Shown here: positions 1 through 58,311 of the stretch, piece by piece
Numbering within the stretch: the stretch's first letter is position 1
How the letters are laid out: each line of letters begins with the position of its first letter
DNA from: a virus
Virus record (IMG/VR): IMGVR_UViG_3300021962_000124
Coordinates: 1 to 58,311 of that record
Reading direction: 5' to 3' (one strand)
Length of the DNA: 58,311 nucleotides
Translations under genes and position numbers: made by a program
Notes under the pieces: generated by a model
What the model saw: only the letters and a program-made list of their open reading frames with translations
The model's database searches: none
What the model was told of the DNA's origin: nothing

Positions 1-914
1 AAGATTCCATCAGCAACCGACTCTGCGAGACGCTTGTTAAGGGAAACGTTTTTCTCAATTTGCTCGTTGAGTTTTGTCTCCATTTCATCAAGTTTTTCTA
101 CCATGCTCTCAAGCACATCATATTTATCTTCAGGGATTGATACATAATGTTCTTCAAAAAGACCCTTCATTCCTTGGAGGAATGATTCGGTCATTTCAGT
201 CTTAAGACCGTGCTCGATAACGAGTGCATTTTCTTCCATCCACTCGCTCGCAACATACTCAAGGTATGCATCGAGACGCTCTGAAAGTTCGGTCTTAATC
301 TCTTCCACTTCTTCTGCAAGAGCAACTGCATATTGCTCCTCAAGTGCTTCCTTAATATCAGAAACCTTGGAACGAAGAGCAGCTTCAAAAATGGTTCTTG
401 CTTTTTCTTGGAACTCTTCTGAGAGTTCTTCACCTGCAAGCAGAGCATTAACATCTTCTTCGATGTCAAACTCTTCCTTCATTTCCTCTTCATCCTCTTC
501 TTCTTCGTCGTCTTCTTTCTCTTTCTTCTTACCGCCCTCTTCTTCTTCCTCTTCTTCGTGCTTAGCCTCTGCTACTACTTCCTCTTCGGTATCTTCTAAG
601 AGTTCTTCGTCTTCATCATACTCAAACTCTTCACCCTCCTTAACACCTTTCATACCCTCAGCAGCCTTAGCACCTTTATTGACAACATCTCTAACTTGCT
701 TAAGTGATCCACCTGGTGTCTTCAGTTTTGCTGAATCATCAGTTGAACGATAGTTAGAAGGATCGGGACCTCCAAGGTCTTCCCAACCGGCAGTTTGTCC
801 TGGTGTTGCACCAGATAGACTTGGCATTGCATCCCCTGCCTTAGCACCAGCATTGACAGCGGTTTTGGATTGCTTAGTGCCTACTTCCATTTCTTGTAAA
901 TCTCCACGAGACAT
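1..914 (-). CDS. gp22: Prohead core scaffolding protein gp22 (3' end outside window)
   Basis: The frame is open from an ATG at 914 to the window edge, giving 304 codons with no stop. The protein begins MSRGDLQEME. It has a long run of Glu, Asp and Lys at about residues 90-150, then a helical, charged, coiled-coil-prone part. It lies directly downstream of the gp21 protease, as gene 22 does in T4-like phages. In this family gp22 is the main internal scaffold of the prohead and is degraded by gp21 during maturation. A TATAAATA late box sits 38 bases upstream of the start. The name rests on position and composition, since scaffold sequences diverge quickly. The C-terminus is not visible. Confidence 0.85.
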   Translation of the reverse strand, partial: MSRGDLQEMEVGTKQSKTAVNAGAKAGDAMPSLSGATPGQTAGWEDLGGPDPSNYRSTDDSAKLKTPGGSLKQVRDVVNKGAKAAEGMKGVKEGEEFEYDEDEELLEDTEEEVVAEAKHEEEEEEEGGKKKEKEDDEEEEDEEEMKEEFDIEEDVNALLAGEELSEEFQEKARTIFEAALRSKVSDIKEALEEQYAVALAEEVEEIKTELSERLDAYLEYVASEWMEENALVIEHGLKTEMTESFLQGMKGLFEEHYVSIPEDKYDVLESMVEKLDEMETKLNEQIEKNVSLNKRLAESVADGI

Positions 915-951
915 TTGAACTCTCCGTTTACCTTTAGTTATAAACTATATT

Positions 952-959
952 TATTTATA
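952..959 (-). promoter_or_regulatory. T4-type late promoter box (TATAAATA) for gp22
   Basis: An exact TATAAATA on the minus strand in the gap between gp21 and gp22. T4-like phages use this -10 element with the phage late sigma factor gp55 and no -35 box. It would give a separate scaffold transcript, which fits the high amount of gp22 needed. Confidence 0.75.
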
Positions 960-969
960 AATTAATAAA

Positions 970-1620
970 TTACAATGAGTTTAAAAACTCATTAAAAAGA
1001 CTTAATTTGTACTCTTCAAGTAGTTTTTCATCTACAAGAGTATTAATTCTTCTCTGAGTTTGCTCTGCCATTTTTTCGCGGAGCATTCCACCATCCCAAA
1101 TCCACTCCTTTCCTTCCATAATTCCCTGAACGAATGCATCAGGTGCAGAAGGATCTGCAACAATATCAGCAGCAGTTGCTAACATAAAATCTTCACCAAC
1201 TTCAGTGTATCCTTCGTTGTTTGGTTTTACTGAACCAATACCACGAGAAGAAACGCCGAGAGTTACTCCTTCCTTTAAAAGTGACTCAGCAATTTTACCC
1301 ATTGGAGTTGATAGAATCTGTGCCTTTCCAATGAAGTTATTTCCTTCACGCTGAAGAGAAACAATTTTATGAGAAACGCGATCCAGATTTACGGTTGGAC
1401 CGTCAGGATGGCCGAGTTCTCCGAGAGCACGACCTTTTTCTACATACTGCTCAGTATAACGCTTTACCTCTCTTTCCATAACAGGCAAACGATACATTCT
1501 ACCATTTCTATTAACTACTTCAGTTTGAAGAAATGGTCCTTGAATATAAAGAGTCTTCTTACCGTTGACCGTTTCGGTAAGAACTTCTACTGATTCGATT
1601 TCTTCGGTAATGAGTTTCAT
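970..1620 (-). CDS. gp21: Prohead core protease gp21
   Basis: A 216-residue serine protease of the herpesvirus/T4 prohead protease fold. The motif GELGHPD carries the likely catalytic His71, and GVSSRGIGSV at about 122-131 carries the likely catalytic Ser. These are the two signatures of the T4 gp21 family. The enzyme acts inside the prohead, cutting the scaffold and trimming the capsid and portal-vertex proteins before DNA packaging. The start overlaps the preceding stop as TAATG, suggesting coupled translation with the 183-residue protein upstream. Length matches T4 gp21. Confidence 0.95.
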   Translation of the reverse strand: MKLITEEIESVEVLTETVNGKKTLYIQGPFLQTEVVNRNGRMYRLPVMEREVKRYTEQYVEKGRALGELGHPDGPTVNLDRVSHKIVSLQREGNNFIGKAQILSTPMGKIAESLLKEGVTLGVSSRGIGSVKPNNEGYTEVGEDFMLATAADIVADPSAPDAFVQGIMEGKEWIWDGGMLREKMAEQTQRRINTLVDEKLLEEYKLSLFNEFLNSL

Positions 1621-2171
1621 TATGCTTGACCTGTAATTTGTACTTGTTGAAAATAAAGTGTTCCTGATCCGACTCCGTAAGCAGAAATCTTATTAGAAAC
1701 AACCACTGATGCATCTGCAGCAGAGAATGCAGTTACAATTCCACTTGAATCATAATTTACAGTCATTCTTGTCTGGAAATATCCATCAAAACCTGCAGAT
1801 GTATCAATAGATAAAACTTGTTGGTGAGTAAAGTTGTAATATGATTGACCAGTAGCAGTTAGAGTTACATAATCACCAACCGCAAATGGAACTTGAGTTC
1901 CTTCTGGGACAGTAACAATAGTAGTTGTTCCAGTTGTTACTCCAACAACTCTGTTTGATGCTTTAGTTAATCCTAAAGTTACAGTCTCACCTGCTGGGAC
2001 ATAATAATCAGCACTAGTTGCTGATGGAGTAACACCAATTGCAACGTGAGCGGCACCGCCAACTGCAACCACTCTCAAAACGCTAGACTGTACTGTAAAA
2101 GCAGATGAAGTTGTTGCAGCACCTGCAGTAAATGTAAATGAGGAACCCGCCCCAACTGGTCTATGAGCCAT
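1620..2171 (-). CDS. Probable virion protein, 183 residues
   Basis: The protein is rich in Thr, Ser, Val, Ala and Gly with almost no charged segments, suggesting an all-beta capsid or tail decoration protein. It starts MAHRPVGAGSSFTFTAGAA. No catalytic motif is visible. It follows a 527-residue protein of similar composition, and its stop overlaps the gp21 start. A late box (AATAAATA) lies 24 bases upstream of its start. In T4 no structural gene of this type lies between the core genes and gene 21, so this is an inserted pair. A virion role is inferred from composition and late expression. Confidence 0.65.
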   Translation of the reverse strand: MAHRPVGAGSSFTFTAGAATTSSAFTVQSSVLRVVAVGGAAHVAIGVTPSATSADYYVPAGETVTLGLTKASNRVVGVTTGTTTIVTVPEGTQVPFAVGDYVTLTATGQSYYNFTHQQVLSIDTSAGFDGYFQTRMTVNYDSSGIVTAFSAADASVVVSNKISAYGVGSGTLYFQQVQITGQA

Positions 2172-2194
2172 TATTTTTATAATACACTTTTAGT

Positions 2195-2202
2195 TATTTA
2201 TT
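2195..2202 (-). promoter_or_regulatory. Late promoter box (AATAAATA)
   Basis: A minus-strand AATAAATA 24 bases before the start of the 183-residue gene, in the short gap after the 527-residue gene. It matches the cyanophage NATAAATA late consensus. It probably lifts expression of the 183-residue protein and of gp21. Confidence 0.6.
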
Positions 2203-2208
2203 ATTTAA

Positions 2209-3792
2209 TTAATCTTCTACATAAACGAATGAAGCACTGGCAGCAGTAATGTTGCTAGTGGAAGTAATTACTGCGGTTAAAAAACTGTTTGGCGGAATAT
2301 GAATACCCATATCAATTAAATTAACATCAATTGTGTCTCCATTAGATACATGGAAAGCAGCAATTGCAGGTGTGGATTGTGCTGCTAATGCAAATAAACC
2401 AGTAGTATCCTGTGTTGCATATAGAGACGCATTAAAGTCTGTTTGTGTTGTCCATCTCAAATAATTTGTAAGTATTGGATTGTAATATAAACTAACAACT
2501 GCTGGATTTCCGGTAGTATTGACTGATCCAGTAAGTCTTGAGATAATAAGATCTCTGGTATTGATTTTATTTTGATAAATCAGTTTATTCTTAAGTGAGA
2601 CTAAATGATATAAAGAACCAGGAGAATTCATAGAATCTGTTCTGGTTGCTGTTACTGAAAATGGAAGACGAGTTCTTTCAACTATTCCTTCAATTGCACC
2701 TAGGAAAGATGCGCCTCTACAAGTAACAACTCCAACAGCGTTATTCAAATTTGCTGCAACATATCCAATCTTCATTGATGGATTGTCCAAGTGTGGAATT
2801 TCGTTTTTATTTGTATAATGCTCGTGATGGAAAAAGAACATATCTCCATTACGAGGGTTCTCCATAGCATATCTAATTTCACCAACACCCAACCAACGGA
2901 AGTTGATTTGATATACATTTAACTTTGATGGGTCTACGGTTACTCCAGATGTACCAGTTCCATCAAGTTTATCAAGATTAAAGTCTTCCTGAAATGTCCA
3001 ATATTCCGTTTGTGCTGCTCCCGTTTGAAGATGCGAATTTGTAAATGTGATAGTATTAGTGCTGGTAATATTGAATGTTCCGCTTTGATTTCCGAGAGAT
3101 GTTGATAAAAATCTCAATCTACTTTGATCATATTCTGCAACATATAGAGCCTCAAAAAGTGCCTGTCCCCGTAATCCTTGAACTAGTTGAGATAAATTAC
3201 CAGCAAGTGTTCCTGAATTTAAAGTTACTGCAGTGAATGTTGTACTATTTAAAGTGACAGTTACAGATCCATCTGCTAAGGTAGTAAAGTCAAATCCGTG
3301 AATATGTGCTTTTCCTCCATTAGCACGAAGAACACCAAACTTCCCATTCGTATGTGCGTATCCAATTTGAACCGCATTTTCTTGATTGAACAATCCTGCT
3401 CTTTGAGTAAATCCTACAGGATTACTTGAAAATGATGCAGTAAATCTAGCAACTGCACCTTGTCCTGGACGATATCTAAGAAAGTTAGTGCTTCGGATAA
3501 CACCGTAAGAGTTTGCACTTGAACCAGCACCCACAACAAATCTTGAACTGCTATGCGTAGCAATTCCTGTTGCACTGAATGTATAGGTTTCAAACTCTCT
3601 TGGATTTAATCCATAAACCGCATCACCCTGAACTTTTGGTGTCAATGGGATAGCAAGATTTTCACCAAATGCAGATTTAGAACAGGCACCTTCATTTAGA
3701 ATATTTCCATACTCATCGGCACGGAGATAAACTTCATGAAGTGTTCGTTCTTGATTTAAATAATCTTGTGTAGATTTATTCCACTGAGCCAT
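2209..3792 (-). CDS. Probable virion structural protein, 527 residues
   Basis: The protein starts MAQWNKSTQDYLNQERTLHE. Its interior is rich in Ser, Thr, Asn, Phe and Gly with many short alternating hydrophobic stretches, as in large beta-structured tail or capsid-associated proteins. No enzyme motif is visible. It lies between the small prohead-core-type genes and gp21, three bases after the stop of the 106-residue gene, so it shares their late transcript. I recall virion proteins of similar type in cyanomyoviruses but cannot name a T4 counterpart. It may be a head fibre, decoration or tail accessory protein. Confidence 0.65.
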   Translation of the reverse strand: MAQWNKSTQDYLNQERTLHEVYLRADEYGNILNEGACSKSAFGENLAIPLTPKVQGDAVYGLNPREFETYTFSATGIATHSSSRFVVGAGSSANSYGVIRSTNFLRYRPGQGAVARFTASFSSNPVGFTQRAGLFNQENAVQIGYAHTNGKFGVLRANGGKAHIHGFDFTTLADGSVTVTLNSTTFTAVTLNSGTLAGNLSQLVQGLRGQALFEALYVAEYDQSRLRFLSTSLGNQSGTFNITSTNTITFTNSHLQTGAAQTEYWTFQEDFNLDKLDGTGTSGVTVDPSKLNVYQINFRWLGVGEIRYAMENPRNGDMFFFHHEHYTNKNEIPHLDNPSMKIGYVAANLNNAVGVVTCRGASFLGAIEGIVERTRLPFSVTATRTDSMNSPGSLYHLVSLKNKLIYQNKINTRDLIISRLTGSVNTTGNPAVVSLYYNPILTNYLRWTTQTDFNASLYATQDTTGLFALAAQSTPAIAAFHVSNGDTIDVNLIDMGIHIPPNSFLTAVITSTSNITAASASFVYVED

Positions 3793-3795
3793 TTA

Positions 3796-4116
3796 TCAAT
3801 CAATCCATTCTAATTTTGATGGGTGGTATCTGCTTGCTCTTTTGATATTGCAGTTCTTTTCTGCAATTGGATAAATTTGATGAACAATTGCACCTGGATA
3901 TTCTGCTTGTAATTCTTCACCTAAAGATTGTTTAGATGGAATACCTGTTCTACTGGTTAATTCCATCCTATAAAGACTTCCGTTCCACAGTACATCCGCA
4001 ACATATCCTTCACCAACCGATTGTTGCTCTGGTTGAGAAGAATTGATGTAAAGATTTCCGTTAAAGTCTCCGGAAATATTTACAGACTCTGAGATGAACT
4101 GCTTAAAGGATTTCAT
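3796..4116 (-). CDS. Small prohead-region protein with MKSFKQFISE leader
   Basis: A 106-residue protein in the slot where T4 has the small core genes 67 and 68. The N-terminus MKSFKQFISESV resembles the start of the 51-residue protein at 13016-13171 (MKTFKQFQED). Residues about 38-85 (from GYVADVLWNGSLY to YPGAIVHQIYP) resemble residues about 415-465 of the 578-residue protein at 11280-13016, so the two share a small domain. The start overlaps the previous stop as ATGA. A role in the prohead core or on the capsid is inferred from position only. Confidence 0.7.
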   Translation of the reverse strand: MKSFKQFISESVNISGDFNGNLYINSSQPEQQSVGEGYVADVLWNGSLYRMELTSRTGIPSKQSLGEELQAEYPGAIVHQIYPIAEKNCNIKRASRYHPSKLEWID

Positions 4117-4274
4117 TCTTCCTCTTCTGTTTCGCTATTGAACATTGCGTTTGCTACTGCAGGGCGGAAATCATCAACTTTTTCTGCCGCTTTTGCAAAT
4201 AAAAGGTCTTTAATCTTATCACTAATCTGCGAAGGAGATTCGTCAGTAGCAATCATATCCAGTAAATCATCCAT
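4113..4274 (-). CDS. gp67: Prohead core protein, gp67-like
   Basis: A 53-residue acidic protein, MDDLLDMIATDESPSQISDK onward, ending in an acidic tail (NSETEEEE). It sits immediately downstream of the portal gene, the position of T4 gene 67, whose product is a small acidic core protein processed by gp21. The C-terminal ATGA overlap with the next gene suggests coupled translation. A TATAAATA late box lies 29 bases upstream, inside the end of the portal gene. The name rests on position, size and charge; T4 gp67 is longer (about 80 residues). Confidence 0.75.
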   Translation of the reverse strand: MDDLLDMIATDESPSQISDKIKDLLFAKAAEKVDDFRPAVANAMFNSETEEEE

Positions 4275-4302
4275 TGTTAAAATTCCAATCAGTAATCGTT
4301 TT

Positions 4303-4310
4303 TATTTATA
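4303..4310 (-). promoter_or_regulatory. Late promoter box (TATAAATA) overlapping the portal stop region
   Basis: An exact TATAAATA on the minus strand overlapping the last codons of gp20 and 29 bases upstream of the gp67-like start. It would separate abundant core-protein expression from the rarer portal protein. Confidence 0.7.
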
Positions 4311-5994
4311 TCTCACCGCCCTTGGGCATTTCTACTGCTTTAGCATTAATTTCTGTTGATTTTTCTTGAGACCTTAAATCTGGTTCCATTACTGGTTGTC
4401 CAAGATCCATTTGTGCAGTTTGATCTAACGGCATTCCTGTCATTGGATCAACTGGTGCATTTGGATCTGGAATAATTCCTTCTTCAATTTCTTTTTTGAT
4501 AAGTTCATCTTGCTCAAGAATTTCAACATCAGTTTGGCGAAGAACCTTTCTTCTTACATAATCTTGCGAGAAATACTTTCCAACATAAGGTTCTGCAATC
4601 TGAACCATATTTAATCTTTCATTAAGTAACTCCGCATCTTTTAGTTCTGCAAAGTGATTATCATATAGGAAGTCATACTGAATATGCTCATCCATTTTAT
4701 TCCAGTCTTCTGGAGTAATAATATTTTTGAGAATTAATTGAGTTCTCAGCATATCGCTAAACATATATGAGAATCTCTTTCTCAAACGAGCAACAAACTT
4801 ACTAAACTTAACTTCATCTCTTAGAATTTCTGATGAACGACCAAGGTTAAATCCACCTTCTCCATCCATTCTCGATGGTGGTACATTCAATGAGCGATAA
4901 AGTTTTTTCTTGAAGTACTCAATATCAGTGATCTCCCCAAGATTTTGTCCGCCAGGAAGTGTAGAGATTTCGGTTCCTCTTCCACCTTCTCTTCTTGGAA
5001 GCCAGAAATCCTCAAGCATTGCCATAAACTTTTTATCATCACGAACTTCGCCAGTGCTTGCATCATAAACAAGTTTATTGCGATATCTCATCATAACATC
5101 TCTGAGATATTGTTCTGCTTTAACTTTGGGAAGATTGCCTACATCAATGTAGAAAATTCTTCTTTCAGGAGCACGAGAAAGACGATAGATAACGAGAGAA
5201 TCCTCAATCATGCGAAGTTGATTGAGTGATTTGATTGCTTTATGAAGATATGAAAGAGTTGATCCTTTATTTCTATCTACAAGACCTGATGTGCAATAAG
5301 TGATAGAATCCTTTGTCATTCTAACACCAGAGTTTGATCCACCCAAATTTCCAGGAGCTGGAGTTCCTGTCGGGTAAGTCATTTTTGGCTCATAAATGAA
5401 ATATTCTTCAATCTCTGGAAAATCATAATCCATTGGATTGTCAATATTCCTATTTGAGACTCTATATTTGTTATCTTCTTTTTTAATTGCCTGCCGAACA
5501 TAACGCATTTTCATTGCGTCAATGTATCTCAGTTCTTGTATTCCTGCTTCTGGATTTTTGAGATCAACTACTTTATGATAATAAAGTCTCCCATCAATAT
5601 ACCAATTTCTATAAATTTCGTGAGATTTCTTATCAAAATCTAAAAGTTCTAAAATATGCTTAAATTCTTGTCTAATTTTTTTCTTAATACCATCACTTGC
5701 ATTCAGATTATCCAAGTCAATCTGAACAGGACTATCATTTGTATCTGATACAATTGCTTCATTTACAATATCTTCGATGGCACTATCACATTCTGGATGA
5801 AGTGCCATTTCACGATATCTTTTAATAAGATCAAATTCTGTTCTATATACGCCTTCAATATCTACATACGAACCAAAAAAACCACTACTCAGGTAATGAT
5901 CAACCCCGTCCTCCTTATTAGGGGGGACGGGGGAAACAGCACCAGGAGATAATGGTTCGTTATCATCAATCGAAAAACCAAAAAGTTTCGCCAT
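4306..5994 (-). CDS. gp20: Portal vertex protein gp20
   Basis: A 562-residue protein with the length and features of the T4-like portal: an N-terminal region around YRTEFDLIKRYREMALHPE, a central part with SRAPERRIFYIDVGNLPKVK, and GGRGTEISTLPGGQNLGEI. These are typical conserved blocks of cyanophage gp20, the usual marker gene for these phages. The portal forms the dodecamer at one capsid vertex, nucleates head assembly, and is the channel for DNA entry with the gp17 motor. It follows gp19 in T4 order and is preceded by an AATAAATA late box. No strong Shine-Dalgarno is visible before the ATG. Confidence 0.97.
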   Translation of the reverse strand: MAKLFGFSIDDNEPLSPGAVSPVPPNKEDGVDHYLSSGFFGSYVDIEGVYRTEFDLIKRYREMALHPECDSAIEDIVNEAIVSDTNDSPVQIDLDNLNASDGIKKKIRQEFKHILELLDFDKKSHEIYRNWYIDGRLYYHKVVDLKNPEAGIQELRYIDAMKMRYVRQAIKKEDNKYRVSNRNIDNPMDYDFPEIEEYFIYEPKMTYPTGTPAPGNLGGSNSGVRMTKDSITYCTSGLVDRNKGSTLSYLHKAIKSLNQLRMIEDSLVIYRLSRAPERRIFYIDVGNLPKVKAEQYLRDVMMRYRNKLVYDASTGEVRDDKKFMAMLEDFWLPRREGGRGTEISTLPGGQNLGEITDIEYFKKKLYRSLNVPPSRMDGEGGFNLGRSSEILRDEVKFSKFVARLRKRFSYMFSDMLRTQLILKNIITPEDWNKMDEHIQYDFLYDNHFAELKDAELLNERLNMVQIAEPYVGKYFSQDYVRRKVLRQTDVEILEQDELIKKEIEEGIIPDPNAPVDPMTGMPLDQTAQMDLGQPVMEPDLRSQEKSTEINAKAVEMPKGGEI

Positions 5995-6024
5995 AATTTA
6001 TTTTTTTAACTTTAACGTTTAGAC

Positions 6025-6032
6025 TATTTATT
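6025..6032 (-). promoter_or_regulatory. Late promoter box (AATAAATA) for gp20
   Basis: A minus-strand AATAAATA 31 bases upstream of the portal start, partly overlapping the gp19 stop. It fits the cyanophage late consensus. Confidence 0.6.
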
Positions 6033-6642
6033 ATTCTCCTAGTTCTCCTTTTTTAGCTGGAGTCCAGTATTGAACCTGGAATTCTACAGTGAATTCTTCA
6101 ATTGTATCAGTGGTATCATAACTCAAATCAATTGCACTAATATTTGTGGGGAAGATGTCATGAAACTTATAAATTATTTCTTCCTTAACATTAGAATTGT
6201 TTGTGTTTAGACCTTGACCTTCTCCCGCACCTTCACCAGTAGTTCTGACGTTAGATGGAAGTCTTGTTAGTTGCTTAACATAAGCATCTACCATATAAGA
6301 TTCGGGTGCAGTTGCTCCACTTGCATCACCATATTGTCCAATGAATTGCATCCAATCTTCCATAACCTTTCTGATTCTGAAAGACTCATCATTAATTACA
6401 GTGATTGTCCAGGTATCAAATGTTCTGTCACCAGCGACTTTAAAAATTCTTCCTCTAAAAGGAACATCAATCATTCCAATGTTTGATGCTGGAAGTTGTG
6501 CTGCTTTACAAAGAATAGAAAAGTCTTCACCAAGGGTTCCTCCACCGGGAATATTTGAGGGAATGCGAACCTCAAATAGATTGGGGCGGGCCCCCCCGCC
6601 AATCAGTGTGGATTTAAATTTTTGAATGGTTGATTCTGCCAT
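6031..6642 (-). CDS. gp19: Tail tube protein gp19
   Basis: A 203-residue protein starting MAESTIQKFKSTLIGGGARP. It matches the T4-like tube protein in size, position between sheath and portal, and blocks such as PNLFEVRIPSNIPGG and the C-terminal VEFQVQYWTP. gp19 stacks in hexameric rings to form the inner tail tube through which DNA passes. A good ribosome site (AGGA) precedes the ATG. It follows gp18 closely and probably shares its transcript. Confidence 0.95.
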   Translation of the reverse strand: MAESTIQKFKSTLIGGGARPNLFEVRIPSNIPGGGTLGEDFSILCKAAQLPASNIGMIDVPFRGRIFKVAGDRTFDTWTITVINDESFRIRKVMEDWMQFIGQYGDASGATAPESYMVDAYVKQLTRLPSNVRTTGEGAGEGQGLNTNNSNVKEEIIYKFHDIFPTNISAIDLSYDTTDTIEEFTVEFQVQYWTPAKKGELGE

Positions 6643-6675
6643 TTTTAGTTCCTCGTTTTGTAGTTAAGTTAAAAA

Positions 6676-9306
6676 TCAAACTGTTCCAACAACTTCTTCA
6701 AATGCAACACCAGTTCTAGTGGCAACAAATGTAAGGGTTACATAGTTAATGGACTTGGCAGGCTTCAGGAAGATGTCTGCTCTAAATTCATTATTATCAA
6801 TAACATCTGGAGTATTATTAGAAGAATCACAAACTACCAAGAATCCATAGAGACCACGCTTTGCCTGAACATCACGGAGATATGGTTCAACAATGTTTCT
6901 AAAGTTTGCTCTCGTAATCTCATCGTTTAACTCAAATAGTTGAGCTTGAGCACTTCTTTCTAATGCCTGTTCAATTGTGAGGAATAGGCGACGAACATTG
7001 ATTCTGTCAAATGCAGATGCATATCCTAGAGCGGTTTTATCTCCAAATAGGAGAATTCCAATTCCAGGTTGTGCTACAATTGCATTAATTCTTTGAGGAT
7101 AAAGTTGATCCCTTTGTGCTTTATTGGGGCTATATGCAAGTCTAATGGCATTGTTCAAAATTCCTCTCTGCTGACCAGCAGGAGAGAACCAAGGATATGC
7201 CTGAATACTTGTTCTAACCATCAATCCAGCAACGTCAGGGTTGGTTGGAATGTAGCGGAACTTATTATTAAATCTGTCATATGTATATTTGTATCCAGTA
7301 TCGAATACTGCATATGAAGATGATGGGAGGAATGAATAGAATTCAATAATGTTGTCAGTAATTTGATCTGGTGTCAGATACTGTCTTAATCCAGTTGAGT
7401 ACTCTGGTTCTGAGACAACATCTCCTCTGTGTGGAGAAATGACTGCCATACAATCCTTTCTCTGTTCAGCAATAGAGATCAAGTGTGCTGCCTTAGCTTG
7501 CGATTCAAATTTGTTTGCTAAACCTGGACCCATAATTAAATAATCTACCGCAATTTCGTCTCTATTTGCAAAGAGATCATATGAGGTAAATAGATCACCT
7601 AAAGTTGCGGTCATCGTACCAGTTTCTCCCGGCGACAGATCTGGATCGCCGTAATCCTTACCACCGGTTAGGACATATTGGGCATTACCAATAGCACTGA
7701 ACACTTTGTCCTGTGCAGGTTCGTTCCAGAGACCTTCTGCAACCGTATATGGTGAGAATGATTCGGAGAATCCTACTTGATAAACCTCCTCATTATTTTC
7801 ATTATCTGAAGGATTATCTCCTGCATACAGATAATTTGAATATTGTGCAAGGTATTCCTTGTACCAAATCTTCGTACCTGGATTTACTGCAGAAACGGCA
7901 TCAGTAGCTTTGGATAGATTTAGGTGTTTCTCTAGAAGATTTCCTTGGATTCCAGTAACATCTCCAGTATCATCAATTACGACTACGTGGAGAGTATCTC
8001 CTTTTCCATTTCTATCCAGAACATATCTATTCGTTACTGGTTTTGGTGCAATTGATCTCCAGTAAATATCAGCATTTACTAGATCAAGTTTTTGCTCATC
8101 ATACCAATCTTTAACAAAAGAACTACCTGCAGGTAACGTATAAGTTGTAACTAAACCAGTTGCAGTTCCTACTCCAGCAGTACTATCAATAAATCTTATT
8201 GTAGTTATTCCGCCACTAGCTGATGTTGGTCTTATTGAAAATGCTCTATTCTTTGCCTTATAATCAATAGGAGTATCTACATCCGTACCAATTGCAACTC
8301 TAGAGACAATCTTTACATCAATTTCAGTATCCCTAACTCCAGTTACAATACCCTTTAGATAACCAGTGAAAGTTGTGTTTATACCATTTGATTGAGTATA
8401 AGTTACATTATTCAATGCAACCGTGACTCCCAGACCAACTCCATTATCAGATCTAGCAATCAGAGTGTTATATACGGCAGTTCCAATTCCGATGATTTGA
8501 TCTGCTTTATCATCAATGATACAGACTTTGAGATTGTTTGACCAAGAACCTGGGTTCTTTGCTGAGAACATATATCCAGCAATATCATCCGCATAATTTA
8601 ACTGATAATCGTCGAAGTTTTTGATTTTTAATTCGGACTCACCTACTATTGAAGCTCCGTTGGTGGTATAGATGTCACTGATAGCAAAAGTAAATCCAAC
8701 TCCAATAGCGACTGCATTTCCTGTTGTTCCAACACCAACCGCAGTTGTGCCGATACCAATTACATCTCCTTCATTAAATCCATTACCACCATTTACGATA
8801 GAAACTGATACAGTAGAACCGGTTCCTGCTCCACCATCTGCAACAACGACAGTAAATATTGCTCCATATGATGCGGAGTCGCCACCATTAACTGCATAGG
8901 TTGCAATTCCACTTGTTCTAAATGTGTAAGTTCCGGGTTTTCTTAAAGTAGAAACACCAATAAACCCGGAATCTACATTCGTGTCAATAGCTTCTCCACT
9001 TCTGATTCTTCTTGCATTAGCATTTACAAGAGATTCTCCATCTGTTCTCACTACCTTCATTACTCCACCATAAGAAAGATATGATGAAGCACTCATCCAG
9101 TATTCATACTGTCCATCAAGAGACTGTGGTTTTCCGAATACGTTGAGAAGTTCTTTTTCTGTTGTGATATCTGTAGGGTCATCAACTGGACCTTGTGGGA
9201 ACGGAGCTGCAATAGCACCGATGTTATCCAATACATTATCAGCTCTTCCTACTGTTAAATCAACCTCTCTGATTAATACACCAGGAGATAATTGAGGAGT
9301 CGCCAT
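6676..9306 (-). CDS. gp18: Contractile tail sheath protein gp18, enlarged
   Basis: The N-terminus (MATPQLSPGVLIREVDLTVG) and the C-terminal part (AYPWFSPAGQQRGILNNAIR, NEFRADIFLKPAKSINYVTL) are the conserved ends of myovirus sheath proteins. The product contracts around the gp19 tube during injection. At 876 residues it is clearly longer than T4 gp18 (659). At about residues 145-205 it carries a Gly/Val/Thr-rich segment (VSVSIVNGGNGFNEGDVIGI) like the GY-rich repeat of other virion proteins here, which suggests an extra surface domain. A GGAG ribosome site and an AATAAATA late box precede the start. Confidence 0.95.
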   Translation of the reverse strand: MATPQLSPGVLIREVDLTVGRADNVLDNIGAIAAPFPQGPVDDPTDITTEKELLNVFGKPQSLDGQYEYWMSASSYLSYGGVMKVVRTDGESLVNANARRIRSGEAIDTNVDSGFIGVSTLRKPGTYTFRTSGIATYAVNGGDSASYGAIFTVVVADGGAGTGSTVSVSIVNGGNGFNEGDVIGIGTTAVGVGTTGNAVAIGVGFTFAISDIYTTNGASIVGESELKIKNFDDYQLNYADDIAGYMFSAKNPGSWSNNLKVCIIDDKADQIIGIGTAVYNTLIARSDNGVGLGVTVALNNVTYTQSNGINTTFTGYLKGIVTGVRDTEIDVKIVSRVAIGTDVDTPIDYKAKNRAFSIRPTSASGGITTIRFIDSTAGVGTATGLVTTYTLPAGSSFVKDWYDEQKLDLVNADIYWRSIAPKPVTNRYVLDRNGKGDTLHVVVIDDTGDVTGIQGNLLEKHLNLSKATDAVSAVNPGTKIWYKEYLAQYSNYLYAGDNPSDNENNEEVYQVGFSESFSPYTVAEGLWNEPAQDKVFSAIGNAQYVLTGGKDYGDPDLSPGETGTMTATLGDLFTSYDLFANRDEIAVDYLIMGPGLANKFESQAKAAHLISIAEQRKDCMAVISPHRGDVVSEPEYSTGLRQYLTPDQITDNIIEFYSFLPSSSYAVFDTGYKYTYDRFNNKFRYIPTNPDVAGLMVRTSIQAYPWFSPAGQQRGILNNAIRLAYSPNKAQRDQLYPQRINAIVAQPGIGILLFGDKTALGYASAFDRINVRRLFLTIEQALERSAQAQLFELNDEITRANFRNIVEPYLRDVQAKRGLYGFLVVCDSSNNTPDVIDNNEFRADIFLKPAKSINYVTLTFVATRTGVAFEEVVGTV

Positions 9307-9340
9307 GTTTTTCTCCGTAAATCTCAGTTTAACTAAAAAA

Positions 9341-9348
9341 TATTTATT
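9341..9348 (-). promoter_or_regulatory. Late promoter box (AATAAATA) for gp18
   Basis: A minus-strand AATAAATA 35 bases upstream of the sheath start, in the 80-bp gap after the zinc-motif gene. Sheath and tube are the most abundant tail proteins, so a dedicated late promoter is expected. Confidence 0.65.
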
Positions 9349-9387
9349 AAAACCTCATTTTTCGCAAGGGAAACACGACGTGAATAT

Positions 9388-9618
9388 CTACCAATCGGGA
9401 TATTCTGTGTAAGAAATCGATATGGTTTTTTTCTTTGATCCCAAAACTCTTTTAATTGTACATTCTTTACACTCATAAGAAAAAGAAGAAGAAACTGGAC
9501 CTCTATCTTTACGTGTCCTATAAAATCCATCTATTAAATTTTTTTCCTCTCCACAAATTCTACACTTTCTATCATTTAATAATAGATGACCAAGTTCAAT
9601 TTGTTTATCTAGATCCAT
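9388..9618 (-). CDS. Small protein with two CxxC zinc-type pairs
   Basis: A 76-residue protein, MDLDKQIELGHLLLNDRKCR onward. Cys pairs CRIC and CKEC, about 31 residues apart, look like a zinc ribbon or the scaffold of a small HNH-type domain. A Lys-rich tail (RVLGSKKK) follows. I see no HNH catalytic histidines, so I do not call a nuclease. The start overlaps the gp17 stop as TAATG, so it is translationally coupled to the large terminase. T4 has nothing between genes 17 and 18. DNA binding or a packaging accessory role is a guess. Confidence 0.7.
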   Translation of the reverse strand: MDLDKQIELGHLLLNDRKCRICGEEKNLIDGFYRTRKDRGPVSSSFSYECKECTIKRVLGSKKKTISISYTEYPDW

Positions 9619-11264
9619 TACATATAATCCCACATATATGAACGATCACCATATTCATCAACAAACCAACGATCTCCATCATTATCAACAAAACTATCAT
9701 CTCCCAAACCATCGGATATAAAACCAAAAGGAGACATATCTTGTTCTATTTGATTTTTTTGCTCCTCATATAATCTTTTTCTTACATCCTGGTCTGTAAG
9801 TTCTTTAAAATAATCCTGAGCAACTAACCAGGCATAAATCACAAGGCACATTGCAAGGTCATCATTACATCCTTCTTCTGCTTCAAAGGAATTGTGCTTT
9901 TGGATAAATGTTGTCAATTCGGAAATGATTTCATAGTCATTTAAAAACAATTTATTTTCTTCAATCATTGTCTTTAAATTTAAGCACCCAACTTTTTTTA
10001 CAGTTTTTGACATCTTAACTCCAAGTTGAGTTTTCTTTCCAGAAAATCCCTGACCAACAATTTGACCGGCACGCCCCCTCATTGAACACATAAGAAGATT
10101 GTTGTATTCCAAATCGTACTGAAGAATGCTTGCAACTTGATCACCAACATCATTTACTTCACACAAAATGTAAGCATCATTATATGCCGTTGCTGCTTCG
10201 TGTATAATGCTTGGAAATAGCATAGGTTTGATTTCATTGTTTCTATACTTTGCAACAAGTTTATGGGGAAATTGTGTGATATCAATAATAGTAAATGCTG
10301 AGTAATCATTTCCAACCCCTCTAGCAACATCCACAGTGACCAGATAATCATGATTCTCCTCTGGATCGACATAGACATCTAATCCCGCGCTACGGGTCTT
10401 GGGGGCGTCATAGACGAGGGTTCTGAGCTTGGATGGTGCAATAAGAGTATCGACGGAACCTAAGAATTCGCATTCAAATTCTACTTTGAATTGCTGTTCT
10501 GAAGTATTTGCAATTGTTTGTTTTTTCCACTCCTCATCTCTTCCTGGAACTTCGGACCAATGAACATCAGTGAAAACATATTCATTCTTACCTTTTTCAG
10601 CATCATGCCACATTCGGTAGAAATGATTCATACCATGTGGAGTGGAAACGATTATAACTTTAGTTTGCTTACCTGAAGTAATTGTTGGATAAACAGAAGC
10701 AAAGAATGAATCTGCAATATGATTAGGAACGAACGCAAATTCGTCTAAGAACAGAATGTTGAATGACATACCTCGGACAGCAGATGCAGATGTAGATGCC
10801 GCTAGAATTTTGGATCCATTTTCCAGTTCTAAAGATCCTTTATTCCAAGATATAATTCCTTGTTGCATCCACTTTGGAAGATTTTCATAAGCAGTTTGGA
10901 GACGATCCAAAAGTTCTCTAGCTGTTGCTGCTTTGTTTGCAAGAATACCAATATTTACATTGTCATTGAATACCGCATAGTGTAAAAGAAAAGATACAAC
11001 AGTTGTGGATTTGCCAGTCTGACGTGGCATCTTGCAAATGTTAAATCTATGATTATGAAAATTATTAATTAATTTTTCTTGAAAATGATATGGTTTAAAT
11101 GTCTGCAGACCATGATCTAGAGTTACAATTTTTACGTAATTGTTTGCAAAATAAACCGGATCATCTTTGCACTTTACAAATTCGAGAATTTGTTCTTGTG
11201 TAAATTCAATAGGAGTATTTGCTTTTTTTAAAAGCGGATTACCAAGATAAACATCATTTGACAT
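9618..11264 (-). CDS. gp17: Terminase large subunit gp17 (packaging ATPase/nuclease)
   Basis: A 548-residue packaging motor. The N-terminal ATPase carries Walker A MPRQTGKSTT (about 79-88) and Walker B LFLDEFAF (about 171-178). The C-terminal RNase-H-like nuclease has VTVDVARG with Asp312 and a later acidic pair in CNDDLAMCLVIYAW. It docks on the portal and pumps DNA into the prohead, cutting concatemers. It follows gp16 after two small-to-medium genes, whereas in T4 genes 16 and 17 are adjacent. T4 gp17 is 610 residues, so this form is somewhat shorter, as is usual in cyanophages. Confidence 0.98.
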   Translation of the reverse strand: MSNDVYLGNPLLKKANTPIEFTQEQILEFVKCKDDPVYFANNYVKIVTLDHGLQTFKPYHFQEKLINNFHNHRFNICKMPRQTGKSTTVVSFLLHYAVFNDNVNIGILANKAATARELLDRLQTAYENLPKWMQQGIISWNKGSLELENGSKILAASTSASAVRGMSFNILFLDEFAFVPNHIADSFFASVYPTITSGKQTKVIIVSTPHGMNHFYRMWHDAEKGKNEYVFTDVHWSEVPGRDEEWKKQTIANTSEQQFKVEFECEFLGSVDTLIAPSKLRTLVYDAPKTRSAGLDVYVDPEENHDYLVTVDVARGVGNDYSAFTIIDITQFPHKLVAKYRNNEIKPMLFPSIIHEAATAYNDAYILCEVNDVGDQVASILQYDLEYNNLLMCSMRGRAGQIVGQGFSGKKTQLGVKMSKTVKKVGCLNLKTMIEENKLFLNDYEIISELTTFIQKHNSFEAEEGCNDDLAMCLVIYAWLVAQDYFKELTDQDVRKRLYEEQKNQIEQDMSPFGFISDGLGDDSFVDNDGDRWFVDEYGDRSYMWDYM

Positions 11265-11279
11265 AATAAAACCTACTTA

Positions 11280-13016
11280 TTAGTTACAATTCCAACGACG
11301 GAGTGCTTTGTTAATGTTGCTATCTGGATCTCTTGCGGTTTTTTCCGAAGTAAGTTTTGACTTCATGCCTTTCATACGTCTGCAAAATGATGCACGACGC
11401 TTTGCTCTTTTGCCTTTTGGATTTTTTTCAGTAACTGCAGTTTGAAGTTTTGAACCTGGATTTTCTCTACGATAAGCAGCAACGGCATCTTTACTCAATC
11501 CAGCAGTTTTGTCTTGACGATTAACTTTCTGCCAATCTTCGCTAATTTCCACTTCTTCTCCCATAGTCTTCACATAATTTTTATTTGGTCCTGGTTTTGC
11601 CCCACTGCCACCCTGAGGACCAAATGCTTGAATGATTGGTTCTCCCGAAGTAAATTCGGATACAGTATGATGAACTACTTTTGATCCCGGATAAACTTTT
11701 TGAAGTTCGTCGTTAATTTCTTGACGGGATGGAGTTTTAATTTGAGGAAAAAACATTCTTAGAGAATAATATTTTCCTCTCCAAGTTAAAGTAACTGCTA
11801 CAACATTTCCAGTCTGTGCCTGAAGTCTTGTTGCTTCATCCATCTGAGACTTAAATCCTTTGATTGGTTCTGGTTTAATTAAATCAACTACTTCTGCAAA
11901 AGTATTTCCATCAGCATCTTCAATAGTTACATCTTCCGCTTTTACACAGCGATTATACTTTTTACCAAAAAGTGTCTGAGTTCCTTTCTTTTTATATCCA
12001 GGCCAGCACTTCATTTCATCCATAATTTTATCAACTAGTTTTTGTTCTTCCATTTCTCCACTATTAACATAATCTGCTGCAGTATCAATATAATCTGCTG
12101 CTTTGGTAATCTTAGATTGTACCCATGCTTCAAGATCACCTTCTCCTTTACCAACTTTTGCTTGAAGTCGTTTAACGGCACTAACAATAGTTTTTAATTC
12201 CGATCTTGCCATCGAATATTCTTCATCTTTTACCGAAACCTTATCCCAGGCTTTTTCTCCATAAGAACATTCTGATCTTGTTTCTCTTTTATCACATAAA
12301 GGACAATATCTTTGCTCTTCAACTTCTTCTGATTTAGTTCCCCAATTAGCAGCACCAACTTTACGGCATTTGACTAATGCGCCAGAAGCATATGCACTTG
12401 GCCAAACGGAATACCTTGACTTTACTTTGTGATAACAAGCATCTTTTTTTCCACTACCTTTGCCTGGTTTATCCTTTGCTTCCTGTACTTCCATTTCTTC
12501 TTTCATTTTCTTTTTAGGTGAATCTGTAGAAACATATGTTGGTTTTGCGGCTCCTGTTTTCTGTTGCTGTCCAGGATCTGCTGCTTTTTTTCTTCTTGCT
12601 GCAGAAAGTCTTTCTGCAGGTGTCATGCTTGCTCTTTTTGCCGAAGATACGCATTTTGGCGTTCCCTCTCCGGGTTTATCACTTGCACATGTTCCACCAG
12701 TAACCACATTTACCCAACCAGACTTGCCATCTTTTGATTTGGATTTACCAAACCAATCACGAAGACCTTCTTCTTTAATATCTTTAAATTTTTTATGATG
12801 CTTTTTGGCATCTGCTTCCATCTTTTTCAAACGAGTATAATAGTCTGGAATTTCGTCAAGATGTTGAAGAGCAATATCTCTGGCAAGATCATGATCTTTT
12901 GTATGTTCATGCTCAATAGGTTCTCCCATATCAAGTTGCTTTTGTATAAAAGAAACATCCATTCGATGCTTCTTTGCAATTTGTTCAACTGTTTTATGTG
13001 TCTTGATTTTGGGCAT
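11280..13016 (-). CDS. Multi-module protein between the terminase genes (DUF5661-like N-terminus)
   Basis: A 578-residue protein built from modules. Residues 1-70 (VEQIAKKHRMDVSFIQKQLD, then DLARDIALQHLDEIPDYYTR) resemble DUF5661. Lys/Gly/Ser-rich segments follow (SGWVNVVTGGTCASDKPGEG). A Cys-containing module has YSVWPSAYASGALVKCRKVG. Residues about 245-255 hold YCPLCDKRE, a possible zinc knuckle. Residues about 415-465 match the domain of the 106-residue gene. The basic C-terminus (SFCRRMKGMKSKL...) resembles a family seen in many phages. Function is unknown; basic charge and site suggest a DNA-linked or capsid-internal role. The start overlaps the upstream stop as TAATG. Confidence 0.75.
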   Translation of the reverse strand: MPKIKTHKTVEQIAKKHRMDVSFIQKQLDMGEPIEHEHTKDHDLARDIALQHLDEIPDYYTRLKKMEADAKKHHKKFKDIKEEGLRDWFGKSKSKDGKSGWVNVVTGGTCASDKPGEGTPKCVSSAKRASMTPAERLSAARRKKAADPGQQQKTGAAKPTYVSTDSPKKKMKEEMEVQEAKDKPGKGSGKKDACYHKVKSRYSVWPSAYASGALVKCRKVGAANWGTKSEEVEEQRYCPLCDKRETRSECSYGEKAWDKVSVKDEEYSMARSELKTIVSAVKRLQAKVGKGEGDLEAWVQSKITKAADYIDTAADYVNSGEMEEQKLVDKIMDEMKCWPGYKKKGTQTLFGKKYNRCVKAEDVTIEDADGNTFAEVVDLIKPEPIKGFKSQMDEATRLQAQTGNVVAVTLTWRGKYYSLRMFFPQIKTPSRQEINDELQKVYPGSKVVHHTVSEFTSGEPIIQAFGPQGGSGAKPGPNKNYVKTMGEEVEISEDWQKVNRQDKTAGLSKDAVAAYRRENPGSKLQTAVTEKNPKGKRAKRRASFCRRMKGMKSKLTSEKTARDPDSNINKALRRWNCN

Positions 13017-13171
13017 TACTCAACTGGTTTTGATTTAGTCTCTTCACCTTTTGCTCTTTTTTTTCTCCCTGCACAGTGAGCACGTTGAGAAAATCCTTTT
13101 GGATTTGAGCAATCAATACTCTTTTTATATTTATTACTCCAGTCTTCTTGAAACTGTTTAAACGTTTTCAT
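13016..13171 (-). CDS. Small basic protein with MKTFKQFQED leader
   Basis: A 51-residue protein. It has a Phe-rich N-terminus like that of the 106-residue prohead-region protein, then DCSNPKGFSQRAHCAGRKKR, a Cys/Lys-rich motif common in small cyanophage proteins. It resembles the basic C-terminus of the next gene, so the two may share a nucleic-acid-binding module. Its start lies 14 bases inside the gp16 end and its stop overlaps the next ATG as TAATG, an arrangement that supports it as a real gene. Confidence 0.75.
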   Translation of the reverse strand: MKTFKQFQEDWSNKYKKSIDCSNPKGFSQRAHCAGRKKRAKGEETKSKPVE

Positions 13172-13589
13172 TTTCCGTCTGTTGTTTTAGAAGTTTTGCT
13201 AGTTCCGCTGTAGATCCAACAAAAAGTGCATTATTAACAGTTGTGGGTCCTTTTTGTTTTTCTTCTTCAATGTCTTTGAGTTTCTTTTGTAAATCCATTA
13301 ATTTATCAGTTGCATCAGCAACATTTTTAATCAATTGACCTGCAACTTCATAAGCACGAGGCATCTCACTTTCTTGAGCAAGTTCGAGAATTCCATTAAT
13401 TGCTTCTTGACCTTTTTCTATAAGAGAATATAAATTTCCTCTAGTGTAATCATAATCTTTTTTAATATCATCAACTACTGTCGATATCTTTTCTATCTTT
13501 TCAATGACTGCTTCTGATTCGACAGGAACTATTTCCCCATCTACATTAAAGGTTTCATTGAGTTTATCAAACTTTTTTGTCATTTTCAT
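13158..13589 (-). CDS. gp16: Terminase small subunit gp16
   Basis: A 143-residue, mainly helical protein with the conserved block DYDYTRGNLYSLIEKGQEAI followed by a long coiled-coil region (LIKNVADATDKLMDLQKKLK). This is the pattern of T4-like gp16, which forms ring oligomers, recognises viral DNA and stimulates the gp17 ATPase. Length is close to T4 gp16 (164). It directly follows gp15 as in T4. A second Met two codons in (MKM) could also be the start. Confidence 0.93.
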   Translation of the reverse strand: MKMTKKFDKLNETFNVDGEIVPVESEAVIEKIEKISTVVDDIKKDYDYTRGNLYSLIEKGQEAINGILELAQESEMPRAYEVAGQLIKNVADATDKLMDLQKKLKDIEEEKQKGPTTVNNALFVGSTAELAKLLKQQTENENV

Positions 13590-13591
13590 AA

Positions 13592-14593
13592 TTAACTAAA
13601 AGATCCATTGAATCCAAAATCATCACCTTCTTCAATAAGTGCATCATCTGCTGCAGTTATTGACTTAATAGGAGAACCTGCTAAGTGAGAAGTAATATTT
13701 GTGTTGTCTTTACCTCTCTCAACTGTGAGAGTATTTCCCAATTTAGAAGTTACATAAATTTCTTCACCTTCTAAATCAAAATAAGTATTAACTGAGATTA
13801 CACTTGCATCATTTACCACAATTGTAGTATCTGTTGTAGTTATATCATTAGTCAAATTAGTAACGATAGTTCCTGTATAATTTTGAATTGCTCTTGGTTC
13901 GACTGAATATACAATTTCTCTTGTTGGTGAAGAAGTAAGATCTCCTGCAACATATCCAACAGTTGCTTTTTTGATAATATCTCTTGTTGCAGAGGAAACT
14001 GGACCAAATAGGTAGGTTTTTGCTGTAAATCTTAATGTATAAATTAAAACTCTTCTAGTAGTAAAATCTCCCTCATAATCATCCTGCATCGTAATATTTT
14101 CAAGAATTACAGGAATATCTCTCTTTTCATTAATTGTATCAACTAAATCAACTGTCATAGTATATGCAGGTTGAAAATAAGGTATAATTTGTTCTACAAT
14201 CTGAAGAGCATCATCATTTAACTTGCACATGATGCTTAATTCAAATTGCATATTATATGGAACGGGAAGATATGCCTTTTTAGTTTCTGTTCCATCAGTT
14301 ACAGACTTTGCAGTGAAATATTGTGTTGTCGTTGATTTTCTTGATGAATCGTAGGTTAAACCTGTAAATTCAAATGACATTCTTGGTAATGTAATTTGAA
14401 CTGGTTTATTTAAATTTGGCGATTGATTCAGTCTTGCAAGAAATTTTTGCGTAGGTCCATATGCAAGAGGAACTTTAATGACGCTAACAACATCATTTGA
14501 ATTATTTTTATGCTTAATACTTATTTCATTAAACAAAGAACCAAAAGCAATTACAGTTCTTCTTAAAATTTCGTGATAAAAATACTCAAACAT
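13592..14593 (-). CDS. gp15: Proximal tail sheath stabilizer gp15
   Basis: The N-terminus MFEYFYHEILRRTVIAFGSL and the following IKVPLAYGPTQKFLARL are typical of T4-like gp15, which caps the head-proximal end of the tail and joins it to the neck. At 333 residues it is longer than T4 gp15 (272). The extra C-terminus (about 240-333, including TVERGKDNTNITSHLAG) looks like a short beta domain of a kind also found in the giant baseplate proteins. A TATAAATA late box lies 45 bases upstream. Confidence 0.93.
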   Translation of the reverse strand: MFEYFYHEILRRTVIAFGSLFNEISIKHKNNSNDVVSVIKVPLAYGPTQKFLARLNQSPNLNKPVQITLPRMSFEFTGLTYDSSRKSTTTQYFTAKSVTDGTETKKAYLPVPYNMQFELSIMCKLNDDALQIVEQIIPYFQPAYTMTVDLVDTINEKRDIPVILENITMQDDYEGDFTTRRVLIYTLRFTAKTYLFGPVSSATRDIIKKATVGYVAGDLTSSPTREIVYSVEPRAIQNYTGTIVTNLTNDITTTDTTIVVNDASVISVNTYFDLEGEEIYVTSKLGNTLTVERGKDNTNITSHLAGSPIKSITAADDALIEEGDDFGFNGSFS

Positions 14594-14637
14594 ACTGCTA
14601 ACTTATGGTACTACTATTTAATCAAACTAATAACTAA

Positions 14638-14645
14638 TATTTATA
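14638..14645 (-). promoter_or_regulatory. Late promoter box (TATAAATA) for gp15
   Basis: An exact TATAAATA on the minus strand, just before the gp14 stop region and 45 bases upstream of the gp15 start. It would start a transcript for gp15, gp16 and the terminase block. Confidence 0.65.
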
Positions 14646-14649
14646 TAAT

Positions 14650-16068
14650 CTAAGGCATTCCAAATGGATTTGTTTCATCAAAATCAATGATATCGTTTGC
14701 CTCTTCCTCGATTTCATCATTTGCAGAATAACCATCGTCAGATTTTGCTACTAATATATTGACTGAACGGAGATAATGTGATGCACTTGAGGCGGATCCT
14801 ACAATATTTTCTCCAAGTTTAAAATCTCCAGTTAAGTTTGAAACTTGAAGAACTTGAGTAGTAGAATTCCAAGATTTAACTCTTGCAGTAACTCCACTTT
14901 GAGATCCTGTTACTAGTTCATTGAATACAAAGTTTCCAGTTGAATTGAGTGCTGGATTTCCAATCGTAATTGTAGGAGCGACAGTATATCCAAGTCCGGC
15001 ATTTGTAATGTAGATTGAAGTAATTGATCCAGCGGCAGAAACGACAGCCGTTGCTGCAGCAGACACCGTAGAAATTCCACTAAAGGTTATTGTTGGTGGA
15101 TTTACGTATCCAGAACCTGCATTTGTAACTGTAATTATACCAACAACACCGTTACCTATTGAGGCAATTCCCGTTGCTCCTTTTCCTCCTCCACCAATAA
15201 ATCTTACCTGAGGTGCAACTGTGTATCCATATCCAGCATTTGTAATTAATACTTCTTGGACAGACTTTGCTTGTGGATTTATGTTGTTGTTGCAAACAAC
15301 AATACCACCAATCATCTTAGCAATTGCAGATGCTGTTCCCCCGCCATCTGGAGCAGATGAAATGCCGACAGTTGGTGTGCTTGTATATCCACCTCCACGA
15401 TTTGTAACTGTGATGTGCGTCACTCCACCATTTACTATAGATGCCGTTGCCGTTGCAGTGACTCCAACACCAACCATAGTAAGATTTACAATGTTACCGA
15501 CCGGAACTTTATCAGAATCAGTAGAATCATTTCCATCAATAAGTTTATCAATTTCATCGATACTTGTATCTATGAGCTCATCCTCATATCTGAAGAGTTC
15601 GCATCTCAGTTGATAAGTGTATAATCCTTGGAGTTGATAAAATGGTTTTTCATGCTCTACATACTTGACTTCAAATAATCTTTTTCCCAAAGGAAAATAA
15701 ATCAAATCACCTTCTTTTGGTCTTGATGATACTTTTATATTTGGTTGGTTTTGAACCAAAGGTGAAATATAATTTTTAAATCTTTCTCTTGAAATTGTCA
15801 GTGTTATTTCATTAAGTGCTTGAATTCCAAACTTTGACAATATGGTAGGATTATCGCTATATCCATCATAAGTATCTACGTATGCCTCAATCGGATATGC
15901 ATTATTAAATTCAGACTCAATAACTTCCCTTATAACCGTTTTTTCTGTAATAAATTGTCTTGGTAGATAATGAACTTCAACACCATACATTCTCAATTGT
16001 TCATTAATCAGGTCCTGAATTAGTCCCTGTTCTGTCTTAGAACCCTGAAGAAAGAATGGATTAAGCAT
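14650..16068 (-). CDS. gp14: Neck protein gp14 with inserted GY-rich repeat domain
   Basis: The first 190 residues (MLNPFFLQGSKTEQGLIQDL, VHYLPRQFITEKTVIREVIE) are T4-like gp14, which with gp13 closes the filled head and accepts the tail. The C-terminus (from about 420, ending DFDETNPFGMP) is also typical. Between them, at about 200-370, lies a Gly/Thr/Val-rich block with at least four copies of a motif like ITNAGYGYTVAP. Length is 472 against 256 in T4. The same repeat occurs in the giant tail proteins, so the block looks like an inserted beta module displayed at the neck. Confidence 0.92.
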   Translation of the reverse strand: MLNPFFLQGSKTEQGLIQDLINEQLRMYGVEVHYLPRQFITEKTVIREVIESEFNNAYPIEAYVDTYDGYSDNPTILSKFGIQALNEITLTISRERFKNYISPLVQNQPNIKVSSRPKEGDLIYFPLGKRLFEVKYVEHEKPFYQLQGLYTYQLRCELFRYEDELIDTSIDEIDKLIDGNDSTDSDKVPVGNIVNLTMVGVGVTATATASIVNGGVTHITVTNRGGGYTSTPTVGISSAPDGGGTASAIAKMIGGIVVCNNNINPQAKSVQEVLITNAGYGYTVAPQVRFIGGGGKGATGIASIGNGVVGIITVTNAGSGYVNPPTITFSGISTVSAAATAVVSAAGSITSIYITNAGLGYTVAPTITIGNPALNSTGNFVFNELVTGSQSGVTARVKSWNSTTQVLQVSNLTGDFKLGENIVGSASSASHYLRSVNILVAKSDDGYSANDEIEEEANDIIDFDETNPFGMP

Positions 16069-16072
16069 GTTA

Positions 16073-16927
16073 TTAACCTATCATGTCCAGAGGTGGAAGC
16101 TCATAAGTACTGGACATTTTTTCCATCAGAATATCAAGTTCTCGTTGAGCATCATCATACATTTGTCTTCCATTTAATTCGACACCACCTGGAAGTTTAA
16201 CTCCAGTAAATTTCATCATATTTTGTCCCCATTGACGTTTAATCAGTGCAGTTAGATATGGTTTTAAGAAAGAATCATTCCAAACTCGTGAATAATCATT
16301 TGGATCAAGAGTTGAATAGCAATCAATGATAAAGAATTGATCTGCTCTTACTGAACTCCAATCAATGTCTAAGTATAATCTATCTTGTCTTTTATTAAAT
16401 CTTATTTGCTTTTGTGTGTTTAAGAGAAAATCGAGATCTTCTAAGTATGTTTTAACCATTGCATAACTTAGAAGTTCAGTTGTACCCCAGTAGTAAATAT
16501 CATTTAAGAATAATTGATACTTTACACTGAACATATTATGTGTAATAGTATTTGCACCATCAAAAATAAAAATTTTATTCACTCCAATAATACTTGGAGG
16601 CATTTGTAAGTAATTACTATTTTCGTAGAAATTAAAAGTAGTTGGGGTTCCTACTATATTTGCAGTCGCTGATGTGCTTGCAATACCGACTGAACTTGCC
16701 GCATTACTTGCAGTTCCTGCTCTTCCTCTATCAATATCTGCTTGAGTTACTTTATATTTAAAGAAGGTTGGATAAACACCATCAAAATGCCTCTCTTGGA
16801 AAAACTGAACAGCATCATCTACCAGATCTTCAATTTGTTCATCTGCAACGTTAATTTCCAAAACTGGAGCACCCAGTTTTCTCTTGCAGTAATCAATAAG
16901 TTCTTGTCGAGTAGATGGTTGTGCCAT
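16073..16927 (-). CDS. gp13: Neck protein gp13
   Basis: A 284-residue protein close to T4 gp13 (309). The N-terminus (MAQPSTRQELIDYCKRKLGA) and conserved interior (QLFLNDIYYWGTTELLSYAM, LKPYLTALIKRQWGQNMMKF) mark the neck protein that joins the portal vertex after packaging. A low-complexity Ala/Ser/Thr stretch at about residues 70-95 looks like a linker. Its ATG overlaps the stop of the small gene before it as TAATG, and gp14 follows after five bases, so the neck genes are coupled. Confidence 0.95.
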   Translation of the reverse strand: MAQPSTRQELIDYCKRKLGAPVLEINVADEQIEDLVDDAVQFFQERHFDGVYPTFFKYKVTQADIDRGRAGTASNAASSVGIASTSATANIVGTPTTFNFYENSNYLQMPPSIIGVNKIFIFDGANTITHNMFSVKYQLFLNDIYYWGTTELLSYAMVKTYLEDLDFLLNTQKQIRFNKRQDRLYLDIDWSSVRADQFFIIDCYSTLDPNDYSRVWNDSFLKPYLTALIKRQWGQNMMKFTGVKLPGGVELNGRQMYDDAQRELDILMEKMSSTYELPPLDMIG

Positions 16928-17097
16928 TAGATTTTAAATTCCGCAACTACTTCTTGTTGTTTAAAATATAATTTAATATAAGATTTTGCAAGATTTCTCA
17001 AAGTTTCGAGATCATCTATACTATCTATATCTCTAGAAAGTTTTTCATATTCAAATAATTTACTCATATTGTCTAAGGATATTTTATCAGGATCCAT
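16927..17097 (-). CDS. Small conserved-type protein upstream of gp13
   Basis: A 56-residue helical protein with a regular heptad-like pattern (MSKLFEYEKLSRDIDSIDDL). It overlaps the previous gene by 11 bases and its stop overlaps the gp13 start as TAATG. Such tight packing supports translation. No known function; it may assist neck or baseplate assembly, judging only from its site. Confidence 0.65.
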   Translation of the reverse strand: MDPDKISLDNMSKLFEYEKLSRDIDSIDDLETLRNLAKSYIKLYFKQQEVVAEFKI

Positions 17098-17311
17098 TTG
17101 CCAAATTCCTCAATAAATTTTTAATTTCGTTTAAATCACTTTTCATTTCGCTTACGTCATTTTCAAGACTCTTGATTCTCTTGGATTCATTATAAACTCT
17201 TGTATAATTTTCAACGTATTGATTGTAACCATCCATGTCAAAATTTACAATTCCATTTGAATTTAATTCTCTTGCAAGATGATTCTTATCTTTAACTCTT
17301 ATATAATCCAT
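17087..17311 (-). CDS. Small coiled-coil protein
   Basis: A 74-residue protein. The N-terminal half includes VNFDMDGYNQYVENYTRVYN; the C-terminal half (about 45-70, RIKSLENDVSEMKSDLNEIK) is a clear heptad coiled coil. It sits between the 2581-residue tail protein and the neck genes, a place where cyanophages often have one or two small uncharacterised genes. T4 has whisker (fibritin, wac) there, also a coiled coil, but the size and sequence do not justify that name. Confidence 0.7.
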   Translation of the reverse strand: MDYIRVKDKNHLARELNSNGIVNFDMDGYNQYVENYTRVYNESKRIKSLENDVSEMKSDLNEIKNLLRNLANGS

Positions 17312-17317
17312 GATTTA

Positions 17318-20300
17318 TTATGTTGGAATTCTAGGTCTAGTGGTGGCAATTGCCCTCAATTGACGAATCAATGGAGGTGTTGCCTGATTAGTACCTGCCA
17401 TTACAATTTTAATTGCAAAAGCATTGAAAGATGGCAGGTCATCCACAGAATACTCATAATCACGGAAACTGGAATCTGAAGTCTGTCTCACATATGCATC
17501 AGCAGATCCATCATTTAAAGATGGGTCAATAACCCTCTTAATATCTTGTCCATCTACTTGATAATTGGAAGATCCTGGGAATAATTCATAATTTTGTTGT
17601 GCTTTTGGTGCATCATCTCTGAAAATTTGATATAGAACACGAACGTCATTGGTATCATTACGACTTGCTGAAAGAAGAACTTTAATAGAGTTTGCTGGAA
17701 TTTTAAGTCTTATTGGTTTTGAAACATAGATGACTGAATGCTTATCATCATACAAACTTCTAACAGTGTCGTCATTTGCATAGTTTGAATCATCATTTAC
17801 TCCATATGGACTATTGATCAGATTGGATGTCAAAATTGCATTGACTTTAATAGTATCAATTACTGGTGAAACTCTAGAATCAGATGTTCTCATTAAGAAT
17901 TCCATAGTAAATGATCTACTTCCAGGAGACTCTGTAATAAATTTGCTTTCATTGATGTCCGAACAAATCAATTTTGGATTTTCAAAATAAGTAGTTTCTT
18001 GTAAGGGAATAGATCTAAATCCATCATCGATGAAAGATTTTTCATTTCCACTTACGCTAGTTCCTGTAAATGTTCTAATTCTGCAAGACATGTTTGTTTT
18101 TCCAGGAATAATATACGAAACATTGGGAGTAATAGATTCAAATTGAATATTGTTTGTTAGAACTGTTCCTGTCGATCCAGATTGTTTAGTTTCCTTGAAA
18201 TAAAGATCAGGTCTATCAGACCCAATTCCAACACCATCAAAGTCGGTGTCAGAAGTGTCGATTTTAATGAAATATGAATTTAGATTGATTGGATGAGTTG
18301 TATTATCAACTTCAGTAAAATTATGAACTTTATTAATTCTTCTTAATGAAATTCCATTAAATTCATACTTATAAACTGGAACTCCTGATTCATAAGAAAT
18401 TGCCTGAGAACCATCTATTCCTCTTGTTACTGAACCTAAAGATGTTGAAGTATATGATGTGTATCTAATTACTTCGTTACCTATAATTGCATATCCGGGA
18501 TTAAAAGCATCTACCGCATTACCTTCAAAAGTTTCAAATCCACTCGATGATACAATCGGTATAGTAGTTGCACCATCAGTGATAGTGCTCGTTGTTTTAG
18601 AGTTTGTTTCTGTCTGCAGTGGTCTGAAAGAACTAACTCTTAAATAATTTTCGGTAGAGTGCATTCCATGATTCATATGTAAAATTTTCATATGACGACC
18701 ATCATAATAAGAATCGGGTAAAACTGAGGTAATTGTAACTCCCGCTCCTACTATCGTGGTAGTTCCAGTTCCTGCAATATAACTAACTGTAGTAATTCCC
18801 GGTGAGAATGTACCTTGAACATTATCAAGAATAAAAGCATTACTAGAAGCAATACTAACTACAGTCAATCTTCCACCAAATCCAACGTTTTGACCCATTC
18901 CAGTTTCCGGAATAAGTAATGAATCTCCAACTTTGTATCCAAATCCACCATCTGTAATAGTAACGGTTGCAATTCCAACAGTAGTAACTCCTATAGTTGC
19001 CTTTGCATTCTTTCCACTTCCAGTTTCGGTTTCTAATGAAATATTTGTAAAAGTTCCTGCTGTGTATCCAAATCCTGTATTAGAAATAGTAACACCCAAT
19101 CCAACACCAGTTCTAATAGATCCTGCAATTCCTATTAACTTTCCAGTTGCAAATCCTTGAACTATTGTTACTCCAGAAACAACATTTGTTGAATCATATC
19201 CAGTAGATCCAAGACCAACAATAACACGTTTAGAAAGGGGAAGGACTTGATTAGAACCAGTTACAGTTAATTTTTTGTTACCGAGAGACAACTTGGGGTT
19301 AAAGAAGCGTACAAGACCCTCATTGACAAAATCAGCTCTATGAAGTCTGTATTTAAGATCTTCCTGTTGTGTTGGTGTCCAAGTTGAACCATTTTGTGAT
19401 TTAAAAAGACTTCCTAACGTTGGTTGTTCTGACAACATTATACCTTTCCCTTGCCCAGAAGTATCTCCGGGAAGCATTACTTTTTTGCCTTGTTCTGCAA
19501 TAAACGCTCTATATTGAGCACTACCGGAAAGAAGAACTACAGCAAACTGTGAAGTTTGTTGGCTTCCTATTGGTGCTTGACGAACTTCCAACTGTTGTGG
19601 TCCTGGTAAATAAACGGGAGATGGGAATCTAAATTTAGTTGGAACTGTCGCATCAGTTGATAAATTAATCTCATCAGGAGTCAGTGTTACTTCGGAGAAA
19701 GGAACTACAACATTACTTGGAACGCCAGCAATCATTGGTCTAATTTGAAGAGTCACCGGAATGTTACTATCATCCTTTGTTTCGAAGAATACATCAACTG
19801 AAGTTAAAAATACTCCAGTATTGTCACGAACATAGAAAGACTGTGCTAAAGGATCATGAGTTTCCCATACCCTAACTTGATTATTTCCACCTCCAGTTTG
19901 AGTTTGTGTGTTAGTTGTTGTGTTAGTTGTTGTATTAGTTATTGTAGTTGTATTAATATTGTAACTACTTAAAATCTTAATGTTTCTAGTAGTCAAAATA
20001 TTAGTTTCCGTTACATTTCTAATAGCAGAAGATGCAAACTCTGCTTCACCGGAACTTTCGTTGATTCTAGAATCTCCTACATTTGTTGGAGTTTGAATAG
20101 TCTCCGTATCAATTAAGGTAAAGGTATTCTCACCATTAATCCATTTTGGATTGCCAGATGTACTTGGATCTGGAACATAAAGGGATCCAATCAATCTTCC
20201 TGAATTGTCAGAGACTAAACGAATGTTTGAAATTCTAGCTTTTGCACCTGAAGTTTTTCCAACCAAAATCATGTTGGGAGATATCATTCCATAAAAATCT

Positions 20301-23300
20301 TCACTACGAAGTTCAAGTGACCTAGTATCAATATTTAAGAACGTGGAAGACGAACTATAGTTCGTCGGCATTGGTTGTTGAGTATATGGGTTTAGAGTAT
20401 ATTGAGAAAATTCTGCTCCTACTACCGGACTTCCATCAAAAGGTCCTCTTTTGTGATTAGGTTTGCAAAGTCTAAATCTTATGTATTGGGAAGTGAAATG
20501 TGGATCCGTTTCAACAATTTCTCCAATCTGGAATGTTCCAGAGCCAGAGATCATTTCAATTTCAAGTAATTTAGGAATAATATAATTTTTGACATCAATT
20601 CCCTCAAAGAAACTATAAAATCTTGTAACTGGTCTTAATCCTTTTGCATCAAATTCAATATTTCTACTTCTAAGATATTGAACAACTTCTGTATAATTTG
20701 AAATAGATTCAGATGTTGTATCGGAAGTTATAATTTCGGGAGGAATGACTACTGTTGTGGTATTTGATGTTGATGTAGTGCTTGTTGTAGTTGATGAAGT
20801 TGTTATAATATTTGGTGCCTGTCCTGGTGTGAAATCTAGTAATACTCTTCTATTATTATTTTGAGTTTGTATCTGCGTAATAAACTGATTAGCTACGTCT
20901 GCAGGTAAAAGTTGTCTAATTAGATCAAGATCTGATTGATCTATCATATTTTTTAAAACTTCAAGGTGAAGGGTATTGCCGCCATTTATAATAGCATCGC
21001 TGAGTCCTATGGACACTCCACCAAGTCTTCTAACTCCAGATAAAATATTTCTAGCATTATTAATCCAATCAGTTCCATTAATACCAGTTTGAGAATTTGG
21101 TGAGGGAGTATTAACTACCTGATTGACTGTAACATTATTGGTATTGGTAAAATTCTGATCTTCTCTATCAATATTAGTAGTGACTTGATTAAAACTTGTT
21201 GTTGTAAATGCTCTTTCTTCAACCCAACTATCAATTGGTGGGTTGAGAACAATAGCACCTTGCCAATATCTTACCAAAAATGGAGTTACACTTTCACTCT
21301 TAGTAGCGTAAGGTTGCTCAAAGTATTGAACTTCTTGGTAATTGAGAGTAATTAAATCTCCGGTTTTTTTGACACCCGGAGATCCTAGATCTGTTACGTA
21401 GCTTTGATCGGCATTTGGATTAAATGTTTGCCCAACACCACTAATTACTTCAGAACCCAATTGCAAATCGATTGAAGTTGTATAGTGAGTAGGTCTTAAT
21501 GTATTGGTGCTTGTGTCAATACATGATCTAAATATTGGATTTGCTAAGTCGTGGTATTCATGAGAACTAAAGTTATCTACAAAAAATCCACACTTAAATC
21601 TATCTAATCCAGTCTCTGCATCCTTAATGTTGAAGTTTTCAGTCTTACTCTCAAGCATTGAAAGTGTTGTGAATTTTTCAACCCTTTGAATTCTATCTTC
21701 AAGTAAAGAGATATCTGACATTCGATATCTCTTGTGCTTGGACATATCCACATTGACGTTCTTTACGTTATAAACGTAAGGAGGAATGAATATAGTCGCA
21801 ATGTCTAAAGAATTTGATTTAAGTGCAGGTGGAACTGGATTTGAAGATGGTTCTCCTTCATCTATATCAAAAGTTCCATCACTATTCAAATAAACTCTAT
21901 CAATTCTCCCAACATAATAAGAGTATGATAAAATTAAATTCTCACCTGGGCACAATGTATATTCTGAATATTGTCCATCAGATGCAAAATTTCTTGCAGA
22001 AAATTCAAATGGAGAATACGATGATGGAGTATATGTAGCAACTCTGGGTCTTATGTCAATATAATCAGTTAGTCTTGAGTTATAGAATAATGGCACATCG
22101 TGCTTAAAGTTAGATTCTGAATAACTATTAACTGTAATAAATTCTCCAGTATCGGATGAATCGATAGTATAATTTTGGAAAATAATTTTAATTTTTCTTT
22201 TTGGACTTTCAACATCACTCTTTCTTATTATTCTTGAATAATCATAAAAAGTATCTCTTTGTCCATCATCAAAAATAAAGTTCTGAGTAATATTTACATC
22301 ACCTAAAGTTTTATCTGCAACGATTGCTTCTTCTTTGGAATCAATACCAACTATTACTTCATTAATTGAAAACTGAATAGTGTTCAAATATACGTAGTCT
22401 AATTTATCTACTCCCGTTTTGCTGACAATAATAGCAGTTGCCCCAGAGTCCTTTCCTTCAATATATTCTCCTATTACAAAATTTTTATTGCCATTTGAAT
22501 TTCCTGAAATTTGTAAAGAAGGCAGATCTGGATCAGAAATTCCATCTGATTCGTAAATTGCAAGAACTCTAACCGCATCGGGTACATTTAAACTGATTTG
22601 CTTATCTTGTACTCTTGTTCCGTAAATAGCACTATAAGTTAAACCGTCATTTAAAGTTGTAGTACCAATTCCAGAATTTGTTAAATTTGAATTTGAGACG
22701 ACTAGTGATGAAACTTTGTTGAACTTTTTAACTTTTGAACTAGGTTTAATATTTCTAACAGTTGCGATTACAATTGCATTAGTCCCACTTTCCTTACTGA
22801 GACCATAAAATGTTAAAGTTTTTCCATCAAGACTGATATTAAACTTATCAGATCTCATAGGTTCAATAGAACCATCAGAATATGTTATTACAAACCTATC
22901 TTCATCGAAAGTATCGAAGTAAATATCAACATCATTGGCATCAATAGATACTGAGATAGTTGAACCAGAAAAATTTGCGACGTTAAAAGAACGTCTCTGA
23001 ATTACTTCATTATCTTCAAAATTTATAGATTCTACATTATCTACACCCAATCTTGTCAAAAGAGATGAATTAGCTGAATCTACTGTTGGTACAATTTTAA
23101 TAATATTGGTGACATTAAAAGAACCAGAAGGCAATACTCCATTACAAACACCAGTAACTGTAGTGACACCAGTTATTGTAAATGATGTGCCGCCAGATCC
23201 AATAGAAGTTACTTTATTATAAATTGGATCACCTGAAAATGTTGTGCTAGAATATGATACAATATCTCCGACTTTCACGATATTTGTAAAAACACTTCCC

Positions 23301-25063
23301 AATCCAGAAGATACAACTCCGTTATTAATTTGGAATGTTGTTCCTGGTTTTGCTATGTATGAACCACGAGAGAGAACTAAATCTGCGGTGAAAGTATTAA
23401 TACCGACATTATAATAAATTGATTTAACATCAGAAATATCATAATCAGTAACAGAATTAATTAATCTACCATCATCAATTCCATTAATAATTATTTGTTC
23501 GTTTTCTAAGAAGTTGCCAGTGGTTTCATATAACGTAAGTATATTTGACCCTGAAGAAACCGATTCTTTTAAATATCCAGTGGCTCTACTTTTCTTACCT
23601 TCAATAAAACATGGAGTAGAAAGTCCAGAACCACCAAAAGAGGTTGTAAGTCCAATTTTTGTATATGTTTGAACATCAAATAGTCTTAAATTTAATCTAC
23701 TTGTATCATCTACATAATCGCTTTCTGGAATAAAATCATAAACTCTCGCAAGACCAATTGTTGCTCCAGTTGCAACATTTGGAACTTGTCCTACACGAGA
23801 ATCCATCAAACTTATTGTAGTATTCGTGCCGATTCCGAGAGCAGGTGCTCCATAACCATTGTTTAAAACAAATAAAGTTCCTGCATTATAAGGAATGACT
23901 TGATTTGCCGTTGTTTCTGTTGTTCTTGTCTTTGGTGATTCTAATAGCTTTGGAGCGATGGTTTCCACATCATACCCATTTACATATGCCTTACCCGGTC
24001 CAATTTGATAAATCATCAAATCTTCTGCAGGATTTTGACCTTGAATAGTTTTTTGATTTTTGAAATAAATACCGTCGTTTAATACTCTATCATTTAAACT
24101 GTCTCTAACAAAAAGAGTAAATGGCTTGACAAAATAATTTCCAGATTCGTCAAAAGTTCTTCTTGCTAATTCATCTCTTATTAAATTATATTGAGGATTC
24201 TTATTAAAGAACTGAGGTACTCCGTTTTCAACTCTTAAAATTTCTACAAAATTATTAGTTTCTAAATCATCAATAGATTTTTTTGCTAACTCTAAAGTAA
24301 TTTTAAATCTGTCTGCTCCAGGTGCCGCATAATTGGAAAATCCTTGAGCATTATCAAATAAACTGTCATCTTCGTCGGAAGTTACAACTTCTTCGATAAC
24401 ATTGAATCCAACTTTGTAAGAAGGTGAAGTTGAATATTGATCTAAAATAATCGTTTGTGCAAATACTCTAGCAAATACACCTCTAACAAAATAAACACCT
24501 TCAGCAATAGATACTGCAGATCCTTCTGAAGTTGCGTTAGTTGCAATGGTGTTACAAACTCCTTGTCCAACTTGGATTGTAAAGTTTCCATATGTAAGAG
24601 GAGTTTCTAGAGTTAAAGTTTCTCCACTTTGAAAAACTCTATTATCAAAATTTTCTCCTCCACTTCCAAGATACTTTACATATAAAGTATAATTTCCTCT
24701 TTCCGACTCTGTGTTTTTGAGTAGATAAACAACTTGTGCTGTTACACCGCTTGTTGATCCTTTTAACTTTTTATTTAAAATTTGATCAAAATATAATGAA
24801 ACTGGAGCACCATTAAATAAGTCTTCAATTTCTACTGCATACAGTGGAGTTTCGTACTTTAACTGTCCAGGTATTACAACCGAACCTTCTTTAAAAACGT
24901 GCTTTCCGTACTGCTCAACTTGATTTTGAAGAATAGACTGTAAAGTTGTTAGTTCCCTTGCCTGGATAGGATATCCAGGCTTAAACAATACTTTATAATA
25001 ATCTTTATCTACATCAAAGTCGTCGAAGTAGGGGGATACATTTAAATTAGTTTCCTGTGGCAT
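17318..25063 (-). CDS. Large virion protein with DUF4815-type N-terminus (gp10 position)
   Basis: A 2581-residue protein. The N-terminus has SPYFDDFDVDKDYYKVLFKP and YPIQARELTTLQSILQNQVE, the signature I recall for DUF4815 virion proteins of cyanophages. The middle holds Thr/Asn-rich linkers (about 1440-1480 and 1700-1715). GY-rich repeats occur at about 1985-2060 (VTISNTGFGYTAG, VTITDGGFGYKVG). The C-terminus is compact (YSVDDLPSFNAFAIKIVMAG). It occupies the slot of T4 genes 9-12, so it may replace several peripheral baseplate or fibre proteins. It is seven bases from gp8 and surely co-transcribed. A direct match to T4 gp10 is not claimed. Confidence 0.85.
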   Translation of the reverse strand: MPQETNLNVSPYFDDFDVDKDYYKVLFKPGYPIQARELTTLQSILQNQVEQYGKHVFKEGSVVIPGQLKYETPLYAVEIEDLFNGAPVSLYFDQILNKKLKGSTSGVTAQVVYLLKNTESERGNYTLYVKYLGSGGENFDNRVFQSGETLTLETPLTYGNFTIQVGQGVCNTIATNATSEGSAVSIAEGVYFVRGVFARVFAQTIILDQYSTSPSYKVGFNVIEEVVTSDEDDSLFDNAQGFSNYAAPGADRFKITLELAKKSIDDLETNNFVEILRVENGVPQFFNKNPQYNLIRDELARRTFDESGNYFVKPFTLFVRDSLNDRVLNDGIYFKNQKTIQGQNPAEDLMIYQIGPGKAYVNGYDVETIAPKLLESPKTRTTETTANQVIPYNAGTLFVLNNGYGAPALGIGTNTTISLMDSRVGQVPNVATGATIGLARVYDFIPESDYVDDTSRLNLRLFDVQTYTKIGLTTSFGGSGLSTPCFIEGKKSRATGYLKESVSSGSNILTLYETTGNFLENEQIIINGIDDGRLINSVTDYDISDVKSIYYNVGINTFTADLVLSRGSYIAKPGTTFQINNGVVSSGLGSVFTNIVKVGDIVSYSSTTFSGDPIYNKVTSIGSGGTSFTITGVTTVTGVCNGVLPSGSFNVTNIIKIVPTVDSANSSLLTRLGVDNVESINFEDNEVIQRRSFNVANFSGSTISVSIDANDVDIYFDTFDEDRFVITYSDGSIEPMRSDKFNISLDGKTLTFYGLSKESGTNAIVIATVRNIKPSSKVKKFNKVSSLVVSNSNLTNSGIGTTTLNDGLTYSAIYGTRVQDKQISLNVPDAVRVLAIYESDGISDPDLPSLQISGNSNGNKNFVIGEYIEGKDSGATAIIVSKTGVDKLDYVYLNTIQFSINEVIVGIDSKEEAIVADKTLGDVNITQNFIFDDGQRDTFYDYSRIIRKSDVESPKRKIKIIFQNYTIDSSDTGEFITVNSYSESNFKHDVPLFYNSRLTDYIDIRPRVATYTPSSYSPFEFSARNFASDGQYSEYTLCPGENLILSYSYYVGRIDRVYLNSDGTFDIDEGEPSSNPVPPALKSNSLDIATIFIPPYVYNVKNVNVDMSKHKRYRMSDISLLEDRIQRVEKFTTLSMLESKTENFNIKDAETGLDRFKCGFFVDNFSSHEYHDLANPIFRSCIDTSTNTLRPTHYTTSIDLQLGSEVISGVGQTFNPNADQSYVTDLGSPGVKKTGDLITLNYQEVQYFEQPYATKSESVTPFLVRYWQGAIVLNPPIDSWVEERAFTTTSFNQVTTNIDREDQNFTNTNNVTVNQVVNTPSPNSQTGINGTDWINNARNILSGVRRLGGVSIGLSDAIINGGNTLHLEVLKNMIDQSDLDLIRQLLPADVANQFITQIQTQNNNRRVLLDFTPGQAPNIITTSSTTTSTTSTSNTTTVVIPPEIITSDTTSESISNYTEVVQYLRSRNIEFDAKGLRPVTRFYSFFEGIDVKNYIIPKLLEIEMISGSGTFQIGEIVETDPHFTSQYIRFRLCKPNHKRGPFDGSPVVGAEFSQYTLNPYTQQPMPTNYSSSSTFLNIDTRSLELRSEDFYGMISPNMILVGKTSGAKARISNIRLVSDNSGRLIGSLYVPDPSTSGNPKWINGENTFTLIDTETIQTPTNVGDSRINESSGEAEFASSAIRNVTETNILTTRNIKILSSYNINTTTITNTTTNTTTNTQTQTGGGNNQVRVWETHDPLAQSFYVRDNTGVFLTSVDVFFETKDDSNIPVTLQIRPMIAGVPSNVVVPFSEVTLTPDEINLSTDATVPTKFRFPSPVYLPGPQQLEVRQAPIGSQQTSQFAVVLLSGSAQYRAFIAEQGKKVMLPGDTSGQGKGIMLSEQPTLGSLFKSQNGSTWTPTQQEDLKYRLHRADFVNEGLVRFFNPKLSLGNKKLTVTGSNQVLPLSKRVIVGLGSTGYDSTNVVSGVTIVQGFATGKLIGIAGSIRTGVGLGVTISNTGFGYTAGTFTNISLETETGSGKNAKATIGVTTVGIATVTITDGGFGYKVGDSLLIPETGMGQNVGFGGRLTVVSIASSNAFILDNVQGTFSPGITTVSYIAGTGTTTIVGAGVTITSVLPDSYYDGRHMKILHMNHGMHSTENYLRVSSFRPLQTETNSKTTSTITDGATTIPIVSSSGFETFEGNAVDAFNPGYAIIGNEVIRYTSYTSTSLGSVTRGIDGSQAISYESGVPVYKYEFNGISLRRINKVHNFTEVDNTTHPINLNSYFIKIDTSDTDFDGVGIGSDRPDLYFKETKQSGSTGTVLTNNIQFESITPNVSYIIPGKTNMSCRIRTFTGTSVSGNEKSFIDDGFRSIPLQETTYFENPKLICSDINESKFITESPGSRSFTMEFLMRTSDSRVSPVIDTIKVNAILTSNLINSPYGVNDDSNYANDDTVRSLYDDKHSVIYVSKPIRLKIPANSIKVLLSASRNDTNDVRVLYQIFRDDAPKAQQNYELFPGSSNYQVDGQDIKRVIDPSLNDGSADAYVRQTSDSSFRDYEYSVDDLPSFNAFAIKIVMAGTNQATPPLIRQLRAIATTRPRIPT

Positions 25064-25069
25064 AATTCT

Positions 25070-26635
25070 TTAAAATTGCAAAACGACTTTGATATCTTCT
25101 TTTTGGTTTGGTGATCTTGTAATAGATGGTCTGTTGTCAATGTATATTATATTTCCAGAGTATTTTTTGACTTCTGGATTCGCAATTCCATTAATAAAAG
25201 ATTGACCCAAATTATATTTTCTATTATTTATTACTGTACTTATACCGGGATTATTTGTTGATCCAAAACTAGTATCAATTCCTAGAGTAACGCTTCCTCC
25301 AACAATGTCTAAAGACCCTCCGGACCCTGGAGAAGATGTAAATCTATTCAAATTAATACCATATTGTGTGGATGGATTTTGAGATCCATCAGTATTAAAT
25401 CCGGCAAAACTTTTATCTTGCCAATATTTCAGAACTCCTGTCTTTTTTTCATAAGAAATAACTCTACCAACAGCTGTGGTTCCCAAACTTACTGTTTGTG
25501 TGATTTGTGAATTTGGAATAAATGTAGCGTCACTATATCCAACCCCTGTTAGTTTTAGTGCATACACTGCACTTACTTTATCCAAATCCAAAACAGATGT
25601 TGAATTATAAGCTTGTGGATTTTCAACTATTCCAATTCTTGCAACTTTATTCTCAGTTATAAAGTCTGGATTTTCGGTATCATTTTCTATTCTTGAGAAT
25701 AAAAGTACATTGTAAGCACCAAGTTCTCTGTAAATATCTGCTCCATGTCCACCTTTTGGGGGAATAATTACATCAAATGTTGGTGTTACAGTTCCAGTAG
25801 GAACATTTCCTGCTTCTAAATCTACAGTTCCAAAAGTATATCCACTTCCTCCACTTGAAACTACAATACTTTCTACTTTAGAATCATTATCAATTGAAAT
25901 AGATGCCGTAGCACCTGTACCATCTCCTTTAATAGGAACATTAGTATATACTCTATTTGCTGGACCTAAATCCGATCCTCTGTTAGTTATAGTTATAATT
26001 TTGAGTTGAGAAGATGGTGCATTATCTCTAATTGATTTGAATTCAGTTGAGGTATCCCAATTTTTGGGAACTGGCATGAAATTTACAGTATCAAACTTTA
26101 TAAAATCAGTTGGCTTTATAGAATATAAGTATTTCCATATATACCCATCACCACTATCACCAGCAGCTCTAGGTTCTAAATCAACAAAAGTTGGTTCATC
26201 TAAAGAAGGTCTTCCACTAGGATTTTCTGGATCTGTTCCGTTTTGGAGGCAAATATAAACTCTAAGATCGCTATTAACAACATAATAATTTGATCTATAT
26301 AAGCTGGTTGCTCCAGAAGATTTTGCTGTATTAGTTCTGCTTATATCATGGCGATACATGTCATAAGTTATTCCGGAGGACCAAGTTATTTTTGTAATAA
26401 CTTGATTTATGTCATTTTCCTTAATTTTTTTCAATGCAATCATAGTATCCCAATAATAGTTTTCTTGCTCAAAACTATCTTTTGGGGATGGTGGTAATTG
26501 CTCCCAATTAGAGGAATAATCGGTTGCATTTGATAAACCGATAAAAGAATAATACGAATTTTCTGAAGAAGAAGCTACTGAAACAAAATTTTTCGCATTC
26601 AAGATTCGTAATTGATCGGTTATAATTGCTGCCAT
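25070..26635 (-). CDS. gp8: Baseplate wedge protein gp8
   Basis: The N-terminal 200 residues match the gp8 pattern: SYYSFIGLSNATDYSSNWEQ, SSGITYDMYRHD, and DSGDGYIWKYLYSIKPTDFI. gp8 dimers join neighbouring wedge proteins of the baseplate. The protein is 521 residues, against 334 in T4. Extra parts include a GY-rich segment at about 218-298 (VESIVVSSGGSGYTFG), like the repeats in gp14 and gp18. An exact TATAAATA late box lies 21 bases before the start. Confidence 0.92.
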   Translation of the reverse strand: MAAIITDQLRILNAKNFVSVASSSENSYYSFIGLSNATDYSSNWEQLPPSPKDSFEQENYYWDTMIALKKIKENDINQVITKITWSSGITYDMYRHDISRTNTAKSSGATSLYRSNYYVVNSDLRVYICLQNGTDPENPSGRPSLDEPTFVDLEPRAAGDSGDGYIWKYLYSIKPTDFIKFDTVNFMPVPKNWDTSTEFKSIRDNAPSSQLKIITITNRGSDLGPANRVYTNVPIKGDGTGATASISIDNDSKVESIVVSSGGSGYTFGTVDLEAGNVPTGTVTPTFDVIIPPKGGHGADIYRELGAYNVLLFSRIENDTENPDFITENKVARIGIVENPQAYNSTSVLDLDKVSAVYALKLTGVGYSDATFIPNSQITQTVSLGTTAVGRVISYEKKTGVLKYWQDKSFAGFNTDGSQNPSTQYGINLNRFTSSPGSGGSLDIVGGSVTLGIDTSFGSTNNPGISTVINNRKYNLGQSFINGIANPEVKKYSGNIIYIDNRPSITRSPNQKEDIKVVLQF

Positions 26636-26655
26636 TTTACAAGACGTTTATTACT

Positions 26656-26663
26656 TATTTATA
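26656..26663 (-). promoter_or_regulatory. Late promoter box (TATAAATA) for gp8
   Basis: An exact TATAAATA on the minus strand, 21 bases upstream of the gp8 start in a 45-bp gap. It likely starts the gp8, 2581-residue and neck transcript. Confidence 0.7.
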
Positions 26664-26680
26664 GGTACAGTTAATAGTTA

Positions 26681-27487
26681 TCAAACGGAAACGGTGCTTA
26701 AATTTCCTGAATCATTAACAATAAGACGATATTGAGTTCCATTAGGTGATGTAAGGATAACTCCATGTGCAGTACTAACACCAACAGAAATATCACCACC
26801 ACGAACTGTTAATTTATTTGTTGGATTTGTGGTTCCAATGCCAACATTAGAGAGTGTGTGAATACCTGCTGATGTTGATACCCAATAAGAAGGTTGGATC
26901 GCATTATTTACATATCCTTCAGTTGCATAACCAACTAAGTTTCCAGATGTTAGAATTCCACTTAAATTTTCTCCAGACCCAAAAAAATAAGCAGCAGTGA
27001 CATCACTAACAGCAGTGACATCACTAACTAATATACTTGCAGGAAGTCTTGAGTTATCTAAAGTTCCTAAAGTTATATTTGTTGCATTGATATCTGTTAA
27101 ACCAGATCCAATCCCAACAAATTTGGAAGAAGTTGTTACACCTGAAACCAATACATTGCCACTTACAGTCAATTTAGAAGTTGGATTTGTAGTTCCTATG
27201 CCAACAAATTCATCTTTTGCAAAAATAATACTTCCAGCAATACCAACAGAAAGAGAAGATGCAGTTACTATACCAACCACTATATTTGGAGTTCCAGACA
27301 AACCCTGAGATATAGTGGATATTCCCGATGTTGAAGCGTATCCAATACTATTTGTTATAGTGGTGCCATTTCCTATAGCATTATAAATTTCATTAAAATT
27401 ACTATTGATTTTTATGGCACCAACCAGTAAGGAGTCTCCATCTCCTGCATCTGGTGCTGATCCGGTGTATATTCCTAACTTTGCCAT
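26681..27487 (-). CDS. Fibre-like virion protein, 268 residues
   Basis: A Gly/Thr/Ser/Val-rich protein starting MAKLGIYTGSAPDAGDGDSL. It has two copies of the motif VGIGTTNPTxKLTV (about 95-108 and 216-229), a hallmark of short fibre and collar-type beta proteins of cyanophages. An 18-bp tandem duplication encodes SDVTAV twice at about 154-165. The C-terminus (SPNGTQYRLIVNDSGNLSTV) is a compact tip often seen at the end of such proteins. It lies between the giant protein and gp8, an insertion relative to T4. A late box lies 20 bases upstream. Confidence 0.75.
   Translation of the reverse strand: MAKLGIYTGSAPDAGDGDSLLVGAIKINSNFNEIYNAIGNGTTITNSIGYASTSGISTISQGLSGTPNIVVGIVTASSLSVGIAGSIIFAKDEFVGIGTTNPTSKLTVSGNVLVSGVTTSSKFVGIGSGLTDINATNITLGTLDNSRLPASILVSDVTAVSDVTAAYFFGSGENLSGILTSGNLVGYATEGYVNNAIQPSYWVSTSAGIHTLSNVGIGTTNPTNKLTVRGGDISVGVSTAHGVILTSPNGTQYRLIVNDSGNLSTVSV
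26993..27028 (-). repeat. Two tandem 18-bp units inside the fibre-like gene
   Basis: Two identical, adjoining 18-bp units (26993-27010 and 27011-27028) add six residues (SDVTAV-type) in frame. This is a replication-slippage type expansion in a surface-protein gene. Confidence 0.85.
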
Positions 27488-27506
27488 GAGTATTGATCTT
27501 TATTAG

Positions 27507-27514
27507 TATTTATT
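27507..27514 (-). promoter_or_regulatory. Late promoter box (AATAAATA) for the fibre-like gene
   Basis: A minus-strand AATAAATA 20 bases upstream of the fibre-like start, in the 29-bp gap after the giant gene. It would allow this small protein to be made in larger amounts than its huge neighbour. Confidence 0.6.
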
Positions 27515-27516
27515 GT

Positions 27517-30500
27517 TTAGTTATAATTTTTGTACTTCAATCTATTAAATCTAGAAACGCTAGCAGATGATGTAATTCCACTAAATCCATTTGAATCAAA
27601 AATTTGTGGATTTGTTCTCTTAAGATTTGTTATTTTACCCCAACTAAATTCACCATGATAATTAGAAGTACTAATAAATCCACCCACAAAAGTAGTAATT
27701 CCAATATAATCAAAAGTATAAAGTGTGGAATCGAAGAAAATTGAGGTAGTTCCAAATCCAACAGTGCTTAGTCCTGAAGTAGATTCAACTATAGAAGTTA
27801 CTCTCACTACATGAGTATTTCCAACGCCAGGAACATTTTTATACACAGTTTCGATTGAATTTACTTGATAAATTCCATCTGCGTTTTGTGTGGATAATCC
27901 AATTATAGTACCATCATTTCTCCAAGTATAGAATCCAGTGCTAGCAAATCCAACATTAGAATTTTTTACAACGAAGAAGTCATTGACTTGAATCTGACTT
28001 AATGTTACTGCTGTTCCAACAATTTCAGAATTTCTTAAATAAGAATCTGTTGGTATATGAAGATCAAAAATATTATAATCTAAAGTTGGCATTCCAGATT
28101 TTGTCATCGTGGAAATTCCATATCCAACGATTATTCCAAAATCTCCACTGTAAGTAACATTGTCTATAATTTCATATTCTAAAGCAGGTGGTTCTATTAA
28201 AACTATTGGTGGGTTTTGAGGGTCAAAACCATATCCACCATTTTCTACAGTTATCTCAGTAACAGATCCATTTTTACTAATAGTTGGATTAATTGTAGAA
28301 TATCCAAATCTTCCAATTGTCTTTAACTGAGATTCTGTTATATTCGCTTCAAAATCAACAACACAATTAAATTTAGGAGAAACTAATTTTGGATCATCAA
28401 TCGTCAGTATAGGCGAATTTAGATAATTAGAACCTGGATTTGTTATTGTAATGGATGTTATAGTTCCTCCAACTCCAATGCTAGCAATTCCTACAGCAGA
28501 GGAACCAATAGAGGGAGATGATAACGTTATTGAAGGTTCTTGTTGATAACCATATCCGCGATTAGTAATAATAACATCATCAATTTCTCCATTACCATTA
28601 ATAATGGCGATTGCTGTTGCTGTGGCATCTCCAGGTAAAGAACTCAAGTTATAAATTCCAAATTCATCAATTGGAGAAGAAATCGTTACTGTAGGAGCGA
28701 CTGTATAACCATATCCAATATTTGTTACACTAATGGATTCAATTGTTCCATTAAGTCCAACTGGAGAAATTGTTACTATAGGAGCAGATGTGTAACCATA
28801 TCCATTATTTGTGATAGTTACATTGGAAATTTGTCCGTTTTCATCTATGGTAGCAACTGCAGTCGCTGTGGCGTCTCCCGGCAATGTGCCTAAATCATAA
28901 ATTCCAAATTCATCAACAGGAGAAGAAATTGCTATTGTGGGGGCAGATGTGTAACCATATCCAGTGTTTCTAATAATGAGATTATTTACTATTCCAATAG
29001 AAATATCGGGATCAGAAAAAGTTACATCGGGAGTATCAATATACCCAGATCCTTCATATGTTATAGTTATAGTAGAAATTTGACCATTTTCATCTATATT
29101 AGCAACTGCTGTTGCAGTGTCTCCAGTTTCTGATGAAGAAATTGTTATAGTGGGGGCATTTGTATATCCATTACCATATTCTACTATTTGTATATTATTT
29201 ATTGTTCCCTCATCGGAAACAGATGCAATTGCTTCAGCACGTATAGCTATATTTACAGTAGATATTGCCTCGGCATCAGAGTAATTGGCAAGAGTAACAC
29301 TTGCAGTTGCAGTTGCACCTAAAGGAACTTCTGGTGTGGAGAAAGATACATTAGGTGCTACCGTATAACCATACCCAGGATTAGTAATTACAATATTATC
29401 AACTCCTAGAGATTCACTTAAAACAGCATAAGCTTCCGCCTTTATTAATTTGGGATTAGATACAGAAATACTAGGAATAGATGTGTATCCAGATCCACCA
29501 TCTAAAAGATTTATGGAAGTTATTATTCCATCAGATGAAACTGTAGATGTCGCAGACGCAGAAACTAAAGATTTTTGTGTCACTAAAATTATTTTGTTTT
29601 GTGGTTTTTCACTTCCATCAAAAACATACTCCTCTCTACTATCGAAGAAAGTTTTTACGCTTTCAACATAAATCGTTGATGTTTCAATTCCTACGGTTTC
29701 TATTATGTTTGTAGATGGTTGAACATAAGGTTCGTAAATTACTCTATCCTTTCCAATTGGTTTATCATTTATAAAGAGATCGTCAGTTTGACGGCACCAT
29801 TTCAGTGGTCTCAGCAGACTTATGTTCTCAGATACTCCTGGACCAGGATATAAGTTTGTTTGTAGGGAATCTGAAGAAATAATATCAATAACGAATCTTT
29901 CATCCTGAATAAGATTTTCATTTTCACTTGATAGTTTTACATCGTCTCCTACTTTAATTGTTTCTAGTATATCAGCATCCTTAGTATCTACATTAATTGT
30001 TCCGGAGTAGAATAGTATTTTTGATTTATCGCCTGGTTTTGGTGCTTCAGAGAAAGTTATTCTACTTCCTCTCTTAAATGTGTATCCTTTACCTGGAACC
30101 TGGAGAACATCATTGATGAAAACTAATAAAGTTGCCTGAAGATCTAGATTCGATCCTTTTTTGGCTTCTAAAGAAACTCTATTTCCATCAATAGAAAATG
30201 GAAATATTCTTCTTTTTCCATCAAATAAATTATCCAAATGATCTATTACTATTAATCTCCCAATAGTCCAACAACTAATCTTATCATTAAATACCTCATC
30301 AACTATAATTTGGAACTCTGAGAAACTAGATGAACCTGTAGTGTTAATACCCAATGTTCCGCCAGTAGAAATAGTCAAGATATCTCCACGCTTGTACCCA
30401 TATCCAAGATTTTTCATTTCAAAAGATATTACACTTGAACCTTGTCCAACTACAATATCTACTTTTGCTCCAGTTCCAACCCCAGCTTGTGATTGAGAAC

Positions 30501-33500
30501 TATAAACTAATGGAAGATTTGCATACGACAATGGGGAGTCAAAAATAACTGTCGGAGGATTTGTATTTGTGTATCCTATTCCTGGATTTGTAATAGCAAC
30601 ACTAACTACATTTCCACCAATCACAGAAGCTATGCCAACATAGTGGATGCTTGAATTCTCTGTTTTAACTCCTACATTAATAGATGTTTGAATTCCGCTT
30701 CGATAACCAGAACCACTATTTCCAATACTAATAGATTGAATTGTACCTGCAGCGGATACCACTGCAGTTCCTCCAGCAGATACCAAAGGCTGATAACCAA
30801 AACCAGTTGAAGATCCTGTAGATAATATAATTCCTCCTCTAGGAATACTCGCAGTATTTACATCAGAATCTTCTGATACAGTATTTCCCACAAAAGTAAT
30901 AGAAGTAATTCCACTATTTTCGGAAAAATTATATGAACCAACAAAACTAACGGAATTTGGTTCTTGAAGAATACTGTTTATTAGTAAAATACCATTGTCC
31001 GTTGATATTCCAGTAATATTTGATTGATTTGATTTTAATGTAAAGATCGTTCCTATTCCGTTAAATTGCTCAGAAATATCATCAACAATGTAATTTGTAC
31101 TATATGGTTCATTGGTAGTATCTTTTACTCCCGATCTCAAAAATACTCTACCTGAGAAAGAAGAACTTGTTGTTATTCCAACCCAATCAGTTTCATATGG
31201 ATATCTATCATCAGATAAAGGAATTTTTCCATAAGGAGCAGATTCAAAATAAATTCTATTATCTACAATATTATAATCTGCATCAATTTTTCTAACCAAT
31301 GTTGAGGATGAGTGTGTAGATATTCCTGTTCCCAACCAAGGTCTAATAACAGATAATTTATTTGTACTTCCAATACCAACGGAAGCAATCTTCATAATTT
31401 CATCATCAATCTTGACTAAATCTCCAGTTAAGAAATTTTTGGGGTTATTGACATATATTTCATATGCAAAGAAGCTAATATTTTGAGAAAGTAAAGACGT
31501 TGTTGATGTTGATACTATTGGTTGCTGTATTACATTATCAATGCTTATTAAGCACTTATTAATTTCATTTTGTGATTCAAATTTATTACTTCCAGTTCCA
31601 ACAGATGTTAAAGTTAAAACCTCTGGTACTGTCTTAAGTGCATTTTCTGACGAAGATGCAAATCGTATGTCTTGATCATTTAATTTTACAACATATAGAG
31701 TTGGTGGTAATTTATCTGTATTACCTATTCCAGAAATATAAGTTGTAGCTATTCCTATTGGTCCTTCAAAACTAACATAAGAAATTTTTTCTCCTGTTAC
31801 ATAGAAATGATCTTTTAATCTTACTTTGTTTTCATCAATTTTAACTATACTTGTATCACCACCATCAAAATACTTATGGAAAATTGGAGTGTTGTTGTGT
31901 GTTAGATAAAAATCTTTTTTAATATCATTGTGTGTTCCTTTGTATATTCCATAATCATAATTTAATGATCCATTTGTCAGTGATATTTCTTTGTTTTCCT
32001 CTTTTAGTCCCAAATCGACAGCAAATACTTTTACATCAGATTCTATACTTGGATTTGGGGTAAAGTAAATTTTAGTGTTGTTTCCATCAACACCTGAAGT
32101 GATAATGCCCAGGTTTCCATTAGTTTGAACTAGACCAAATTCTGTTGTATATGTTTGCTCTTCATATGATGCCGATATAAATTCAGAAACTTGATAATTT
32201 GAATTTGTCTTATCTTCAATACTGACAACTAAGTATGTTGCGTCATATTTACTATTAGGGAAAGATGATATTATATTAGCAGTTGGAGATCCCGATGATG
32301 CTATTTGAGTTGATGTTGATTTTACTAGACTTCCACCAAGTTCAGTGGATCCAATTCCGGATTTAGATGCATCAGATAAAGAAACTTTGAAAGTATTTAC
32401 AACATAATCAGAAGTGGTTTCTTCATATGGAGTTAGTGAAATTATTACTTGATTATTAGATATCTGTGCATCATAGTAACCTATTCCACTAGATGATTTT
32501 GTCAATAAAGTATTTGTAGTGACTTGTCCATAATCAACAAAATAGACATTAGTACCATCATGTACGTATGTCAGCTCATCAATTTCATAATATGAATCCG
32601 AATCAATTTGAACTAATAATTTGGAAGATCTCAGACTTGTTGAAATGCCTACAATTTCAAAAGAAGAACTAGTTCCACTGGGAATAGTAGTGGTTGCCGT
32701 TCCAACCTCTACCGAGTTACCTAAATTAACATTACCAATGCCGCTGACAATATCATTTAAAGTTAGAGAGAACAACTCTACAGTGTAATCATTGTACTTT
32801 GTTTTAATTGGGTAAAATAGTAGATTGCCTACATTTCCTGTGATGTTAAAATCAAAAGATCCAATATAATCAGAAACATTAATAAAACCATATTGGTTTA
32901 TAAATCCGTTAGTGCCATTGTGTAATAACGTAAGAAGTCCTAACTCTCTTTTATCAAAGAATCTACGATCTTGTACAAATGTTAAATATTTTTTTGATCT
33001 TGTCTTCGATAAATCAAATCTATCAACAACACTAAATTTAGTCACCCTGGGATTGCTGTTAAAATTATCAGAAAAATCATCAATCATTAAAACTTTGTTC
33101 CCTTCAGATTCAATATAATCTTGTATAATTTCTGAATTGAATATTATCTCATCTGATTGAATTAGTTTATCTACGTATAAATTATTTTCTGAACATAAAT
33201 CAAAATCAAAAACGCAATTAGTATCTACAACATTGGAAAAATCAGCTATACCAACAAAATCTCCCCCATTTTGATCAGTATTAATGCCAATATTAGTAAT
33301 ATTTTCTACCTGCAAATCACTAAATTTCTTAAACCCAGCAGTATGATTTAATGCACTTACAGGGTCATTCCAAGTTTCAAAATCTTTTTTAGATTTTAAA
33401 GAGTATGAAAAATATTGATAATAATCACTATCATGCACTCTTTGGAACTGATTATTTAAAAATCCAGTCTCTTTTTTCCACCCCTTTCTATTTTTAGATG

Positions 33501-36500
33501 TGGAATCAATTTTATATTCAGATTCAAATTTTACTACATCTTCAACAATTGCAGTAGAAGCAGATGACTCCCCTATTACTTGATCACCAACTACAAAATT
33601 GTCAAGCGTGGAAATCTTCATATAATCATTGATAGAATTCCAAGATTCTAAAACTCCAACTTTTTGTGAAGTAAGGATATTTTCTCCTTTATAAAAAATA
33701 TTCTTTTTGAGAGTAGATTTAAAAGTTGGGAAATATGATTCTGGAATAATTCTTGCGGAAGAAGAATAAAATTCATTAAAAGATCCGGGAACTTCATCAC
33801 TTCCCAAATATGTTGTAAGATCATAAACAACATTTGCAGGAGTGAGACTTCCTGGACCTCCTCCACCTAATTGAGGATCTACACTTTTTAGAGTGAATAG
33901 TGCATAGTTATAATTTGATGAGTTGTATCCTTTTGCAGTTGTTGTTACTCCAACACTTACACCTTCTATTAATACTTTACTTCCGATTTCAAATGGAAAA
34001 TCTTCAGGGTCACTAAAACTCTTTTCTAAAGAAACAGTAACTTCTTTACTTGAAGAGTTGAAAGAAATATTACTTATCTTAAATCCATTAGAATTATTGA
34101 TTGGTAAAATTTTGGGAGGAATTTCTGATAAATTAGTTGGATTTTTTAAAATAGTTACCTTACTTTCATTTAAAGAAAGTTTTAATTCGACATCTTCAAT
34201 TAAGTTATTGGTAACGCTATCAATGACTATGAGGTTTGGTGAATAATTATAATTTACACCTCTGGAAATTAAATCGATAGTATTAAATGAATATAATGAC
34301 TTTATCTTTAAAATATTTAGGAATGTGGTAGTTGGCCTAATACTATAATCCGAGGAATATTTAAAACCAATATCATACAGACTAGTAGTTTTAACTTCAC
34401 CTATGGTTTTTGTTTCTGGAAGTAAAATTGCACCATCTCCATTAGTAGAAGATATTGATGTTATTCCAGGTAAAACAGAGTATCTTCCAGAGTTTTTCAA
34501 TAAAACATCATGTATTGGTCCTTGTGCAGTCTTGGAATTTGTATAATATTCGACATTATTAGTATATTGATGTTCTTCCGGATAATCTGCAAGATTGTAT
34601 TCGAATGAAGTCGAAGATATTCCAACAACTTCATGCTTTCCATTATACTTACTCTCTAAAAGAATAATATTATTAGCACTAACAACCTCTAAATCCCTTG
34701 CAATTTCTTTTTTAATGCTTGGAGCAGAGTATTTTGGCACTAAGTTATAGTATAAAACATTAGGTGTTTTATCTAAGTATTTTAGAATAACTTTTGCTGT
34801 AGAATCAATACCAATTCTTCCTTCTTGAGTGACTTCAAAAATTTGAGATGATTTAGAACTTTCAAACTCTTTATTAAAGGTAGCATCTTCAAATAGTTTA
34901 AAATCAAACGCAGAATGTGTTGATATTCCCCCAACTCCACCAACATATGATAAAGAAGAATTTGATAGATTAAAAACTAGAGATTGATATCCATTTACTC
35001 TTATTGGTGGGTTTATAGCAGAAATAGTTCCTGAGGTTGATGATGTTATATTAATTTCCTCTGGAATAACTTTTGTTGCTTTATAATAATTTTCTGCTAA
35101 TTTTACTCTATCATTATCTATTGTTATTAGATAATACATTTTATTGTTCTGCAATCCACCAGCAGGAGTGTTTGCTGTGTATAAAACCTTCTGTCCTGTT
35201 ACATAATTATGATTTTTTATGTTAATAATATTTTGTTCGATGTTGATAGTAGAGAATGATCTTGGATTGGCTACAAGTCTTCTATTATAATCATCATATT
35301 GAATATCAACCGATGTGGAAAGACCCGAATTTACATCAATAGTAATTTCATCCTTTAGAGATAGTCCATGAGTTTGTGCTGTAGAAACAGTAACTACGTT
35401 TTTACTTACTTGTCCTCTTAATGTATTTTGGTAGTTTGTTTTAAAACTATGAATTACACCAGAACCAATAGAATTGAAGTATAAAGTTCCACTTGGAGTA
35501 GATCCAACTCCTACAAAAGTTCCTATCGATCCAATACCAACTTTAATAGTTGAAATACCAATCAAATCATTTGAAATTTTTGCAACATAAACTGTTGAAT
35601 TTTCTTGCAATGAAAAAGTGGATGTACCATTAGTTGAAACTCCAAGTGGAGTACCGCCATTGGATGAATATGTTAAAGAATCCCCTGTGTTTAAATTGTG
35701 ATCTTTTACGTAAATAGTTTTTGTTGGAATTTCTAAAATATTCCATTTATTCGCATATGCAACAACTCCTACTCCAGAAAGAGAAGAAGAATCAAAATCA
35801 ATTTTAATAGAAGTTTCTCCTATACCAATAATTTTTTTCTTTGTTGTATTAAATGATACATCAGTGGAATTTACGATGTCAATGTATCCACCGGATTTGT
35901 AGTTATTAATATCTGAAATTTTATTAAAGAACAAGAAGGTTGTTGTTCCTGTTCCAATAGATACTTGACTGTTAAAATCATTAAGATTTACAAAAAATAT
36001 TGAATTGATTCCAACACCAGAAGTAGTTCCCAGTCCAACGGATTCTGAAGGATTAAAATAAATTTCTCTATTAAAATCAAAGTTATAAGAAGTAGAAATT
36101 CCAAAATTTAATTTAAACTTCTTGGGTTTTTCTGTTAAAATTACTCCAGAGGAATGTGCTAATCCAACAGTGCCGTTTTGATTACGAAGAACTCTTATTC
36201 TAGAAGATTTTATATCTATATTTAAAATTTTAACTTCCTCACCCTCAATGCTGTAAATATCATTTTCTTTTACGTTTGGATAACCAAGATTTCCAAATAC
36301 ATTAAAATATGTTACTGTTCCAGTAGAAGCAGTTGAACCAATATCAGAGAATAATACTAACTCATTAGTATCAACATCTATTTTACCTGTTTTCTTGTAA
36401 TCATACTTTCCGGTAAATGTAATTAAATCATTTCCAATATAATTATGTGGGACAGTTGTAAATCCTAAGAAAGTGTTTTCGTATGGATAAAACTCAACAT

Positions 36501-39500
36501 TATCAAATGAAGAGGTAGCAACACTAATACTTGATACTGATTTACCTTGCAATTGAGAAACAACAAACTTTGCATTATTTTCACCAATTCCTTCGGTGAA
36601 AAATACTCTATCACCAATTTTATAATTTGATCCACCTGTCACTATTCCTATAGAATCTACTCCACCAATTGAAGTAGATTTAACCTCAGAATTTTGGGGT
36701 TTTATGTCATTTGAATTAAAAATATATCCATAAGAACTATTTTCACTTAAGAGGTTGTAAGGAGTTGTATTTCTTTTCCAACCTATTTCATTAATATCGA
36801 CAAAATCTTGATTTGAAGAAAATTCAAAATTATAAGATATTGGTTTTGATTTAAAAGTATCTCCTATTGCATATGGGAATGTTGGCTTCTTATAGTTTTT
36901 TACATTAATACCAAAGTCTTCATTTACATCTATGCAAGTAAAATAAGCATAAACCCCATTTGGATATTCTGGAGTTACGCAAAATCTTCCATTATGTTCA
37001 TCCAAATCTCCATTTCCAGTAAATTCATAATCTTCCACAAATATACCCAAAGGATACAATGATGTATCTGGACCATTTTCTCTTGACGTTTTTTTAGAAT
37101 ATCCAGATTTTAATGGTATAATGTTTCCTCCAGTTTTTGTTGAAAATCCATATGGACCGTAGATTGGATTTCCATCATAAGCCCATCCTATTATGGGTGA
37201 ATGTGAATCGGAAATAATTTCATTATTGTTTTCATCAATTTGTAAATCTTTTGAATAAAAAGGTTTTCCATTTAGTGTCTTAACACCTAAAACAATCTTT
37301 CTTAGTTCTCTAGGAGAATACGCATGAGTATATTGTAGTCCATAATTACTATTTGCTCCAGAGTATAAAATTCCATCATCATCTCCTATAATATCTTGTC
37401 TAGAGGAAGATAATAACCTCTCAACAATATTAATTTTCCAAGGAGTTATTTCTGATTCAAATTTAGCACCTTTTCCAGATACATTTACTAATATTGAAGT
37501 ATCTTCTTGTTTATATCCAAGTCCTCCATGAATTATTTTTACATCAGACAACGCACCATTGGAAAAAACAGGAGTTAAAACTGCCCCCGATCCACTACCA
37601 ACTACTTCAATATTGGGTGGGGAATTATATCCATCTCCAGGACTGTTTATAATTACATCTACTATTCTTCCATCAGAAGAAACTATGGGTTGTAATTGTA
37701 TTCCAGATCCAGAGTATAAATCAAATAAAGGTTGTCTATTATGATTTAAAATTTGCTCCGATCCATAGTTATTGCCACCAGACTCTAAAAATACTGATTG
37801 AATTTTTCCTCTAAAAACTGGTTGAATAACCGCATTGAAATTTTGCCCAGATAAAGTTGAAATTCCAATTTTTCCAGTAACAGAGACTTTTATTTCTGGA
37901 TAATTAAATTTATGAACTCCTTCGCCTTTTGATGTAAAATCAATGTACTGCAAAGTATCATAATAAAAAGATTGCACTATTCCCGAAGTTCCTATTCCAA
38001 TTTGAGATAATTTAAATTTATCGTCATCAACTTTAGTGACATAATATGAAGTTGAAGATGATAAACCACCAATGGGAGTTTGTGTTGCATTATAAACTAC
38101 TATTTCTCCACTAGAATATCCATGATTTTTAATTGTTACTGTATCAGTTGCTGTATTAATTCCAACTACTCCAGTAGAAGTAAATTTATTCTGATATCCA
38201 ATTCCTGGATTTTCAACTGTTATTGATGATATTTTTGTTTTCTTGATTTTTGATTTAAAAGAATGATTTCCAACTCCATATGCAGTTAATTGTATTGTAT
38301 TTGTTCCATTCACTGCATCATCGAATGATGGATGCAATTTTACAGTATATTGATCTTGAATAGAAACAAAATAAGAAGAATTTGTCGTTAATCCACTAAC
38401 AGATTGCTGCCCACTTGTTTGGTAAATAACTTCTTCAAAATTTCTAAACTTGTGATATTCTGAAAAAGATATTGTATTAGTTGGATTTAGAGTAACTAAT
38501 TCTGCTTTAGATTGCGAATTGAAAAATACTTCATGATCATAAAGAGATAAATTTGCACGGGCTGACGCTGAGTTTCCATTACCTCCCGATATTGTTATAA
38601 CAGGTTCTTCCAAATAGTCGAATCCTGGATCAATTATGTCAATTCTCTCTAAGGAACCAACTACTGAACATTTTGCAGTAGCTCCAGTTCCTATAGGATC
38701 TACGATGTTTAAGATTGGGGGATTTATAACATCATACCCATCTCCAGGTGCAGTTGTAAATATTCTCTTTATTGGACCATAAAAAACATCATCCTTAGAC
38801 TTATAATTTAATAACTCAACACCATTTACAAAAATACCAATAGGTTTGGAGTGTGGAGTCTGATATATTTTTCCATCATATTGTGAATCAGATATTTTTC
38901 TGAGTAATTTTTGAGATTCTAAAGTTTGTGTATCTAAATTTCTAAAGGTAAATTCTGCATTTTCAAATTTTGAATTTACTGCAGTTCCATCTAATGCAAC
39001 AAAATTATCAGTGAATATGTTATCTTTACTTCTTGCTATTTTTACTTTAGTTTCGCTAATTGTTTTTATAAAATAAACACCAGTTTGTAAACCTAAAGTA
39101 TCATTTTCCGATGGTTTATATACTATTGAGTCTCCAGTATAAAATCCATGTTTTTGTTGAAAATCTATGGTAGTTCCCTTTTTTAAATCATTTTCATCAT
39201 CTGGGGTAAATGTACCACTAAAAGTTATTGATCTATCATTTATTTTTAATCCATCTGATAAGTTATTGTATGATGGAAGAGATGATGAAGCAACGTATAA
39301 AGAATTATCAACATCATCAAAATAAACGTTTTGAACATTTGATAAGTACTTATTGGATTTGGAATAATTTGATGTATTTGTTTTTAATAATTCTTTTTTT
39401 ACAGTGTACTTTAGAGTATCTGATAGAATTGCATCATTTCCAAATTGAACACTAAAAGAAGTTTTATTTGTGAAAGAAATAACCTTTCCACTATATAATT

Positions 39501-40971
39501 CCCCTACTGAAGAAACTAAAGTTGCAATATCTCCAATTCTAAAAACATGCTCATCAAAAGTTTCAATTTCATATGAAAGAGAATTTGAATTATCGTTAGT
39601 GAAAGTAACTTTTGAATTTATGCTTTTAACATTATAAGTTACTGGAATATTAAAGAACCAATTGTTTGATCTTACATCACTTAGTAATTTTCCTAAGTTT
39701 TTAATTTTAATAGTATCGCCTTTGGAGTAAAAAGTTGTTTTATCTGGTATTTCTAAGTCAGAGAGAACGCCAAGGATTCTAATTTTTATATCTTTATCTT
39801 TAGATGATGCAAAAAGATTGCTTTTTACTTGAGTTAATTCTGGTATTTCCTGAGTAATTCCAGAACAACCTAAAAATTGATTTAAAGTTTTTGATTCATA
39901 TTTTATATCTAAAGATGTTCCATTTTCTAAATGAACTACTAAAGATCCATTTTTAACTGGAAAAGATACTGTAGAATCAACTTCTAATGTTTCTGAACCT
40001 ATTTGAGCAGAACTCAATAGTGTTGTTTGTGGATGAATAGAAAACTTACCATAAACAGTTCCGATAGGAACAATATCCTTATCATAATCACTATCTAAAC
40101 TGATAACATAATAATTTTCATTTCCTCTTCGTATTTCTTCTACATTGGTTACTGTTCCCTGTGCTTGATTTATAAATTCGCTTTTTTCTTGATATAGAGT
40201 TCTATTAACAAGATCTGATGGATTTCCTTCAAGTTTTTCTACAACCAAATCTGAAGTTATTCTATACTGTGCGTCAGAAGGTTGGATTAAATAATCTCTT
40301 GGTCTTATTACCTCTACATTTTCTCCATAGAGAGCGCCAAAAAGAATTTTAAACGAATTATCAGTTCCCTTAGAAGAATAAAAATCTATTGCTTGCTTTA
40401 TAAAAACATTCTCATTCAAATCTGAATATAATTCCCTGTATTCAAATCCAGGTGTGATTTGTTTTTTAACTTTTAATAAAAATTCCTTAAGAAATAACAC
40501 ACTAAGATTTGAAACTTTGGTCGGAACTCCATTCAAATCTAGACTAAAATGTTGCTGAGACTCTGTTTCACTAAAAGTTAATTCATCTTTAGTTTTATAA
40601 GAAGTTACGCCACTAAAACCACGAACACATCCTTCAAAAGTTTTAGAAGTTTTTGAAGTATATGTAATGATTTCAGAATCAATCAGAAGAAGTCCATAAG
40701 AATCTGGAAATCCTGCTGTTGATTCGACATTAATAGTAGAATCAAAAAAAGTTACATCTGAACTTAAATTCGTAGAATCTATTAGATTAGTTAAGTTATC
40801 AACCTTGACATACTGATCTATATTTTGAAGTATGTCATTTACGCTGCCATTTGTTTCTAACGCAGTATAATACTGTGATAAAAATTCTGAAACAAGAGGA
40901 AACTCTTCCCTGACGAACTCGGGAAGTTGATTTTCAATTACTGAACTGATTTTGATTCTGGTTTGCGTCAT
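27517..40971 (-). CDS. Giant modular virion protein, 4484 residues (gp7 position)
   Basis: One uninterrupted frame of 13.5 kb. The N-terminus (TRIKISSVIENQLPEFVREE) is typical of very large cyanophage baseplate-region proteins. Residues about 1245-1345 form a YHYH-type domain (GWAYDGNPIYGPYGF, then LDEHNGRFCVTPEYPNGVY). Many Gly/Thr/Ser beta modules follow. Residues about 3800-4270 are an array of at least ten GY-rich repeats (ITNPGYGYTVAP type). The gene lies between gp6 and the fibre/gp8 genes, where T4 has gp7 (1032 residues). It may include a wedge function plus a long adhesin-like part; identity with gp7 is not shown by sequence. Confidence 0.85.
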   Translation of the reverse strand: MTQTRIKISSVIENQLPEFVREEFPLVSEFLSQYYTALETNGSVNDILQNIDQYVKVDNLTNLIDSTNLSSDVTFFDSTINVESTAGFPDSYGLLLIDSEIITYTSKTSKTFEGCVRGFSGVTSYKTKDELTFSETESQQHFSLDLNGVPTKVSNLSVLFLKEFLLKVKKQITPGFEYRELYSDLNENVFIKQAIDFYSSKGTDNSFKILFGALYGENVEVIRPRDYLIQPSDAQYRITSDLVVEKLEGNPSDLVNRTLYQEKSEFINQAQGTVTNVEEIRRGNENYYVISLDSDYDKDIVPIGTVYGKFSIHPQTTLLSSAQIGSETLEVDSTVSFPVKNGSLVVHLENGTSLDIKYESKTLNQFLGCSGITQEIPELTQVKSNLFASSKDKDIKIRILGVLSDLEIPDKTTFYSKGDTIKIKNLGKLLSDVRSNNWFFNIPVTYNVKSINSKVTFTNDNSNSLSYEIETFDEHVFRIGDIATLVSSVGELYSGKVISFTNKTSFSVQFGNDAILSDTLKYTVKKELLKTNTSNYSKSNKYLSNVQNVYFDDVDNSLYVASSSLPSYNNLSDGLKINDRSITFSGTFTPDDENDLKKGTTIDFQQKHGFYTGDSIVYKPSENDTLGLQTGVYFIKTISETKVKIARSKDNIFTDNFVALDGTAVNSKFENAEFTFRNLDTQTLESQKLLRKISDSQYDGKIYQTPHSKPIGIFVNGVELLNYKSKDDVFYGPIKRIFTTAPGDGYDVINPPILNIVDPIGTGATAKCSVVGSLERIDIIDPGFDYLEEPVITISGGNGNSASARANLSLYDHEVFFNSQSKAELVTLNPTNTISFSEYHKFRNFEEVIYQTSGQQSVSGLTTNSSYFVSIQDQYTVKLHPSFDDAVNGTNTIQLTAYGVGNHSFKSKIKKTKISSITVENPGIGYQNKFTSTGVVGINTATDTVTIKNHGYSSGEIVVYNATQTPIGGLSSSTSYYVTKVDDDKFKLSQIGIGTSGIVQSFYYDTLQYIDFTSKGEGVHKFNYPEIKVSVTGKIGISTLSGQNFNAVIQPVFRGKIQSVFLESGGNNYGSEQILNHNRQPLFDLYSGSGIQLQPIVSSDGRIVDVIINSPGDGYNSPPNIEVVGSGSGAVLTPVFSNGALSDVKIIHGGLGYKQEDTSILVNVSGKGAKFESEITPWKINIVERLLSSSRQDIIGDDDGILYSGANSNYGLQYTHAYSPRELRKIVLGVKTLNGKPFYSKDLQIDENNNEIISDSHSPIIGWAYDGNPIYGPYGFSTKTGGNIIPLKSGYSKKTSRENGPDTSLYPLGIFVEDYEFTGNGDLDEHNGRFCVTPEYPNGVYAYFTCIDVNEDFGINVKNYKKPTFPYAIGDTFKSKPISYNFEFSSNQDFVDINEIGWKRNTTPYNLLSENSSYGYIFNSNDIKPQNSEVKSTSIGGVDSIGIVTGGSNYKIGDRVFFTEGIGENNAKFVVSQLQGKSVSSISVATSSFDNVEFYPYENTFLGFTTVPHNYIGNDLITFTGKYDYKKTGKIDVDTNELVLFSDIGSTASTGTVTYFNVFGNLGYPNVKENDIYSIEGEEVKILNIDIKSSRIRVLRNQNGTVGLAHSSGVILTEKPKKFKLNFGISTSYNFDFNREIYFNPSESVGLGTTSGVGINSIFFVNLNDFNSQVSIGTGTTTFLFFNKISDINNYKSGGYIDIVNSTDVSFNTTKKKIIGIGETSIKIDFDSSSLSGVGVVAYANKWNILEIPTKTIYVKDHNLNTGDSLTYSSNGGTPLGVSTNGTSTFSLQENSTVYVAKISNDLIGISTIKVGIGSIGTFVGVGSTPSGTLYFNSIGSGVIHSFKTNYQNTLRGQVSKNVVTVSTAQTHGLSLKDEITIDVNSGLSTSVDIQYDDYNRRLVANPRSFSTINIEQNIINIKNHNYVTGQKVLYTANTPAGGLQNNKMYYLITIDNDRVKLAENYYKATKVIPEEINITSSTSGTISAINPPIRVNGYQSLVFNLSNSSLSYVGGVGGISTHSAFDFKLFEDATFNKEFESSKSSQIFEVTQEGRIGIDSTAKVILKYLDKTPNVLYYNLVPKYSAPSIKKEIARDLEVVSANNIILLESKYNGKHEVVGISSTSFEYNLADYPEEHQYTNNVEYYTNSKTAQGPIHDVLLKNSGRYSVLPGITSISSTNGDGAILLPETKTIGEVKTTSLYDIGFKYSSDYSIRPTTTFLNILKIKSLYSFNTIDLISRGVNYNYSPNLIVIDSVTNNLIEDVELKLSLNESKVTILKNPTNLSEIPPKILPINNSNGFKISNISFNSSSKEVTVSLEKSFSDPEDFPFEIGSKVLIEGVSVGVTTTAKGYNSSNYNYALFTLKSVDPQLGGGGPGSLTPANVVYDLTTYLGSDEVPGSFNEFYSSSARIIPESYFPTFKSTLKKNIFYKGENILTSQKVGVLESWNSINDYMKISTLDNFVVGDQVIGESSASTAIVEDVVKFESEYKIDSTSKNRKGWKKETGFLNNQFQRVHDSDYYQYFSYSLKSKKDFETWNDPVSALNHTAGFKKFSDLQVENITNIGINTDQNGGDFVGIADFSNVVDTNCVFDFDLCSENNLYVDKLIQSDEIIFNSEIIQDYIESEGNKVLMIDDFSDNFNSNPRVTKFSVVDRFDLSKTRSKKYLTFVQDRRFFDKRELGLLTLLHNGTNGFINQYGFINVSDYIGSFDFNITGNVGNLLFYPIKTKYNDYTVELFSLTLNDIVSGIGNVNLGNSVEVGTATTTIPSGTSSSFEIVGISTSLRSSKLLVQIDSDSYYEIDELTYVHDGTNVYFVDYGQVTTNTLLTKSSSGIGYYDAQISNNQVIISLTPYEETTSDYVVNTFKVSLSDASKSGIGSTELGGSLVKSTSTQIASSGSPTANIISSFPNSKYDATYLVVSIEDKTNSNYQVSEFISASYEEQTYTTEFGLVQTNGNLGIITSGVDGNNTKIYFTPNPSIESDVKVFAVDLGLKEENKEISLTNGSLNYDYGIYKGTHNDIKKDFYLTHNNTPIFHKYFDGGDTSIVKIDENKVRLKDHFYVTGEKISYVSFEGPIGIATTYISGIGNTDKLPPTLYVVKLNDQDIRFASSSENALKTVPEVLTLTSVGTGSNKFESQNEINKCLISIDNVIQQPIVSTSTTSLLSQNISFFAYEIYVNNPKNFLTGDLVKIDDEIMKIASVGIGSTNKLSVIRPWLGTGISTHSSSTLVRKIDADYNIVDNRIYFESAPYGKIPLSDDRYPYETDWVGITTSSSFSGRVFLRSGVKDTTNEPYSTNYIVDDISEQFNGIGTIFTLKSNQSNITGISTDNGILLINSILQEPNSVSFVGSYNFSENSGITSITFVGNTVSEDSDVNTASIPRGGIILSTGSSTGFGYQPLVSAGGTAVVSAAGTIQSISIGNSGSGYRSGIQTSINVGVKTENSSIHYVGIASVIGGNVVSVAITNPGIGYTNTNPPTVIFDSPLSYANLPLVYSSQSQAGVGTGAKVDIVVGQGSSVISFEMKNLGYGYKRGDILTISTGGTLGINTTGSSSFSEFQIIVDEVFNDKISCWTIGRLIVIDHLDNLFDGKRRIFPFSIDGNRVSLEAKKGSNLDLQATLLVFINDVLQVPGKGYTFKRGSRITFSEAPKPGDKSKILFYSGTINVDTKDADILETIKVGDDVKLSSENENLIQDERFVIDIISSDSLQTNLYPGPGVSENISLLRPLKWCRQTDDLFINDKPIGKDRVIYEPYVQPSTNIIETVGIETSTIYVESVKTFFDSREEYVFDGSEKPQNKIILVTQKSLVSASATSTVSSDGIITSINLLDGGSGYTSIPSISVSNPKLIKAEAYAVLSESLGVDNIVITNPGYGYTVAPNVSFSTPEVPLGATATASVTLANYSDAEAISTVNIAIRAEAIASVSDEGTINNIQIVEYGNGYTNAPTITISSSETGDTATAVANIDENGQISTITITYEGSGYIDTPDVTFSDPDISIGIVNNLIIRNTGYGYTSAPTIAISSPVDEFGIYDLGTLPGDATATAVATIDENGQISNVTITNNGYGYTSAPIVTISPVGLNGTIESISVTNIGYGYTVAPTVTISSPIDEFGIYNLSSLPGDATATAIAIINGNGEIDDVIITNRGYGYQQEPSITLSSPSIGSSAVGIASIGVGGTITSITITNPGSNYLNSPILTIDDPKLVSPKFNCVVDFEANITESQLKTIGRFGYSTINPTISKNGSVTEITVENGGYGFDPQNPPIVLIEPPALEYEIIDNVTYSGDFGIIVGYGISTMTKSGMPTLDYNIFDLHIPTDSYLRNSEIVGTAVTLSQIQVNDFFVVKNSNVGFASTGFYTWRNDGTIIGLSTQNADGIYQVNSIETVYKNVPGVGNTHVVRVTSIVESTSGLSTVGFGTTSIFFDSTLYTFDYIGITTFVGGFISTSNYHGEFSWGKITNLKRTNPQIFDSNGFSGITSSASVSRFNRLKYKNYN
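28541..28962 (-). repeat. Direct repeat of about 180 bp within the giant gene
   Basis: Segments 28781-28962 and 28541-28716 both encode a GY-rich motif, then the rare block DEFGIYxLxxLPGDATATA, then another GY motif. Nucleotides also match in long stretches, for example around 28655-28675 and 28895-28915. This indicates a fairly recent internal duplication that lengthened the repeat array. Confidence 0.8.
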
Positions 40972-40975
40972 TTGA

Positions 40976-42886
40976 TTATATTCTTACTAGGTCTCCGTTA
41001 GTGTAGCTAGATGTAGAAACATATGTTAATCCAGATATGTCAAACCCAGAGGAAATGTTATCTGCTAATATATTTAATACACTATTATTAATATCTAGTT
41101 GCAAATAAAGATCCTGTAATCCAATAACATCATTTGACTTTGGAATGGAAGAAATTTCGATTATTGGTTGTGAAAATGAAGTTTTTACTGTGGATGAAAT
41201 ATTTACGGGGTATAATCTAATTTCACCTTTAACATAATCAATCGTACCAGCATTCTTCCTTACAACAAAGGGTTGTGTAGCAGATTGCAACTTAAAGAAA
41301 AATATGTTGCCAGTTAATCCATCAGGATTAGGAAGATCTGACATATACAGGGTGTCGTTGATTCCTGCAATTTTAAATCCAGATGATTTTATATTGTATC
41401 CATTCATATTTTTGATATGAAATTGATTTCCATAACAAATTTCGTAGTCTGCAAATTTGTTAAGTTCTGCTCCCATATCACGTCTCATTATAATTTTTGT
41501 TATATTGGACGTTATTGCAACATCAGAATCATCAATTATTTTTAAATATTTGCTATACTTAAAACGAGCCCCATACTTATTCATTTCTTGGGACTTCGAA
41601 TATTTTTCAATATTACTTTGAATTAAACTTTTTAGTCCGTTCGGGCTACTCGATAAATTAGAATTATAATAAGCAGTGGTATTTGTTTCTATATACAAGT
41701 ATTTTAGATCTATAATTTCGGGTACAATTCCCGCTACAGTATATTTTCTTAAATCTCTTTCGATATTATCTTTAATTTGATTAGAAACAAATGGACCATT
41801 TTGGGGTTTAATACTTATGAAGACTCTACCATATTTTGGTGGGTTTAGATCCTCTCCACCAAAAACAGAAACTGAGTCTGTTTCTGGATAAAGAACTGGT
41901 ATGATAGATTCATAATCATTTGCTGTAACCGCACGGTTTTGTGCTGCATATCTTCTTGGAGCATATTTTTTAATAGACTCCACTGATTCAATCTCTTTTC
42001 CACCTTGAGATTGTGAGTTTGTAGTTACGAGAGAAATACCCGTGGTAACTACTCTACCAAGTTCATCAACTATTCTGCCACTAAATGTAAATGAAGATAC
42101 CCCGTTTGCTGCTTCTCCATTAGTTACGTTGTAAGAAACCTCAATATAGTTTAAATTATCAAGTTTTTTGCCAAATACATTATCTCCAAAGAATAATTCG
42201 TATCTCTGATCTTCTATTTCTTGTATAAAGAAAACTTTAGACTCTGGAGTTACTCCAAATAGATTCTTTGAGAGAACAAAATTTCTTTTAATACTACTTA
42301 ACTCAGTATTCCTCACAAACACTTCAATTGAATTTACATCAATATTTGAGTTATCTAAAATAAATTTTTGATTTGGATTATTTGCATCAACTGTAAAATT
42401 ATTTACGATATATGTACCTTCAAATATGCTTAACCTATCAAATAAAGCAATATTATTAATGACAGGTACAGTTACGTCATTTGGTATAATAAAAGAAAAA
42501 CTTTGATTTCCAAAAGAAGTGTTAGTAGTGCATACAACACCTTTCTTAAGGGTTAAGGTGAGAGGTCTTGTGGTGAAACCAGTAGTATCTACAAAGAAAG
42601 AAACATCTGCCCTTGATGCAATACGAGATTGTGGCACATAACCAATATTTCTAGCTAATGATACTACATTTTCCCTGAGAGTAGCACTATCAATAAAAAC
42701 CTCATTGCTAACCATGTTAGCATTATATGAGGAGATATAAGTATTATATGCTAATACGTCAATTATTGTTGATAAATTCGATCCCTCAAAGTCATAATCA
42801 GTAAAATTCGAATTAGCCCTAAGATATTCTCGAATTGAACTTTTTATCTGATCGAAATCTAAATTGGTAAAATTAACTAATGCCAT
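40976..42886 (-). CDS. gp6: Baseplate wedge protein gp6
   Basis: A 636-residue protein, close to T4 gp6 (660). The N-terminus (NFTNLDFDQIKSSIREYLRA, LSTIIDVLAYNTYISSYNAN) and the following VSLARNIGYVPQSR are the conserved entry of the gp6/P2 J family, which forms the ring around the baseplate hub. The block KYAPRRYAAQNRAVTANDYE is also diagnostic. It is one base from gp25, as expected for the wedge core pair, and five bases from the giant gene downstream. Confidence 0.96.
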   Translation of the reverse strand: MALVNFTNLDFDQIKSSIREYLRANSNFTDYDFEGSNLSTIIDVLAYNTYISSYNANMVSNEVFIDSATLRENVVSLARNIGYVPQSRIASRADVSFFVDTTGFTTRPLTLTLKKGVVCTTNTSFGNQSFSFIIPNDVTVPVINNIALFDRLSIFEGTYIVNNFTVDANNPNQKFILDNSNIDVNSIEVFVRNTELSSIKRNFVLSKNLFGVTPESKVFFIQEIEDQRYELFFGDNVFGKKLDNLNYIEVSYNVTNGEAANGVSSFTFSGRIVDELGRVVTTGISLVTTNSQSQGGKEIESVESIKKYAPRRYAAQNRAVTANDYESIIPVLYPETDSVSVFGGEDLNPPKYGRVFISIKPQNGPFVSNQIKDNIERDLRKYTVAGIVPEIIDLKYLYIETNTTAYYNSNLSSSPNGLKSLIQSNIEKYSKSQEMNKYGARFKYSKYLKIIDDSDVAITSNITKIIMRRDMGAELNKFADYEICYGNQFHIKNMNGYNIKSSGFKIAGINDTLYMSDLPNPDGLTGNIFFFKLQSATQPFVVRKNAGTIDYVKGEIRLYPVNISSTVKTSFSQPIIEISSIPKSNDVIGLQDLYLQLDINNSVLNILADNISSGFDISGLTYVSTSSYTNGDLVRI

Positions 42887-43288
42887 TTATCTTGTTGGCT
42901 GAAGTGCAAATGATAACTGTTGTGGTAGAACGTCAATGCCCACAATTCTATAATTTATAGTTACATTAAATTCGTTGTCCTCATAGTTTGGTGCAACATC
43001 TACAGAGATTAAATCCACTCTTGGTTCATAATTTCTAATAGTGTTCTCAATTTCATCCTTAATTATTGATGCAGAGATCTCATCAAGGTTTTCAAAAAGA
43101 GAACGACTTACCTTTGAACCTAAATTTTCATTAAAAAACCGTTCTCCTGGATAAGTTAATACCAAATTTCGAATAGAGCGAGCAATAGCAGTCTCATTTT
43201 TAAGACCAATCAGGTCATAATTAAGAGGATTGACCTGAAAGGTCATACTCAGGTCTTTAAATCCTTTACTGACCCGCTCTAGAGGCAT
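42887..43288 (-). CDS. gp25: Baseplate wedge protein gp25
   Basis: A 133-residue protein matching the gp25 family: DLIGLKNETAIARSIRNLVL, YPGERFFNENLGSKVSRSLF, and a C-terminal beta hairpin. gp25 sits at the sheath-baseplate contact and is among the most conserved proteins of contractile tails. T4 gp25 is 132 residues. It precedes gp6 directly. An AATAAATA late box lies 21 bases upstream, so this is the start of the wedge transcript. Confidence 0.97.
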   Translation of the reverse strand: MPLERVSKGFKDLSMTFQVNPLNYDLIGLKNETAIARSIRNLVLTYPGERFFNENLGSKVSRSLFENLDEISASIIKDEIENTIRNYEPRVDLISVDVAPNYEDNEFNVTINYRIVGIDVLPQQLSFALQPTR

Positions 43289-43308
43289 AAAAAGTACAAA
43301 ATCTGTAT

Positions 43309-43316
43309 TATTTATT
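43309..43316 (-). promoter_or_regulatory. Late promoter box (AATAAATA) for gp25 and gp6
   Basis: A minus-strand AATAAATA 21 bases upstream of gp25, overlapping the stop of the 85-residue gene. It fits the late consensus and marks the start of the baseplate block. Confidence 0.65.
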
Positions 43317-43569
43317 CGGTTTTTCTTGATTCATAAAGAGGTTCCGTGCCATATTCCCAATCATCATAGTCTTCATCGTTACGAATTTTCTCATGAATTT
43401 CATTTTGATAATAAAAATCATGTTTTTTGGGTGTTAAATCATCATTTGCAATCTCACGAAGCATTTTTTGCTTCTGAACTTGACTTTCCCAACCATATTC
43501 ACTTGACAAATACTGAGTTCCCCACTCATTTTTCATAAAATTTTGGTCCTTATCGACTTTTTTGGTCAT
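43312..43569 (-). CDS. Hydrophilic 85-residue protein
   Basis: A charged protein with many Glu, Asp, Lys and Asn residues (MTKKVDKDQNFMKNEWGTQY; WESQVQKQKMLREIANDDLT) and an acidic, Tyr-rich C-terminal half. It overlaps the previous gene by 20 bases in another frame, indicating coupled expression. No known domain is recognised. It lies between an early-type block and the late wedge genes. Confidence 0.65.
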   Translation of the reverse strand: MTKKVDKDQNFMKNEWGTQYLSSEYGWESQVQKQKMLREIANDDLTPKKHDFYYQNEIHEKIRNDEDYDDWEYGTEPLYESRKTE

Positions 43570-44071
43570 TGTGTGCTCCTGATTCGTTAAAATCAGAACT
43601 TTTTACGGGGTTGCTATCCCGTTTTTCAATTATATCATAATCATCTTCTAAAATTTCTTTTAAATATGAGTCATCCCACATACTATAGTAGTCAGTTTTT
43701 GCTAAAGTTTCTCTAAATTTACGAAGTTTCCGTGTTGGCTGTCCTAATATTAAATTATATCTTCCATTATTAGTTTGAACACCATTAATAAAGGTATCAT
43801 ATGCACCACAATCTTCAAAAAATTTCCAATCTTGATATTTTGAGTTGTATATTTCAACCCATTTTTGGACCTCTTCAAGATTAAAATAGTCCTCAATGAC
43901 ATATATGATCACATCAAGTCCTTCAATGACCTCTATGGCGCTTGCAGAGCACTCTACGACTTGATATTTGGACTTAGCAGCAAAAGGGCAGATTGCAAAT
44001 CCATTCAATTCTTTTCTAACTTTAGATACTTCATGTATCCATTTAAAAATATATTGTTCTTTTTCAGTCAT
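43550..44071 (-). CDS. Conserved-type protein, DUF1415-like N-terminus
   Basis: A 173-residue protein. The N-terminal motif FKWIHEVSKVRKELNGFAIC followed by PFAAKSKYQ resembles the WI-x-L-N-x-CPFA pattern of DUF1415. The middle has LDVIIYVIEDYFNLEEVQKW and a Cys in FFEDCGAYDTF. The C-terminus is acidic and then basic. The ATG directly follows the U-tract of a strong terminator, leaving no room for a ribosome site on transcripts that start upstream. Expression would need terminator readthrough, leaderless initiation or a later start. Function unknown. Confidence 0.7.
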   Translation of the reverse strand: MTEKEQYIFKWIHEVSKVRKELNGFAICPFAAKSKYQVVECSASAIEVIEGLDVIIYVIEDYFNLEEVQKWVEIYNSKYQDWKFFEDCGAYDTFINGVQTNNGRYNLILGQPTRKLRKFRETLAKTDYYSMWDDSYLKEILEDDYDIIEKRDSNPVKSSDFNESGAHNDQKSR

Positions 44072-44105
44072 AAAAAAAGAGTGCTTAATTCTATTTAAGC
44101 ACTCT
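44072..44105 (-). terminator. Strong intrinsic terminator
   Basis: An 11-bp perfect stem (44078-44088 with 44095-44105) and a 6-base loop, followed on the minus strand by seven T. It ends the glycosyltransferase operon four bases past the stop of the 46-residue gene. It is close to symmetric, but only the minus direction has a full T run. Confidence 0.92.
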
Positions 44106-44110
44106 GAATA

Positions 44111-44251
44111 TTATTTTCCTTGACCGCGATACTTTTTCTTTCGTCCATTACGAGAGGTTGCACTGAGCAATGTACGAGGAGAACGTCCTTGACGAGTCTT
44201 CTTTGGTGCTCCTGGTTCAAAAATAGTCTTACTCGATCCACCTTTAGCCAT
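44111..44251 (-). CDS. Small basic conserved cyanophage protein
   Basis: A 46-residue, strongly basic protein: AKGGSSKTIFEPGAPKKTRQ, then PRTLLSATSRNGRKKKYRGQ. I recall nearly the same sequence in many T4-like cyanophages, always uncharacterised. Its charge suggests RNA or DNA binding. It overlaps the stop of the preceding small gene by eight bases and ends at a strong terminator. Confidence 0.85.
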   Translation of the reverse strand: MAKGGSSKTIFEPGAPKKTRQGRSPRTLLSATSRNGRKKKYRGQGK

Positions 44252-44405
44252 TTGTAATTTCCTCCATTTCAATTAAATTTGGATCAATGTCTTCTCCCGA
44301 GTAAAAACGCTCTGAGAAGTCTTGAAGAATCTCACTACAGTCTTCCATAGTGAGATTCGTATAAATTTTACGCCCTTTATATAAAAGATTGTAAAGAGTA
44401 TTCAT
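44244..44405 (-). CDS. Small protein in the glycosyltransferase operon
   Basis: A 53-residue protein, MNTLYNLLYKGRKIYTNLTM onward, with an acidic middle (SGEDIDPNLIEMEE). Its ATG overlaps the glycosyltransferase stop as TAATG and its end overlaps the next gene by eight bases, so all three are coupled. It ends with the pattern seen in small cyanophage proteins of unknown role. Confidence 0.8.
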   Translation of the reverse strand: MNTLYNLLYKGRKIYTNLTMEDCSEILQDFSERFYSGEDIDPNLIEMEEITNG

Positions 44406-45172
44406 TAGATTACGCGAGTTTTTTCATGTCCAACTCTAATACGAGGATCGCACCAGATTTCAAAGCCTGCTTCTTTTGCATCAAGACAGAATGAAACATC
44501 CTCACCACACATATCTTGAACTGCACCAGACTCAAAGACTTGCATCTTAGGTGCAAACCAAGGATATTCGAGATTCTCAAAGACTCCCTTCTTAATCAGA
44601 ACCCAACCAAATCCAGTATAATCAACTGTGAAAGGCTTTCTACGCTTTGAGATAGACTCAACTGTTTCATGATTCATCACACCACCGTTCTTACGGAAAT
44701 CATCTTCTTCTAACCAATGTGCGACAGAAGTTGTGTGACCATCTTCGGTTGCATACCATCCAGCAACAACTTCCTTTTCCTCTCCTTCAGCAGGAAGAGC
44801 TAAATCACAGAGTTGCCAGAACTTGTTAGAATCAAAAACAATATCACTATCAATCCATAGTTGATAATCATATTGAAGTTTTCCATCCCAAGGAATTTGC
44901 TTTGGACCACGAAGTACATTTGCTCCAAGACATTTGCAACGAGCAAAATTAACCATTGAAGAGTAATCTTGAGAAATCTGAATACTCATTCCATTTTGTA
45001 CAAGATCAAAACAAAGTTGCACAAATGCCTTCAAGAAGATAAATGAACATCCCCTACCAGGAAGACAGAAGACAATTGATTTGCCTCGCATTCTTTCTTT
45101 AATTGCATCAATATCCCATTCTTGTTCTCTGGGCTTAGGTGCTGCTGCTTTTACTGTAAATCCTTTTGCCAT
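44405..45172 (-). CDS. Glycosyltransferase (GT-A, DxD type)
   Basis: A 255-residue protein. KSIVFCLPGRGCSFIFLKAF (about 31-50) starts the nucleotide-sugar binding fold. The metal-binding motif is in LWIDSDIVF (Asp108, Asp110). A GFGWVLIKKGVFE segment and GEDVSFCLDAKEAGFEIWCD towards the C-terminus are typical of GT-A acceptor-side regions. Cyanophages often carry such enzymes, thought to modify virion proteins, DNA or host surface sugars; the substrate cannot be told here. A sigma-70-type promoter lies just upstream, so it is probably expressed early or in mid infection. Confidence 0.85.
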   Translation of the reverse strand: MAKGFTVKAAAPKPREQEWDIDAIKERMRGKSIVFCLPGRGCSFIFLKAFVQLCFDLVQNGMSIQISQDYSSMVNFARCKCLGANVLRGPKQIPWDGKLQYDYQLWIDSDIVFDSNKFWQLCDLALPAEGEEKEVVAGWYATEDGHTTSVAHWLEEDDFRKNGGVMNHETVESISKRRKPFTVDYTGFGWVLIKKGVFENLEYPWFAPKMQVFESGAVQDMCGEDVSFCLDAKEAGFEIWCDPRIRVGHEKTRVI

Positions 45173-45195
45173 AATTGAAATTAACTTTCAGATCA

Positions 45196-45225
45196 ATTTT
45201 ATCAGTCTATATATGCTTTTGTCAA
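45196..45225 (-). promoter_or_regulatory. Sigma-70-type promoter for the glycosyltransferase operon
   Basis: On the minus strand TTGACA (45225-45220), an 18-bp spacer, then TAAAAT (45201-45196), 24 bases before the glycosyltransferase ATG. A consensus -35 and near-consensus -10 fit recognition by host RNA polymerase. Confidence 0.7.
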
Positions 45226-45416
45226 TGTGAAGAATTCAGCAATACTTCCTTATTCACATAAAGTTCTTCATAACTTAAATCATCCTTTGTAAGATCTAAA
45301 TCAAGCAAATCAATCATTCTGTGCATCATCTCCCAAGTCTCAGAGAATTTACTCTCTGATAAACTGTGATAAACACACCGATCCTTTGCGTATATGTGAT
45401 AAACTTTTTCAGTCAT
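45222..45416 (-). CDS. Small conserved-type protein, 64 residues
   Basis: An acidic protein, MTEKVYHIYAKDRCVYHSLS followed by a helical part with WEMMHRMIDLLDLDLTKDDL. This type is common in cyanophage genomes without known role. It is followed by the glycosyltransferase promoter, whose -35 box overlaps its stop region, so the two are probably separate transcription units. Confidence 0.75.
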   Translation of the reverse strand: MTEKVYHIYAKDRCVYHSLSESKFSETWEMMHRMIDLLDLDLTKDDLSYEELYVNKEVLLNSSH

Positions 45417-45447
45417 AAAAATATTTCCGGAATTTTTTCAATACTTT

Positions 45448-45594
45448 TTATTTTGTTACCGCATTATATATCACAATAAACAAAAATCCAACAGTCCCTC
45501 CGAAGATCGTAAAGCACTGCCGTGGATATCGTATTAACCATCCTGCAAAGACAACCTTCCAGAAGTTCCAATAGGGGGGTTTTCTTCTTCTCAC
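45448..45594 (-). CDS. Small single-span membrane protein
   Basis: A 48-residue protein from a GTG that shares bases with the previous stop (GTGA). It has a basic, aromatic N-terminus (RRRKPPYWNFWKVVFAGWLI), then a transmembrane segment around FGGTVGFLFIVIY. I recall similar small membrane proteins in cyanophages. Positive-inside charge predicts the N-terminus in the cytoplasm. A different frame over the same bases is longer but lacks such features. Confidence 0.7.
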   Translation of the reverse strand: MRRRKPPYWNFWKVVFAGWLIRYPRQCFTIFGGTVGFLFIVIYNAVTK

Positions 45595-45701
45595 TTTTTC
45601 TTTCTTTTTCTAGCTCCGTTTGTCTTTGCTTGACTTTTATAATTTTTGCAGCGTTTATCAGGTCTTGATTTGCCTTTTTTATGAATCCAACGGCCGAACA
45701 T
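45591..45701 (-). CDS. Very small basic protein, 36 residues
   Basis: A highly basic peptide: MFGRWIHKKGKSRPDKRCKN onward, ending RKRKKK. A GGAG ribosome site lies seven bases before the ATG, and its stop overlaps the start of the membrane protein (GTGA), which supports translation. A sigma-70-type promoter lies about 160 bases upstream. RNA binding is possible from charge alone. Confidence 0.6.
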   Translation of the reverse strand: MFGRWIHKKGKSRPDKRCKNYKSQAKTNGARKRKKK

Positions 45702-45906
45702 TTTTTTCTCCAAAAAATTTTTTTTATGAGAGTGATATAAAGGTCGAAAAAGACATACACTGTAGGTTGGGAGGGACCCAAAAAATTATATACGCAACGC
45801 CGCGCCGCGACCATAAGAAACCGCCGCAAAACACTGCCGGATCACTATCATCACCAAGCATAACATAAAGGTGCCACAGTGTCAATCACTGCAGCACCCA
45901 TAACTA
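45702..45906 (-). other. Noncoding leader upstream of the 36-residue gene
   Basis: A 205-bp gap. It holds a sigma-70-type promoter (45857-45885), a GC-rich stretch (about 45800-45835, repeated GCCGC), and AT-rich runs near 45702-45730 just before the ribosome site. A long 5' leader is implied. I see no gene in it. Confidence 0.6.
45857..45885 (-). promoter_or_regulatory. Sigma-70-type promoter
   Basis: Minus-strand TTGACA (45885-45880), a 17-bp spacer, and TATGCT (45862-45857). It lies just downstream of the 46-residue gene and points to the 36- and 48-residue genes. Confidence 0.7.
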
Positions 45907-46047
45907 TCAGAAATCAATCACATCTGCAGTCGGTTCGTTATAACCTGCCTCCGAAACATTATCAGCAGCAAGTGTATCAAGGATCTGCAGAAGTTCGTTG
46001 CCATTGTTAGCACGACCCAGCAGAGAGATGATAACGGAGTTGGACAT
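45907..46047 (-). CDS. Small 46-residue protein
   Basis: Reads MSNSVIISLLGRANNGNELL, then an acidic half (ILDTLAADNVSEAGY) ending VIDF. It is a compact soluble protein of a type seen in cyanophage early regions. It is the last gene before the promoter at 45857-45885. No Shine-Dalgarno is visible; the start is the only ATG near the frame opening. Confidence 0.65.
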   Translation of the reverse strand: MSNSVIISLLGRANNGNELLQILDTLAADNVSEAGYNEPTADVIDF

Positions 46048-46116
46048 AATAAAGAAGAAAAGTGTTATGAACTGTGAGTGCCTAGTTTATACTCATGCGA
46101 CAGGAGTGAGTGTTAC

Positions 46117-46398
46117 TTAAGCAAGAGTGGAAGTGTTCATCAGGTCTTGATAATCCTCCCACTTGTTGATTGCTTGCTCAAGAGTTTCAACATCAGCGAA
46201 CAGGTCAAAGTTCTCAGGTAGATCTAACTGACCAGTGATACCCAAGTAGTTAATGAACCCCAGGATTTGCATACTTTGGTCATAACCTTCGGCGTTGAAG
46301 ATGCGGTCCAATTCTTCATTACGAAAATCAGAACATGCGATCAAGTCAAACACATAGTAGAACGGACGACGAATAGCGTAGGGAATGAAGTTCAGCAT
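46117..46398 (-). CDS. Hypothetical protein, 93 residues
   Basis: Starting at ATG 46398 it reads MLNFIPYAIRRPFYYVFDLI, then a helical, acidic part (QILGFINYLGITGQLDLPEN). The frame continues upstream to a TTG at 46434 next to the previous stop, but the ATG start is preferred. It follows the DUF7249-like gene and probably shares its transcript. Function unknown. Confidence 0.65.
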   Translation of the reverse strand: MLNFIPYAIRRPFYYVFDLIACSDFRNEELDRIFNAEGYDQSMQILGFINYLGITGQLDLPENFDLFADVETLEQAINKWEDYQDLMNTSTLA

Positions 46399-46434
46399 CA
46401 GAGTGTTAGTAACTGTGTGGTTCTTAAGTATCAA

Positions 46435-46683
46435 TCAGAAGTCGAACACGTCGCTATTCAGTTCGATCACATTTACCTTGGGGTCATCAAACCTTACACC
46501 ATCAAGAGTTTGTGTCATAAACTCACTGATAGATTCGACGAAAGACTGATAATCACCTGCCTCACGGGCGATGTTATATAGACCCTCATCATTTTGAATC
46601 CAGAGAGCAACATTCCAGGTCTCATAATTCTCCCAACCGTTATACTCAGTATCGGTCAGATTTGCTTGATAAGTGACAGTCAT
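46435..46683 (-). CDS. DUF7249-like protein
   Basis: An 82-residue protein with the motif YNGWENYETWNVALWIQNDE at about residues 14-33. I recall this motif from small proteins of phages and bacteria grouped as DUF7249, with no known role. The rest is acidic and helical. It sits in the small-gene region between two similar short genes. Confidence 0.8.
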   Translation of the reverse strand: MTVTYQANLTDTEYNGWENYETWNVALWIQNDEGLYNIAREAGDYQSFVESISEFMTQTLDGVRFDDPKVNVIELNSDVFDF

Positions 46684-46726
46684 TTTTCGTTGAGTGAGTG
46701 TTGATTAGTGGGAAACAGATAGGGTA

Positions 46727-46918
46727 TCAGGCACCCAGAACTTGACGTGCGTAGGCATTAGCAGCAACACACAGGTGGATGTCATCGAGGAACATATCTG
46801 AACCGATTAGAAACTCCTGCCACTCACACTTTACGTTGCGAATGAAGTCTTGGTCCGCGAGGTCGATGAGACCATAGACGAAGGAATAGAGTTGATAGAT
46901 GTAGTTGTCAGTGATCAT
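46727..46918 (-). CDS. Hypothetical protein, 63 residues
   Basis: Reads MITDNYIYQLYSFVYGLIDL onward, with a helical C-terminus (LCVAANAYARQVLGA). It begins about 50 bases after a copy of the 30-bp intergenic element, the greatest distance among the copies, so here a true untranslated leader lies between element and start. Function unknown. Confidence 0.7.
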   Translation of the reverse strand: MITDNYIYQLYSFVYGLIDLADQDFIRNVKCEWQEFLIGSDMFLDDIHLCVAANAYARQVLGA

Positions 46919-46969
46919 TTGGTAAGTCTTGAGTGTTAGCGGGGCGGGTCTTTGTCGTTTGCCCCTTAC

Positions 46970-46999
46970 ACTATAAGGACACTTTCAAGGCCCCAAGTT
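46970..46999 (-). repeat. 30-bp intergenic element, copy 1
   Basis: A variant copy (core AACTTGGGGCCTTGAAA, end TATAGT). It lies nine bases after the stop of the 57-residue gene and about 50 bases before the next ATG. Confidence 0.85.
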
Positions 47000-47008
47000 A
47001 CTGTTACT

Positions 47009-47182
47009 CTACCAACGATCGGGTGTGCTTAAGTCCTCAACATACGCATCGCACTTCTCTGCAGGTTCCAACTTGAATAACTTCTCCCAGTCAATCTGAT
47101 GTGGGTCAAAGTCAGGAAACGCTTGAATGTCTAGAGTGATGCGATAACGAACCTTCTGTGCTTGACTGTATGCTACTGACAT
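47009..47182 (-). CDS. Hypothetical protein, 57 residues
   Basis: Reads MSVAYSQAQKVRYRITLDIQ, then PHQIDWEKLFKLEP. The ATG at 47182 is chosen because AGGAG lies eight bases before it and a consensus promoter ends about 27 bases upstream. A longer frame to 47356 would run through that promoter. It is the first gene of the transcript that continues to the 46-residue gene. Function unknown. Confidence 0.8.
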   Translation of the reverse strand: MSVAYSQAQKVRYRITLDIQAFPDFDPHQIDWEKLFKLEPAEKCDAYVEDLSTPDRW

Positions 47183-47209
47183 AAGTACGCTCCTTGTGTT
47201 ACTGTAAGT

Positions 47210-47238
47210 ATTGTAAGATGCTGAGACGTTTTTGTCAA
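47210..47238 (-). promoter_or_regulatory. Consensus sigma-70-type promoter (leftward)
   Basis: Minus-strand TTGACA (47238-47233), an exact 17-bp spacer, and TACAAT (47215-47210), followed by AGGAG and the 57-residue gene. It is one of the best promoter matches I found in the window and should be read early by host polymerase. Confidence 0.85.
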
Positions 47239-47310
47239 TGGACCTGGGGGTATTTATGGGCGGGTGGTGGATTTTTGTGCGGGATCTGTGAGGATTTTGT
47301 GACGGGGTGC

Positions 47311-47339
47311 TTGACAGATTTGCAAAGTGCTGATACAAT
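47311..47339 (+). promoter_or_regulatory. Consensus sigma-70-type promoter on the plus strand
   Basis: TTGACA (47311-47316), a 17-bp spacer, and TACAAT (47334-47339) on the plus strand, opposite to every gene in the window. No credible reading frame follows. It faces the leftward promoter about 70 bases away. Confidence 0.75.
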
Positions 47340-47415
47340 GCGGCCAAAGATAACAAGGTCTAGACACATTTAAAAGGCACAATAAGGTCTCTATTCTCAA
47401 CAATAAACCCTATTG

Positions 47416-47445
47416 ATTCTCAATAAACTAACACTTATTGAGAAT
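47416..47445. repeat. Perfect 11-bp inverted repeat, 8-base loop
   Basis: ATTCTCAATAA and its exact complement flank eight bases. A partial direct copy (ATTCTCAA) lies at about 47393. It could be an RNA hairpin in the plus-strand transcript or a protein-binding operator. Confidence 0.85.
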
Positions 47446-47528
47446 GATTTACAACGCTCATATACATTTAAAAACACATTTAATCAATAAAAAAACGTTT
47501 TTTAACGTTATTTTTACCATAAAGGCAT

Positions 47529-47554
47529 AAAAAAAGACCCCTTAAATGGGGTCT
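47529..47554 (-). terminator. Intrinsic terminator after the 41-residue gene
   Basis: A 7-bp stem (47535-47541 with 47548-47554, AGACCCC/GGGGTCT) and a 6-base loop, followed on the minus strand by seven T. It ends the unit that runs from 48380 to 47557. Confidence 0.92.
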
Positions 47555-47556
47555 CT

Positions 47557-47682
47557 TTATTGATTCTCAGTAGCAAACATTTCGATTCCGTTGATTGCTC
47601 GATTGCCTAAATTAGCAATCCCATTGAATCCAACTGTCGAAAGTATGATACCAATGACTACACCTATCAAGAACTTAGACAT
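47557..47682 (-). CDS. Small single-span membrane protein, 41 residues
   Basis: Reads MSKFLIGVVIGIILSTVGFN, a transmembrane or signal-anchor segment from residue 4 to about 18, then a short polar tail. It lies three bases after the 78-residue gene and directly before a terminator. Small membrane peptides of this kind are common in phage early regions. Role unknown. Confidence 0.7.
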   Translation of the reverse strand: MSKFLIGVVIGIILSTVGFNGIANLGNRAINGIEMFATENQ

Positions 47683-47684
47683 AC

Positions 47685-47921
47685 TCAATCCAATGCAAGT
47701 CTGTAACGAGCATAATCCTCTGCATCAGATCTTTTCTTGAAACGTGCTAACTCTCCTTCAAACTTGAGTGGAAGGTATCGGTATTTCTTTCCTTCCTTGG
47801 TGATAACAGTTCTGGAGAATAGATGAAGAGAGTAAATACCTTCCTGATGTAATTCATACTCTTGCTTTACAATGAAAGGGAGAACTTTGTTATCGTTGAA
47901 TGACTTGGTAGAGAGTAACAT
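47685..47921 (-). CDS. Hypothetical protein, 78 residues
   Basis: A basic, beta-rich protein (LPFIVKQEYELHQEGIYSLH; GKKYRYLPLKFEGELARFKK) ending in a helix (SDAEDYARYRLALD). It resembles small cyanophage proteins with a DNA- or RNA-binding look but has no clear motif. It is third of four genes in a terminated unit. Confidence 0.75.
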   Translation of the reverse strand: MLLSTKSFNDNKVLPFIVKQEYELHQEGIYSLHLFSRTVITKEGKKYRYLPLKFEGELARFKKRSDAEDYARYRLALD

Positions 47922-47928
47922 AATGGAA

Positions 47929-48063
47929 TTAGTTGTTGATCAGTTCAGCAGGACTTCCGCATGATTTGTAGAACTCAACCATACGTTTTGCTTCCTCTAA
48001 TGTAGAGAAACTTTGCTCTCTCCATTGTTGTTGATAAGGCGTAAAGTAACGGATTTTGAACAT
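47929..48063 (-). CDS. Small 44-residue protein
   Basis: Reads MFKIRYFTPYQQQWREQSFS then TLEEAKRMVEFYKS, a beta-then-helix pattern typical of small phage proteins. The ATG overlaps the previous stop as TGATG, a strong sign of coupling. Function unknown. Confidence 0.75.
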   Translation of the reverse strand: MFKIRYFTPYQQQWREQSFSTLEEAKRMVEFYKSCGSPAELINN

Positions 48064-48380
48064 CAGTTAAGTACCATACCTTCAGTGAAAGGAATTGTGT
48101 TACCATTATCAATCACAAACCATTCAAAGTCACGTTGAAAGATACGGGCATCATTTCCATGAACTTTCAGAATAGCATTGAGACGTGATTTGGTAGTGGG
48201 AGTTTTATACCCACAAGTGTAAAGTTCAAGGAAGGTATCACCAATCGTTGCAATATGATTGCCGTGAAGATACACATAATTGGCATCACGTTCGGGAGAA
48301 TAAGTTACTTCAGTGTTGTCATTCTTCCAGTCTTTGCAATCACAAATTGCTTTATTCATTTGGAGTTCGATCTTTCGCAT
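48063..48380 (-). CDS. Hypothetical protein, 105 residues
   Basis: Reads MRKIELQMNKAICDCKDWKN, then a beta-rich body (TYSPERDANYVYLHGNHIAT; LELYTCGYKTPTTKSRLNAI). CDCKDW near the start is a Cys pair without a partner. It is the first gene after a copy of the 30-bp element, with about 20 bases between. No known domain. Confidence 0.75.
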   Translation of the reverse strand: MRKIELQMNKAICDCKDWKNDNTEVTYSPERDANYVYLHGNHIATIGDTFLELYTCGYKTPTTKSRLNAILKVHGNDARIFQRDFEWFVIDNGNTIPFTEGMVLN

Positions 48381-48401
48381 GGTAGGAAGTTCAGTGGTTA
48401 T

Positions 48402-48431
48402 ACAATAGGGACACTTTCAAGGCCCCAGGTT
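48402..48431 (-). repeat. 30-bp intergenic element, copy 2
   Basis: Core AACCTGGGGCCTTGAAA, end TATTGT in place of TATAGT. It lies between the 91-residue gene and the 105-residue gene. Confidence 0.9.
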
Positions 48432-48439
48432 GTGATTAC

Positions 48440-48715
48440 TCAGAACTGAGTTGTTGTAACAATCTCCTCTGCAAGTTCATCACCTACAATACCAGCAATG
48501 AACTCTTGAGTTGAATCATCATCCTCACCTTCTGCAACCCAAATATCTTCAATTAGCATTGCAACATCAGTATCACCCTGACCAGGATTTTGGTCAAAAG
48601 ATGACATCATCATTTGCACAGCATAGGATACCAAATCATCCATGTCCATGTTATCAATTACCCGATTGCAATGTGCAACCAGAAGATCAGAAACTTGTTC
48701 GGAAGTAAGAGTCAT
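48440..48715 (-). CDS. Acidic protein, paralogue of the 76-residue gene at 49549
   Basis: A 91-residue acidic protein. MTLTSEQVSDLLVAHCNRVI then DNMDMDDLVSYAVQMMMS aligns with MELTQDQYDKLL and DGMDIDSLVQFASEM of the gene at 49549, so the two are paralogues. Both end in a helical, acidic C-terminus (LAEEIVTTTQF, AEELLETVTSTDLN). Its acidity recalls DNA-mimic or RNA-polymerase-binding phage proteins, but nothing specific is seen. Confidence 0.75.
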   Translation of the reverse strand: MTLTSEQVSDLLVAHCNRVIDNMDMDDLVSYAVQMMMSSFDQNPGQGDTDVAMLIEDIWVAEGEDDDSTQEFIAGIVGDELAEEIVTTTQF

Positions 48716-48752
48716 TTTGTTGGAAAAAGTTGAGTGGAAAAAAAGAGAGAAA

Positions 48753-48968
48753 TCAGGCAGCGATTGCAGACTCTAGACATACCTCACGAGTGTCCAGGAT
48801 AGCATAATCAAAACCCTCAACTTCTTCCAGGTGTTTTTGATAAGCAACAGCAGAGGAGAAGCAATCAAACAAGCGGAGAGATTTGAAGTCTTCACCTTCA
48901 TAATCAATTCCACCAATCACAGCATAGACAGACATTTTGGACATTTGGGAGGTTTGGAAGAGCATCAT
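48753..48968 (-). CDS. Hypothetical protein, up to 71 residues
   Basis: The frame begins with the ATG formed right at the end of a 30-bp element (copy 3). A later start (MSKMSVYAVIGGIDYEGEDF at 48944) is equally likely because the conserved-looking part begins there. The body reads LRLFDCFSSAVAYQKHLEEV. Small cyanophage proteins beginning VYAVIGGIDYEGE are familiar to me, without known role. Confidence 0.7.
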   Translation of the reverse strand: MMLFQTSQMSKMSVYAVIGGIDYEGEDFKSLRLFDCFSSAVAYQKHLEEVEGFDYAILDTREVCLESAIAA

Positions 48969-48998
48969 ACTATAGGGACACTTTCAAGGCCCCAGGTT
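48969..48998 (-). repeat. 30-bp intergenic element, copy 3
   Basis: Consensus copy (AACCTGGGGCCTTGAAA, then GTGTCCCTATAGT). It fills the whole gap: stop TGA directly before it, ATG directly after. Confidence 0.92.
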
Positions 48999-49139
48999 TC
49001 AATCACAAACAATCATCGGTCCTTCAATATCACAAAACTCTAAAAGAAAGTGATCAATGTTGATACCTAACTCATTTGCAAACTGTAGATTTTCTTGGTA
49101 TTGTTCCTGTGATAGAATATAGAAATCAGTCTCAATCAT
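48999..49139 (-). CDS. Small 46-residue protein
   Basis: Reads MIETDFYILSQEQYQENLQF then LGINIDHFLLEFC. The ATG at 49139 is inside the end of the 49-residue gene (8-base overlap); longer upstream extensions run antiparallel to no feature and are less likely. It is last in a three-gene cassette. Function unknown. Confidence 0.7.
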   Translation of the reverse strand: MIETDFYILSQEQYQENLQFANELGINIDHFLLEFCDIEGPMIVCD

Positions 49140-49281
49140 TGTCGATTTGTCCTCCTTGAATTTCAACATTTTCGAGTACAGTGACGATTTGATTGTTTGG
49201 AGTAAGGTATTCAATTTGCAGAACATTTGGTGCGATTTCAGTAGATCCAATGATCGCAGATGCAAGCAGAAGTTCAATCAT
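49132..49281 (-). CDS. Small protein with hydrophobic N-terminus
   Basis: A 49-residue protein, MIELLLASAIIGSTEIAPNV, then YLTPNNQIVTVLENVEIQGG. The first 12 residues are hydrophobic but short and lack the basic residue of a classical signal peptide. It overlaps the following gene. I recall similar peptides in cyanophages. Function unknown. Confidence 0.7.
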   Translation of the reverse strand: MIELLLASAIIGSTEIAPNVLQIEYLTPNNQIVTVLENVEIQGGQIDND

Positions 49282-49283
49282 AA

Positions 49284-49514
49284 TCAGTCGTAACGTGAGG
49301 AGAGATCAGGACCAGGATTTTCGAGATGTGCAACACTATCAGCAACACCTTCAGCAGTTAGTGCAAACTGAACTTTTTTGCCTTCGTGATAGATGTCAAA
49401 GACAGATTGCACATAAGGTGTCAGATTGCCTTGCGAATCCCAGGCATTTCGTGTATGTGAAGTCTCAACGATTTGATAGACTTTAGAGGTGAGAGGTGAA
49501 ACGTAAGTGCTCAT
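49284..49514 (-). CDS. Hypothetical protein, 76 residues
   Basis: Reads MSTYVSPLTSKVYQIVETSH, then VQSVFDIYHEGKKVQFALTA. There is no other Met in the protein, so the ATG made by the 30-bp element (copy 4) must be the start unless a non-ATG codon is used. This is important for reading the role of the element. Function unknown. Confidence 0.75.
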   Translation of the reverse strand: MSTYVSPLTSKVYQIVETSHTRNAWDSQGNLTPYVQSVFDIYHEGKKVQFALTAEGVADSVAHLENPGPDLSSRYD

Positions 49515-49544
49515 ACTATAGGGACAATTTGAAGGCCCCAGGTT
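49515..49544 (-). repeat. 30-bp intergenic element, copy 4
   Basis: Core AACCTGGGGCCTTCAAA, then TTGTCCCTATAGT. It fills the gap between the 76-residue paralogue and the next ATG. Confidence 0.92.
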
Positions 49545-49548
49545 TCAG

Positions 49549-49779
49549 TTAGTTAAGATCAGTTGATGTTACAGTTTCCAGCAATTCTTCTGCAAACTCA
49601 CGATCATAAACTGCTTGGATTTCATCTAGCAATTCTTCAGGAAGTGAGCAACTTTCACGCAACTTTTCTTCTAACATTTCACTTGCAAATTGTACTAAAC
49701 TGTCGATGTCCATTCCATCAACAACTTGCTCAATGTAGAGTGCAAGAAGTTTATCGTATTGGTCTTGAGTAAGTTCCAT
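49549..49779 (-). CDS. Acidic protein, paralogue of the gene at 48440
   Basis: A 76-residue acidic protein beginning MELTQDQYDKLLALYIEQVV. The start at 49779 is chosen because it aligns with the start of the 48440 paralogue; the frame is open ten codons further. Conserved parts are DGMDIDSLVQFASEM and the end FAEELLETVTSTDLN. Function unknown; duplicated early-region gene. Confidence 0.7.
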   Translation of the reverse strand: MELTQDQYDKLLALYIEQVVDGMDIDSLVQFASEMLEEKLRESCSLPEELLDEIQAVYDREFAEELLETVTSTDLN

Positions 49780-49805
49780 TTTGTTTGCAGGATTAGGAAG
49801 GGAAA

Positions 49806-50015
49806 TCATTTCAGAATGTGGCGATAATCAATGGATTTAATACACCAACCCGTTGTGCAGGTGATCTCTTCAACGAGATCTTCTTCATCATCTGCCTCCC
49901 AAATTGTACCGATAGTTTCCTCAGTTATTTCATTCTGATAGTCAGGATCTACATCGCCCCAAGTATCATCATCAGAGGAAAAATCAAACTCAATGTAAGT
50001 AACTTGGAATTGCAT
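49806..50015 (-). CDS. Acidic protein, 69 residues
   Basis: Reads MQFQVTYIEFDFSSDDDTWG, then WEADDEEDLVEEITCTTGWC, with a Cys pair near the end. The ATG overlaps the previous stop as TGATG. The many Asp and Glu give a strong negative charge, as in DNA-mimic proteins, but no specific relation is claimed. Confidence 0.75.
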   Translation of the reverse strand: MQFQVTYIEFDFSSDDDTWGDVDPDYQNEITEETIGTIWEADDEEDLVEEITCTTGWCIKSIDYRHILK

Positions 50016-50164
50016 CAGACTTCATCCCTCATTTCAGACAGTTTTTCATACAATGCAGACACATCTGCACCTACAATTTCACTCACTTCGTCCCAATCAT
50101 CATGAAACTCAATGAGAGCAAGAATTGCATCCAATTCTTCAAAAGTAAGAGTGGTTTGTGTCAT
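50015..50164 (-). CDS. Small helical protein, paralogue of the gene at 51224
   Basis: A 49-residue protein: MTQTTLTFEELDAILALIEF, ending ALYEKLSEMRDEV. The gene at 51224 has the same layout (TTTQIDALVALIEYHQDEGW, ending RELLKMREEV), so they are paralogues. The stop overlaps the next ATG as TGATG. Helical, acidic; role unknown. Confidence 0.75.
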   Translation of the reverse strand: MTQTTLTFEELDAILALIEFHDDWDEVSEIVGADVSALYEKLSEMRDEV

Positions 50165-50166
50165 AA

Positions 50167-50352
50167 TCAGGAAACGACAGAGTAACAAGCAACAGAAGAA
50201 GGAATACCTGAAAGTGCTAGCGAACCGTTGCGATCATCGCAATACTCTTGGGCATCATCTTCGCTGTAGAAAGGTCCAATATACTCAGGAGAATTGAGTG
50301 CGTTGGAATCGAAGCGAACTGTGAATGTTTCAGTCATTGTGGTTTGTCTCAT
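50167..50352 (-). CDS. Hypothetical protein, 61 residues
   Basis: Starts at the ATG formed by element copy 5 (MRQTTMTETFTVRFDSNALN) or at the second Met (MTETF). The body reads YIGPFYSEDDAQEYCDDRNG, which looks like a small beta-alpha domain. First gene of a four-gene cassette. Function unknown. Confidence 0.7.
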   Translation of the reverse strand: MRQTTMTETFTVRFDSNALNSPEYIGPFYSEDDAQEYCDDRNGSLALSGIPSSVACYSVVS

Positions 50353-50382
50353 ACTATAGGGACACTTTGAAGGCCCCAGGTT
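50353..50382 (-). repeat. 30-bp intergenic element, copy 5
   Basis: Core AACCTGGGGCCTTCAAA, then GTGTCCCTATAGT. The stop of the 57-residue gene is directly before it and an ATG directly after. Confidence 0.92.
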
Positions 50383-50556
50383 TCAGTAACCGTTCAGGAA
50401 ATCAGCAAGTGCTTCCCGATACTGTTCCTCGGTGTGATAGGTTCTAGCACCAATAGTCAGAGGAAAGGTATGCTTTGGAGCAGAAACTTTAGGCAGGTCA
50501 CGACCCTTATCGAGAACCTGTTGCTTATAAGGATTGGAGTTGTAGTTAGTGTTCAT
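50383..50556 (-). CDS. Hypothetical protein, 57 residues
   Basis: Reads MNTNYNSNPYKQQVLDKGRD, then FPLTIGARTYHTEEQYREAL. It starts at the ATG of element copy 6 and has no later Met. It is a single-gene cassette with an element on each side, with no spare bases at either end. Function unknown. Confidence 0.75.
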   Translation of the reverse strand: MNTNYNSNPYKQQVLDKGRDLPKVSAPKHTFPLTIGARTYHTEEQYREALADFLNGY

Positions 50557-50586
50557 ACTATAGGGACACTTTCAAGGCCCCAGGTT
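50557..50586 (-). repeat. 30-bp intergenic element, copy 6
   Basis: Consensus copy (AACCTGGGGCCTTGAAA, then GTGTCCCTATAGT), four bases after the stop of the 47-residue gene and abutting the next ATG. Confidence 0.92.
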
Positions 50587-50590
50587 ACTA

Positions 50591-50734
50591 TCATCGAAAA
50601 GTTGCATTGACACCTACAACTTTTGCAGTAGGATTTCGTGCTTGTGCAGTCTCGCGGGCATCTTTCGGGGAGTTAGCATACACTTCCTCCTTGAAGACTT
50701 TACCACCAACGTATAACTGAACTTCGTATTTCAT
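50591..50734 (-). CDS. Small 47-residue protein
   Basis: Reads MKYEVQLYVGGKVFKEEVYA, then NSPKDARETAQARNPTAKVV, a beta-beta-helix pattern common in short phage proteins. It follows the second copy of the structured 3' element after about 44 bases. Function unknown. Confidence 0.75.
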   Translation of the reverse strand: MKYEVQLYVGGKVFKEEVYANSPKDARETAQARNPTAKVVGVNATFR

Positions 50735-50777
50735 TGGATTGTTTGTACTTTGAGAAAAATCGTTAATTTGACTGCAG

Positions 50778-50871
50778 CGGATGACCTATGACACCCTCAC
50801 AGTAGAATTGCAGAAAAAACAGGTTTTTGGTCTAGTGCTGGACTGGGTTCTCAGCGAGACACAAGTGAGAA
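50778..50871 (-). ncRNA. Structured 3' element, copy B
   Basis: A stretch of about 93 bases directly after the stop at 50872 that resembles the element at 57379-57461. Shared blocks on the minus strand are CTGAGAACCCAG (CTGAGATCCCAG in the other), AAAACCTG, CAATTCT and AGGTCATCC. Possible RNA pairs are GUCU with AGAC and ACCUG with UAGGU. It lies at the end of a five-gene cassette. It may be a terminator-like or RNA-stability element; it is not a standard intrinsic terminator. Confidence 0.55.
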
Positions 50872-51063
50872 TTACAGCGTCTGCCAGTCTTGTGCCTCTT
50901 TCAAGTTAGAGTTAAAGAACTTTTGTAGAATGGAACTGATCACAGGTTGCCATTCTCTGTCTTTAATTAGGTCACGATTTTGTGCTTCAACAAGAAACTT
51001 AAGGATGCAAGTCTCTTCATTAGCAGTGAAATCAACGCGAGTGAAAGTGTATCCGTCAGTCAT
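50872..51063 (-). CDS. Hypothetical protein, 63 residues
   Basis: Reads MTDGYTFTRVDFTANEETCI, then FLVEAQNRDLIKDREWQPVI and a helical end. The ATG overlaps the previous stop as TGATG. Last gene of the five-gene cassette, directly followed by the structured 3' element. Function unknown. Confidence 0.75.
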   Translation of the reverse strand: MTDGYTFTRVDFTANEETCILKFLVEAQNRDLIKDREWQPVISSILQKFFNSNLKEAQDWQTL

Positions 51064-51221
51064 CAATCGTCTCCAAAGTTGTTAGCAAGAAAGTCCTCAA
51101 GTTCAGCGAGTTTGGTAGGAGTTAATGCCCAAACATATTCACTGATAATTGTAGCGAGAAGGTCAGGATCTTCACGACATTTCTCATTCAAAAAGAACTC
51201 AAGTTCAGTGAGTTTGTTCAT
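51063..51221 (-). CDS. Small 52-residue protein
   Basis: Reads MNKLTELEFFLNEKCREDPD, then VWALTPTKLAELEDFLANNF. The segment LTELEFFLNE is partly repeated as LAELEDFLAN at the end, suggesting two similar helices. Short spacing on both sides supports coupled translation. Function unknown. Confidence 0.72.
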   Translation of the reverse strand: MNKLTELEFFLNEKCREDPDLLATIISEYVWALTPTKLAELEDFLANNFGDD

Positions 51222-51223
51222 AA

Positions 51224-51379
51224 TCAAACCTCTTCACGCATTTTGAGAAGTTCTCTACGAAGTTCGCCACCTTCATAGGCAAGAAGACCCGTAGTTTCAA
51301 TCATGTTATACCATCCTTCATCTTGGTGATACTCAATCAGGGCAACTAGAGCATCAATTTGTGTGGTTGTTAAAGTCAT
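51224..51379 (-). CDS. Small helical protein, paralogue of the gene at 50015
   Basis: A 51-residue protein beginning MTLTTTQIDALVALIEYHQD and ending LRRELLKMREEV. The layout matches the gene at 50015. The middle (GWYNMIETTGLLAYEGG) differs. Two bases separate it from each neighbour's coding end and start. Function unknown. Confidence 0.74.
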   Translation of the reverse strand: MTLTTTQIDALVALIEYHQDEGWYNMIETTGLLAYEGGELRRELLKMREEV

Positions 51380-51381
51380 AA

Positions 51382-51549
51382 TCAAACAGGGGTAACTTCA
51401 ACGGAACGGATAAGATTTGTGCGATCTTGCGCTAGATAATCGTCTGCAATCTTGCCACAAGATGAACGCGATTGAATGATCTTTTCTTCGTATAGGTTCT
51501 CATCTTCATCAGGAACCCAATACTCAATCAGAAGGCGATAGTTCTTCAT
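51382..51549 (-). CDS. Small 55-residue protein
   Basis: Reads MKNYRLLIEYWVPDEDENLY, then EEKIIQSRSSCGKIADDYLA. The start at 51549 is two bases after the previous stop; a longer frame would overlap the neighbour. Beta-then-helix layout. Function unknown. Confidence 0.74.
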   Translation of the reverse strand: MKNYRLLIEYWVPDEDENLYEEKIIQSRSSCGKIADDYLAQDRTNLIRSVEVTPV

Positions 51550-51551
51550 AA

Positions 51552-51794
51552 TCAGTACAGAGGGCAGAATGAACCACAGAAGCGACGAACCCACTGCAAA
51601 GTGTCATAATGACTGCGGGGTTTCGACATCACCATGCTTTTATTTGTTTCAGGGTTGAGAGCAATAGCAACGTATTTGTGGTCACATTCCTGATACTCAG
51701 GAGTGATTTGTTGAATAAACATTTGACGTACAGTACCTTCTTTCCAGTTGGTAGTGTAGTGAAAGACTTGATCCATTTCAGTGGTTGTGCTCAT
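51552..51794 (-). CDS. Hypothetical protein, 80 residues
   Basis: Starts at the ATG of element copy 7: MSTTTEMDQVFHYTTNWKEG. A second Met at position 7 is an alternative. Body: VRQMFIQQITPEYQECDHKY, with Cys residues at the C-terminus (FCGSFCPLY). The leader MSTTT is shared with the 143-residue gene after copy 9, as though the element extends into the coding start. Confidence 0.72.
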   Translation of the reverse strand: MSTTTEMDQVFHYTTNWKEGTVRQMFIQQITPEYQECDHKYVAIALNPETNKSMVMSKPRSHYDTLQWVRRFCGSFCPLY

Positions 51795-51824
51795 ACTATA
51801 GGGACACTTTGAAGGCCCCAGGTT
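51795..51824 (-). repeat. 30-bp intergenic element, copy 7
   Basis: Core AACCTGGGGCCTTCAAA, then GTGTCCCTATAGT, abutting the next ATG. Directly upstream CAGGTT, five bases away from its AACCTG, forms an extra 6-bp inverted repeat. Confidence 0.92.
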
Positions 51825-51857
51825 TCAATCAACCTGAGGTAAATCAGGTTTATTTTA

Positions 51858-52163
51858 CTACCTTAAAGAATAGACTTCATCACCAACATCACTCAGAAGA
51901 TTTTGTTGAACGTAATCTCGAACATCATTTGAGTAATCAACAATTTTACCTCCCAAAATTACAAGTTCAGTTCTCAACCTTTCAGAAAGTAGATCTTTTG
52001 AAAAGTAAGTTATTGAGGGATCATTGTCGGGAATGGTTGGATCGTAAATGTTTCCTTTAGCAGATTTTTTAACACACCAATCGTAAGATACGATAGATTT
52101 AATTTTATCTTCTTCTGGAAGAAGTTCTACCCTACGACCAGACTTTTCGTGATAGATTTTCAT
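51858..52163 (-). CDS. Hypothetical protein, 101 residues
   Basis: Reads MKIYHEKSGRRVELLPEEDK, then IVSYDWCVKKSAKGNIYDPT, LLSERLRTELVILGGKIVDY. It starts 23 bases after element copy 8, so here the element does not supply the start codon. A single-gene cassette. Function unknown. Confidence 0.75.
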   Translation of the reverse strand: MKIYHEKSGRRVELLPEEDKIKSIVSYDWCVKKSAKGNIYDPTIPDNDPSITYFSKDLLSERLRTELVILGGKIVDYSNDVRDYVQQNLLSDVGDEVYSLR

Positions 52164-52186
52164 TTGAGTTTGAGAGGTGTGCTTAC

Positions 52187-52216
52187 ACTATGGGGACACT
52201 TTGAAGGACCCAGGTT
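52187..52216 (-). repeat. 30-bp intergenic element, copy 8
   Basis: A variant copy: core AACCTGGGTCCTTCAAA, end CATAGT. It lies eight bases after the stop of the 86-residue gene. Confidence 0.85.
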
Positions 52217-52224
52217 ACTGATAC

Positions 52225-52485
52225 TTACCAAGTTCCACGTTGGATGTGGATCTTGCGGATCTCTTGATAAAGAAACTGACGAAGTTTAGGTTCGGAAGTG
52301 TTATCAAAAGCATAATAAAGACGATTCAAGTATTCATCCTGTGTGGCACCTATGTTACCATCACCACCGATCTCATTGAGTGCAGAACCTGCAACAACTT
52401 TGCTCTTGCCGAAGTTGCCAGACACACGCCCAGATGTCCTCAGTTTGGGTTTGATCTTTGAGAGGTTAGAGTAAGTCATTGACAT
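52225..52485 (-). CDS. Hypothetical protein, 86 residues
   Basis: A basic protein: MSMTYSNLSKIKPKLRTSGR, then NFGKSKVVAGSALNEIGGDG and YLNRLYYAFDNTSEPKLRQF. The ATG at 52485 overlaps the previous stop as TGATG; a second ATG follows two codons later. Basic Gly/Ser/Lys-rich N-terminus and helical C-terminus. Function unknown. Confidence 0.74.
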   Translation of the reverse strand: MSMTYSNLSKIKPKLRTSGRVSGNFGKSKVVAGSALNEIGGDGNIGATQDEYLNRLYYAFDNTSEPKLRQFLYQEIRKIHIQRGTW

Positions 52486-52916
52486 CACTTCGCGTACAGA
52501 TAACCACCAGACCAGTCTGCATTTTCCAGCAGATACTCACGATCTTTGATCAATCGCAGGTCATAACGAACACCTTTGGCAGGAGATTTCCAGGTGGCAG
52601 ACTTATACACTTCGCCAGTGTTCTTATCAATGAAGCAATGAACACTACGCGATCCGCCACCACTCACAAAGATGACTTTGTGATACTTTTTACCAGTCTC
52701 AACAGTATAATCAATGTCACACTTGCCAGACTTGAGTTCATCAATCTTGCGCTGATGATACTCTTGAGTGTCAGCATCATTCACGAACTTTTGATGACCG
52801 CGAATAGAATACTGACGATAATTGTCTTTCAATGCTTCAATCAGCAGCAGAGTGTTCTTATACACATTGTCTGCAATGGTTTGTTGTGCTTGTGCTTGCA
52901 TTGTAGTTGTGCTCAT
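52485..52916 (-). CDS. Hypothetical protein, 143 residues
   Basis: Starts at the ATG of element copy 9: MSTTTMQAQAQQTIADNVYK; a second Met lies at position 6. The first half is helical (LLLIEALKDNYRQYSIRGHQ). The second half is beta-rich: KYHKVIFVSGGGSRSVHCFI, GEVYKSATWKSPAKGVRYDL. I recall this C-terminal pattern in cyanophage proteins of unknown role. A longer frame to 52997 would cross the element and is not preferred. Confidence 0.78.
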   Translation of the reverse strand: MSTTTMQAQAQQTIADNVYKNTLLLIEALKDNYRQYSIRGHQKFVNDADTQEYHQRKIDELKSGKCDIDYTVETGKKYHKVIFVSGGGSRSVHCFIDKNTGEVYKSATWKSPAKGVRYDLRLIKDREYLLENADWSGGYLYAK

Positions 52917-52946
52917 ACTATAAGGACAATTTGAAGGCCCCAGGTT
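52917..52946 (-). repeat. 30-bp intergenic element, copy 9
   Basis: Core AACCTGGGGCCTTCAAA, then TTGTCCTTATAGT, between the ligase-like gene and the 143-residue gene and abutting its ATG. Confidence 0.92.
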
Positions 52947-52950
52947 ACAT

Positions 52951-53859
52951 TCACCAATTCTTTTGAAGTGTAAAGTTTTGACGACTGAACTCTTCACGAT
53001 TTACGATCTTGTACGATCCAAACTTGTTGGTCATAACATAACCTTCGTGATCGCTCAGTTGTCCATCAATCTCACACGAAATGTCGGTGTCAGATTCAAT
53101 GAAGCAGAACAAATCCATCTTGATAGATTCAACCAACTTCCACAAACGCAGAACATTCACATCAACATCATAATTTTCTGCAATTTCATGCTCATCGACC
53201 TCCTTACCCTCACGGATGTAGGAATTGATGACTTTTTTGAGTTCTGTTGCTTGTTTGTTGCTTACAAAGGTGCAAAGAGTGCTCATTTGTTTAGCAAACT
53301 TGCAGAAGTCTTCGATGTCATCACGATGAGGACAGATAGATGCTTCAGGTTGCACCCATTTCACATCCAGAGTATCAACAAACTGTTTGCTGATAGGATG
53401 TGCAACAGCATTGCGAAGATCACTCTCACAATCATACTCAGTGTGAGGAGCAATGATTACACTTTGCTCGATCACCTCATCGAACTTGTAAGTGATCGTA
53501 TTGGGGCGATAAGTATCATCACCGCCAAAACCAATAAAATCACCTTGATAGATGTGATTTGTGCGAGGAAGACTATCAAAGCAAGCATGAAGAATAGTCG
53601 CAACTTTACCCTCATGGTTCGCATCAATTTCTTCATGTGAATGATTGATCTTGATCTTTACTTTGTTGAACACAGATTTGGTGCCAACGAAGAACTTACC
53701 ATTGGCAGGATTGCGACCCCACACAATAGCAGGAGCACCATCAATCTTGACACTGATAGTAGAATCAGCAGAGAACCAATCAAGAACCGAAAGATCACCC
53801 GTAAGGATCATATCTTCAGGATGTTCGAGATGTTTGTTTTGCATTGGTTGCTTGCTCAT
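52951..53859 (-). CDS. Polynucleotide-ligase-like nucleotidyltransferase (DUF6267-like)
   Basis: A 302-residue protein with motifs in the order of covalent nucleotidyltransferases. Motif I is VKIDGAPAIVWG (candidate AMP-accepting Lys38), then YQGDFIGFG (about 104-112), motif IV EGYV (about 272-275) and motif V SYKIVN (Lys284). I recall this family in cyanophages as DUF6267, related to RNA/DNA ligases. It could seal or repair RNA or DNA ends in host defence conflicts; substrate unknown. It starts at the ATG of element copy 10. Confidence 0.8.
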   Translation of the reverse strand: MSKQPMQNKHLEHPEDMILTGDLSVLDWFSADSTISVKIDGAPAIVWGRNPANGKFFVGTKSVFNKVKIKINHSHEEIDANHEGKVATILHACFDSLPRTNHIYQGDFIGFGGDDTYRPNTITYKFDEVIEQSVIIAPHTEYDCESDLRNAVAHPISKQFVDTLDVKWVQPEASICPHRDDIEDFCKFAKQMSTLCTFVSNKQATELKKVINSYIREGKEVDEHEIAENYDVDVNVLRLWKLVESIKMDLFCFIESDTDISCEIDGQLSDHEGYVMTNKFGSYKIVNREEFSRQNFTLQKNW

Positions 53860-53889
53860 ACTACTACGACAGTTTCAAGGCCCCAGGTT
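53860..53889 (-). repeat. 30-bp intergenic element, copy 10
   Basis: Core AACCTGGGGCCTTGAAA, then CTGTCGTAGTAGT, a changed end while the core is intact. It abuts the ligase-like ATG. Confidence 0.88.
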
Positions 53890-53892
53890 ATA

Positions 53893-54096
53893 TTAAACTT
53901 GCACCAATTTGGCAAGACGATTGCGAATATCAAAGATCTCCATTTCATCCATATCTACGGCATCCAAATCTACAGGAGCAAACTCCTCAAGATTTACATT
54001 TCCGTCAGCATAGATGGGTGCATAATACAACTCATCACCATCTTCTTGCGAGAGAGTATAAACGCAACCGTGACCAGGAACAGTGAGAAAAATCAT
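53893..54096 (-). CDS. Conserved-type cyanophage protein, 67 residues
   Basis: Reads MIFLTVPGHGCVYTLSQEDG, then APVDLDAVDMDEMEIFDIRN. I recall a nearly identical small acidic protein (MIFLTVPGHG) in many cyanophages. The start at 54096 is chosen from this similarity. A terminator-like hairpin lies 28 bases upstream. Confidence 0.82.
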   Translation of the reverse strand: MIFLTVPGHGCVYTLSQEDGDELYYAPIYADGNVNLEEFAPVDLDAVDMDEMEIFDIRNRLAKLVQV

Positions 54097-54117
54097 TGGA
54101 GTTTCACGAACAAAGGT

Positions 54118-54154
54118 ACAATAAAGGAGCACAAGCATAAAAGCAAGTGCTCCT
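54118..54154 (-). terminator. Terminator-like hairpin
   Basis: On the minus strand AGGAGCAC (54154-54147) pairs with GTGCTCCT (54132-54125) around a loop with extra GC pairs, followed by TTTATTG. The T run is short, so termination may be partial. It separates the 85-residue membrane protein from the 67-residue gene. Confidence 0.65.
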
Positions 54155-54165
54155 GTGACAGTTTA

Positions 54166-54423
54166 TCAAGCGGAACGACGCTTGCGGGTTTTAGTAACAG
54201 TAGCAGGTTGCTCCACTACTTCAGCAGGAGAAAGTTGTGCTTTACCAAACTCAATCAGTGTATCAACAAACTTCAGAAACTGAAGAGTTGCAACACGAAC
54301 TTTCTCACTTCCATTGTTCTCATTGAAGGAACGAATGAGGAATTGAACTACACCAACAACGACGGCACTGATAGTAGCGACGTTCTTGACGAGAGTATCA
54401 ACAAATGTCCAGTAAAAGGTCAT
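54166..54423 (-). CDS. Single-span membrane protein, 85 residues
   Basis: Reads MTFYWTFVDTLVKNVATISA, with a transmembrane helix at about 13-32 (ATISAVVVGVVQFLI), then a helical part (LQFLKFVDTLIEFGKAQLSP) and a basic tail (KTRKRRSA). Similar proteins are frequent in cyanophages. It is followed by a terminator-like hairpin and begins about 38 bases after element copy 11. Function unknown. Confidence 0.78.
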   Translation of the reverse strand: MTFYWTFVDTLVKNVATISAVVVGVVQFLIRSFNENNGSEKVRVATLQFLKFVDTLIEFGKAQLSPAEVVEQPATVTKTRKRRSA

Positions 54424-54461
54424 AGTTTGTATTAGAAACTGCGGTGGGGACACGTCCTCAC

Positions 54462-54491
54462 ATCATAGGGACACTTTCAAGGCCCCAGGTT
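54462..54491 (-). repeat. 30-bp intergenic element, copy 11
   Basis: Core AACCTGGGGCCTTGAAA, then GTGTCCCTATGAT. It lies four bases after the methyltransferase stop. Confidence 0.9.
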
Positions 54492-54495
54492 TAAC

Positions 54496-55269
54496 TCAAC
54501 CAAATTGCGTCAGATCAACTGGAATGTTTCCAATTCGATCCTCTGCGATCTTAAAGTATTCGGAATCACTTTCCATACCAATGAACTTACGTCCTAGTTT
54601 TACAGCAGCAACACCTGTAGATCCAGATCCCATACAATTATCCAACACAACTTCACCCTCGTTAGAGTAAGTTTTTACCAACCATTCCATTAGTGGAACT
54701 GGTTTTTGTGTAGGATGAACTTGTTGCTGAGCACTGAAATCTCTTGAAATGTTGAGAACTGACTTCGGATACCTTGTACCATCATTAGAGAATGATTTGC
54801 GTGGTTTCATACCATAACCATGATCATTCTTTCGACCAACGTAACCCTCTGGGTTCTTACTTGTTCTTGAGTATGGTTCTCCTTTTTCCATCTGTGGGTT
54901 GTATGTACCACCTGCGTTCTTGTAGAAGATCAGAATGTTCTCGTGAGTCTTCATTGGTCTGTATTTGGCAAGTCCAGGCGACCCACATTTGTTCTTGTTC
55001 CACACTAACTCGTACCTGAACCATTCTAACTTTGAGCAAATAAGTTGTGCGGAAAAAGGCTGAGAACCAAACAGGCAAATCACACCCTTAGGTTTAATGA
55101 TTCTGCCATACTGTTCCCACATAAGGTTAAAATCTAAAACCTCATCCCATTTGATCGAAGTAGTACCAAAAGGTGGATCACAGCAAATAAAATCAATAGA
55201 AGAATCGGGGATGTCTTTCATCAACTGAAGGCAATCCCCGAATTGTAGATCAAAGTTGCTCAAAACCAT
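54496..55269 (-). CDS. DNA methyltransferase, beta class (N6-adenine or N4-cytosine)
   Basis: A 257-residue enzyme. The catalytic motif IV is ICCDPPFGTT (DPPF at 31-34) and the SAM-binding motif I comes after it, LDNCMGSGSTGVAA (about 209-222). This IV-before-I order defines the beta class, as in DpnM-unrelated enzymes such as YhdJ/MboII type. HPTQKPVPLMEWL before motif I is also typical. The product would methylate DNA, protecting it from restriction. Its start lies 20 bases inside the 201-residue gene, so the two are co-translated and may be a functional pair. Confidence 0.93.
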   Translation of the reverse strand: MVLSNFDLQFGDCLQLMKDIPDSSIDFICCDPPFGTTSIKWDEVLDFNLMWEQYGRIIKPKGVICLFGSQPFSAQLICSKLEWFRYELVWNKNKCGSPGLAKYRPMKTHENILIFYKNAGGTYNPQMEKGEPYSRTSKNPEGYVGRKNDHGYGMKPRKSFSNDGTRYPKSVLNISRDFSAQQQVHPTQKPVPLMEWLVKTYSNEGEVVLDNCMGSGSTGVAAVKLGRKFIGMESDSEYFKIAEDRIGNIPVDLTQFG

Positions 55270-55855
55270 TGTGTGCGTTAATTTTGCGGCGTACAGATTC
55301 CTTGTAACATTCTACCAGAAACTTGTATGCTTGTCCATAGTCACGCTCAACGGGTTGAGTGTTATCCTTCCACTTAATTTGGAAGGGAAGATTATTACCA
55401 TTTGGAGTAATCTTCTGAAGAGACTTGAGACTTTGCAGATAAACTTTCTGAGTTCCCTTATCTACAACAATGATATAATAATCACGGTTGTTCTCTGCTC
55501 CACTGTGATTCTTCAGTGCATCCTGGAACTTTGCCCAGGAACTTGCATTAACTTGATCTTCAGGAAGATCAGTCAGAGCATACAAAATTGCTGCTTTTGA
55601 CGAAAAGTTATCTGCTGCACCTTTGTTGAAATCAGATGACTTAATGTTGAGATAATACCCAAACAATTTGACATCCCACCAGCAACGTGCTGGTGGTTTC
55701 TCTACATTTTCAGGACCATACTTCTCAACAAGAAGATCAATTACAGTGTCTTCATCTGCAATACTATTCACTCGCCCATCTTCATGACTCTCACTAATTG
55801 TAACAATGCCAGAGAGATAACTCACTACATCGGTAAGTTGTTGCGGAAAGTTCAT
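55250..55855 (-). CDS. Possible type II restriction-endonuclease-like protein
   Basis: A 201-residue protein overlapping the methyltransferase by 20 bases. It has ESHEDGRVNSIADED (about 22-36), then CWWDVKLFGYYLNIKSSDF. Asp61 with Asn70-Ile-Lys72 resembles a PD-(D/E)xK core in which the second acid is replaced; Glu25 or Glu35 could complete it. ADNFSSKAAILYALT follows. The layout and the partner suggest a restriction-type nuclease or an inactive relative. I know no named family with certainty. Alternatives are a methyltransferase accessory or a DNA-binding protein. Confidence 0.55.
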   Translation of the reverse strand: MNFPQQLTDVVSYLSGIVTISESHEDGRVNSIADEDTVIDLLVEKYGPENVEKPPARCWWDVKLFGYYLNIKSSDFNKGAADNFSSKAAILYALTDLPEDQVNASSWAKFQDALKNHSGAENNRDYYIIVVDKGTQKVYLQSLKSLQKITPNGNNLPFQIKWKDNTQPVERDYGQAYKFLVECYKESVRRKINAHNGFEQL

Positions 55856-55870
55856 GTGGTTAGTGGTTAC

Positions 55871-55900
55871 AATGAAGAGACAGTTTCAAGGCCCCAGGTT
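55871..55900 (-). repeat. 30-bp intergenic element, copy 12
   Basis: Core AACCTGGGGCCTTGAAA kept, end CTGTCTCTTCATT changed. It lies four bases after the stop of the 59-residue gene and about 15 bases before the restriction-like ATG. Confidence 0.88.
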
Positions 55901-55904
55901 AGCA

Positions 55905-56084
55905 TTAGTCAATAGGTAATTTTGCATTAGAGCAATTTTTTCTGTGGTCGGTGATATACTTTCGTGCAGAACTTTCAGTCCTACAGAGTTTCTCAAGTTG
56001 CTGACCATTGTGGATGATTAGATACTGATTTCCATAAGGAATTGCAGCATAGGTGTCTTTGAACATCGTAAATCCTTCTTTCAT
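55905..56084 (-). CDS. Small 59-residue protein
   Basis: Reads MKEGFTMFKDTYAAIPYGNQ, then LIIHNGQQLEKLCRTESSAR. The ATG at 56084 begins one base after the previous stop; MFKD (56066) is an alternative. The layout, a beta part and a helix with Arg/Lys-rich end, resembles small phage DNA-associated proteins, without a firm match. Coupled to the 381-residue gene. Confidence 0.7.
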   Translation of the reverse strand: MKEGFTMFKDTYAAIPYGNQYLIIHNGQQLEKLCRTESSARKYITDHRKNCSNAKLPID

Positions 56085-56085
56085 T

Positions 56086-57231
56086 TTAGAAAAACTTAGT
56101 TTGTGCAAGATTACCTAGTGCAGGTTTCATTAGTGGATTAGATTCTGCCAGGAACTTATTCCAAGAAGTGCTATCAGATCCTTCAAAAGGAATAGCGGTA
56201 TTCTGAGTTCCCTTAAACTTCAACCGTTTGATGCGACAATAATCATTGTAAAGAAATACAAAACGACAAACAGCAGGTTCATTTCCTTTATAGACACCAT
56301 TACCCTGAACAACATCAGATTGTTTGAGATTTCTAGCATCAGGATCAACCACACTCATAATGTCTCCATATTCAGTGAAGTAAAACTTCATCATCCCAGA
56401 AAATGAATCAACGTTGTTCTTTTTATCCACATCTTCAATATAAGAATGGAATGTTTTCAAGAAAAGAGAACCAGCAACAGTAGCATTGCCTTCAACATCT
56501 CTTGCACATTCGTGGGTAGTAAATGCTGTCAGATATTTTGTTGTATATTCTCTACCTGCCAGACGAATAGCAGTGCTCAAATATGAATGAGAAGGACAAT
56601 TAAACTTTGCCCCGTCAAGAGTTCCTGCAATACCAATACTGAACTTGGAAAGATATTGGTAGAGATTAGTTGCCCACTCTTCTTCGGCATAATATGCAGA
56701 CTTGAACTTATCATCACCACTTTGGTTAGTTCGATAGTTACAATCTGTATTGTGATCCAATGACTCAATGCGAATCATTTCCTCATAAGAGACACTCTTA
56801 CGATGCAATTTAAGAGAAACAATTACTCTTGCATTTTCATTTCTTCCGCAAGCATATCGTTTTGATGCACGATTATTTCCTTTTGTTAGAACTGCTTTTA
56901 GAGTTGGACGAAGATATGCAGAAAGAGTATCTGCAGCATCATAAGAAAACCCACCTCGTTTTTCGATGTGCTGTTTCTGATTACCATACCTAAGTTCTTC
57001 AATACGATTGTAGGTAGGATCGCTCCAAAGATCTCCAACTTTAGCAGAACAAATGACTGTAGAACCTTCAGCAATCTCTCCAGAGTTATATTTGGAAACA
57101 ATATCTTCCATAAGAGGAAGATTTTCTGGCGGGTTATCTACTGTTCCAAAACCTTGCAAGTATTCTTTGGTCTTATCATCTACCTTATCTTCGTAACACT
57201 TGCACACGCGAAGAAGTTCCTTAAATGCCAT
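56086..57231 (-). CDS. Unknown 381-residue protein (possible ParB-like N-terminus)
   Basis: The start has a strong ribosome site (AGGAGG) and a TATAAT box. The N-terminal part (about 60-135) has ICSAKVGDLWSDPTYNR, FSYDAADTLSAYLRPTL and VLTKGNNRASKRYACG, which loosely recalls ParB/sulfiredoxin-type folds with a conserved G-N-R. The rest (YAEEEWATNLYQYLSKFSIG; YLTAFTTHECARDVEGNATV) is unfamiliar. It lies upstream of the restriction/methyltransferase-like pair but is separated from it by element copy 12. The ParB link is a weak inference; function is unknown. Confidence 0.6.
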   Translation of the reverse strand: MAFKELLRVCKCYEDKVDDKTKEYLQGFGTVDNPPENLPLMEDIVSKYNSGEIAEGSTVICSAKVGDLWSDPTYNRIEELRYGNQKQHIEKRGGFSYDAADTLSAYLRPTLKAVLTKGNNRASKRYACGRNENARVIVSLKLHRKSVSYEEMIRIESLDHNTDCNYRTNQSGDDKFKSAYYAEEEWATNLYQYLSKFSIGIAGTLDGAKFNCPSHSYLSTAIRLAGREYTTKYLTAFTTHECARDVEGNATVAGSLFLKTFHSYIEDVDKKNNVDSFSGMMKFYFTEYGDIMSVVDPDARNLKQSDVVQGNGVYKGNEPAVCRFVFLYNDYCRIKRLKFKGTQNTAIPFEGSDSTSWNKFLAESNPLMKPALGNLAQTKFF

Positions 57232-57257
57232 TTTTAGCCTCCTTTGTTTTTGCTAAA

Positions 57258-57303
57258 ATTATAGTTTGAAAATCAACCGTTTTTATGTGTTATGGTTGAT
57301 TTT
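57258..57303 (-). promoter_or_regulatory. Promoter -10 box with a 10-bp inverted repeat
   Basis: TATAAT on the minus strand (57263-57258), no good -35, and a perfect inverted repeat (57269-57278 with 57294-57303, AAAATCAACC/GGTTGATTTT, 15-base loop) over the -35 region. It may be an activator or repressor site controlling the 381-residue gene. Confidence 0.55.
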
Positions 57304-57378
57304 TTTAGTTTAACAACTTTGGGTAGGGATGTCAAGCCCTGGATCACACTTTTGAAAAAATCAGTGATTTCCTTGTGG

Positions 57379-57461
57379 TGGATGACCTGTAGGGTCTGTG
57401 ACGCAGAATTGAAGAAAAATCAGGTTTTGACCCCAGTCCACCACTGGGATCTCAGTGGGTC
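57379..57461 (-). ncRNA. Structured 3' element, copy A
   Basis: Directly follows the helicase stop. On the minus strand ACTG/CAGT forms a hairpin, enclosed by GACCC with GGGTC, and ACCTG pairs with CAGGT across about 35 bases. Copy B (50778-50871) has different bases in the outer helix (GTCT with AGAC) but keeps pairing, and the lengths between shared blocks are equal. It has a short T run (ATTTTTC) but not a typical terminator layout. Function unknown. Confidence 0.55.
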
Positions 57462-58311
57462 TCACCTGCGAACCACCGACACAGCAGGTTCGCCCTTCTC
57501 AAAGATCGTATCAACCACTGCCTGCACACTGCGGGCGGTGCTGATACCAACCTTAGAATACACAGGGATACACACAAGACCAAACGATTTGGTATATTGA
57601 CCCAGGTTGCCAGGTTGGATGCTACCATCGCGCAAACCTTTGGCATCATCGTGATGCAGACGGATGCAACGTCCGATAGTCTGACTGATACCAATGAAGT
57701 CCATATTACGCAGGAACAGCACTGCTTCCAGACCGCTCACATTGATACCCTCAGCGAGGATACTGTGGTGAAGAACAACGAACTTCTTATCGTTATCCTT
57801 ACCCCAGGCAGATAGCGTGTCGAAGAACACCTCACGATTGACCTTCTGACCATCAATAACTGCACCTGTCTTAGCAGTAATATACATCCAAGAGAAACCA
57901 CGTTGCTCTAGTTCAAAGCAGAAGTCAGTTTCAGACACCAGCGAAACGATTTGCTTGGTTGCTTTAGCACAAATCAGAATCTTACCGACCTTGTTCTCAT
58001 CAATAGTTTCCAGCAGGTTAGCAGCATCGCGGTCGAAGTTGGTCTGCTTACCCTTCACCATCTCCAGTTGCTTGACGATCACTTTAGGGGGTACAATGTA
58101 ACCACCTTCGACAAGTTCAGGAGCAGGAACTTTGCAGATGACCTGACCATAAACTGCAGCATCATTCATTCCAGGTTTGCCAACGGCAAGGGAATGTTTG
58201 GGAGTTGCAGTGAAGAAGTAGCAGCGACGTGCATTAGCAGCAAAGTGCTCAGTTGCAGGGAAAAAGTGACGCTGAACGCTGTTATGTGCCTCATCAAAGT
58301 AGATCGTATCC
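57462..58311 (-). CDS. SF2 DEAH-type helicase (5' part outside window)
   Basis: The frame is open to the window edge. It contains the Walker B box FDEAH at its first visible residues, motif III FTATP, a RecA-like second domain with HHSILAEGINVSG, and motif VI QTIGRCIRL (QxxGRxxR). These are the signature motifs of superfamily 2 helicases of the UvsW/restriction-helicase type. Walker A must lie upstream of the window. T4 UvsW acts in recombination and replication-fork rescue; whether this is that enzyme or a cyanophage-specific relative cannot be settled from the part seen. Ends at the structured 3' element. Confidence 0.9.
   Translation of the reverse strand, partial: DTIYFDEAHNSVQRHFFPATEHFAANARRCYFFTATPKHSLAVGKPGMNDAAVYGQVICKVPAPELVEGGYIVPPKVIVKQLEMVKGKQTNFDRDAANLLETIDENKVGKILICAKATKQIVSLVSETDFCFELEQRGFSWMYITAKTGAVIDGQKVNREVFFDTLSAWGKDNDKKFVVLHHSILAEGINVSGLEAVLFLRNMDFIGISQTIGRCIRLHHDDAKGLRDGSIQPGNLGQYTKSFGLVCIPVYSKVGISTARSVQAVVDTIFEKGEPAVSVVRR

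Follow-up and report, generated by a model that had tools for sequence, protein, structure and literature searches.

In a virus that infects ocean cyanobacteria, 12 copies of a 30-bp repeat in the window (the whole 58,311-nucleotide stretch of viral DNA analyzed here) have the appearance of promoters driving small takeover genes. We put at roughly two in three the probability that they are host-polymerase promoters that have, instead of a −35 region, a site for an activator specific to the phage, itself probably packaged and injected. Each copy would be read by the host RNA polymerase through a −10 region (TATAGT/TAGTRT) and a spacer common to many cyanophages, and in place of the −35 region it would carry a lineage-specific site of 9 to 10 bp (here CCTGGGGCC), recognized by one face of an alpha-helix that lies close to the C terminus of a phage-encoded basic protein of ~200 amino acids. 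This factor would probably be made late, packaged into the head by means of a T4-type capsid-targeting sequence (CTS), and injected with the DNA, and it would then immediately turn on the small takeover genes as a block; the promoters are probably early. The reading draws on a computed element family, the genome specificity of its boxes, their co-variation with one protein, box predictions, a helix-face pattern, and a late-promoter-like sequence and a CTS-like N terminus in the factor.

The initial annotation had described 12 intergenic copies on one strand, of fixed length without insertions and with a core deviating in 2 of them, and each of these points was borne out by pattern search, alignment, and inspection of the open reading frame (ORF) list and sequence. 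All copies are on the minus (coding) strand. Copy 1 (46970-46999; core AACTTGGGGCCTT) and copy 8 (52187-52216; core AACCTGGGTCCTT, with CATAGT) each have a single-base core deviation, at 46987-46999 and 52204-52216, respectively, and the other 10 have the exact core AACCTGGGGCCTT. Copies 2 (48402-48431) and 7 (51795-51824) are among these 10. An ATG stands right behind TATAGT in copy 3 (48969-48998) and in copies 4 (49515-49544) and 6 (50557-50586), where by the ORF list it is the sole obvious start of the next gene. Copy 5 (50353-50382) adjoins the stop codon of the upstream gene. Copy 9 (52917-52946) lies inside the mechanically called ORF 52485-52997, ahead of its protein-family part (PHROG match from residue 29). 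The −10 region varies in copy 10 (53860-53889; AGTAGT) and copy 11 (54462-54491; TATGAT) and is the most diverged of all in copy 12 (55871-55900). With up to 2 mismatches the pattern matched 12 times on the minus strand and once on the plus strand, and the reversed pattern did not match; with up to 3 mismatches there were 19 matches in the window, compared with 6.75 expected, a number reached in 0 of 100 shuffles. Conservation among the copies extends past TATAGT into RTRAGCAC, further than first described. Rfam gave 0 matches at the gathering score within the window, leaving the element without a known RNA family.

A search of related phages, suggested by the initial annotation, found copies that share the 3′ half, AAA-GTGTCCC-TATAGT-RTRAGCAC. 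The box (element positions ~2 to 11) is uniform in any one genome but changes from one genome to the next; only inside a single phage lineage is the “core” constant. Among 74 contigs with at least 4 copies (482 copies; loci of one contig merged; L001, L002, and L008, near the window genome, left out), genome explained 0.87 to 0.97 of the entropy at positions 5 to 9 and at most 0.24 from position 27 on. The border of the box is not absolute, with 0.5 to 0.6 explained at positions 12 to 14 and 0.2 to 0.46 at several positions within 18 to 26. These 74 contigs have 28 consensus boxes. The initial argument, that a core more conserved than TATAGT speaks against a plain −10 promoter, was half right, since between phages the core varies and the −10 region is kept. 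Among the matches listed in the viral-contig scan, each of the 123 loci with at least 2 copies had them all on a single strand; in the full S-SM2 and SynMITS9220M01 genomes they are confined to the small-gene region near uvsW, on the plus strand. The harvest accepted the constant half within 3 mismatches and missed the more diverged variants of S-B05 and P-TIM68, in which visual inspection shows an unchanged spacing of box and −10 despite an altered spacer sequence.

These features make it very likely, as judged from sequence, that the element is a promoter. A hexamer resembling TATAAT is present, as TATAGT at positions 25 to 30 or as TAGTRT at 27 to 32, and the base counts of this region in the 482 copies (T27, 475; A28, 470; T30, 478; T32, 472) are partly selected by the harvest. 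A −35 region is absent: with the −10 at 25 to 30, at least 4/6 matches to TTGACA 16 to 18 bp upstream occurred in 1/482 copies, compared with 60/482 when spacers were shuffled, and with the −10 read at 27 to 32 the counts were 0/482 and 69/482. The center of the box, element position 7, falls at −30 or −32, depending on the assumed start. The in-frame ATGs inside the element are in tension with a promoter. An ATG at positions 31 to 33 shares the reading frame of the gene in 171 of 203 cases, and for 42 of 245 elements with such an ATG it is the only usable one within 120 nt; transcription starting at 37 to 39 would exclude this ATG, so read-through transcripts or another start site would be needed. 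Of the roles first proposed, the best supported is still that of a promoter, presumably early, with an unusual upstream part; this part can be described further as a genome-specific site co-varying with one phage protein.

That protein emerged from a scan of 176 protein clusters as one of ~200 amino acids whose C-terminal helix tracks the box. Its cluster (66 contigs, 19 box types) reached an AUC of 0.89, compared with a median of 0.66; thirteen small clusters (n, 8 to 11) scored higher, and box types were the consensus of a contig's own copies, sometimes of one copy. Further comparisons used 54 of the 66 factors, near-identical or short ones having been removed. In Mantel tests the full-length factor gave a rho of 0.37, and 5 of 85 other clusters (n, 13 to 20) gave more; its C terminus gave 0.484, with one cluster above it and one level with it. 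The factor with the nearest C terminus (neighbors of <35% divergence excluded) had a box differing at 1.5 of 9 positions, and at no more than 2 in 45 of 54 cases, compared with 2.98 mismatches for the N-terminal part and 4.6 for all pairs. Helix residues 1, 4, and 5 associate with box bases 6 to 9 with z-scores of up to 13.7, residue 3 reaches 8.7, and residues 2 and 6 reach at most 4.2, all inflated by shared ancestry. Such a helix-face pattern would be typical of major-groove reading. We consider it highly probable that the factor recognizes the box, presumably by binding the DNA directly. In S-B43, whose record looks rearranged, the element is present and the factor was not found.

Several other proteins were considered as the factor. 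A 75-amino-acid cluster (n, 27) had a good nearest-neighbor ratio (0.38, compared with 0.31 for the factor and a median of 0.85 over 61 clusters) and was set aside because its ORFs are opposite in strand to the elements and its box diversity is lower. Three earlier candidates from a three-genome comparison, a 67-amino-acid protein with a weak helix-turn-helix hit, an epimerase, and an outer-membrane-like protein, were dropped after a domain search, the first also because of its distribution.

The box could be predicted from the factor outside the original sample. Relatives of the factor are encoded in 517 viral-contig stretches, so the family is common, and 80 of these were kept. Of 73 new loci, 24 share DNA with training loci; among the 49 used, which still include near-duplicates, the box was predicted in 40, compared with 3.4% of 970 unrelated pairs. 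For P-TIM68 the predicted box was TTAGTAACC, and 12 copies of TTAGTWACC were found (10 with T and 2 with A), compared with 0.88 expected. For AG-345-E15 the prediction was ACTGAAGCC, and one ACTGAAGCG was found.

Members of the factor family include SSM2_065 (S-SM2), AIR93418.1 (P-TIM68), and SynMITS9220M01_053; in L001, the closest relative overlapping the end of the window, the gene lies ~0.9 to 1.6 kb beyond position 58311. The protein is very basic. A structure model (mean pLDDT, 67.5; pTM, 0.29) is confident mainly in the C-terminal helix (residues 161 to 187; block means, 87 to 89). Pfam gave no significant match for the family, with scattered single-member hits at E values of 0.014 to 0.07, and PDB gave none up to an E value of 1. 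A late-promoter-like TAAATA lies 15 to 48 nt upstream of 62 of 64 factor genes (2 of the 66 were dropped for having <45 nt of upstream sequence), compared with 24 of 1,357 other ORFs; the two exceptions in the tested stretch are S-B05 and L063, the latter with an ORF truncated at the start. The same sequence occurs at 0 of 35 genes of the small-gene region and at 7 of 15 structural or neighboring genes examined. A CTS-like N terminus resembling MKTFxxF is present in 62 of 64 factors. F4 and F7 are nearly invariant, and Glu-Ala or Glu-Val occurs within residues 10 to 13 in many but not all aligned factors, the E10-A11 cleavage position being out of register in some. This arrangement fits the layout of the T4 CTS (~10 residues) as given in the available text of PMC9026906. 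On these grounds it is reasonably likely that the factor is virion borne.

Might the element act as RNA or as a recombination site instead? A hairpin for RNA processing or stability had been suggested and looked possible at first, given GGGG/CCC and, in S-SM2, CGC/GCG; two exact-core copies in the window fold GGGGC with GUCCC at −8 kcal/mol (z, −1.1; 34 of 200 shuffles did as well), and a third, deviating copy folds more weakly. Over the 40 commonest box variants, however, no compensatory change occurs in the stem, pairing (74.0%) is no better than in shuffles (74.1%), 20 of the 40 lack pair 8-22, and by inspection whole lineages (TACTCACC and TAGTAACC) are unable to form the stem, which makes a hairpin hardly credible. 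No more credible is the suggestion that copies mark cassette borders and serve gene exchange. Genes do move between phages: 127 gene pairs with at least 80% identity came from phages differing in box type, and contig G005 is a mosaic with 2 foreign TTACTCACC boxes among its 14. (For the genes behind these two boxes, one weak relative turned up, and the loci contained none.) A site used for exchange would be expected to move or recombine together with its gene, but the box was of the resident genome's type in 251 of 254 cases and of the partner's in 2, with 1 tie. A third version, in which the factor binds the message leader and controls translation of the small genes, would accommodate the in-frame ATG at 31 to 33, the very basic factor, and the intergenic position just ahead of start codons. 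It is nonetheless quite unlikely: the distance from box to −10-like sequence is fixed though the spacer sequence changes, the distance from box to start codon varies widely, there is no conserved fold, and the helix-face pattern is the one typical of major-groove reading.

Two other alternatives keep the same protein and change its role. The element could be the operator of a repressor that is made late, occupies the −35 region, and shuts the small-gene promoters off late. Co-variation is equally compatible with an activator or a repressor, and both the late-promoter-like sequence of the factor gene and a box placed where RNA polymerase binds would suit a repressor. But a repressed promoter should keep a usable −35, and TTGACA-like sequences are depleted as described above; a repressor would also gain little from a capsid-targeting N terminus, going by what the available part of PMC9026906 says of such sequences. 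Repression is thus unlikely, and the factor probably activates. Alternatively, the late-made factor might never be packaged and might instead serve, within the infection that produced it, as an ordinary activator of another gene class. Its upstream TAAATA would agree with this, whereas its CTS-like N terminus would not, and the controlled genes (a methyltransferase, an endonuclease, and many tiny genes of unknown function) are of kinds that would usually be early; we regard this version as improbable.

T4 middle promoters have no −35 region and carry an activator box near −30. They likewise combine an upstream box (the MotA box) and a sigma-70 −10 with a phage activator and host polymerase (MotA with AsiA), according to the portion of PMC5780444 available; the box here differs by lineage rather than being one sequence, and the factor family lacks a significant Pfam match, has a late-type promoter sequence, and bears a CTS-like N terminus. 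Marine T4-like cyanophages reportedly have neither motA/asiA nor T4-like middle promoters (available portions of PMC2984593 and PMC5780444), and PMC2984593 mentions a putative middle promoter for Syn9 and one other cyanophage. Matches of at least 7/9 to the MotA box consensus occurred in 10/482 copies, compared with 57/482 shuffled ones. A T7/SP6-like single-subunit polymerase promoter was considered because of the string TATAG; PF00940 had no hit in 11 records, which is weak evidence because the control search matched nowhere either. The virion RNA polymerase of coliphage N4 is delivered with the particle and serves early promoters that form a hairpin. Our proposal likewise has the virion bring in transcription machinery for early promoters, although no conserved hairpin is present in the element. 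The T4 internal head proteins IPI to IPIII and Alt resemble the factor in being basic with a CTS-layout N terminus (available text of PMC9026906), and Alt is injected and modifies host polymerase in favor of phage promoters (PMC9026906 and PMC5780444, as available). Alt is an ADP-ribosyltransferase, whereas the C terminus of the factor appears to read a specific, co-evolving DNA site. In halovirus HF2, short intergenic repeats were conjectured to carry promoters and were tested; those motifs are AT rich, and the available text of PMC8707807 mentions no genome-specific box or co-evolving protein.

The literature covered, which did not extend to the Syn9 transcriptome paper or to the majority of subscription papers, gave no description of the element or the factor. 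In 2010 it was still described as unclear how marine T4-like cyanophages, lacking MotA/AsiA, Alt, and Mod, manage their early and middle transcription (PMC2984593, available portion). A concrete cis element and a concrete trans factor are now proposed, with boxes predicted from protein sequence alone, cultured phages included. We give slightly better than even odds to a broader picture: a family of transcription factors delivered by the virion, with a DNA code that can be read and that diversifies rapidly. Each lineage's injected activator would then open only promoters bearing its own −35 password, co-infecting relatives would be unable to exploit one another's early program, and imported genes would become useful only after conversion of their box to the resident password. 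If true, this would explain local control of gene islands despite gene exchange, and it would provide a natural series of protein-DNA specificities, with single helix residues going with single bases, useful for the study of how regulators change specificity.

The twelve copies of the 30-bp intergenic element described in the initial annotation are present in the sequence of the window, a viral record of 58,311 bases. In coding orientation, the unit reads AACCTGGGGCCTT[G/C]AAAGTGTCCCTATAGT, followed by RTRAGCAC, and we number it from A1, the first base of AACC. The small-gene region of the window has a helicase gene at its right end and the baseplate end on its left; the same arrangement is annotated in phages S-SM2 and SynMITS9220M01, and a megablast match joins the helicase end of the window to the latter. 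In the complete genomes of these two phages, elements were confined to the small-gene region near uvsW. A blast search of 50,697 phage records with one copy matched only S-SM2, SynMITS9220M01, and the single-cell virus AG-345-O18; a composed query added the carriers S-B05, S-B43, RB11-B, and RN05-S, and three pattern scans of IMG/VR contigs returned 10, 29, and at least 120 stretches. All copies lay on a single strand in 123 of the 123 loci with at least two copies, and the harvest came to 617 elements. Relatives shared the 3′ half of the window element and differed in the 5′ half, which was TACTCACC in SynMITS9220M01, GGGGGTCG in S-SM2, and CTGGGCCC, TAGTAACC, CTGAAGCC, TTGGATCC, and others in further relatives; natural types of the box (positions ~2 to 11) also include GGGGGGACG, GGGGGGTCG, TTACTCACC, and CCTGGGGCC. 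Copies within a contig nearly always agreed (17 loci inspected), with locus L068 mixed.

At each position, entropy was divided into a component within genomes and one between genomes, using 482 copies from 74 contigs that each had four or more. Genome identity explained 0.87, 0.93, 0.97, 0.96, and 0.89 of the entropy at positions 5 to 9, 0.68 to 0.81 at positions 2 to 4 and 11, and 0.52 to 0.62 at positions 12 to 14. Shares reached 0.46 at positions 18 to 26 and 0.45 before position 2, and from position 27 onward they did not exceed 0.24. Position 10 was C in 481 of the 482 copies and position 30 was T in 478; the constancy of the 3′ half of the element was partly demanded by the harvest criteria. 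Gene conversion could in principle homogenize the boxes of a genome, but the adjoining positions 12 to 14 vary more within genomes (0.29 to 0.63 bits, compared to 0.03 to 0.17 at positions 5 to 9), which argues against it. The copies had also been proposed to mark cassette borders. We compared first genes after an element that shared ≥80% identity across phages of different box types (127 pairs, leave-one-out): of 254 elements, 251 carried the box of their resident genome and 2 that of the partner, with 1 tie (377, 0, and 1 of 378, respectively, without leave-one-out). The box therefore belongs to the genome and not to the gene, and a cassette border would not behave in this way. Selection by a diffusible factor would produce such a genome-bound box. 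In the mosaic contig G005, 2 of 14 elements (L203, 9283 and 11006) had the TTACTCACC box among TCTGGGGCC-like boxes; these two are possibly recent imports with conversion pending.

The elements lacked a −35 hexamer: a match of at least 4 to TTGACA at a spacing of 16 to 18 occurred in 1 of 482 copies, compared to 60 of 482 with shuffled spacers. Two −10 registers can be read, TATAGT (25 to 30) or TAGTRT (27 to 32), and in the second, T27, A28, and T32 were each present in ~98% of the 482 copies. A TTGACA-like match for this register was found in 0 copies compared to 69 shuffled ones, and the register would set the variable hexamer 4 to 9 exactly 17 bp upstream, in the normal place of a −35. By eye, the distance from box to −10 was kept despite changed spacers in S-B05 (box TTACTCACC, spacer often TGTCCAC) and P-TIM68 (box TTAGTWACC, spacer TTGAxxx). 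Shine-Dalgarno-like strings were rare in the leaders (15 of 521). Among 522 distinct elements from all harvested loci, the triplet at positions 31 to 33, after TATAGT, was ATG in 245, GTA in 169, ATA in 77, and GTG in 15; GTG was rarer than independent columns predict, as if potential start codons were avoided or deliberately used. Of the 245 elements with ATG, 228 have at least 35 codons in the open reading frame (ORF) that it opens, and 42 offer no other usable ATG within 120 nt; in 171 of 203 cases, it shares its frame with the next usable ATG. Transcripts that start at 37 to 39 are difficult to reconcile with such an ATG; it is possible that messages read through from upstream promoters or that transcription starts at 29 to 31.

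We clustered the ORFs from every contig whose box was known and tested how well each cluster followed box type. One cluster of ~200-aa proteins, here called the factor (66 contigs, 19 box types), reached an AUC of 0.89, compared to a median of 0.66 over 176 clusters. Thirteen clusters scored higher, each with only 8 to 11 members, and the factor cluster stood out by size and value together. The N terminus of the factor reads MKTFxEFxxEA, its middle is basic and conserved (YKPRKDIG), and its final region varies with box type. For the whole factor, the Mantel rho was 0.37, and 5 of the 85 other clusters (median, 0.12) had a higher value, these with n of 13 to 20. It was 0.484 for the last 70 residues of the factor (of 85 clusters, one was higher and one equal) and 0.253 for the remainder. 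With neighbors of <35% divergence excluded, taking the box of the nearest C terminus left 1.5 of 9 bases mismatched (45 of 54 within 2), compared to 2.98 for the N-terminal part and 4.6 for all pairs. Nothing in Pfam matched the family significantly and nothing in PDB matched it; a PHROG scan of a single member also gave no match. The factor was present in 10 of the 50,697 phage records, including P-TIM68 and AG-345-E15; most cyanophage records are without it (10 carriers compared to 467 records holding a gene of this region). The first 539 bases of a close relative, L001, are 90% identical to 57773 to 58311 of the window, and L001 extends past the window end, with the factor at 1459 to 2115 on the same strand and AACCTGGGGCC boxes beside it; this places the expected factor gene of the window genome itself ~0.9 to 1.6 kb beyond 58311.

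Within the C terminus, we compared the six residues of a helix motif (TRxE[RK]-123456) with box bases in 48 distinct helix/box pairs. Residue 1 was associated with element positions 7 and 8 (z of 13.7 and 12.6), residue 4 with positions 7 and 9 (8.0 and 8.1), and residue 5 with position 6 (12.7); residue 3 was intermediate (up to 8.7). These scores are inflated by shared ancestry, but residues 2 and 6, which have that same ancestry, gave z of at most 4.2. KALYKK paired with GGGGGGACG and KALTKK with GGGGGGTCG; M paired with T7 and Q with A7; D paired with TACTCACC and AGCTCACC, but once also with GGGGGCACG. AlphaFold2 placed the motif inside a confident helix, 161 to 187 (block means of 87 to 89), with most of the remaining factor uncertain. 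Judged from these sequences, the associations appear to form a readable code.

The factor also led to boxes in P-TIM68 and AG-345-E15, which the element searches had missed. For P-TIM68, the nearest C terminus predicted TTAGTAACC, with TTACTCACC and TTAGTTACC close behind; the genome has 10 TTAGTTACC and 2 TTAGTAACC boxes, all on the coding strand, compared to 0.88 expected. For AG-345-E15, the prediction was ACTGAAGCC, and one ACTGAAGCG directly follows the factor gene. A factor-alignment scan gave 517 relatives, of which 80 were kept. With a single mismatch allowed and NNNAAA required after the box, the predicted box was found in 40 of 49 loci of factors with DNA outside the training set and in 3.4% of 970 locus/unrelated-box pairs. 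In all nine misses, identity to the nearest trained C terminus was at most 70.3%. Eight hold another repeated box, mostly near the prediction (TTAGTATCG, GGGGGCACG, ATGGGGGCC in four loci, and ACTGAAGCC) and in one case less near (TCTGAGGCC); in the ninth, the factor is cut by the contig end.

TAAATA lay 15 to 48 nt before 62 of 64 factor genes, compared to 24 of 1,357 other conserved ORFs on the same strand of the same loci. It preceded 7 of 15 structural or neighboring genes examined in S-SM2 and SynMITS9220M01 and 0 of 35 genes of the small-gene region. PMC3037559 gives TATAAAT as the T4 late promoter. In the T4 capsid-targeting sequence, as described in PMC9026906, residues 4 and 7 target and processing occurs at about residue 10, with a Glu-Ala cut by gp21; the factor N terminus has the same layout. 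T4 internal proteins are described there as basic, many being ejected into the host, where Alt then modifies host polymerase. From these features, the factor is probably packaged in the virion.

There were exceptions. S-B43 has the element array, and the factor is absent from its record; tail-fiber genes of the opposite strand break up the array (L232, 7900 to 11500), and rearrangement or misassembly of the public record is possible. In ACG-2014f, the factor profile found nothing. That genome (L158, 25000 to 74000) has a different repeated intergenic promoter-like unit (e.g., 7710 to 7800 and 21234 to 21331), in which a dyad, TGTGACAG..GTGGCACA, precedes a TTGGCA-like −35 and a TATACT −10, with 13 copies in the largest family; related dyads (TGTGCCA..TGGCACA) occur in P-SSM2 (L157). 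The window has a second noncoding repeat pair (50747 to 50787 and 57348 to 57388), and ACG-2014f has a related string, GTCTAGTG..ACTGG..TCTCAG; the two window stretches, folded as RNA, did no better than shuffles. An inverted repeat, AAAAAAGACCCC..GGGGTCTCTTT, at 47530 to 47562 lies in a noncoding AT-rich stretch and resembles an intrinsic terminator.

The elements would resemble T4 middle promoters in working with an activator, but we do not class them as such because they do not match the MotA box consensus. Taken together, the elements form a real and widespread family, most likely of promoters, whose recognition site is specific to the lineage and whose coevolving recognition protein is probably virion-borne. 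If this is true, the factor would represent a new family of proteins that set phage promoter specificity.

Follow-up and report, generated by a model that had tools for sequence, protein, structure and literature searches.

The window analysed here, meaning the whole 58.3-kb virus record, is of the T4-like cyanomyovirus type, since the closest relatives of both genes under study are all marine cyanophages. On its minus strand a 201-aa nuclease open reading frame comes first and a 257-aa methyltransferase open reading frame second, such that an endonuclease and a methyltransferase lie as separate neighbouring genes, as in type II restriction-modification systems. The features of the locus are as follows:

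55250..55855, minus strand: restriction endonuclease, 201 aa (open reading frame; phrog_3978 "endonuclease", PHROG E 3.7e-88; no Pfam family; AlphaFold and Foldseek; relatives)
54496..55269, minus strand: beta-class N6-adenine DNA methyltransferase, 257 aa (open reading frame; PF01555)
55250..55269, minus strand: stretch of 20 nt shared by the two genes (overlap 14-23 nt in nearly all relatives with both genes)
55640..55675, minus strand: active-site core D61...N70-I71-K72, a variant PD-(D/E)xK with Asn (sequence and 59 homologues)
55751..55753, minus strand: codon of Glu35, a helix glutamate at least 90% conserved in homologues and a candidate extra metal ligand
55168..55179, minus strand: methyltransferase motif IV, DPPF (DPPY or DLPY in most relatives)
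55886..55898, minus strand: intergenic copy of the repeat CCTGGGGCCTTGA, a candidate regulatory element
57436..57441, no strand: nearest remaining GTNNAC site (motif count in the window)
926, 1564, 2932, 25747, 39087 and 39404: the only other GTNNAC sites in the window (motif count)

The pair and its surroundings

Both overlapping frames had been called from the letters alone, at these coordinates, in an original prediction that also took the methyltransferase to be clearly beta-class, and this reading held throughout: the protein matches PF01555 (N6/N4, E 1.6e-33), and its DPPF (residues 31-34) precedes a C-terminal glycine-rich SAM motif, which gives the beta order of an N6-adenine enzyme. 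Methyltransferases related to it occur in 1358 phage records; motif IV reads DLPY rather than DPPY or DPPF in four relatives (L021, L023, L033, and L165).

A matched nuclease in a phage had been expected to be unusual, which was not borne out, as the pair is already annotated: tblastn with the nuclease found matches in 40 cyanophage records (P-HM2, Syn33, ACG-2014a, S-RIM12, and S-MbCM100), where the labels at the pair are "restriction endonuclease" and "DNA adenine methylase". The annotated pair in these phages (T4-GC 588 and T4-GC 38) has the same genes, order, and overlap as the window, with nucleases that share 57-65% identity with the window's. The existence of the pair is thus known from annotation; our literature search found no paper giving its recognition site, partner history, or function, and Sullivan et al. 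2010 mention a pair of endonucleases, not named, that is unique to P-HM2 relative to P-HM1 (PMC3037559).

Upstream of the pair lie, as first described, an SF2 helicase (truncated by the window end) and a 381-aa protein. The suggestion that they extend the pair into a larger conserved defence locus or island was rejected, as of the 33 loci with 3 kb on both sides, 7 place the helicase that close to the pair and none has the 381-aa protein there. Separately, the window holds eleven copies of CCTGGGGCCTTGA (0-1 mismatch) between 46985 and 55898, all on the minus strand, against 0.02 expected; the copies checked lie between genes, one of them 31 nt upstream of the nuclease ATG, and the repeat probably serves this phage group in regulation or recombination.

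A restriction-enzyme fold and a swapped partner

The nuclease matched no Pfam or NCBIfam model, its best PADLOC match reached only E 0.011, and the one phmmer match in the PDB, to ThaI, was below threshold (E 0.18), although D...SIK aligned there to D...NIK. Since profile searches returned nothing either, a fold comparison was needed. An AlphaFold model built with 59 homologues (pLDDT 94, pTM 0.89) was compared with the PDB by Foldseek, which returned SwaI as the best match (E 3.5e-5, TM 0.62/0.56), together with HincII (E 3e-4 to 1e-3, TM up to 0.60), ThaI (E 4.5e-4), and, more weakly, EcoRV (E 0.03). All four are type II restriction enzymes that leave blunt ends. These enzymes are the best fold matches, yet their sequence identity to the nuclease is only 12-18%.

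The WWD...NIK core picked out in the original prediction is real. Among the 59 homologues, which come from phages and bacteria, D61 and K72 are invariant, N70 is at least 90% conserved, a few rows having Gln, and an NGNNLPFQ..W..N block is also at least 90% conserved (residue numbers are those of the full protein; alignment numbering is one lower). The predicted structure and the alignment place the D...xK core of HincII/EcoRV-like PD-(D/E)xK endonucleases in a restriction-enzyme fold, while the usual second acid of (D/E)xK is replaced by Asn or Gln family-wide, a difference from the matched restriction enzymes. The conserved Glu35 may substitute for the missing acid, and the nuclease is predicted to work like a HincII/EcoRV-type enzyme with a variant active site. 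Because the Asn of NxK is common to the whole family, including bacterial restriction-modification members, it is no sign of inactivation or decay.

A scan of 84,980 prokaryote species genomes yielded 60 loci with 30-40% identity to the nuclease, in hosts that include Helicobacter, Campylobacter, Bacteroidota, Neisseriaceae, Saccharibacteria, Mycoplasma, and an archaeal MAG. In all 60 bacterial and archaeal loci, a gamma-type (Eco57I/TaqI-like, PF07669) adenine methyltransferase adjoins the nuclease, either downstream or upstream, and a phage-type beta methyltransferase is the neighbour in none; some copies of either gene carry frameshifts. The PD-(D/E)xK-type nuclease matched to a methyltransferase that had been foreseen is thus borne out twice, by a predicted fold that is that of restriction enzymes rather than one unrelated to nucleases, and by homologues that are almost always paired with methyltransferases. 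Cyanophage loci, with few exceptions, have in this position a beta-class (PF01555) methyltransferase whose identity to the window's is 77-100%, from which it follows, given the uniform gamma partner in cells, that the cyanophage pair has swapped its partner.

The gamma methyltransferase is kept in a few other viral contigs (L162, L163, L164, L166, and L167), and beta and gamma forms stand apart in the nuclease tree with strong support, except for L162, which has the gamma partner and sits on a long branch inside the beta side. These sequences are most simply explained if phages acquired a cellular gamma-type module whose methyltransferase was then exchanged for one of another class; if such an exchange was workable, both methyltransferases should protect the same site.

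Three individual loci are worth noting. The L162 locus (8001-9829 of a 175-kb viral contig) combines a gamma methyltransferase with a nuclease of the beta-partner branch, for which a second partner change or a long-branch effect is possible. In L165 (7998-9159) a beta methyltransferase that shares 79% identity with the window's stands next to a nuclease that has diverged strongly (39% identity, core NWK), the methyltransferase being by far the more conserved of the two. Mycoplasma phage MW353172 (8007-8603) holds a weak nuclease relative (27% identity, E 9e-3) annotated as a hypothetical protein.

Avoidance of GTNNAC and probable loss of the methyltransferase

Candidate recognition sites were sought as palindromes avoided by genomes with the system, with expected counts assuming independent half-sites. 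Around the bacterial loci, no gapped palindrome was avoided more strongly by z than GTNNAC (531 seen, 1539 expected). Ranked among 80 motifs, it came first in Campylobacter, in Mycoplasma, in a mixed archaeal and other set, and in phages with the gamma methyltransferase, and third in Helicobacter, while Saccharibacteria with the bacterial system showed little avoidance (0.83). The window holds 7 sites against 159.4 ± 12.3 expected, or 5 against 102.8 ± 9.2 under synonymous-codon shuffling.

The ratio of observed to expected GTNNAC had a median of 0.33 in 30 stretches from carriers of nuclease plus methyltransferase vs 0.85 in 49 non-carriers (Mann-Whitney p 1e-12), where the stretches are not all independent and a fragment was called non-carrier when the stretch analysed showed no nuclease match; seven reference cyanophages without a detected nuclease relative gave 0.65-0.91. 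Among 336 palindromes, GTNNAC best separated carriers from non-carriers (z -14.5; next -7.9). Carriers varied widely (0.03-0.85), with weak avoidance in, e.g., Syn33 slices (0.59-0.64) and two contig slices (L185 and L186, 0.75-0.85). Six other palindromes (GATC, GGCC, CATG, CCGG, AGCT, and TCGA) were considered as the site and rejected, being avoided in some sets but without tracking the nuclease. As a general feature, practically all cyanophages examined lack CCGG and have few GGCC and AGCT sites, pair or no pair; the window is an exception for CCGG, with 40 found of 63 expected.

The nuclease thus probably recognises GTNNAC, the specificity of Hpy166II and Hpy8I; for the window's pair, both this assignment and the Hpy166II-type comparison are drawn from site avoidance, and GTNNAC would be the methyltransferase's site on the evidence of the relaxed avoidance where that gene is present. 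Every sequence that fits the HincII site, GTYRAC, also fits GTNNAC. The family is well represented, in its gamma-methyltransferase form, among Helicobacter and Campylobacter, and in H. pylori HP0910 (M.HpyAIX) and its cognate nuclease HP0909 have been assigned to GTNNAC (PMC3936762). The cyanophage pair has a beta-class PF01555 enzyme instead of a gamma one, and its likeness to the Hpy166II/Hpy8I type lies in the putative site.

Several cyanophage contigs have an intact nuclease without METHYLTRANSFERASE, the methyltransferase being neither adjoining nor elsewhere on the contig. Seven contigs of this kind together contain 2 GTNNAC sites against 229 expected, and the mirror motif ACNNGT occurs 264 times against 229; they are 5.8-14.8 kb fragments, whose genomes may hold a methyltransferase elsewhere, and amount to about three lineages (G001-G003 with L134 as one population, the near-identical G004 and G005, and G006, which has only a partial nuclease and holds both sites). 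Such loss is what an active nuclease would lead one to expect, since without methylation the genome must lose the site, and it argues that selection is on the nuclease, not on methylation. In the tree, two nuclease-only lineages branch apart, each beside a methyltransferase-bearing sister that keeps sites (L151, 24 of 38.8; L031, 5 of 17.8), and we propose that the methyltransferase was lost in at least two lineages and the genome then purged. Nuclease dN/dS is 0.04-0.065 in the population G001-G003 with L134, the sole nuclease-only population testable; site purging and low dN/dS together suggest that the nuclease is very probably active and useful in itself to the phage.

P-HM1 and P-HM2 are filed under one species and host and differ at the cassette: the pair lies between hsp20 and the T4-GC 176 gene in P-HM2, while in P-HM1 hsp20 is followed directly by the T4-GC 176 gene. 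Over 20.7 kb aligned, 31 GTNNAC sites are private to P-HM1 vs 18 to P-HM2 (P 0.085), a difference in the expected direction that is suggestive, not significant, as expected for a recent gain. GTAC goes the opposite way, with 34 sites private to P-HM2 (L176) vs 9 to P-HM1 (L169; P 1.7e-4); a GTAC-cutting enzyme may be exerting pressure on P-HM1, and Syn19 encodes a phage protein that bears the name R.RsaI endonuclease. With host and genome backbone in common, the two phages form a natural test pair.

Proposed role and known viral systems

On our preferred reading, to which we give a probability of about 0.78, the phage carries the pair as a type II restriction-modification module for offensive use. 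Its nuclease would be a small HincII/SwaI-like PD-(D/E)xK enzyme that presumably dimerises, leaves blunt ends, and cuts GTNNAC where it is unmodified. In an infected cell its targets would be the unmethylated host chromosome and the DNA of co-infecting phages without protection, and the phage would protect itself in two ways, first because the overlapping beta methyltransferase would methylate the adenine in GTNNAC, and second because its genome has shed most of these sites. By origin the module would belong to a cellular restriction-modification family whose gamma (TaqI/Eco57I) partner was replaced in cyanophages by a phage beta methyltransferase, which at least two lineages would subsequently have lost before their sites were purged. 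The early suggestion that the nuclease cuts host or rival DNA is, on this evidence, probable. Host degradation and rival exclusion are compatible and need the same active enzyme, and we rank the former somewhat higher.

Several reports bear on host degradation. Cyanomyoviruses may degrade host DNA by an undescribed method (PMC2984593), and infection by the carrier P-HM2 in the light destroys 86% of host DNA, a process that begins at 1.5 h (PMC5082946). Syn9 and P-SSP7 degrade host DNA too (PMC7852597), and tblastn found no nuclease relative in either record; the nuclease is hence not required for host degradation, and the pair would be one route among several.

It is possible, though we think it rather less likely, that the main job of the same enzymes is to exclude rival phages in mixed infections, with other nucleases degrading host DNA and the pair adding little. 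Syn9 and P-SSP7 fit such a division of labour, rivals would be vulnerable in that the genomes of non-carriers have about 2.7 GTNNAC sites in every kb, and a Marseillevirus GATC enzyme leaves host DNA intact, its proposed function being the exclusion of other viruses (PMC7253447). However, a strong and common pressure of this kind should have led non-carriers to avoid GTNNAC, which at a median of 0.85 they do only slightly, and the chlorovirus enzymes, whose accepted role is host DNA degradation, are not responsible for exclusion (PMC7019647).

We regard it as unlikely that the scarcity of GTNNAC has a different origin, for example common descent or codon usage, and that the true site is something else. 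Cyanophages do avoid several palindromes generally (CCGG, GGCC, and AGCT), and the wide spread among carriers would suit such a cause, but GTNNAC is singled out in the 336-motif scan and is conspicuous also in unrelated bacteria that have the gamma form, while its mirror motif is unaffected and synonymous shuffling fails to explain its scarcity. Somewhat less likely again is a selfish addiction module that persists because loss kills: the two overlapping genes travel together as a cassette that P-HM2 has and P-HM1 lacks at the corresponding position, but P-HM1 lives without either gene, and lineages with the nuclease and without the antidote (the methyltransferase) survive through site purging. 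We find it improbable that the methyltransferase protects against host restriction at GTNNAC, with the nuclease as a passenger. Lone phage methyltransferases can protect against restriction, as in 936-type lactococcal phages (PMC4190342), and relatives of the window's enzyme are widespread in phage records; yet it is the methyltransferase, not the nuclease, that some lineages lost, and there the sites vanish and the nuclease is under purifying selection, while non-carriers on the same host do not strongly avoid GTNNAC (e.g., P-HM1 on MED4, 0.75). Finally, an inactivated nuclease kept as a DNA-binding target-recognition protein, an idea of the original prediction that the Asn or Gln in place of the usual second acid would suit, is very improbable and was rejected, as the same Asn occurs in homologues within bacterial restriction-modification pairs, dN/dS is low, and a mere binder gives no reason for near-complete loss of sites without a methyltransferase.

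If the offensive module acts as the evidence suggests, part of the breakdown of host DNA by cyanophages would be the work of a sequence-specific restriction enzyme at a known site. Its history would also bring into view two moves that are rarely visible, namely a restriction enzyme taking a methyltransferase of another class and phages keeping the enzyme with no methyltransferase beside it by deleting their own targets. In itself, site purging could serve to infer from genome sequence what an uncharacterised viral restriction enzyme recognises.

Among known viral systems, those of chloroviruses (CviAI, CviAII, etc.) likewise set a restriction enzyme beside an adjoining methyltransferase, as in the window. 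Chloroviruses differ in having a eukaryotic host and nucleases packaged in the virion, and are not known to include nuclease-only lineages with purged sites (PMC7019647). The GATC system of Marseilleviridae is a viral pair too, with methylation protecting the viral DNA (PMC7253447). The same biological job as that proposed for the pair is done in T4 by EndoII (denA) and by EndoIV (denB) with modified cytosine, but T4 protects itself by base substitution, and cyanomyoviruses are without denA, ndd, and denB (PMC2984593). We lean, with some reserve, towards the view that certain cyanophages carry a solitary active GTNNAC endonuclease and no methyltransferase at all, tell self from non-self by near-total removal of the target, and so possess a purely offensive, sequence-defined replacement for the host-DNA-degrading enzymes of T4.
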